Source: a virus
IMG/VR virus record: IMGVR_UViG_3300035190_000672
Location: 1-26,053 of that record
Strand: one strand, 5' to 3'
DNA length: 26,053 bases
Shown: piece by piece, positions 1-26,053 of the stretch
Layout: every line of letters starts with the position of its first letter
Numbering within the stretch: the stretch's first letter is position 1
Notes under the pieces: generated by a model
What the model was told of the DNA's origin: nothing
Database searches by the model: none
The model's input: only the letters and a program-made list of their open reading frames with translations
Made by a program: the position numbers and the translations under genes

Positions 1-86
1 GCTTGTACAACGACCTGTTCGTGCACCACAAAGGCGAAGCAGTGCGCGACTTCAAAGAACTTTTCAGAGAAGAAAACTACAATTAA
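1..86 (+). CDS. C-terminal end of an unknown protein (partial)
   Basis: An open frame enters from the left edge (first full codon at position 3) and ends at the TAA at 84-86. Only 27 residues are visible, starting LYNDLFVHHKGEAV and ending FREENYN. The charged composition and the 4-base gap to the next ATG at 91 fit the compact plus-strand operon. The family cannot be recognised from this fragment. Confidence 0.6.
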   Translation, partial: LYNDLFVHHKGEAVRDFKELFREENYN

Positions 87-90
87 CACT

Positions 91-390
91 ATGAAACCAT
101 ACTACTACGTTTACAGACACGGACACAGAGGACCAGAAATCAAACACCCCTCAGTTATCTCAGCACAAAAAGAATCGATTCGACTTGCCGAACAGCATCC
201 AGAATCTACCTTCGAGATCCTGAAGTGTGTCGGAGTTACTAGAACCACAAAAGCGCAGACCTTCTGGATGGAACGCGAAGAGCCCGAAGAACTTACTCGT
301 CCCATCGGCGACAGTTGCCGAGGATTCCTCGACAACTCAGAATCACCAACTGAAAAATTTCAGCGTTACAATGGACGCGGCGGACAATGA
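91..390 (+). CDS. Small hypothetical phage protein, 99 aa
   Basis: This 99-residue protein begins MKPYYYVYRHGHRGPEIKH, a Tyr/His-rich start, followed by a mixed alpha/beta-looking region (about residues 20-65) and a polar tail rich in Glu, Arg and Gly. The ATG at 91 lies 4 bases after the preceding stop, in the context TTAACACT-ATG, with no Shine-Dalgarno. The stop at 388-390 overlaps the likely start of the next gene (371). No enzyme motif is visible. By position it belongs to the early-type cluster of small genes ahead of the replication genes. Function unknown. Confidence 0.7.
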   Translation: MKPYYYVYRHGHRGPEIKHPSVISAQKESIRLAEQHPESTFEILKCVGVTRTTKAQTFWMEREEPEELTRPIGDSCRGFLDNSESPTEKFQRYNGRGGQ

Positions 391-592
391 TACCACTATG
401 GACAATCCAACGACGCTCCCTTCTAGAAAGTACACCTGTATCATTTGTGGTACAAAGGGACGCCGTGGCAACAAGCCGGAACAACGTCTCATGGAGCCGA
501 TCTGTCCGAAGTGCCAGAATGACTTCTGGACAGTCGAACGGATCATACCAGTACTGCCGAAGTTTCTTGAGTACTACCATTCCAAACAATAA
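371..592 (+). CDS. Small zinc-ribbon-like protein, about 73 aa
   Basis: From the ATG at 371 the protein is about 73 aa; an alternative ATG at 398 would give 64 aa. It carries two CxxC knuckles, CIIC (about residues 26-29) and CPKC (about 47-50), spaced as in a zinc ribbon, with a Lys/Arg-rich stretch between them. Such small zinc ribbons often bind nucleic acid or protein, but nothing narrower can be said. The 371 start overlaps the upstream gene by 20 bases. The 398 start gives almost no overlap and cannot be excluded. An in-frame extension further upstream to 227 would run through the previous gene and is not favoured. Confidence 0.65.
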   Translation: MDAADNDTTMDNPTTLPSRKYTCIICGTKGRRGNKPEQRLMEPICPKCQNDFWTVERIIPVLPKFLEYYHSKQ

Positions 593-614
593 CTGATGAC
601 AGACAATCGGAATC

Positions 615-794
615 ATGATAACTGAACCAAACACCAAAACGAAGGAAGAGGCATTGAGGTATTTTGCTGAGATGCCACCCATAACCAATGGGGACGGCTC
701 GTTGGATTACGAAGCAATGGCTGGAGAGCTTCTCGTCGAAGGAGTCCCTTTTGCAGAAGTTAGCCCCTATATGAAAGCTCTTGGATTAGCCTAA
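615..794 (+). CDS. Small hypothetical protein, 59 aa
   Basis: An ATG at 615 opens a 59-codon frame ending at the TAA at 792-794. The protein begins MITEPNTKTKEEALRYFAEM and has a middle part rich in Gly, Asp and Glu, then a helix-like end (EVSPYMKALGLA). It fills the gap between the genes at 592 and 809, and the composition is protein-like and acidic. There is no Shine-Dalgarno. It could be a small regulator or a host-takeover protein, but nothing in the sequence says which. Confidence 0.6.
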   Translation: MITEPNTKTKEEALRYFAEMPPITNGDGSLDYEAMAGELLVEGVPFAEVSPYMKALGLA

Positions 795-808
795 TAGACA
801 CTAACCAT

Positions 809-1159
809 ATGAGCATCATAGACGAAGCCATTGAAAAGATCCTTGCCGACAAACGGGAAGCCCAACTGGAAGCGGCCCACTGGAAAACGGAGGCACTGAT
901 GCTCCGCAGCATTCGGCAGCGGCAGGAAGAGTTGGGCCTGACCGACCGCAACAACCACGCGCTCCGTGTGCGTTGGGTAAACGCTTTGCGAAAACTCGTT
1001 GACAAACGGATGCCCACAAATAGGATGGGCTCCCCAATGACTACCGATGTGGACGTCCTACTGGCAACAGAGGAGGAGCATCTCGAAGTACTCAAGACTC
1101 TCTATGAAAACAGAAACACCGAAACTAGAAGCACAAAACCTGATATTGACTGCCCTTAA
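809..1159 (+). CDS. Hypothetical helical protein, 116 aa
   Basis: The ATG at 809 follows the motif CTAACCAT, with no Shine-Dalgarno. The product is highly charged and predicted mostly helical (MSIIDEAIEKILADKREAQL, then an Arg/Gln-rich helix at residues 30-65). The last 56 bases overlap the next gene in another frame, so the C-terminus (about 18 residues) is shared coding DNA. No known domain is recognised. It sits in the run of small genes upstream of the nuclease gene and is probably co-transcribed with it. Confidence 0.65.
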   Translation: MSIIDEAIEKILADKREAQLEAAHWKTEALMLRSIRQRQEELGLTDRNNHALRVRWVNALRKLVDKRMPTNRMGSPMTTDVDVLLATEEEHLEVLKTLYENRNTETRSTKPDIDCP

Positions 1160-1289
1160 AGAGGCGTACTTCAGGAGGGCAAAGAAAGAAAAAATTGGAA
1201 GCACGAAACAACTAACCGAAGAAATCAACCTACTAGAATCCGCAATCAAGGAACTCATACAACAAATTAAAGATGACAAAGAAAATTGA
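1104..1289 (+). CDS. Small Lys/Glu-rich coiled-coil-like protein, 61 aa
   Basis: I chose the ATG at 1104 (MKTETPKLEAQNLIL). A longer frame back to 1047 would only translate the neighbour's DNA out of frame. The protein is a run of amphipathic helix rich in Lys, Glu, Leu and Ile (for example LTEEINLLESAIKELIQQIK), typical of a short coiled coil. It overlaps the previous gene by 56 bases and the next by 17. Function unknown. Confidence 0.6.
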   Translation: MKTETPKLEAQNLILTALKEAYFRRAKKEKIGSTKQLTEEINLLESAIKELIQQIKDDKEN

Positions 1290-1554
1290 ACCATTTAAAA
1301 TCATTGGCCGTAACGGCCATTCATGTACCCTGACAAAGCTGAAGCCAAAAAAGTATCTGCTCTCGTTTGTTCACGCGATTGTACGGTGGGGTTATAAAGA
1401 GGACTCGACAGAGATTGACTTCGTCGATCCATCCGGCGGTCCATTTATTTCAGTCGGTACGTCGCTTCGGGACTTACACCCGAAACTTCCAGACAAGAAG
1501 ATTGTCTCAATCACCGTTGATAAGGATATCAAAGTTACGATCATTGACATATGA
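1273..1554 (+). CDS. Small hypothetical beta-rich protein, 93 aa
   Basis: The ATG at 1273 lies inside the end of the previous gene, and the stop at 1552-1554 overlaps the ATG of the nuclease gene at 1551 in an ATGA arrangement. The 93 residues alternate hydrophobic and charged positions (KKIVSITVDKDIKVTIIDI at the C-terminus), suggesting a small beta-rich fold. No catalytic motif is seen. The 4-base stop/start overlap suggests translational coupling to the nuclease and perhaps a linked role. Confidence 0.7.
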   Translation: MTKKIEPFKIIGRNGHSCTLTKLKPKKYLLSFVHAIVRWGYKEDSTEIDFVDPSGGPFISVGTSLRDLHPKLPDKKIVSITVDKDIKVTIIDI

Positions 1555-2666
1555 AAAAGCAACCAGACCACGGCTCACGTGGACACGCAGAGTTCTCGCC
1601 ATCGTCCCTCAAGTACGTATCAAAGTGTTCTGGATTCCACGGACGCGAAGGCACTAACGCCGCCGCCGAAATGGGAACACGAATCCATGAAGCGTTGGAA
1701 ATCTTTGATCCGTCGGCTCTTCACAACGAGCAAGAGCTAGACATCTATGAAAGGATCGTGGCGATGGAGGCAGAGTTTTTGGGTAACTTCAGCGGCATCG
1801 CTAAGGAGTTCAACGAGATCCAAGTTACTGTATCCCTCAACGGCACAGAGACGTGGGGTACATGTGACCGATTCCTGATTCTTGCAAACGGGAACGCTGT
1901 GATGGCGGATTATAAAACCGGAATCAGTATTATCGATCCACCAGAAAGGAACTGGCAAGCGAAGGCGTATGTCGTCGGCGCGTTCCAGAAATTTCCAGAC
2001 GTTGAAGAGATTACGTTTGTGTTCTATGTACCACAGCACAACCAGTCTCTATACCACACCTTCTCGCGTGCGGCTGATCTCGATCGATTGATTGACGAAC
2101 TGAGCATCGTTATCCTCAAGGCGGAAAAGACACGACCGAAATGGATCGGAGGCAAGCCAGCTCTGGAAGACCTCACTCCGACCCCGAACTGCCGCTTCTG
2201 CCGTTACGAAGATATCTGTCCAGCCCTTGGCGGATTGGTACTAGAGGTAGCCAGAAAGATCGACCCTCAGATTCCCGATGTGGACATCGAGAACACCGAA
2301 GATCCAGTGGTGCTGGAAGAACTGTGGGCCGTTGCTAAGGTCGTCTCGAACTGGTCTGAGCGACTCCGCTCCAGAACTGTTGAACTCGCGAAGAACGGGA
2401 CCGAGTTCCCCTCCCTCCGGCTCCGCTCGATGGGATCGACAAAGAAGATCGTAGACAACTCAACAGCCGTTTCTGTCGCTCTAGAGTTCGGCCTTTCTCC
2501 GGAAGACATTATCCAAGAGGCTACCCTGTCCGTTAATAAGTTAGCCAAAGCAGTTGCGGCTAACGTGGAAAAATTAGAAAAGAAAAAAATATCTCAAGAT
2601 TTTGTTGACGCCTGTCAAAATGCTGGCATCATCGAAACGTCCGAACCGCGATACACGCTGTCCTGA
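1551..2666 (+). CDS. RecB/Cas4-like PD-(D/E)XK nuclease with Fe-S-type cysteines (DUF2800-like)
   Basis: A 371-residue protein resembling the phage DUF2800 family of exonucleases. Visible elements in order are: SPSSLKYVSKC with C26; H46 in the helix GTRIHEAL; D106 in GTCDR; the core D120-Y-K122 in ADYKTG; Q136-x3-Y140 in WQAKAY; and C214-x2-C217-x5-C223. C26 plus the three late cysteines match the four-cysteine iron-sulfur staple of Cas4, AddB and Dna2-type nucleases. From the family, a role in DNA end processing or recombination during replication is expected. It precedes the polymerase and primase-helicase genes. The first 15 residues are polar. The ATG overlaps the preceding stop. Family assignment is strong; its exact activity is inferred. 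Confidence 0.85.
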   Translation: MKKQPDHGSRGHAEFSPSSLKYVSKCSGFHGREGTNAAAEMGTRIHEALEIFDPSALHNEQELDIYERIVAMEAEFLGNFSGIAKEFNEIQVTVSLNGTETWGTCDRFLILANGNAVMADYKTGISIIDPPERNWQAKAYVVGAFQKFPDVEEITFVFYVPQHNQSLYHTFSRAADLDRLIDELSIVILKAEKTRPKWIGGKPALEDLTPTPNCRFCRYEDICPALGGLVLEVARKIDPQIPDVDIENTEDPVVLEELWAVAKVVSNWSERLRSRTVELAKNGTEFPSLRLRSMGSTKKIVDNSTAVSVALEFGLSPEDIIQEATLSVNKLAKAVAANVEKLEKKKISQDFVDACQNAGIIETSEPRYTLS

Positions 2667-2705
2667 CAACAAACAACAAACATAGAAGCTAGAAACCATA
2701 ATAAT

Positions 2706-3350
2706 ATGAGTGAAGAAACCGAAATGCTAATGGCACAAAACACTGGAATCATCAGCAACCAAAGTGGCCTGATGATTGACTCGCGTGACATCGACATCCC
2801 ACGTGTCAATGTCGTTCAAAAAATCTCCGACATCGATGCTCCTACCGGAAGCCTTGTGTTGGATAAAAAGCATGTCCTGCTCAAGCCGGAAGAAACTGGT
2901 GAGGCTATCGTTGTATCCGCGACGAAGGCATGGAAGGAAGACATCCCATTTGATTCGGACGGCATCCCCCGTATCGCATCAAATCCGGATGACGCAAAAA
3001 GATTGGCACTGGATTCGGAATGGCCCATTCTTGAATTCGCTGACATCATCTTGCTGTTCAAGCAACCAGAAGGAGCTGTAGACGAAGACGCTTATGCATT
3101 CCCTATCGGAGACGATAACTATGCATTGGCCAAATTGTATGCAGCAAAAGACGCATACAGGCGGACATTCAAATGTCTTGCTACCTTTGCGGTCTTCAAC
3201 CGTAATACTCCGATCCAAAGCCGCGTCTGGGACTTCCAGACTCAGCTCATGGAAAAGGGTAAATACAGTTGGTATATCCCCACGCTGAAGGCGACTAACA
3301 ACCAGACGCCGAAAGCAGTTGCTGAATTCCTCTCATCCTTTAACGCCTGA
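2706..3350 (+). CDS. Putative ssDNA-binding or replication accessory protein, 214 aa
   Basis: A 214-residue acidic protein lying between the nuclease and the DNA polymerase. The body (about residues 25-205) looks like a mixed beta fold with recurring aromatic residues (KYSWYIP, RVWDFQTQL, YRRTFKCLATFAVF) that could stack on nucleobases. The position next to an exonuclease is where many phages keep an annealing or ssDNA-binding protein, and this is the main basis for the suggestion. I recognise no diagnostic motif, and the acidic tail usual in SSBs is absent. The ATG at 2706 follows a 39-base gap rich in A and C (ACCATAATAAT-ATG) with no Shine-Dalgarno. Confidence 0.55.
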   Translation: MSEETEMLMAQNTGIISNQSGLMIDSRDIDIPRVNVVQKISDIDAPTGSLVLDKKHVLLKPEETGEAIVVSATKAWKEDIPFDSDGIPRIASNPDDAKRLALDSEWPILEFADIILLFKQPEGAVDEDAYAFPIGDDNYALAKLYAAKDAYRRTFKCLATFAVFNRNTPIQSRVWDFQTQLMEKGKYSWYIPTLKATNNQTPKAVAEFLSSFNA

Positions 3351-3354
3351 TACC

Positions 3355-3561
3355 ATGACTCATCACGAAATCATCCGCCAAGAAATTGAACACGCATCCA
3401 AAGTTATTGCAGAACTCAGTGAAAACATTGAGAAGCTCACTGCACAACGGGATCGTATCGCCGCCTTTGTCGAAGCAATGGACGTTGCCTTGACAAGCAT
3501 TCCAGAACAACTGGAGTTTGAACTAGAGACGCCGCAAAACGTCGTTAAGTTCGATCAATAA
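3355..3561 (+). CDS. Small coiled-coil protein, 68 aa
   Basis: The ATG at 3355, 4 bases after the preceding stop, starts a 68-residue protein. Residues 1-48 form a heptad-like amphipathic helix (HASKVIAELSENIEKLTAQR), followed by a short acidic tail. It is the last gene before the strong terminator at 3569-3628, so it ends the first transcription segment. An upstream extension to 3319 would overlap the previous gene and is not favoured. No family recognised; it may oligomerise or act as a partner protein. Confidence 0.65.
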   Translation: MTHHEIIRQEIEHASKVIAELSENIEKLTAQRDRIAAFVEAMDVALTSIPEQLEFELETPQNVVKFDQ

Positions 3562-3568
3562 AAAACCA

Positions 3569-3628
3569 CCCCGCGCACAGCTCCCCCCGTTCGTTTATTA
3601 GCGAACGCTGTGCGTGGGGTATCTTTTT
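3569..3628 (+). terminator. Branched GC-rich terminator ahead of the DNA polymerase gene
   Basis: The outer stem pairs CCCCGCGCACAGC (3569-3581) with GCTGTGCGTGGGG (3607-3619), with one G-U pair. An inner stem pairs CGTTCG (3588-3593) with CGAACG (3602-3607), with a C-rich bulge at 3582-3587. A tract TATCTTTTT follows at 3620-3628. This is a classic intrinsic terminator shape for plus-strand transcripts. It lies 14 bases upstream of the polymerase ATG, so it should limit polymerase and primase expression unless read through. Confidence 0.85.
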
Positions 3629-3641
3629 GCCTAAAAACAAT

Positions 3642-5402
3642 ATGAATACATACGCATTAGATTTCGAGTCGTACTACGACAAACAGTGTTCGATCACTAC
3701 CTTGGGGCCGAGAGGTTATTTTTCACACCCTAACTTCGATGCCTACATGGTATCCGTTGTCGGAGACGAAGGGACTAGATTCTGTGGCTCTCCAGCCGAC
3801 TTTGATTGGACCGTACTTAATGGCCAACGCATCCTTTCCCATAACGCTTCGTTCGACCAACACCTCTATTACTTCGGTGTGGAGAACAAGTGGTGGCCGT
3901 CAGTCGATTTTGCAGAGTGGCACTGCACCGCCGATATGGTCGCTTGCCTCGGACTTCCAAGGAGCCTTAAAAATGCTTCCGCTGTCGTCCTTGGAATAAC
4001 TGTGGACAAGTCAACCCGTGATAACATGAGCGGGAAGAAGTGGTCCTCCATGACAGATGAGTTCCAGAAAGAAGTCATCGAATACGCGATTAAAGACTCC
4101 GAGTACTGTTTGGAGCTGTGGCAACGCCTGTCAGACAAATGGTCGGAACGCGAACGCAGAATCAGTTTCGTTAACCGATCCGCCGTATTCAATGGCATCC
4201 CGATTGATACTGAGCTGCTTCAGAAGAGCATGGCAGATATCAACCAAACGCTATTCAATACCGAAGAATCGATTCCTTGGGTCGGAGAGAAGCCCGTCTT
4301 GAGCCGCATCGCGTTCAATGACGAATGCCGTAAGAATGGTTTGGAACCTCCGGCAAGCCTTGCTCTGGACAGCGACGAAGCGAACGAGTTCTTGGACACC
4401 AATAGTGAACAATACCCTTGGATCAACGCTGTCCGTAACTTCAGGCGGATCAACTCTCTCAAGCGCAAACTCGAATCGTTCGACAAAGCGACAATGGACG
4501 ACGGAAGATTCTACGGCGGGCTCATGTATTTCGGAGCACACACCGGACGCTTTTCTGGATCCGGAGGGAATCTAAACCTACAGAACCTACCGCGTGGCGA
4601 GATGTTCGGAGTTGACCTTCGATCGCTTATCGCGCCAGCCAAAGGAACCAGACTGCTCGCTGTTGACCTGTCGCAGATTGAGGTACGCACTCTATGCTGG
4701 TTGGCAGAAGACAAAGATACAATGGCAGAGATCGCCGCGAGCGACGATATCTACCAAGCGTTTGCCGTCCGTTTCGGGCTGTGGGATAAGGACAAAGGAT
4801 CGATGCGCGACCTTGATCCGAAAACCCGTCATATGGTCAAGGCAATCGTCCTCGGCTGCGGCTACGGCTGCGGTCCGGAAAAGTTCTCCATGATCTCCAA
4901 GATGAATCTCACCGAAGCCGAAGGCGCGGTAAACCTGTACCGGACAAAGATGAAGAAAGTCGTCGGGCTTTGGAGGACATACAACGAGAACATGGGTCTC
5001 TCGAAACAGCAAGAGGATGAGTTTTCGATACAGCTCCCATCTGGCAGATCCCTGAACTACGGCCATCTACAGGCTGTGCCCCATAAAGGCCGTATACAAT
5101 ATGTTGCGATGATGAACAAGCATTCCAAGAAAATGCCTGTCAAAGTCTATGGCGGTCTTCTGGCGGAGAACGCCAGCCAAGCCCTTGCCAGAGACGTTTT
5201 CTGCGACATGCTTTGCCGGATCCACGATGCTGGCTTGAAAATTATTTTCCACGTCCACGATGAAGTAGTGCTGGAAGTTCCAGAAGAAACTGCTAACGTG
5301 GATCTCCAGCGCGTGATCGAGATCATGTCCACTCCTCCGGATTGGATCCCCGATATCCCGCTTTCTGCTGAAGGATCAATTCTTACTAAATACACAAAAT
5401 GA
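3642..5402 (+). CDS. Family A DNA polymerase with 3'-5' exonuclease domain
   Basis: A 586-residue replicative polymerase. The exonuclease motifs are all present: D7-F-E9 (Exo I), N68-ASF-D72 (Exo II) and Y148-AIK-D152 (Exo III). The polymerase palm and fingers follow: LQNLPRG, motif A with D342 in VDLSQIEVR, motif B with R396 and K400 in RHMVKAIVLGCGYG, and motif C HDE at 539-541. It should copy the phage genome with proofreading. It is shorter than T7 gp5 (704 aa), so the thumb or processivity-factor insert is probably reduced. I chose the ATG at 3642 rather than the TTG at 3627, which lies in the terminator T-tract. Its stop overlaps the next ATG (ATGA). Confidence 0.95.
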   Translation: MNTYALDFESYYDKQCSITTLGPRGYFSHPNFDAYMVSVVGDEGTRFCGSPADFDWTVLNGQRILSHNASFDQHLYYFGVENKWWPSVDFAEWHCTADMVACLGLPRSLKNASAVVLGITVDKSTRDNMSGKKWSSMTDEFQKEVIEYAIKDSEYCLELWQRLSDKWSERERRISFVNRSAVFNGIPIDTELLQKSMADINQTLFNTEESIPWVGEKPVLSRIAFNDECRKNGLEPPASLALDSDEANEFLDTNSEQYPWINAVRNFRRINSLKRKLESFDKATMDDGRFYGGLMYFGAHTGRFSGSGGNLNLQNLPRGEMFGVDLRSLIAPAKGTRLLAVDLSQIEVRTLCWLAEDKDTMAEIAASDDIYQAFAVRFGLWDKDKGSMRDLDPKTRHMVKAIVLGCGYGCGPEKFSMISKMNLTEAEGAVNLYRTKMKKVVGLWRTYNENMGLSKQQEDEFSIQLPSGRSLNYGHLQAVPHKGRIQYVAMMNKHSKKMPVKVYGGLLAENASQALARDVFCDMLCRIHDAGLKIIFHVHDEVVLEVPEETANVDLQRVIEIMSTPPDWIPDIPLSAEGSILTKYTK

Positions 5403-7573
5403 CATACCGATACATCAAGAACCTACGCTCGTCTGCTGCTTCTAAATCTTCAGATCTGAGCAAACTTAAAAAGAAAAAACCAGAACATAAAAACAAAGCG
5501 GCATATAGAACATGGTGTTCTGACAACGACACAGACCACGTATTCTATAGCACCGTAGAGGGCGACGCCCCATCGAAGAGAGTTAGCAACGATAACCCTC
5601 CGGCGGCTATCTATGGCATCGTCGCAGACTATGACGCTCCAGTTGATTGGGACGCCGTTGACAACGCGATCAAGATGAAGTGCGGAGACAAGATGCCGAC
5701 GTGGCGATCCAAAACCCATTCGGGATATATCCGTCTTGTGTGGGAATTTGAAGACCGCCTGCCGATCACACTAGAGATGTTTGAAGTCTTCATGAAACAC
5801 ATGAAGGACTCACTCAAGCTCGACCGCATCTTTGCCGGATTCGATGCCACATCGCTCAAGCCAAACCAATACTTTGAACTCGGAGAAGATTGGGTTCAGA
5901 TCGGGGGCAAGACTTCGTCCGCCATCTACCAAACGGCGCTCATGAAGGCCGCTAAAGAAAAGCCGCCACAGACCAGCGAGACCTCCATCCCTATGGATGT
6001 CATCGGCGCTGAGGTACAGAAACAATTCCCAAACCGTTGGGTCGGTGAATTCGATATCGGGGTACGCGGACCGCTGTTCTGGATCGATGACGGCATCAGC
6101 CGTGAAGGGTGCCAGATCGTCGAAGACGGTGTGGTCTGCTACAGCGACCGTGCTGGAAAGGGATTTGTTTCGTGGCGAGAAATCCTCGGAGCCAAGTTCG
6201 TCCAAGAATACGAACAGAAGAAGCTCGGAAATCTTTTGGATCAGTATTGGTTCAACGGGAAGTCTCACTTCAAGTTGCTCCACAGCACAGCCGTCGATAT
6301 CCCGAAAGACCAGTTGATCCTCGAACTACGCCAGTTTGGCTTTAACCCGAAGGCGAAGAAGGGCCAGCCGCTCTCCGAACTGGAAGCCGCAATCCTTGTG
6401 ATCAACAACCAGAACCGCATCGACGAGATCGCGCCAGTGGTTTTCTCCAAGGACCGCGTCGTGACATACAACAGTCACCGAATCCTGAACAATGCGAACA
6501 TCAATCCGGTAGAGCCAGCCGACAACGGCGATCCGGCAAACTGGCCGTTCATCAACCAATGGCTTGGCCAGCTGTTCCACAATGCGGGAAACAGGCCGAC
6601 TGTTGAGTATCTGTACGCGTGGCTCAAGAGATTCTACTCAGCCGTCCTTAACCGACAATTCGTGCAGGGACAGGCTATGCTACTGGTCGGCCCAACAAAT
6701 AAAGGCAAGTCACTTCTGTCCAATAGGGTCATCTCTCAGCTGGTCGGTGGATATGCGGACGCTTCGGACTACCTATCCGGACAGACGAAATTCAACAAGG
6801 ACTTGGCGCGTGTTGCCGCTTGGGTCATCGACGACACAACGTCGGCTGCGTCCTTTCAGGATCAGCGTAAGGCTACCGAACTCATCAAGCGTGCCGTCGC
6901 CAATCCGAGGATCGAGTACCATGCCAAGTATGTGGACGCCATCTCAGTCCCGTGGACCGGACGGGTGATCTTCTCGCTCAACATGGACGCGAACAGCCTC
7001 TCCGTGATCCCGTCTCTGGATTCAAGTAACAGGGACAAGTTGATGGCGTTGCGGATCAGCGGTAAGGCGACAAGCAACTTCCCTCCAAACGGAAAACTGG
7101 AACAGATTATCTCTGCCGAACTCCCATACTTTGCCAAGTGGCTTTTGGATTGGGACGTTCCCGCCGAGATCGATGACGCCAGCCGTTTCGGAGTTAAGAG
7201 CTATATCGATGAGACAATTGCCTCAGCCGCCTACGACAACTCAAGCCGTTCCTCCGTAGCGGAGTTGGTCGAGTTCTTTGTCAAGCGTCTGCGGGATTAC
7301 AACAAGGAGCTTACCCACTGGACGGGCACACTTACTGAGTTCCAAGTCGCTCTACACGACCTCAACAACGGGCGTGCCGTCGGCATGTCAGGAAACCTTG
7401 AGTTTGTCCGACGCGGCATGGCCACAATGGAAGAGGCTTTCCGTAGCAACACCCATGTCCGTCCTGTCCGTTCATTCGGCCAAGGGGGCGGGAAGGTGTG
7501 GGAAGTCAACCTTGATCCGAAGTACGATATCAGCAGGAGCCAAGATAGCTTTGGAGATCCTCCATCTTCTTGA
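5399..7573 (+). CDS. Primase-polymerase / superfamily 3 helicase fusion protein
   Basis: A 724-residue protein with two parts. The N-terminal part resembles an archaeo-eukaryotic primase-polymerase: D77-Y-D79 in GIVADYDAP as the metal-binding pair, then KTHSGYIRLVWEF and a late FDATSLKPNQYFELG segment. The C-terminal part is an AAA+ SF3/VapE-like helicase: Walker A GPTNKGKS (431-438), Walker B WVIDD (475-479), and a polar sensor-like FSLNMD strand. It should prime and unwind DNA for the polymerase encoded just upstream, with which it shares an ATGA overlap. A Lys-rich stretch follows the N-terminus (residues 22-33). The last 44 bases overlap the opposing nuclease-like gene. The helicase call is firm; primase activity rests on motif resemblance. 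Confidence 0.88.
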   Translation: MTYRYIKNLRSSAASKSSDLSKLKKKKPEHKNKAAYRTWCSDNDTDHVFYSTVEGDAPSKRVSNDNPPAAIYGIVADYDAPVDWDAVDNAIKMKCGDKMPTWRSKTHSGYIRLVWEFEDRLPITLEMFEVFMKHMKDSLKLDRIFAGFDATSLKPNQYFELGEDWVQIGGKTSSAIYQTALMKAAKEKPPQTSETSIPMDVIGAEVQKQFPNRWVGEFDIGVRGPLFWIDDGISREGCQIVEDGVVCYSDRAGKGFVSWREILGAKFVQEYEQKKLGNLLDQYWFNGKSHFKLLHSTAVDIPKDQLILELRQFGFNPKAKKGQPLSELEAAILVINNQNRIDEIAPVVFSKDRVVTYNSHRILNNANINPVEPADNGDPANWPFINQWLGQLFHNAGNRPTVEYLYAWLKRFYSAVLNRQFVQGQAMLLVGPTNKGKSLLSNRVISQLVGGYADASDYLSGQTKFNKDLARVAAWVIDDTTSAASFQDQRKATELIKRAVANPRIEYHAKYVDAISVPWTGRVIFSLNMDANSLSVIPSLDSSNRDKLMALRISGKATSNFPPNGKLEQIISAELPYFAKWLLDWDVPAEIDDASRFGVKSYIDETIASAAYDNSSRSSVAELVEFFVKRLRDYNKELTHWTGTLTEFQVALHDLNNGRAVGMSGNLEFVRRGMATMEEAFRSNTHVRPVRSFGQGGGKVWEVNLDPKYDISRSQDSFGDPPSS

Positions 7574-8084
7574 GCTTCGATATCGGGATGTGATAACCAT
7601 CCACACGGTAGGTGAACCCGTTATCCCCGTCGGGTTCACCTGCTTTTTTGAAGTCGGCTCTCCGCTTAAAGGAATCGGTCTTAACCCATCCGAGAAGCCA
7701 CAGCTTAACCAATGAGTCGTGGCATCGGAGAAAGACAAACAAGTCGTTCTCGAACATGTGGGTCTTCTTCAGCTCGACCGAAGCAGAATACTCCGGCTTT
7801 GGGATAGCTCTAGCCGTCTTTGTTTTGACTTCGATAGAGATGCCAGAATGAGTGATAAGGTCGTAGCTTTTTGAAAGCTCGCCGCAGTGATTGATCTGAT
7901 CTCCGAGGAATCTCTCCATCGCGATCTCGCCGAGCATTCCGGCCATCCTTCCGGCACCTCTGGTGTAGGAATTTGCTAAGACTCCCATCCGTTCGGATCG
8001 TTCAGCGGCCAGTTTAAAGTCCTCACCGGAAGGGCGGAACTCAATAAACTTACCGCCCATCACTGGCTTAAATTGTTCAGGCAT
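7530..8084 (-). CDS. PD-(D/E)XK nuclease-like protein, 184 aa
   Basis: The motif order fits a restriction-endonuclease-like fold: E53 in MLGEIAMERF, D75 in SYDLI, then E85-V-K87 in ISIEVKTK. Many phage nucleases of this kind cut branched or foreign DNA, but the substrate here is unknown. I chose the ATG at 8084, which overlaps the end of the upstream gene by 8 bases. A TTG start at 8096 is possible but less likely. The 3' end overlaps the primase-helicase gene by 44 bases on the opposite strand. A perfect plus-strand terminator (7610-7649) lies inside this coding region. It is the last minus-strand gene before the convergence point. Confidence 0.75.
   Translation of the reverse strand: MPEQFKPVMGGKFIEFRPSGEDFKLAAERSERMGVLANSYTRGAGRMAGMLGEIAMERFLGDQINHCGELSKSYDLITHSGISIEVKTKTARAIPKPEYSASVELKKTHMFENDLFVFLRCHDSLVKLWLLGWVKTDSFKRRADFKKAGEPDGDNGFTYRVDGYHIPISKLKKMEDLQSYLGSC
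7610..7649 (+). terminator. Plus-strand terminator inside the opposing nuclease gene
   Basis: AGGTGAACCCG (7610-7620) and CGGGTTCACCT (7631-7641) form a perfect 11-bp stem with a 10-base loop. GC then TTTTTT (7644-7649) follow. It lies 37 bases after the primase-helicase stop, as expected for the end of the replication operon. Read on the minus strand the U-tract is on the wrong side, so it should act in one direction only. Confidence 0.88.
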
Positions 8085-8382
8085 TAGATTTTGCAATACG
8101 TTTCAAGAAGGTGTCCCATGCCGGAAAGAAGATCTCCTCCATACATCGAACTATTGGCTCTTGCTCATAGCGATCAGCGAATCCAACACCGGAAAGAAGC
8201 AACGCTGCCTCCATCAGTTCGTGTCGGATAGTAATCAATTTGGAAGAATCCGGAATAGCACGGCTAATCTCAATCGTCTTGAGATCGTGCTTATACTGGC
8301 CGTAGGTATCATCAAGATCGCAGAAGATCAGGCGTACCCGTCTTCCCGCTACCATGATGGTCTTTGGCCATTTGTTCTTCAC
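8077..8382 (-). CDS. Metallopeptidase-like phage protein with an HExxE motif, 101 aa
   Basis: The layout resembles small phage zinc-peptidase-like proteins: a beta-rich start (VAGRRVRLIFCDLDDTYGQY), a strand (KTIEISRAI), then a helix TIRHELMEAALLL and a C-terminal acidic helix (EPIVRCMEEIF). In typical relatives the helix reads HExxH. Here it is H54-E55-L-M-E58, so the second histidine ligand is a glutamate and activity is uncertain. The start is a GTG at 8382, 6 bases after the upstream stop; the next ATG would remove nine residues. It overlaps the next gene by 8 bases. The role is unknown. Confidence 0.65.
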   Translation of the reverse strand: MKNKWPKTIMVAGRRVRLIFCDLDDTYGQYKHDLKTIEISRAIPDSSKLITIRHELMEAALLLSGVGFADRYEQEPIVRCMEEIFFPAWDTFLKRIAKSNA

Positions 8383-8388
8383 TGTAAG

Positions 8389-8964
8389 TTATGGTAAAAT
8401 TTTATTTTGAAGGAATCGATACTCAACTGCATCAGCGAAGTTTTTTGGCTCCTCATCTTTTATTGTACCGGAAAAGTTTTTTGGCCTCTCAGCCGCAATC
8501 GTGGAGGCGACTTCTTCCATCCGTCCGGCTACGCCAGACTTGCTTGCTTTAGCCGCTTTGTATTCTTTATTATCCAAATACTCTTTAGCCGCTTCTTGGA
8601 ACTTACCTTCTTTGAGAAAGCTCAACGCTTTCGGAGATCCCGTAATATCGCCACGGTAAGCCCCACTAACTATTTGGGCTTGGAGTTTCGGGGAAAAGGA
8701 ATCGAATACTTCCGGCCCCAAGAGACGTTTGGTAAGGTCAATCTTTTTACTGATATCCCCCAAAGCAATTTGTTTAGCCGTAGCTTCGTCGATCTTCTTT
8801 TTGTAAAACGGGCTGGCCTTTAGATCTGCGTCAGTTCCCCTACCAATTAAAGTTCCAATTCCGACAGTCCATTTTTTTCCGGTGTCTTGGTACGGTTCCG
8901 ACTTAAAGCCTTCGTGTTTGCGAATAACTTCAAACGAGTCAGATACTAGCTTTTCGTTTTCCAT
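8389..8964 (-). CDS. T4-type lysozyme (endolysin or virion muramidase), 191 aa
   Basis: Residues 11-38 contain the catalytic signature of phage lysozymes: E18, D27 and T33 in KHEGFKSEPYQD and WTVGIGT. The spacings (9 and 6) equal those of T4 lysozyme E11, D20 and T26. The C-terminal lobe has GVAGRMEEV, as in this glycoside hydrolase class. It should cut peptidoglycan glycan strands. There is no signal peptide. A short tail (about residues 160-191) has two PKNF motifs of unknown use and exceeds the T4 length. I chose the ATG at 8964 over the TTG at 8991, which lies inside the inverted repeat upstream. Lysis genes for an amidase and two small membrane proteins lie just upstream. Confidence 0.88.
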   Translation of the reverse strand: MENEKLVSDSFEVIRKHEGFKSEPYQDTGKKWTVGIGTLIGRGTDADLKASPFYKKKIDEATAKQIALGDISKKIDLTKRLLGPEVFDSFSPKLQAQIVSGAYRGDITGSPKALSFLKEGKFQEAAKEYLDNKEYKAAKASKSGVAGRMEEVASTIAAERPKNFSGTIKDEEPKNFADAVEYRFLQNKILP

Positions 8965-8981
8965 ATGTTTAAGATTGGTTG

Positions 8982-9008
8982 AATAGGTCAACTTGTGCTT
9001 GACCTATT
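8982..9008. repeat. Perfect 10-bp inverted repeat upstream of the lysozyme gene
   Basis: AATAGGTCAA (8982-8991) and TTGACCTATT (8999-9008) are perfect inverted copies around a 7-base loop. They lie in the 46-base gap between the small gene ending at 9011 and the lysozyme ATG. There is no U-tract on the minus strand, so it is a poor terminator for the lysis genes. It could be a protein-binding operator or an mRNA hairpin. Confidence 0.7.
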
Positions 9009-9010
9009 GC

Positions 9011-9142
9011 TCACTTTTTAACTTTAACGGCTCCGCTGTGAAGCTCGCCTTTAAGTTTGCCCTGCTCCTTTTTGGAGAGCGGGCTGACTTTGGAGAGCAA
9101 GTAAGCGACTTGTTTCTGTGATTTGGATTTGGCTGGTGTCAT
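9011..9142 (-). CDS. Small basic protein, 43 aa
   Basis: A 43-residue frame begins MTPAKSKSQKQVAYLLSK and is very rich in Lys and Ser, with a central SPLSKKEQGKLKGEL helix. The ATG at 9142 overlaps the amidase stop (ATGA), a strong sign of a real, translationally coupled gene. Small basic proteins with an N-terminal K-S-K/Q pattern are common in phage genomes and are usually annotated as unknown. It could be a packaged or DNA-binding peptide; nothing proves this. Confidence 0.65.
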   Translation of the reverse strand: MTPAKSKSQKQVAYLLSKVSPLSKKEQGKLKGELHSGAVKVKK

Positions 9143-9708
9143 GGTTTCTCTGCGGATAGCCAGCTCATAATGGCGTCTGCGTAGGCTCTGGCCAGCTCTT
9201 CGCGACGGGCGGAATAGAAAGTGGTTTCATCGACATTGCTGCCGAAGTAGGGCTCAAGGATAGCCGAAGGGCAGTGGGTGCGTTGTAGGAAAGCGGATCC
9301 TCTGTCCCCACTGGCGATAGCCTTCAGACCTCTGGACTTGCTTTTGGGGAAGTACTTCTTAAAGGCAAAGTGGAAACAGGATGCCAGTCTGGCGGATCTG
9401 CCAGAGCGGTGCCAGTGGAGGAACTCGTATCCGGTTGCCGTCGGACCAGCCGAATTGAAATGCAGCTCGATAGCTACGTCGGCGTTGAAGTCTCTAATCT
9501 GTTCAGCGATCCAGCTCATCGCGCTGCTGTAGCCGGAGCCCCCGTATTCGGACCAGACTTTGACGTCGTGTTTGGCATCACGCAAAAGTTCCGCTGTGCG
9601 TTCTGCAAGCGGTTTGTTGAACGCCCACTCCGTAACGCAGTTGGTATTCACCGCGCCTTTATCGCCGGATCGGCTATGGCCAACACAAATGGCGATCTTT
9701 TTGGGCAT
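9139..9708 (-). CDS. N-acetylmuramoyl-L-alanine amidase (Amidase_3 type)
   Basis: A 189-residue protein consisting only of an amidase fold. Zinc ligands and catalytic residues are visible: H11 in CVGHSRSGDKGA, E27 in VTEWAFN, H83 in ELHFNSA, and E152 in AILEPYFGSN. This set is typical of zinc amidases that cut the bond between N-acetylmuramic acid and the peptide stem. No cell-wall-binding domain or signal peptide is present. A possible weak ribosome site (GAGG) lies 10 bases before the ATG. It is coupled to the 43-aa gene and lies with the lysozyme, so the phage has two different peptidoglycan hydrolases. Confidence 0.9.
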   Translation of the reverse strand: MPKKIAICVGHSRSGDKGAVNTNCVTEWAFNKPLAERTAELLRDAKHDVKVWSEYGGSGYSSAMSWIAEQIRDFNADVAIELHFNSAGPTATGYEFLHWHRSGRSARLASCFHFAFKKYFPKSKSRGLKAIASGDRGSAFLQRTHCPSAILEPYFGSNVDETTFYSARREELARAYADAIMSWLSAEKP

Positions 9709-9732
9709 GCGGTGAATACCTCTGTGTAGGAG

Positions 9733-9888
9733 TTACTTGGCGTCTTTGGCCTTGATCAAGCCAATGCCAGCCGTGACAGCGGCAAATGCGCCAACAAAAT
9801 CAGGCGCACCTCCTTTGAGGATTTGGATGCCGACATTCGAGACGGTGGCAACGATGGTCAAGATTCCGAGTACTGTTGTTCTGAGCAT
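9733..9888 (-). CDS. Small membrane protein, holin candidate, 51 aa
   Basis: The 51 residues start MLRTTVLGILTIVATVSNVG and include a second hydrophobic segment (FVGAFAAVTAGIGLI) followed by a basic end KAKDAK. Two hydrophobic stretches joined by a short polar loop, next to an amidase, suggest a holin-like or lysis-accessory role. Similar tiny proteins ending in a Lys/Asp-rich tail are common in phage lysis regions. The ATG at 9888 follows ATAACCCCATAGACCT with no Shine-Dalgarno. The function is inferred from context. Confidence 0.65.
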   Translation of the reverse strand: MLRTTVLGILTIVATVSNVGIQILKGGAPDFVGAFAAVTAGIGLIKAKDAK

Positions 9889-9900
9889 AGGTCTATGGGG

Positions 9901-10134
9901 TTATGGTTTTTTCTTATTGCGCCATTTCATAATGAGCTGGCTAACCATGTTGTACAGTGAAACGGCACTGATTGCAAGCAAAATAACACTGCCGCTAAAG
10001 CGTACCCACCAGTCGAGTTGTTCTTGGAAAGTGGTAATCACGGCTAGAGAAGAGGCAATTGCACCAGTAATCCCGTTTGTATAGGACCACATAGGGCTGT
10101 TTGAGATGTCAGTGGCTAAGTGGTCGTGCAGCAT
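9901..10134 (-). CDS. Small membrane protein, second holin candidate, 77 aa
   Basis: The 77-residue protein has a possible hydrophobic helix at about residues 21-36 (NGITGAIASSLAVITT) and a clear transmembrane helix at about 45-69 (VRFSGSVILLAISAVSLYNMV). It ends in the strongly basic tail KWRNKKKP. This shape fits phage holins. It lies directly upstream of the 51-aa membrane gene and the amidase in the same orientation. The ATG is 5 bases after the preceding stop. Which of the two small proteins is the holin, or whether they form a holin/antiholin pair, cannot be told from sequence. Confidence 0.65.
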   Translation of the reverse strand: MLHDHLATDISNSPMWSYTNGITGAIASSLAVITTFQEQLDWWVRFSGSVILLAISAVSLYNMVSQLIMKWRNKKKP

Positions 10135-10139
10135 ATCGG

Positions 10140-11078
10140 TTAGTACATGTTGTATGGGGTCCCGTTTCCGGAATAGGGGTCGATGGTAAAGACTTGTCGG
10201 GCACCGCCTCTTGAAGCATCTTTCTCCTCTTCCAGCAGCTGGCGGCAGACTTGCCAGTGGTATCCGGAGCGTTCGATGTCGGCGTTGTCCTCAGCAGTGG
10301 TGGCCAGAATCGCGCACTTGATCGCGTTCACGTTGCCCAAATAAACGATATCGGTCTCTTCCATCAACGGAACGAATGCCCGTTTCAGAAGCAAGAAGAC
10401 CTTTTGGGTATCTCCGTTTGATGGAGTACTGGTGCGGTAGCGGCGGTAGCGGGCAACGAAATCACCGCGTCCTTCAGCCAGTGTGTAGACTATAGTCGAG
10501 TCAGATGTTTTAAACGCTTCGAGCCTCACCTTAACCGGAATGCCTTGGAACCGGATATCCGTGATCTTACGGACGTCGGTGTGTGGCATCGTCATCGCGG
10601 CAGAGTTGTTGATCTCGAATAGATAGTTGCCTTTCGCGCCACTTTCCCGCTCATATTCTACATAAACGGAGCCGTCGTTCGGCAGAGTCGTGTTGGGCGA
10701 GAGTGGCTCCAGACGGACAGAATGGTTAGCGTCGTTCGGGATTACTTCCACAGCTGGCCCGTAGCCGTCGTCCACGATCCCGAAGATCGGATAGGCGCTG
10801 TAGCTGTTGGGGATCCCGCCGACTTTGTAGTCGTGCCATTGGGACCAGAGATTCTTTGGGGTGCCGTCCACTGTGGCGCACATGATGGATTCGGCGTCAG
10901 ACGGAAGGGAGAAGTAGCCGTTGCTGGTCGTGATCTCCAGCTCGTAGCAGAGATCCCGCCAGTAGCCCATAGCGTAGAGCCGTGGCAGGACGAGATTCAG
11001 AACAGGCAAAAACCGCTGGTCAGGCGAACAGTAGCTCGACAGCTGATCAGATAGGGACTTTACAGTCATGGCTGGCAT
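10140..11078 (-). CDS. Putative virion (neck or tail) structural protein, 312 aa
   Basis: The N-terminal third has a helical segment followed by LPRLYAMGYWRDLCYELEI and FSLPSDAESIMCATVDG. This pattern recalls structural proteins of podovirus-like phages that carry a small helical start and a beta-rich body. The remainder is beta-rich with many aromatic residues and ends TIDPYSGNGTPYNMY. I infer a neck or tail component, but I know of no motif that proves it. A promoter with an exact 17-base spacer sits just upstream and places the ATG at 11078 at the predicted transcription start. An internal ATG at 11069 is a possible alternative. Confidence 0.6.
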   Translation of the reverse strand: MPAMTVKSLSDQLSSYCSPDQRFLPVLNLVLPRLYAMGYWRDLCYELEITTSNGYFSLPSDAESIMCATVDGTPKNLWSQWHDYKVGGIPNSYSAYPIFGIVDDGYGPAVEVIPNDANHSVRLEPLSPNTTLPNDGSVYVEYERESGAKGNYLFEINNSAAMTMPHTDVRKITDIRFQGIPVKVRLEAFKTSDSTIVYTLAEGRGDFVARYRRYRTSTPSNGDTQKVFLLLKRAFVPLMEETDIVYLGNVNAIKCAILATTAEDNADIERSGYHWQVCRQLLEEEKDASRGGARQVFTIDPYSGNGTPYNMY

Positions 11079-11084
11079 AGGCTC

Positions 11085-11113
11085 AGTGTACAGGAAAAGG
11101 GGTCACTGGTCAA
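11085..11113 (-). promoter_or_regulatory. Sigma-70-like promoter, leaderless with respect to the gene at 11078
   Basis: On the minus strand, TTGACC (11113-11108), a 17-base spacer and TACACT (11090-11085) match the sigma-70 layout. The ATG at 11078 begins 6 bases after the -10 box, where transcription would start. It lies between the stop at 11121 and the 312-aa gene and would drive the lysis segment. Confidence 0.65.
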
Positions 11114-11120
11114 GTACGGT

Positions 11121-11549
11121 CTACCACTTGCCAATAGGACACTTTTCAGTAGCAAGCCGCAGCTTTGCGACAGTAGAACAGCCGCAAATTTTACACTGTC
11201 CAGTATTTCCGAGGGCCTCGGAATCCCAATGTGGGCATGCTTTACACTCGTCTAACCGATTATGGTAGACTTCTTTTGGAGCTATCTTGAAACCAGAGCC
11301 AGCCCAATTCACCATACTTTTAGTTACAGACTTAGCCATGTCTTTTAATTGCGGCGGGTCGAACGATTCGTTATCAAGATTGTTTTCTCTGGGCCCATAT
11401 TTATTTCTCATGTCAACCCACTCTTTAAAAGGCATTTTTAATAGATCTCCTTCTTGAATACAAAGAGATAGTACTTCTTCATAGTACCCTTCTGGCCTGT
11501 TGATTGAGGCGGCTTTAAGATCGTCGATCGAAAATAATTGATATTCCAT
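11121..11549 (-). CDS. Cysteine-cluster phage protein ending CPIGKW, 142 aa
   Basis: The last 45 residues contain C-x2-C, then C-x2-C-G-C, then a final C in the ending CPIGKW (visible as CKAC, CKICGC and CPIGKW). This arrangement suggests zinc or metal binding. Similar C-terminal clusters occur in phage proteins of unknown function. Residues 1-95 are polar and acidic, with little predicted hydrophobic core. I chose the ATG at 11549 over the GTG at 11555. The base composition is AT-richer than the lysis genes. The function is unknown; its place beside virion genes suggests a structural or assembly partner. Confidence 0.65.
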   Translation of the reverse strand: MEYQLFSIDDLKAASINRPEGYYEEVLSLCIQEGDLLKMPFKEWVDMRNKYGPRENNLDNESFDPPQLKDMAKSVTKSMVNWAGSGFKIAPKEVYHNRLDECKACPHWDSEALGNTGQCKICGCSTVAKLRLATEKCPIGKW

Positions 11550-11563
11550 ACTCACAATATGTT

Positions 11564-12517
11564 TTATGGGGGGCCAGAGTCAGTTCCGCAAGATACAATA
11601 TAAGACGAATATACTGTGCCTGATGTATTAGTATTACTCCCCTGTATGCTGACAGTTATTGATTCAGCGTTTTTTGCTACTAGAAGCGTGCCGCTTACAC
11701 TCTCATTCTTCTTTGGTTTTGATACTGTGGAAGACTGCCCTGTATTAGAAGATACGGTTATACTACCAACAAGGCCGCCAGAGAAGGAGAAACTCAGCAA
11801 TGCTGGAGCACTCATAGTATAAACAAAATATGTTTTAGATGAAGAGTATAAACTTCCAGCCGAGACATCTGCGTAGTCTCTTATTGGTTCTGGCAATACA
11901 CACCCGCTACATCGGCATTCATTTGCATCTCCTTGTCCGAAATTATTTGGGTAGAACCTCTCAATTGCACGTATTTCTTTCTTGATATAACCTTCAAATG
12001 AGGAGTCAGCAGAGAGTTTTAAATTTGGATACTGAAGAGTAACTTCGCTAAGCGGTAGTTCCCCCCAATCCCCATCAAATCCAGAATACCAGCTACCTTT
12101 GTGATGAAAAAACGTTCCTAATTTACTGCCAGTTATTTGATTCGGTGCTGCTCCTGTATTTAGAGGGTCACTTACTAAAGAATAACTATGGGGGTTTACC
12201 GGAATAGTCTTCAAACCCTCTGCGGTTAATTCAGTTACTGGTGAACTATATGCCGAATGGTCGTCTATACCATAAGTTGTACTATAAAGGCCCCTCCAGC
12301 AGTTTGATTCGCTTTTCTCCACAACGCAAATTTTTTTTAAATTAAATAGCCAATCGGTTGCGCTATCCAAAGATGAACCAGCTAATCTTCCTTCCAATTG
12401 TAAATTACTAAAAGTACTGTCAGGGATCATTGAAAGGTCGTCCCCGACGGGTGTTATTAAAAAAGTAGTGTTGGGCATTTCTTCAAGGATAGAGGGATTA
12501 TGTGGCGCGTCAACCAT
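11564..12517 (-). CDS. Unknown Ser/Thr-rich beta protein, 317 aa
   Basis: The protein begins MVDAPHNPSILEEMPN. It has several Trp/Tyr-rich patches (WLFNLKK, WRGLYSTTYG, HHKGSWYSGFDGDW), a cysteine knot-like CRCSGC near the middle, and a C-terminal third rich in Ser, Thr, Val and Gly (FSGGLVGSITVSSNTGQ). That end looks like repeated beta strands, as in tail or receptor-facing proteins. I do not recognise the family. The ATG at 12517 is preferred over the GTG at 12526. It is divergent from the plus-strand gene at 12583, and codon use is AT-richer than the replication genes. Confidence 0.6.
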   Translation of the reverse strand: MVDAPHNPSILEEMPNTTFLITPVGDDLSMIPDSTFSNLQLEGRLAGSSLDSATDWLFNLKKICVVEKSESNCWRGLYSTTYGIDDHSAYSSPVTELTAEGLKTIPVNPHSYSLVSDPLNTGAAPNQITGSKLGTFFHHKGSWYSGFDGDWGELPLSEVTLQYPNLKLSADSSFEGYIKKEIRAIERFYPNNFGQGDANECRCSGCVLPEPIRDYADVSAGSLYSSSKTYFVYTMSAPALLSFSFSGGLVGSITVSSNTGQSSTVSKPKKNESVSGTLLVAKNAESITVSIQGSNTNTSGTVYSSYIVSCGTDSGPP

Positions 12518-12526
12518 AAAATACAC

Positions 12527-12555
12527 TTGACGGCAGCGCCGTAATCAGTTACTTT
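12527..12555 (+). promoter_or_regulatory. Sigma-70-like promoter for the first plus-strand repeat-protein gene
   Basis: TTGACG (12527-12532), a 17-base spacer and TACTTT (12550-12555) precede the ATG at 12583. The same hexamers and spacer length recur at 13301-13329, and nearby bases also match (CTTGACGGCA, TAAT, GTTACTTTTC). The predicted leader is about 20 bases. The -35 end lies close to the divergent start at 12517. Confidence 0.7.
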
Positions 12556-12582
12556 TCGGGATCCCAACTAACCCAATAAGAT

Positions 12583-13299
12583 ATGGCATGGAAAAATAAA
12601 ATAATTGAATCGTACGAAAATATGTATTCTCCAGCACAGGTGAATCTTAAGGGGCACACATCGTATAAACCATTCACGCCGTCGGGGGTGCCTCCTTTAG
12701 TTTCATCGGGTGGGGTTGATTATGCGGCTCGCGAAAAATATTATGCGAATCAATACTCATTAGATTTACAGCGACAAAAATCTCGGCAACTCCAGAAGAG
12801 CGAAAACGAGTCTAAATCGAGTCTACCCGAAACGCCCGCACAAAACCCTCGTTTTTATGGGCCAAACAATAGCTTTCAATCATGGGGGCCCCCCACTCCA
12901 TCTTCGTCGAGCGCCGGAATTAAGACTACATTCTTCGGCCCTTATGGCAGAACGAGTTCAAATGAAGATCTCTTATCTTCGGCCAGAGCGTTTTCTTTTA
13001 GCCGCCCCCCGCAACTCGATTCTTCTTTTTATCAAGGAAACCAGACATCTACTTTCCCCGCTGGCGGCATGGGTTCGCCGAGCGCAGCATATCCTGCTGG
13101 TGGCATGGGTTCGCCGAGCGCAGCGTACCCTGCTGGTGGTGGTAAAAATCAAAATATCAACGATTACTTTGAGCTGCCCGCTGGATACAAACCCCCACCG
13201 CCAAAAGCTGACGGCAGCCCGTTCTATTCTGGATCCCCACAACCATCCGGATCTCCAAGTTTCTTTGGGAACCTGACATGGACTCGCAAGGCGTATTAG
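12583..13299 (+). CDS. Pro/Gly/Ser-rich low-complexity protein, 238 aa
   Basis: This gene lies on the plus strand inside a minus-strand virion block and has its own promoter. The product is rich in Pro, Ser, Gly and Tyr, with a Gln/Lys/Ser-rich part at about residues 55-85. It has a PPQLDSSFYQG segment (142-152) also found in the next gene, and two exact 12-residue repeats AGGMGSPSAAYP (160-183). The tail has several Pro/Ser/Gly stretches. There are no enzyme motifs, transmembrane helices or signal peptide. Such sequence suggests a flexible, disordered protein. The first ATG (12583) is used; a second in-frame ATG is not adjacent. The function is unknown. Confidence 0.6.
   Translation: MAWKNKIIESYENMYSPAQVNLKGHTSYKPFTPSGVPPLVSSGGVDYAAREKYYANQYSLDLQRQKSRQLQKSENESKSSLPETPAQNPRFYGPNNSFQSWGPPTPSSSSAGIKTTFFGPYGRTSSNEDLLSSARAFSFSRPPQLDSSFYQGNQTSTFPAGGMGSPSAAYPAGGMGSPSAAYPAGGGKNQNINDYFELPAGYKPPPPKADGSPFYSGSPQPSGSPSFFGNLTWTRKAY
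13006..13071 (+). repeat. 66-bp segment shared with 13401-13466 (PPQLD-SFYQG copy 1)
   Basis: The 22 codons here and those at 13401-13466 encode PPQLD[S/P]SFYQG[N/G]QT...PAGGM. Much of the DNA is also identical, notably a run around TCTTTTTATCA and the ending GCTGGCGGCATG. The repeat links the two adjacent plus-strand genes by descent. Confidence 0.75.
13060..13131 (+). repeat. Tandem 36-bp repeat, two copies
   Basis: Units at 13060-13095 and 13096-13131 encode the same 12 residues, AGGMGSPSAAYP, and a partial third copy (AGG) follows. The DNA differs at few positions, so the duplication looks recent. Confidence 0.85.
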
Positions 13300-13300
13300 C

Positions 13301-13329
13301 TTGACGGCAACAGGATAATAGGTTACTTT
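13301..13329 (+). promoter_or_regulatory. Second, duplicated sigma-70-like promoter
   Basis: TTGACG (13301-13306), a 17-base spacer and TACTTT (13324-13329) start one base after the preceding stop codon. The flanking bases match the promoter at 12527. Predicted transcription starts about 16 bases before the ATG at 13353. Confidence 0.7.
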
Positions 13330-13352
13330 TCAAAATCCAACCCTTAAAAATC

Positions 13353-14312
13353 ATGGCTCTAGCATACGTACCCCCCGAAAATAGATCCTCAAACTACGGT
13401 CCCCCACAGCTTGATCCTTCTTTTTATCAGGGTGGCCAGACATTCGCTCCCCCCGCTGGCGGCATGTGGCAGCCTTACCAATCGTCGGCATCAGATCGAA
13501 TGGGGTTTAGCGAAGATTTTTTAAGCCACATAAGGATGGCGCGTGATCTAAGTAGGCAGCAGAGAGCGGCAGATGTTGCAAAAACAACTGGAGAAACTGA
13601 AAAAATGTTTGCCATGACGCCCTTTGAACAGGGGTTAATGAGCGCCCAAGCTCAGTCTGCTTCGGGATCAGCAGCTGCGAGCATGGCCAGCGCAGGGCTG
13701 AGCCAAGCTCAAGCATCGAGAGTCTCAGCACTAACTCCGTACGAGATCGCCGAGATGAGAGCCCAAACAGGACTTCTCGGCGCTCAATCCGGTAAGCTGT
13801 TCGCTGAGACTGCGACAGAGTGGGGCATGACGCCGTCAGGAATGGCTAACGTCGGACTCACTCAAGCCCAAGCAGAAAAACTGCGGGCTGAAGCAGCATC
13901 AGAATACGGCTACACGGCACCCGCTAGAGCGAACATAAATCTTACGAATGCCCAAGCAGGAAAATACACGGCGGATACCGCAGAAACTTACGGATACACG
14001 GCACCTGCTAGAGCGAACATAAATCTTACGAATGCCCAATCAGGAAAATACATGGCGGATACCGCAGAAACTTACGGATACACGGCACCAGCTCAAGCAA
14101 ACATAAATCTTACGAATGCCCAAGCAGGAAAATACATGGCGGATACCACAAAACCTTACGGAGTTCCTAACTTCAGCAATGCAATGGCGGGTTCCACTTA
14201 TTTTGGTGGGGGGCCTCAAATTACTTCTTCAATAATAGCGCCACCCACTTCCCTGAAAAAACGTCTCGTAACTTATGCAAACGGAGCGAGGGGTTGGCAG
14301 TATTATAGTTAA
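13353..14312 (+). CDS. Repetitive Ala/Gln-rich protein with three 28-residue repeats, 319 aa
   Basis: The N-terminus has PPQLDPSFYQG (17-27), shared with the preceding gene. Residues 60-180 are Ala/Gln/Ser-rich, helix-forming and repetitive in a looser way (LTQAQAEKLRAEAASE). Residues 185-268 are three 28-residue copies of YGYTAPARANINLTNAQAGK plus a short T/A/D/E-rich end, almost identical in DNA. The C-terminus (about 270-319) is a unique, more ordered segment ending GARGWQYYS. The pattern of Asn/Ala/Gln/Lys helical repeats resembles ejection or DNA-pilot-type virion proteins, but this is only a resemblance. It has its own promoter and converges with the gene at 14635. No enzyme motif. Confidence 0.6.
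   Translation: MALAYVPPENRSSNYGPPQLDPSFYQGGQTFAPPAGGMWQPYQSSASDRMGFSEDFLSHIRMARDLSRQQRAADVAKTTGETEKMFAMTPFEQGLMSAQAQSASGSAAASMASAGLSQAQASRVSALTPYEIAEMRAQTGLLGAQSGKLFAETATEWGMTPSGMANVGLTQAQAEKLRAEAASEYGYTAPARANINLTNAQAGKYTADTAETYGYTAPARANINLTNAQSGKYMADTAETYGYTAPAQANINLTNAQAGKYMADTTKPYGVPNFSNAMAGSTYFGGGPQITSSIIAPPTSLKKRLVTYANGARGWQYYS
13401..13466 (+). repeat. 66-bp segment shared with 13006-13071 (copy 2)
   Basis: This is the second copy of the PPQLD-SFYQG-PAGGM coding segment, near the start of the 319-aa gene. In the first gene the same segment lies past the middle, so the copies occupy different positions in their proteins. Confidence 0.75.
13905..14156 (+). repeat. Three tandem 84-bp repeats
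   Basis: Units start at 13905, 13989 and 14073, each encoding 28 residues in frame. Shared DNA such as AACATAAATCTTACGAATGC is identical in all three. Period and frame are exact, so copy number can change without breaking the gene. Confidence 0.92.
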
Positions 14313-14314
14313 AT

Positions 14315-14635
14315 TTACTTAAACCCGAATGGGGTATCCACGACCATAGTACCCACCTGTCCATCCTTCCAGACGACAAAAGCCGCGTTTAGTTTAGCCT
14401 CGGCCCTAGATTCTACTGGCGAGGAGTCCCCCTCAGTCGCCGTTGTAGTAGTTCTTTTTATTTTTATGGGATCATCTAAATAAAAATTTATCAAGTTATT
14501 ACTATTATTGCTAGCTCTTCGGTTCTCTAAAGATTCCCGCATTGTGCCAAATAAGTCTTGTTGAACTTGACCATTTGAAGCATCAAAAAAATTAGAACTA
14601 GAGTTAGGGTTGGGTTCTTGATATTGATCAGGCAT
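14315..14635 (-). CDS. Small hypothetical Asn/Ser-rich protein, 106 aa
   Basis: This protein starts MPDQYQEPNPNSSSNFFDAS and is rich in Asn, Ser, Thr and Glu. The end is more ordered (AAFVVWKDGQVGTMVVDTPF). It converges with the plus-strand 319-aa gene with only 2 bases between the stops. It is the first gene downstream of the 879-aa structural gene (32-base gap). No family or motif recognised. The composition is AT-rich. Confidence 0.55.
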   Translation of the reverse strand: MPDQYQEPNPNSSSNFFDASNGQVQQDLFGTMRESLENRRASNNSNNLINFYLDDPIKIKRTTTTATEGDSSPVESRAEAKLNAAFVVWKDGQVGTMVVDTPFGFK

Positions 14636-14667
14636 GCGATTTTATTCTATGATGTTATTATTTAAGA

Positions 14668-17307
14668 CTATTCAAATTCATTGTCATAATCAAATTGATC
14701 TGCATCTACTACTGTCGTAACTACCTTATAGTAGCCCCACTTATAGGGCTCTATCCGAGAGTCAACAGCGTATAATCCGTACCTTGGAATATCGTATTGA
14801 GAAGTCCTCTCTAAAAAAGTGGGCTTTATGTAACCATAAGCGTTCCGCTCTCGGACATAGTTCGGACCAGTAATTTTAGCCGTTTCTTCTTGGCGCGCAC
14901 CGTCTATTGTAATATCATAGCAGAGACACGGACCTATCCGTACTGTGTCTATGTTGTTGACATATTTATACGAAGAGCCCTCTCCATCGGTATTGCCGAC
15001 GGCTTCTCTATCTATAGAGATAGACTTAGATCTGCTCTTCGTAAACCTAGCAGTAAGCTCAATTGAGTTGCCAACTACCGTTAAAGAAAATGTTTTTGTT
15101 TTAAATACGGGCCACTCTTCTACATTTTCAGGGGCCTTTAAAGCATTGTTCCCGCCAGAAGCTGTTGGAAAACTTCTGGCCCCTAAAAGTCGATTTAGTT
15201 CCGAAAGATATTCCTCTGGCTTTTGGACGAAATAGAAATAATTTGTAGCGATTATATCGCTAGACCATACCTGTTCCATTTGGATATCTAATACTGGTTG
15301 CACCGATGCAGATGCCGAAACACTTCCGGAAGTTGTTACGCTAACAGATCCATCGTCGATACCCTCTACATTGTCTACGCCGTTTTCCGTATACTCTCCC
15401 TCAGACTTATTCTTTTCCCAGAGTACCTCAATTTTTTTCAGTACTTGTGGGAGGTTTAAATTTATTCTAGTCTTTGTAAGGGATAGATATTCATCAATCT
15501 CCTTAGGTGCAAAATCCTCGACAAGAATTGTCTTATCTTTGTTTACGGCTTTGTATGATTTCGACGAAGAAGTGTCAGGAATTTCAAGTTCGCTTAGGGT
15601 TTTGCTATCCTTAACAGTTTGTCTCTGTATCGAAAGAGCGTTCATTGTGTCGTCCCACACAGCAGAAACCAGAGGAGGCCACTCTTTTACTTTAATAGTT
15701 TGATTTAAATATTTACCCCCGCCAAGTGGTGTAGACGATGACTGTTCAACTAAATATCCTGTTTCTATGTCAGCATAATTGGATATCTCCTCTTTAATTT
15801 CAGCTTCGGCTCCGCCGACGTAAGCCTGTTTTCCAGTTAAAGATGTTGTGTATTGAGGCGCTGAGGTGATCTCTAGCCTAGATACAAATTCATTTATCTG
15901 TTTACTGCCTATTGATACAGCATTTGGAGCGTTTATTGGAGCTGAACTATTTGCAGCGTTAAACTGCGACTCGACAAGGGGGCCTAAAAATTTATCCGGT
16001 ATGTTTTTTAATATCTCCTGCGTCGAGGATCCTGCGCCAAAAACTTTTGGAACTTCAGTCTTTCTAACCACATATGTGCCGTCACCCAATGCTTCGCTTT
16101 CGATATCAACAGTAGCTGACGGTTTCTGAGTGGTATCCCCAACCTGAAGCGTTTCAGTAACGGCTACGATTTGCTTTTCGCTAGAAGTTGCTGTCTGCGT
16201 CAAAGATTTGGGGAGAGTCGTGACATCTCTTTTGGTTTTGCTCTTCCGCTTTACAAATTTATTTTGCTGTTGTTCAGTGGCCGAAAGCTCGCCGACACTT
16301 AAAACTGGTTTCTGCGCTGTTCCAATTTCGTTGATATCTTCTGTTGTGGTCGGTACAATTGCCCGAAACTTTGGGGGAACCAGATCAGGTTTTTCCGCTG
16401 AGAACGACTCGGCTTTAAATAGTTCGGGTGCTGTGATGACACGCTGGAGGCTTTGTCCATTGCCGAGAGGCTCGACTGAACCATCGACCGTTAGTGCTGA
16501 AGCCTCAATCGTCGTGCCGTCTGGAACGATGGTCTCGACTACGTCTGCAACTTGCAGTACATTGGTGACTTGCTTGCCGCTAAGTGATCCGATGTTTTCA
16601 GCAGATGACCGCTTTACAGTACGCTTTCGTTTTAGATTCGTATTGATCTGGTCCTCAGTAGCTGCGAGCTGGTCGCCAATAAGGGTCGGCGTTGTCACTT
16701 CGCCCTCTGCCAATTCTTCAGTCGTAGTCGTCGGCGACAACACACGAAACTTTGGCGGCAGCGGGTCTTGCTTTTCGACGGAAAGAGACAGTTGCTCATC
16801 GAGTACGGCGGCCTCAACGTAGCTGTGTGCTTCGACCACAAAGAGAGAATTGAGTTCTTCCTGCTGCGTATTCTGTTGTTCTTTGTCGTAGAACACATAG
16901 CTTACGCCGTCGAACTTGCCTTCTGGAGTATCCGGCATCGGCGTGCCAAATTCGATATCGACTGGCTTAAAGTTCTCCCGCAGAGTAACATATGTACGCG
17001 TAACCGTACGGAACTCCCGATTGCCAATAACTTTATTGCCGAAGGAAAAGTTGTAGAGATCCTGATTCTCACGCTCTGCTGCATAGAAGAACTCAAAGAT
17101 GCCGTCTCGCTCAATATCTACCGTCTTAACAAAGACCAGCTTGTGGTCTGGCCATTTTCCTGAATTAGGATGAGCTGTCCCGTATTCAGGAATCTCGGAG
17201 CGGGTGCAGTCACGTACTTCACTAAACAGGACGTCGCCGATAATTGGCGTCGGATAGACCCGACGGTCTTGCCTGTACGGAGCTTGAGGTAGTTGGGATA
17301 TGGGCAT
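14668..17307 (-). CDS. Large virion structural protein with three internal repeats, 879 aa
   Basis: The N-terminal region (1-170) is aromatic and beta-rich (FEFFYAAERENQDLYNFSFG). Three diverged repeats of about 126 residues follow, near 181-297, 307-423 and 436-545. Each begins like PPKFR or PDKF, contains a Lys/Arg-rich ATE-Q-N-KRK stretch (weak in the third) and ends in G[ND]G or GGG before PELF, PKVF or KEWP. A C-terminal region (about 600-879) has DIQMEQVWSSD, IGPCLCYDITIDG and YGLYAVDSRIEPYKWGYYK. The length and beta repeats suggest an extended tail component. The gene starts 1 base after the fibre stop. Codons appear AT-richer in the downstream half. The family is not certain. Confidence 0.7.
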   Translation of the reverse strand: MPISQLPQAPYRQDRRVYPTPIIGDVLFSEVRDCTRSEIPEYGTAHPNSGKWPDHKLVFVKTVDIERDGIFEFFYAAERENQDLYNFSFGNKVIGNREFRTVTRTYVTLRENFKPVDIEFGTPMPDTPEGKFDGVSYVFYDKEQQNTQQEELNSLFVVEAHSYVEAAVLDEQLSLSVEKQDPLPPKFRVLSPTTTTEELAEGEVTTPTLIGDQLAATEDQINTNLKRKRTVKRSSAENIGSLSGKQVTNVLQVADVVETIVPDGTTIEASALTVDGSVEPLGNGQSLQRVITAPELFKAESFSAEKPDLVPPKFRAIVPTTTEDINEIGTAQKPVLSVGELSATEQQQNKFVKRKSKTKRDVTTLPKSLTQTATSSEKQIVAVTETLQVGDTTQKPSATVDIESEALGDGTYVVRKTEVPKVFGAGSSTQEILKNIPDKFLGPLVESQFNAANSSAPINAPNAVSIGSKQINEFVSRLEITSAPQYTTSLTGKQAYVGGAEAEIKEEISNYADIETGYLVEQSSSTPLGGGKYLNQTIKVKEWPPLVSAVWDDTMNALSIQRQTVKDSKTLSELEIPDTSSSKSYKAVNKDKTILVEDFAPKEIDEYLSLTKTRINLNLPQVLKKIEVLWEKNKSEGEYTENGVDNVEGIDDGSVSVTTSGSVSASASVQPVLDIQMEQVWSSDIIATNYFYFVQKPEEYLSELNRLLGARSFPTASGGNNALKAPENVEEWPVFKTKTFSLTVVGNSIELTARFTKSRSKSISIDREAVGNTDGEGSSYKYVNNIDTVRIGPCLCYDITIDGARQEETAKITGPNYVRERNAYGYIKPTFLERTSQYDIPRYGLYAVDSRIEPYKWGYYKVVTTVVDADQFDYDNEFE
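15673..16767 (-). repeat. Three diverged ~126-residue protein repeats within the 879-aa gene
   Basis: Repeat starts correspond to residues 181, 307 and 436, i.e. about 16767, 16389 and 16002 on the minus strand. The two PPKFR anchors and the PDKF anchor are 127 and 126 residues apart. The repeats are seen in protein, not obvious in DNA, so the duplication is old. Confidence 0.7.
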
Positions 17308-17308
17308 A

Positions 17309-18997
17309 TTAGATTACGGCTACGGCTGTCAAGACGGCGTTGGTAATAAACAATGTATCAAGATTACTACTTATGTCTGCTATGTAAGGAGCAATCTCAT
17401 GGTCATTGCTGAGTGTTACTAACTTAGTAATGCTTAGAAACCCGCGCATCTCTTCATCGCTTGAAGTATTAGTAAGAACGCCATGAGACATAGATCCAGT
17501 GACCTCCGATAAGGAACCACTAGCTCCGCTGAAAAGTTTAATCCCGTATGCGTTATTATAACCCGCAACATAGAAACCCCTTCTAATCGCAATGCTGGCT
17601 GTTACCAAAAATACTCTGGTCGAACCGGATGTGTTTTTAATAGAAAAAGTATTTCTTTGTATAACAGTTGGATATGTTTCGATATAGTCCACAGTAGATG
17701 TACCAACAACAGTACCGACATTATGGGCAATAGTACCACCAGTAGGGATTGGTTTATAAGTCCCATTCGGAAAGTACGTGTCGTCGCCAATGTCTAACTC
17801 TGTCGCAAGATAAATCTCACCGCGTGGCGCTGTTGTAAGACCAGTGCCTCCTTTAACTACTGGAAGAATTCCGATATTGCTTGAGCTGGACAGATCTATT
17901 GGAGAAGGCACAAGACCACTAATATCGGATACGGGTATCGTAGCTGAAGTTGATAGTACAGTGCCATCCGATTTAACATAACCAGAAGAAAATGATGTTC
18001 TGCCAGTACCGCCGTTAGCAATTGGAAGGGTGCCGGAAATATCTGCAACTGGAATTGTTTCGCTAGTGGATAGTGCAGCAGTTCCAGTGCCTTTCACGTA
18101 ACCAGTAATCGTCGTGAGACCAGTACCACCGTTGGCTACTGGAAGGGTTCCAGATATATCCGCAACCGGAACTGTTGCGGCGGCGGTCATCGCAGTAGTT
18201 CCCGTTCCTTTCACATAACCAGTAAGTGTTACCGCGCCAGTGCCTCCGTTGGCTACTGGAAGGGTTCCAGAAATATCTGCAACCGGAACTGTCGGGCTAG
18301 TGGACAGCGCAGAAGTTCCAGTACCTTTTACATATCCTGTAATAGTCGTAAGACCAGTACCGCCTTTGCCGACGGGAAGAGTACCGCCGACGTCAGCAGA
18401 CAAGTTAATTGGAGACCAAGATGGGGCGGAAGATGTACCGTTTGCAGTAAGCACGTAGCCAGATGTTCCGGCACCCAACAAGGAAGTCGTTCCGCTGGCT
18501 GATTGATACGGAACAGATCCAATGGAACCTCCAGCAATATTGGTAGTTGTAGTAGCCAAAGTAGCCATATTGGCTGTAGTGGCTGTAGTAGCTGTAGTTG
18601 CAGATCCAGCAGTTGTGGCAAAAGTAGCCGTATTGGCGTTTCCAATGGTACTCTGGTTAAGAATCGGGAAATCTCCAGCAACAGCGGGGGCAACAATACC
18701 ACCAGTTGTAGTTTTTAAGATAGAGTTATTTGGGAAAGTAGAGATATCAACGCCTTTAATCTTATTAACGGTTAGTGCACCGTTAGTATCAGTAACATCT
18801 CCTGTATGTGTTTTGTTGGGAACCTTAGCAGTGTTAACAACGTGCTGGTCGAAAATGGTCGGGCTCATTAGGCCGCTAGTGATGGTAGAGGCTATCGGAA
18901 TCGCGTCGCTGCCGCCAGTAAGATGGGTGCTTGCGTGGTCAGATGGGATGCTGACGCCAGCGTCTGAGATAGTCAGGATATAAGTGTCTGAGGGCAT
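17309..18997 (-). CDS. Tail fibre protein with GGTG repeats, 562 aa
   Basis: The N-terminal region contains HASTHLTGGSDAIP and THTGDVT motifs, typical of phage fibre shafts, then an Ala/Thr run (TATFATTAGSATTATTATTA). Four tandem 39-residue repeats lie at about 206-361, each starting TLP[VI] and containing GGTG, with the spacer GYVKGTGT. Residues 370-562 form a likely receptor-facing head with alternating strands (TRVFLVTASIAIRRGFYVAG). It probably contacts the host surface. The ATG is 4 bases after the adaptor stop, and the stop is 1 base before the next ATG, so the three genes are tightly linked. Confidence 0.85.
   Translation of the reverse strand: MPSDTYILTISDAGVSIPSDHASTHLTGGSDAIPIASTITSGLMSPTIFDQHVVNTAKVPNKTHTGDVTDTNGALTVNKIKGVDISTFPNNSILKTTTGGIVAPAVAGDFPILNQSTIGNANTATFATTAGSATTATTATTANMATLATTTTNIAGGSIGSVPYQSASGTTSLLGAGTSGYVLTANGTSSAPSWSPINLSADVGGTLPVGKGGTGLTTITGYVKGTGTSALSTSPTVPVADISGTLPVANGGTGAVTLTGYVKGTGTTAMTAAATVPVADISGTLPVANGGTGLTTITGYVKGTGTAALSTSETIPVADISGTLPIANGGTGRTSFSSGYVKSDGTVLSTSATIPVSDISGLVPSPIDLSSSSNIGILPVVKGGTGLTTAPRGEIYLATELDIGDDTYFPNGTYKPIPTGGTIAHNVGTVVGTSTVDYIETYPTVIQRNTFSIKNTSGSTRVFLVTASIAIRRGFYVAGYNNAYGIKLFSGASGSLSEVTGSMSHGVLTNTSSDEEMRGFLSITKLVTLSNDHEIAPYIADISSNLDTLFITNAVLTAVAVI
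17915..18382 (-). repeat. Four tandem 117-bp (39-residue) fibre repeats
   Basis: The units start with TLPV or TLPI at residues 206, 245, 284 and 323, exactly 39 apart. Each holds GGTG and a VADISG-type end (VSDISG in the last). A partial further copy (ILPVVKGGTG) follows. GGTG repeats are a known shaft element of phage fibres. Confidence 0.9.
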
Positions 18998-19001
18998 TGT
19001 A

Positions 19002-19379
19002 TTAAGGGGTTGGGTCTACTGGCGATCCTTTGGTAATGTTGGCGCGTACTGTAACAGAGCCGTAAATAAGACGTTCCATAACGCCGCCGCGCTGCATGAA
19101 GATGTCGTACTCGTAATCTGTGGACGGCTTCAGCAATAGCGTGCTGGCCTCAGAGAGATTGAAAGATACTTGACCGTTATCACCGCCGTTGAGGATAGTC
19201 GCCGAAAACGACACGATCTCTTTCTTCGTAGCCGTCTCGCGGACATCTGCGTAGAACGCATAAGGATCTGCGGCTGGCGGGTCGAGATCAATCGGCTGCT
19301 CCAGCTGGTTCTGAAGAGTCAGAACAAACTTGTACTCAGCTGCACGATCAATCGTGATATCGTAGTTGGCGGCTAACAT
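19002..19379 (-). CDS. Tail-fibre adaptor-like protein B, 125 aa
   Basis: The protein begins MLAANYDITIDRAAEYKFVL and includes PIDL, an ADVRE strand and a GGVMERLIYGSVTV ending. It aligns with the 110-aa protein at 22080-22412 over most of its length (AANY, PID, LL-P-Y-D-F, LIYG/LLYG). Each lies immediately upstream of a fibre gene, so I infer an adaptor joining a fibre to the tail or assisting its assembly. The ATG at 19379 overlaps the previous stop (TAATG), implying coupled translation. Confidence 0.7.
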   Translation of the reverse strand: MLAANYDITIDRAAEYKFVLTLQNQLEQPIDLDPPAADPYAFYADVRETATKKEIVSFSATILNGGDNGQVSFNLSEASTLLLKPSTDYEYDIFMQRGGVMERLIYGSVTVRANITKGSPVDPTP

Positions 19380-19963
19380 TAGGAAATAGCGTTTGCGACA
19401 ACTCTGCCGCGTTTAATTAAAATGTCGTGGGTGTTGCTGGCGTTGGCCAAAACAATAGAAAGGGTGTCGTTAGTGGCTAACTCAATCATCCACGAACAAA
19501 CCAGTTTGGCTTCCTGCGAGTTGCTGGCAGTGAATGCGCGGCACTCAGTCTCTGGAATAGAGACACCGTTCTTAGCCAAACGGATGGCAAGCATGTGGTT
19601 ATTCCCGCCAGTACCGTCGTAGCTTCCGTAGCACCAAAAGATTCTGTTGTCAGAGCCAGTGTAGCGCAATCCGATCCTGCCGTCGGCAAGGGCCGTGAAG
19701 TTTACAACGGTGCTGGTGTCTAGCGTTCCGTTAATGCCCGCTTCGACAAATTCGTTTTGTGTAATAATGTTGGTTTCGGTGGTGTTATTCTGCACACTGA
19801 CCTGACCTCTGGCGGGATTGCCCAACTCCATAAGAGTAGTAAGCTGGCCGACACTAATACGCTTTGGCGAACGACGATCACCCTGTTCGGCAATAGCCAT
19901 CTTGTCGTCCAGAGTAAGGAATCTGGCTTCAGGCAGAGTATTGATGTCGTCCAGTGTGGCCAT
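19379..19963 (-). CDS. Short fibre-like protein with possible jelly-roll head, 194 aa
   Basis: I chose the ATG at 19963, since the promoter lies just upstream; the longer frame back to 20140 overlaps another gene. The N-terminus MATLDDINTLPEARFLTLDD is a common start of phage tail-associated proteins and resembles the 58-aa protein at 22918-23094. The C-terminal 140 residues alternate beta strands (IGLRYTGSDNRIFWCYGSYD, LAIRLAKNGVSI, MIELATNDTLSIVLANAS), consistent with a TNF/C1q-like head. It likely contributes to receptor contact, though a head-decoration role is possible. Confidence 0.65.
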   Translation of the reverse strand: MATLDDINTLPEARFLTLDDKMAIAEQGDRRSPKRISVGQLTTLMELGNPARGQVSVQNNTTETNIITQNEFVEAGINGTLDTSTVVNFTALADGRIGLRYTGSDNRIFWCYGSYDGTGGNNHMLAIRLAKNGVSIPETECRAFTASNSQEAKLVCSWMIELATNDTLSIVLANASNTHDILIKRGRVVANAIS

Positions 19964-19970
19964 TAGGGTT

Positions 19971-19998
19971 AGTCTACAGGATTGGGGTTGGGGGTCAA
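19971..19998 (-). promoter_or_regulatory. Sigma-70-like promoter, leader about 1 base
   Basis: TTGACC (19998-19993), a 16-base spacer and TAGACT (19976-19971) precede the ATG at 19963 by only 7 bases after the -10 box. The transcript start would be at or one base before the ATG. The site overlaps the end region of the 124-aa gene upstream. Confidence 0.55.
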
Positions 19999-20000
19999 GG

Positions 20001-20375
20001 TTAAGCGTCGGCTGGCTCTGGCTCTGGCTCTGGCGTTGGCGGTGCCACATACTCAAAGGCTGTGCCGTTAAACATGATGTCGGCACGGCCAGCGGTGACG
20101 GGTGCACGGTTCGGGAACTGTGGTAGGGCGAGCTGGTCAAGGGTCGCGTTAAGGGCGTTGCCTGTTGCGGTGTTCACTTCAAAGGTAGCCAGTGTGGTCG
20201 GCACATCGTGATTCATAACGGCGAGCAAACGATCTGTTGGCAAAGACCAGAACCGCTCGTTCTCGTTTTTAAGAACAGCGGCAAGGTGGTTCGCGGCTTC
20301 GGCTGCGCGGAGTACGGACTCGTCCTTAGCGGCCAAGTCTTGTTCAAGTTGTGTTTTTGGTGTGAGTAGGGACAT
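20001..20375 (-). CDS. Hypothetical tail-region protein with acidic Pro-Glu tail, 124 aa
   Basis: Residues 1-45 form a helical Ala/Glu/Lys-rich region (EQDLAAKDESVLRAAEAA). The middle is mixed, and the tail is PPTPEPEPEPADA. It lies between the collagen-like fibre and the short fibre gene, 7 bases after the fibre stop (context TAACACTACT-ATG). It could be a fibre assembly or tail-tip protein; no motif supports a specific call. Confidence 0.6.
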   Translation of the reverse strand: MSLLTPKTQLEQDLAAKDESVLRAAEAANHLAAVLKNENERFWSLPTDRLLAVMNHDVPTTLATFEVNTATGNALNATLDQLALPQFPNRAPVTAGRADIMFNGTAFEYVAPPTPEPEPEPADA

Positions 20376-20382
20376 AGTAGTG

Positions 20383-22080
20383 TTAGGCTATTTTTCTAGC
20401 GATAATATAAGACCGTTTTCTAGTAGTGTTCGGAACCGCTGGAGTAGTTACATTTTGACAAAACTCAATAGACACTTCTGTGTTATTTGTAACGACCTCA
20501 AGAAGTCCCATCAACTGCCTTTTATGGGTGAGAGAGGTAGTACTCGTTACCACTCTTTGTGAAATTGTTATGCTGTCATTTGCAACTACGCCGTTCGCTG
20601 TGCCAAGGGACTCAGCTCCGTAAAGCTCAAATAGTGTAGTTCTTATAGGGTTGTTGGCCCTTAATCCGAAAACATAGCCGCCGTTGGCTGTGGCTGCGGT
20701 AGCCGCAATACAGCAATCTATTTGATACATGCCAATAGGCAGAGTTACGGAAGTAAGTTTAATTGGGGTATTGTTAGTAGACTCTACATTTTCTTCTTTT
20801 ATTCCAACATAGGTAGCTCCGTAACGAGCGTCACCTAAAGCTCTGGTAACCGCGCTTGTGCCGTTGGTCAACGCCTGTCCTGTAAGTTCAACCTGCCCGC
20901 TGAAGGTATTATCGCCAGTAAAGGTTTGGTTTCCGGCTCGTCGTGCAATGTTCGTATTACAGGAAAGAGTATCTGTTGTGGGGTTAAAAATCAGCCCGTC
21001 CCCAATGGTAAATGTAAAATGGTCGATCCAAGTCGCATTATTAGCTGCGGCGCTAGTACATTTATAAGAACTTCCGTCATCCAGAGTCCAGATAGACCCA
21101 ACAACAAATCCTTTTGTGCTGTCGTCGGTAGCCGTTGGTGTAGTAGTGCCACAATGATCGACGCGACGTATCTCAAAGCCGTCAGGCTCCATTGTGTACA
21201 AGCGTCCGGCGTCCCACTTGAGTTCATAGGATAACGAGCATTTGAGAGCTACGCCTTTGCTGCCACCTAAACCAGCATCGGTAGTTCCTTTACTGACGCT
21301 TGAGCCGTTGTCAAAAGTAAGTCCGATACTTGAGAGATCCGTTGAAGTTGAGGTAGTGGAATCATCGGCGTGAAAGCCGTATATATCAACGTATGCTGCT
21401 ACATCAGTGTTTACTCCGTTTTCTTTTTGTTGAACGCCGAAACCCCAACCAGCGACCTCAGAGTCTGTGCTAAATCCGTTTCCATCAGGAGCTATGTCGA
21501 GCGTAATAATGGCACCAGTATCCATTGCTCCGCCAGCAAGAAGCAATGCTGGATCGCCAGTTAGGCCGACGGATTGGATAATTAAAAGAATAGGATCTCC
21601 GTTTGAGAAGTTTGTTGGGCTTGTCCCAAAAGAATCGTTACTTACCGGAATCTCAATATAGCTATTGGGTACAATAGTCGGGGTTCCGGTTACGGAAAAC
21701 TTCTGATACTTATTCGAGTTTGTCTTGGACTGAATAATTACATAGTCGTTACCTTTAATAATAGACAGCAACACATCGTAGTCATTGGTGTCAGATCCGA
21801 TATGGCTAACACGAATAGTAGAGGCAGTAATTTGATCTGCCTGATCCCATGTAATAAATGTTGACAACGGATCTCCACTCGTCGAAGTCGTTTTCGCAAC
21901 ATATGGGAACGTACTGGATGACAGTCCTGACGGTCCTTGTGGTCCTGCTGGACCCACTCCACCAGTAGGTCCGGCTGGTCCTACCGAACCCGCTGGTCCT
22001 TGGGCACCGTTCAAAGATAGCTTTAGCTCCGTGCCTTCGACGACGGACAACTTATACTTAGATGTTTCGTTACTAGCCAT
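20383..22080 (-). CDS. Tail fibre protein with collagen-like segment, 565 aa
   Basis: Residues 25-52 are nine Gly-X-Y triplets (GAQGPAGSVGPAGPTGGV and onwards), which form trimeric collagen-like stems in phage fibres. Before them lies a short N-terminal domain. The middle region (55-380) is beta-rich. A phage fibre motif ELTGQALTNGTSAVTRALGD leads to the C-terminal head (about 420-565), rich in alternating strands and ending RKRSYIIARKIA. The ATG overlaps the adaptor stop (TAATG). It probably binds the host receptor. It differs in sequence and shaft type from the second fibre. Confidence 0.88.
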   Translation of the reverse strand: MASNETSKYKLSVVEGTELKLSLNGAQGPAGSVGPAGPTGGVGPAGPQGPSGLSSSTFPYVAKTTSTSGDPLSTFITWDQADQITASTIRVSHIGSDTNDYDVLLSIIKGNDYVIIQSKTNSNKYQKFSVTGTPTIVPNSYIEIPVSNDSFGTSPTNFSNGDPILLIIQSVGLTGDPALLLAGGAMDTGAIITLDIAPDGNGFSTDSEVAGWGFGVQQKENGVNTDVAAYVDIYGFHADDSTTSTSTDLSSIGLTFDNGSSVSKGTTDAGLGGSKGVALKCSLSYELKWDAGRLYTMEPDGFEIRRVDHCGTTTPTATDDSTKGFVVGSIWTLDDGSSYKCTSAAANNATWIDHFTFTIGDGLIFNPTTDTLSCNTNIARRAGNQTFTGDNTFSGQVELTGQALTNGTSAVTRALGDARYGATYVGIKEENVESTNNTPIKLTSVTLPIGMYQIDCCIAATAATANGGYVFGLRANNPIRTTLFELYGAESLGTANGVVANDSITISQRVVTSTTSLTHKRQLMGLLEVVTNNTEVSIEFCQNVTTPAVPNTTRKRSYIIARKIA

Positions 22081-22412
22081 TATACGTTGCTGATGTTACT
22101 TACGGCATTAACGGTTCCGTAAAGAAGTTTAGTTGTTACCCCTGATAGGGTCCAGAAGAAGTCCCACTTGTACTGTCTTGTCGGGCTAAGGAGCTTTGTC
22201 TGGTCATCTGTCAAGGAAAACTTGATAGTTCCGCCGCCTTCTTCGGTAATGGTAAAGGCAGCTACCAGAGGCTTTTTGTGCTCTTCGCGGATCTCTGCGA
22301 TATAGGTCGATCCACTAAAATCAATAGGATCGTCATAGGCGTCGAGGACCCGCAACGTGAAATTGAAGTCCTCTCCGCAAGCGATGGAAAGGTTGTAGTT
22401 AGCCGCTGACAT
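22080..22412 (-). CDS. Tail-fibre adaptor-like protein A, 110 aa
   Basis: The protein starts MSAANYNLSIACGEDFNFTL and has PIDFSG, IAEIREEHKKPLVAAFTI and LLYGTVNAVSNISN. It matches the 125-aa protein at 19002-19379 in length and spacing, so the two are paralogues. The beta-rich fold and position just before a fibre gene suggest a fibre adaptor or baseplate component. The ATG at 22412 is 8 bases after a strong -10 box, whereas the TTG at 22421 would lie inside it; this decides the start. Confidence 0.72.
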   Translation of the reverse strand: MSAANYNLSIACGEDFNFTLRVLDAYDDPIDFSGSTYIAEIREEHKKPLVAAFTITEEGGGTIKFSLTDDQTKLLSPTRQYKWDFFWTLSGVTTKLLYGTVNAVSNISNV

Positions 22413-22420
22413 CGTGGACA

Positions 22421-22449
22421 AATATAGCTATTTGCCGTCTCTGTGTCAA
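22421..22449 (-). promoter_or_regulatory. Strong sigma-70-like promoter for the fibre segment
   Basis: TTGACA (22449-22444), a 17-base spacer and TATATT (22426-22421) give a near-consensus site. The ATG at 22412 lies 8 bases after the -10 box, so the leader would be 1-2 bases. The extended TATATTTG also fits the Bacteroidota -7 element TAnnTTTG, but one site cannot decide the host. Confidence 0.75.
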
Positions 22450-22452
22450 GGC

Positions 22453-22830
22453 TTAACGCTTCGGCTGTGCGAGTGCGCGTTCGATGGCGATCATGAAGCC
22501 GCCACCTTCTGGTGCGCTTTCTTTGCCCATCTTGCCCATCTTGCCGCAACCGCATTTCGCTTTGTCGCCGCCGCATTTCTCGCACATCTCGCCGCCTTCT
22601 TCGTTGGCTTCACCTTCAGCGCCTTCTTCCATTTCGCCTTCGCCTTCAGCGCCTTCTTCGTACTCCTCTTCTTCCATCTCTGGCTTCTCTGAGGCGAGCG
22701 GCATTCCGGCTACGGATACGGGCATCAGCATGCCGTCCATAGCGAGGAACTCAACTTCGGCGGTAAACGGTTTGGTCTCTGCGTCTTTAGGCAGTTTCAG
22801 GCCGTCGGGAATTGGGATGTGGTTTTTCAC
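22453..22830 (-). CDS. Acidic cysteine-containing small virion-region protein, 125 aa
   Basis: The N-terminal 45 residues (MKNHIPIPDGLKLPKDAETK, then FLAMDGMLMPVSVAGMPL) look like a small folded domain of a type found near phage capsid genes. Residues 50-80 are nearly all Glu and Gly. A cysteine cluster follows (CEKCGGDKAKCGCGK), suggesting metal binding, then a Gly/Met-rich tail. The start is a GTG at 22830, as no ATG is available upstream in frame. The gene begins after a terminator at 22873-22908 and has no clear promoter. Function unknown. Confidence 0.65.
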   Translation of the reverse strand: MKNHIPIPDGLKLPKDAETKPFTAEVEFLAMDGMLMPVSVAGMPLASEKPEMEEEEYEEGAEGEGEMEEGAEGEANEEGGEMCEKCGGDKAKCGCGKMGKMGKESAPEGGGFMIAIERALAQPKR

Positions 22831-22872
22831 GGTAATGTAAAGTTGAGTCTATAGAAAGCGGTATTAAGAAAG

Positions 22873-22908
22873 CCTGAACCCTACACTTTTTAAGGTGCAG
22901 GGTTCAGG
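22873..22908 (-). terminator. Terminator after the capsid-proximal gene pair
   Basis: CCTGAACCCT (22873-22882) pairs perfectly with AGGGTTCAGG (22899-22908). Extra pairs lie near the loop after one mismatch. On the minus strand CTTTCTT follows the stem, an imperfect U-tract. It lies 10 bases after the 58-aa gene, so it should reduce transcription into the next gene. No comparable U-tract exists on the plus strand. Confidence 0.7.
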
Positions 22909-22917
22909 GTTAGGGGA

Positions 22918-23094
22918 TCAGGCATCATCAGCGAGTTGGCTAGCATCGAGAGCATCGAGAGCGATGATCAGTTCGGCGATCGTGATGGTCTTGGGGCGTT
23001 GTGCCGACACGTCGTAGATCTGAACAAGATCGGTGAGTGCAACACTCGCACCAGCGAGTTTAGGTACAATTGGGGCGTCGTCTAGTGTAGGCAT
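22918..23094 (-). CDS. Small protein related to fibre N-termini, 58 aa
   Basis: An ATG at 23094 begins MPTLDDAPIVPKLAGASVAL and the frame ends at a TGA (22918-22920). The pattern of a short TLDD start, a D-x-V/L strand (LTDLVQIYDVSAQRPKTITI) and a Leu/Ala helix resembles the first 45 residues of the 194-aa protein at 19379-19963. It could be a separate copy of the same N-terminal module. It lies 60 bases after the major capsid gene and just before a terminator. Function unknown. Confidence 0.6.
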   Translation of the reverse strand: MPTLDDAPIVPKLAGASVALTDLVQIYDVSAQRPKTITIAELIIALDALDASQLADDA

Positions 23095-23110
23095 CGTAGT
23101 AAAGAGATGT

Positions 23111-23147
23111 GCTAGTGGTTCCGGCCTATTAGACCGGAACCACTAGC
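23111..23147 (-). other. Perfect 14-bp hairpin after the capsid gene
   Basis: GCTAGTGGTTCCGG (23111-23124) pairs with CCGGAACCACTAGC (23134-23147) around a 9-base loop. It lies 8 bases beyond the capsid stop. The minus-strand sequence after the stem (ACATCTCTTT) has only a delayed U-run, so it may be a weak terminator or an mRNA-stabilising hairpin. Confidence 0.8.
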
Positions 23148-23154
23148 GGGTTGA

Positions 23155-24489
23155 TTAGGCAGCTGGGGTTGCGCTGTTCCGTTTGAACAGGAGCGCGTAG
23201 CCCAACTCAGTCTTGATTGGCTTCGTCGCGCTGGCAAGGATACCACGGAAGAAACCAGTCGTGCCGTCAGGGTTGGTGATTTCGTTGAGGATGTTGGTCC
23301 ACTTGAAGTCACCACGATAGTTGACGGGATTGAAGGTCAGACCGTTCGAGCCCGACATCGGGTTCGGGATCTGCGACTCCATCACTTGCGGGTGGATGAT
23401 GTATGCAGCTTCGTAGTCAGCCGAGTCATAAGCAGGGTTGTAGCTGGTGATGCCGTTGGAAACGGTGTAAGGCTGAACGCGAGTCACAGCACCGGAAGCG
23501 ATCGTGAAGCGCGGGGCGAGATCGTCAACCAGATGGTAGAAACCACGGAAGGACTTCTCGACGCCGAGCGGAGCGATGAGTTCCGAGACTTTAGCGTTGT
23601 TGTAACGCACGTCGTCGCGGAAGCCAGCTTCGGTTTGCAGCGCGTAGGAAGCCTCAGAGCTGAGGACAACCGCGAAGACCGGACGACCGTTTTCCTTGCC
23701 GTACGATTCAGCAGAAGCGCCTTTACGGACGAGCTGGAAGTACAGCGTGTCGAGGATCTTGTTACTGATGTTGGCGGTTGGGGTATAGTCGTCTGTTGAG
23801 CCACTGGACACGAAGTCGTTGGTGAAATCAACTTCGGTGATCTGCTTGCCTTCAAACAGAGTGCCGAGCGATTGGTCGGTAATAGTCACGATAGGAGTGC
23901 CGGAAGCAAGGCAGGGAACAAGGTTCGCTGCGGTCTTCTCGTACTCGTCACGGTAACGGTTTTCCCATGTGTAGCGGCTCGACTCGGTGAGGAGGTCGAG
24001 GATAGCGCGGAGCTGCTCTTGACGGTGCGCGGCAAAGCGGAGGTCTTCGAGCGAGATCCTCGGCGACTCGATAACAGCACGCGAGATGCTGTAGTTCTTG
24101 AGTTGCTTGCTGAACTGGACATACGAACGCTTGTCGGATGCACCAGTACCGCGAGCGCCTTGGACATCGTCGGCAGCGTCTTTGAGGGGTTGGTTGAGAC
24201 CAGAAACGCCGAACACGTTAGCGTCGGTGTTGAGTGTGCCCAAGTTGCTCCATGTGACGCCTTGAACGGTACCACCAGTTGTGGCAGTAGCGGGGATCGC
24301 ACGGTCATAAACAAGGGTGGTCAATTGATAGCCCATACCTTCGGGGAAGGCCGACTGCTTAACGAGATCCATCCACGGAGAAGTGTGGAGGGTACGCTTG
24401 TAGATATCCTGACCGATGCGGTTAGCCTCTTCGGCGAGGATAGTGTTAATTGCGGAGGTTCCAGCGGAACCGAGATCGAATGTAGACAT
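23155..24489 (-). CDS. Major capsid protein, 444 aa
   Basis: The protein is 444 residues with the composition of a phage coat protein. It has an N-terminal helical region (INTILAEEANRIGQDIYKRT), a long alpha/beta domain and SYVQFSKQLKNYSISRAVIE. A later segment (RPVFAVVLSSEASYALQTEA) reads like a coat-protein core. It ends FKRNSATPAA. The evidence is length, layout and the acidic scaffold-like gene directly upstream. It builds the icosahedral shell. Transcription probably begins at the promoter at 24697-24725, giving a leader of about 200 bases, and there is a stable hairpin after the gene. The ATG lacks a Shine-Dalgarno. I do not assign a fold subtype from sequence alone. Confidence 0.85.
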   Translation of the reverse strand: MSTFDLGSAGTSAINTILAEEANRIGQDIYKRTLHTSPWMDLVKQSAFPEGMGYQLTTLVYDRAIPATATTGGTVQGVTWSNLGTLNTDANVFGVSGLNQPLKDAADDVQGARGTGASDKRSYVQFSKQLKNYSISRAVIESPRISLEDLRFAAHRQEQLRAILDLLTESSRYTWENRYRDEYEKTAANLVPCLASGTPIVTITDQSLGTLFEGKQITEVDFTNDFVSSGSTDDYTPTANISNKILDTLYFQLVRKGASAESYGKENGRPVFAVVLSSEASYALQTEAGFRDDVRYNNAKVSELIAPLGVEKSFRGFYHLVDDLAPRFTIASGAVTRVQPYTVSNGITSYNPAYDSADYEAAYIIHPQVMESQIPNPMSGSNGLTFNPVNYRGDFKWTNILNEITNPDGTTGFFRGILASATKPIKTELGYALLFKRNSATPAA

Positions 24490-24696
24490 AGTATTAAAAA
24501 GTTGGGGTTGAAAAAGGGGGGTTGGTGTTGGTTTGCTTTACTTTTGATTGAACATATTAGAACTGTTTTGTGGCACAGAGCGGCCAAATCAATCTTCCGT
24601 TAGGCGGTTAGTTTGTTGGGCACACAGACCCTTTATCGCGATTTCTAATAGAACTGCTTAATGGCCAGAGCAACCGTCAAAATCGTCGTTGCGAAT

Positions 24697-24725
24697 AATG
24701 TACGAAAAAAGGGGGTTGGTGTCAA
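24697..24725 (-). promoter_or_regulatory. Sigma-70-like promoter for the capsid gene, overlapping the scaffold terminator
   Basis: TTGACA (24725-24720), a 17-base spacer and TACATT (24702-24697) form a good promoter. The -35 box spans the 3' end of the terminator's first arm and its loop, and the spacer contains the second arm. Transcription would start near 24690, about 200 bases before the capsid ATG. Confidence 0.7.
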
Positions 24726-24734
24726 CCCCCTTTT
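24705..24734 (-). terminator. Terminator downstream of the scaffold gene
   Basis: On the minus strand AAAAGGGGGTTG pairs with CAACCCCCTTTT around a 4-base loop (12 bp), and a run of six Us follows (24710-24705). It lies 27 bases after the scaffold stop. On the plus strand only four Ts follow, so it may act weakly in that direction as well. Confidence 0.88.
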
Positions 24735-24760
24735 AACATTGTTGTAAAATCGTTTAACAA

Positions 24761-25915
24761 TTAACTTCCGAACGCACGATTGATAGCATCGATGAAGTTG
24801 CCTTCGCCGCCAGATCGTTTTGGACCACTACTAGTTGAACCAGACATCTTCGGCTCCGCGTTATCATATTCGGCCAACTTATCGGTGAGTGCTTCGATCT
24901 CTTTGCGGAGGCCAACGTATTCACGTACGATAGTAGGAAGCAACTGTGCCGACACCGCGTTGTAGGCGAAGTCAACCGGATGGATCACTGTAGGATCAAC
25001 CGAAGCGGCTTTGTTTTGGATCGCGTTGATATCGATCCCGTCGATTGTCTTGACGAACGGAAGTTTCTCCGTGATCCGTTCCACAACATTGCGTGTCACA
25101 TTCTGGCGCAACTGTGCCCGATCTGCGAGTTCCTGCTTACTCTTAACTTCTTCAAGCATCGCTGCTTCCTTTGCGGCTTCATTGACGTGTTCGTAAAGTA
25201 ACGCACGGCGCTCAAGGATCGGATCGATCTCTTCGATGATGCGGTAGATCCGTGCCTTGTCCCGCTCGGAAGCGTGTGGTAGAAGTTCAGAGAGTCGTTC
25301 GTCTTGTTGATCGGCATCGCCGAGGGCGAGCACGTCAATCAGTGCGTTGGCATCGATTTCATATTTGTCAGCGATTTGATCGGCCAAACCCATAAGTTCG
25401 CCGAGGGGCTTTGTAACAGATGCTTGGTAAGCGGATGTCTGTTCAAGATTTGTGAACATCCGTTCGTGTTCATACTGCATCAAGCGGCTCTGGAGCTGCT
25501 CGATGTCTTTGTTCTCGGCGATCGCGGAAAGCTCTTGTAGCTTCGCGTCCTGTTCCTTGGAGATCTGCCTCAGCTGTTCCAGTTCGGAACGGCTGCCTTT
25601 GAGTTCTTCCTTGAGCTGCTTGAAACGGTTGGCTGCCTTTGGAGTCCAGTCAACATCTTCGGTAAGCTGTTCGAGCGGGTCGTCTTCTACCGATTCGGAA
25701 GTCTCTTCAGTCTGTTGTGGCTCTGGTTCCGAGGATTCCTCGGCAACTGGTTCCGGTTGGGCGGCAACTGGTTCAGGGTTCAGGTCTCCGGATGAAACGT
25801 CAAGTTTTGCGAACGCAGCGTCGAGCGCGTCGGCAAAGGATGACTGTTCAGCGGTATCTGGAAGTTGCTCCATTGCTGGAGATTCCGTTACGGATTCGGC
25901 GTTATGTGAGTCCAT
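24761..25915 (-). CDS. Scaffolding-like head assembly protein, 384 aa
   Basis: The N-terminal 85 residues are acidic and Pro/Glu-rich (PEPVAEESSEPEPQQTEETS). Residues about 90-165 are a coiled coil (RFKQLKEELKGSRSELEQLR), and helical segments continue to about 350. The C-terminus is basic and Gly/Ser-rich, ending FIDAINRAFGS, a short helix typical of coat-binding scaffold ends. The layout and position just upstream of the capsid gene make a scaffold likely; no protease motif is seen. A separate terminator lies between the genes, and the capsid has its own promoter, which may help set different scaffold and coat levels. The start overlaps the partial upstream gene by 28 bases. Confidence 0.82.
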   Translation of the reverse strand: MDSHNAESVTESPAMEQLPDTAEQSSFADALDAAFAKLDVSSGDLNPEPVAAQPEPVAEESSEPEPQQTEETSESVEDDPLEQLTEDVDWTPKAANRFKQLKEELKGSRSELEQLRQISKEQDAKLQELSAIAENKDIEQLQSRLMQYEHERMFTNLEQTSAYQASVTKPLGELMGLADQIADKYEIDANALIDVLALGDADQQDERLSELLPHASERDKARIYRIIEEIDPILERRALLYEHVNEAAKEAAMLEEVKSKQELADRAQLRQNVTRNVVERITEKLPFVKTIDGIDINAIQNKAASVDPTVIHPVDFAYNAVSAQLLPTIVREYVGLRKEIEALTDKLAEYDNAEPKMSGSTSSGPKRSGGEGNFIDAINRAFGS

Positions 25916-26053
25916 TCAGTATTGGTGGTTTGTGTTTTGGTCGTGGGAAACTTGGTAAGTTTAAAGAGATCGGTGAATGCATCTCGATATCCGGCGTACC
26001 ATGCAAAGCGGAGATTGTTATCGTCCGCGTTTGATAGGGTAGCGTGTGAAGGG
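25888..26053 (-). CDS. C-terminal end of an unknown head gene (partial)
   Basis: An open frame enters from the right edge and ends at the TAA at 25890-25888, giving 54 visible residues, for example NLRFAWYAGYRDAFTDLFKL and ending EWTHITPNP. Codon choice looks like that of the neighbours, and the scaffold start lies inside its end (28-base overlap). Portal or head-tail genes are often found directly before the scaffold gene, so a portal C-terminus is possible but unproven. Another frame is also open here but less protein-like. Confidence 0.5.
   Translation of the reverse strand, partial: PSHATLSNADDNNLRFAWYAGYRDAFTDLFKLTKFPTTKTQTTNTEWTHITPNP

Follow-up and report, generated by a model that had tools for sequence, protein, structure and literature searches.

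Morons are accessory genes inserted between phage genes (PMC4378225), and gp54 of phage N4 is the tail tube (PMC12633501). Here we compare with these systems two adjacent genes, A and B, found in a 26,053-nucleotide part of a virus record (IMG/VR record IMGVR_UViG_3300035190_000672), hereafter called the window. Comparisons with related contigs make it very probable that A and B form a mobile accessory cassette that carries its own putative promoters.

Genetic organization of the window

Replication genes occupy the plus strand of the window from 1 to 7573, and the minus strand from 7530 onwards carries virion, tail and lysis genes.

Within 1–7573, plus strand: Cas4-like exonuclease family, phrog_69 (profile match)
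Within 1–7573, plus strand: predicted A-type DNA polymerase
Within 1–7573, plus strand: DUF5906 primase-helicase
Late block from 7530 onwards, minus strand: endolysins
Late block, minus strand: two phrog_1084/fibre-assembly-like proteins
Late block, minus strand: collagen-like and repeat-bearing fibres
23155, minus strand: capsid-type gene, named from its position and size

The window has many relatives in IMG/VR, and the longest records fetched are 57–66 kb. Searches with B, MCP, the primase and the 312-aa protein gave no cultured relative among 50,697 phage records, and no relatives were found among plasmids and bacterial genomes. Integrase profiles (PF00589, PF00239) have no match in 11 related records of 34–66 kb, which may be fragments. 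The phages form an uncultured, apparently non-integrating clade of about 57–66 kb.

Genes A and B and their neighbours

An earlier note on this DNA had described two repeat-bearing plus-strand genes of 238 and 319 aa that share a protein segment and run against all neighbours. The reading frames, the repeats and the common segment are borne out. The direct neighbours C and D and the tail genes are indeed on the minus strand, but the replication genes are on the plus strand as well. The features of the unit are as follows.

11564–12478, minus strand: gene D, 304 aa, divergent neighbour, true start ATG at 12478
12583–13299, plus strand: gene A (ORF), 238-aa Ser/Pro/Gly/Tyr-rich low-complexity protein
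13006–13071, plus strand: A copy of the common segment (PPQLDSSFYQGNQT..PAGGM), 66 nt, 80% identical to 13401–13466
13056–13139, plus strand: 36-nt tandem repeat in A, 2.3 copies, 89% matches
13353–14312, plus strand: gene B (ORF), 319-aa Ala/Gln/Thr-rich helical-repeat protein
13401–13466, plus strand: B copy of the common segment, matching 13006–13071 in A
13506–13580, plus strand: best-conserved family core of B, GFSEDFLSHIRMARD.. (relatives: GFS[EK]GFLNYLADARAMKLREKEAG)
13905–14162, plus strand: 84-nt (28-aa) tandem repeat in B, 3.1 copies, 93% matches, YGYTAPARANINLTNAQAGKYTADTAET
14315–14635, minus strand: gene C, 106 aa, convergent neighbour with its stop 2 nt from that of B; homologues in contigs L008 and L012

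Both frames are far longer than the ATG-initiated ORFs expected by chance on one strand (longest 174 aa, mean 90, in 300 shuffles of the 5.7-kb region), indicating that A and B are real coding genes. The start of the unit, earlier placed at 12518, is better set at about 12526, and its end at 14312 is kept. The common segment reads PPQLD[S/P]SFYQG.QT...PAGGM. The family core of B, GFS[EK]GFLNYLADARAMK across relatives, is followed on its 3' side by runs of short helices, in 28-aa units in the window and in 18-aa units in L008, and these two kinds of unit arose separately. Differences among the three 84-nt units of the window at the codon positions are 10/4/7, which is uninformative. The L008 units differ at 7/6/26 sites at codon positions 1/2/3 of the antisense frame, and this third-position excess shows that the antisense frame is under protein selection. 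An invertible segment of the kind used in phase variation was ruled out, as there are no long inverted repeats around the A–B unit.

The stop codons of B and C are separated by 0 nt in L008 and 10 nt in L012. The C protein of L008, encoded on the late strand, has an N-terminal stretch in common with B and a DYFELP.G motif in common with A (shuffle p values from under 0.001 to 0.002). The idea that B is an inverted duplicate of C was rejected because hhalign gives a probability of 0.1% for the B and C families and there is no DNA similarity; support for a B–C link is confined to short peptide similarity. Next to C, an 879-aa gene (14668–17307) has relatives of 612 to 1254 aa in which the N-terminus is kept and the length varies twofold through internal repeat modules, so that its product resembles modular tail or baseplate proteins. 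A 117-nt tandem repeat of 3.2 copies lies at 18003–18379 within the predicted tail fibre gene (17309–18997).

Promoter-like sites of the cassette and of the late genes

The following candidate promoters were recognized from sequence patterns.

12527–12555, plus strand: site of A, TTGACG-N17-TACTTT, 27 nt 5' of the ATG (sequence, pattern count)
13301–13329, plus strand: site of B, TTGACG-N17-TACTTT, 23 nt 5' of the ATG (sequence, pattern count)
12486–12513, minus strand: site of D, TTGACG-N16-TATCCT, 7 nt 5' of the ATG, divergent from that of A
11113, 12513, 19998, 22449 and 24725, minus strand: late-gene sigma-70-like sites (homologous genes, about 20 loci)

The sites of A and B sit in a duplicated 39-nt leader (74% identical), copied either from A to B or from B to A. 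Its 31-nt pattern, TTGACGGCA-N6-TAAT-NN-GTTACTTTTC, occurs within the window in these two leaders only and never in shuffled sequences. A generic sigma-70 scan overlooks both sites because TACTTT scores only 3/6. No plus-strand terminator-like site was found near 14312.

TTGAC-N16–18-TAnnnT sites also lie directly 5' of the starts of late genes throughout the clade. Such a site precedes the 312-aa gene in 17 of 50 loci, among them almost every closer relative (the listed sites end about 6 nt short of the ATG), the 22080 gene in 14 of 18 and the D gene in three of four; the window holds eight such sites where 2.2 are expected. Since the late −10 boxes lie 6–10 nt from the start codon, little or no leader is expected on the late mRNAs, and the sites imply several promoters within the late block; a Shine-Dalgarno-like motif precedes just one of 26 genes. 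The claim that A and B each have their own promoter therefore stands as far as the presence of the sites is concerned, but the same promoter type 5' of the late genes means that it does not set the two genes apart. The spacing from the −10 box to the start codon is 23–27 nt in A and B, compared with 6–10 nt in the late genes. In the related cassettes of L012 and L095, a TTGACT site is conserved, as a sequence match, 5' of both genes; TTGACT-N17-GAACAT, if it is used with its poor −10 box, would give these cassettes the late-gene layout.

Distribution of the cassette among related phages

IMG/VR searches, for which B, the L012 and L008 proteins and a family alignment served as queries, found the B family in only three contigs beyond the window, L008 (= L010, L108), L012 (= L106) and L095 (= L107), giving four known members; the L008 homologue has an E-value of 8e-16. 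All three homologues are antisense to the late block and adjoin D in the same slot, and they are convergent with C wherever the contig reaches C. At the sensitivity used, IMG/VR has relatives of D in the four cassette-bearing contigs alone. Thus B recurs in the slot and orientation noted earlier, but the two-gene pair is present in the window only and is not a general feature. In L008, A and B form one fused 738-aa frame, to the N-terminal part of which A aligns (p about 0.001 by shuffles; strongest stretch DY[FL]ELP.GYKP), and L012 has one short gene of 302–307 aa with the B part alone. A same-strand 157-aa protein of L018 and an antisense 149-aa protein of L082 were discarded as relatives, their similarity being at chance level or to one member only; the unrelated L082 gene lies in an equivalent place with a TTGACC-N16-TATCCT site.

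The distribution of the cassette does not track the phage backbone. L015, whose primase is 93% identical to that of the window, lacks the cassette gene, whereas L008 (73%) and L095 (58%) carry it. The cassette DNA of L012 and L095 is 94–97% identical in the best-aligned 5' blocks and 81–96% further 3', although their backbone proteins are only 28% (D), 39.7% (312-aa protein) and 57.5% (primase) identical. This identity begins a few bases before the −35 box and spans the start region and the core, with in-frame indels in between; since the L095 contig ends within the cassette gene, the similarity is seen to its 5' edge only. A near-identical cassette in divergent phages points to horizontal transfer as a self-promoted unit, and the sequences indicate that gene and putative promoter moved recently between L012- and L095-type backbones. 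The GC content of the cassette is 0.48–0.51, against 0.37–0.46 in the adjoining C and D genes; in the window it is 0.49 and 0.51 for A and B against 0.41 for C and D, to which amino-acid bias contributes, and the cassette exceeds its neighbours in L012 too and slightly in L008. Some relatives, such as L073 and L077, have a recognizable C, in some cases with an adjoining D-like gene, and no cassette.

The evidence for mobility is the principal result of the analysis: a portable antisense cassette with its promoter moves between backbones of 30–60% identity elsewhere, in a clade with no detected integrase. The earlier description as an inserted, independently transcribed, moron-like unit gains strong support from the patchy distribution, the L012/L095 transfer and the GC content, and loses from the lack of a detected terminator and, in the 11 relatives, of an integrase.

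The variable region around the C–D slot is flanked by families that include tail-fibre and fibre-assembly proteins. An equivalent slot holds an antisense glycosyltransferase-9 gene in L059 (15035–16039), L061 (15036–16037) and L071 (14798–15799), where it adjoins poly-Ser proteins in the C position; the target of the enzyme may be the Ser-rich protein or the host surface. Same-strand glycosyltransferase-like genes (GT25, DUF3431) lie in the same variable region in L043 (18379–19221), L100 (12351–12947) and L102 (11694–12287), which makes the region a hot spot for accessory genes in general. The 3' end of a Cys-rich 144-aa gene that immediately precedes the 312-aa gene (window 11121–11260) is 94% identical in DNA between L095 (4253–4378) and L012 (9875–10000), otherwise divergent phages, and could be a recombination anchor for swapping the C–D module.

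Properties of the gene products

A and B contain no Pfam domain and match no credible PHROG family, and a PDB profile search gave nothing credible. PHROG tail matches (E 0.001–0.006) had raised tail-fibre homology, which was dropped because reversed B matches the same tail family at the same E-value, so that the likeness is compositional; the earlier proposal of specialized virion or ejection proteins is possible but draws no support from the profile searches. AlphaFold models have pLDDT values of 41 for B and 37 for the repeat half of the L008 protein, too low for fold comparison. Neither protein has a transmembrane stretch or Cys, and their charge is near-neutral to positive. The sole B match among the 50,697 phage records is gp83 of Acinetobacter phage Presley (E 3e-3; 28% identical across a repetitive stretch), which aligns in many alternative registers, and the likeness is likely to be convergence.

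Possible roles of the cassette

In the preferred reading the cassette inserts antisense into one variable slot of the tail/adsorption module, between C and D, and host RNA polymerase would read it from sigma-70-type promoters of the late-gene kind, so that it need not await read-through from the other strand. The product is predicted to be an extended soluble protein in which Pro/Gly/Ser/Tyr-rich linkers accompany an amphipathic core helix and TP/TAP-capped short helices that vary in number. It may be built into the particle or attached to it, serving as a spacer or adhesin that is optional and differs in length between phages. Co-occurrence with D and the peptides common to the L008 C protein link the product loosely with the tail module, and from this we infer, as a best guess, that it is a helical-repeat protein of variable length, an accessory to the adsorption module of the particle. 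The full statement, a mobile antisense cassette whose product lies in or on the particle as a spacer or adhesin, is tentative and somewhat short of an even chance. Virion genes normally lie on the late strand, opposite to A and B, which speaks against a virion role, and the movement of the cassette independently of the D sequence argues for an autonomous function.

The main alternative is that the same mobile cassette is a host-directed moron. Its own promoter would drive early expression, as for the other plus-strand genes, and the product would serve takeover, counter-defence or superinfection exclusion inside the infected cell. The position of the cassette on the replication-gene strand agrees with this, as does the slot of L059, L061 and L071, where glycosyltransferase 9 has a plausible surface-modifying function; a host-directed protein would explain the independent movement and the separate promoter nearly as well as a virion accessory does. 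However, the promoters are of the late-gene type, low-complexity, repeat-bearing, Cys-free proteins would be unusual effectors, and the lack of integrase matches in the relatives leaves no lysogenic benefit evident, so that a host-directed role is possible but rather doubtful. Decay of a fused L008-type gene into functionless remnants would agree with one gene in L008 and two in the window and with the rapid indels and repeats, but both frames are open, each with a promoter and a start, and the split coincides with the duplicated leader rather than with a plain stop or frameshift. Loss of function is therefore quite unlikely, and an ancestral single L008-type gene was probably split into A and B by the copied leader. 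Least likely, and very improbable, is a role for the RNA itself, in which the plus-strand transcript would run antisense to C and the 879-aa gene and tune late expression; the close B and C stops and the missing terminator are consistent with it, but protein-level conservation and third-position bias are not, and phage genes often converge this tightly.

A product located in the particle, as we prefer, would amount to a structural component of a mobile, plug-in kind; one acting in the cell would represent a new phage accessory protein family with no known domain. On a wider reading such genes would form a new class: mobile, equipped with a promoter, coding for particle proteins of variable length, placed antisense in the tail module and exchanged between distantly related backbones. 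This is unlikely, though it would let phages replace a virion component separately from the late operon.

Comparison with known systems

Presley gp83, an N4 gp54-like virion protein, and B both have Ala/Gln/Thr-rich helical repeats with P.EI and AQT.LT motifs, but N4 gp54 is an obligate late-strand gene. The glycosyltransferase-9 genes of L059, L061 and L071 sit in a slot of this kind and likewise run antisense to the late block, but they encode an enzyme of unrelated sequence. The cassette resembles a moron in that it is inserted between genes that are contiguous in relatives, has its own promoter (a sequence match), deviates from its neighbours in base composition, and is patchily distributed and transferred as a unit. 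It differs in that no terminator and no integrase have been detected, that own promoters are ordinary in its clade, and that in the window it comprises two genes antisense to the block. A classical lysogenic-conversion moron is thus not supported, given the missing terminator and the absence of integrase matches in the 11 relatives; A and B represent a new protein family in a cassette that is moron-like, though not strictly a moron.
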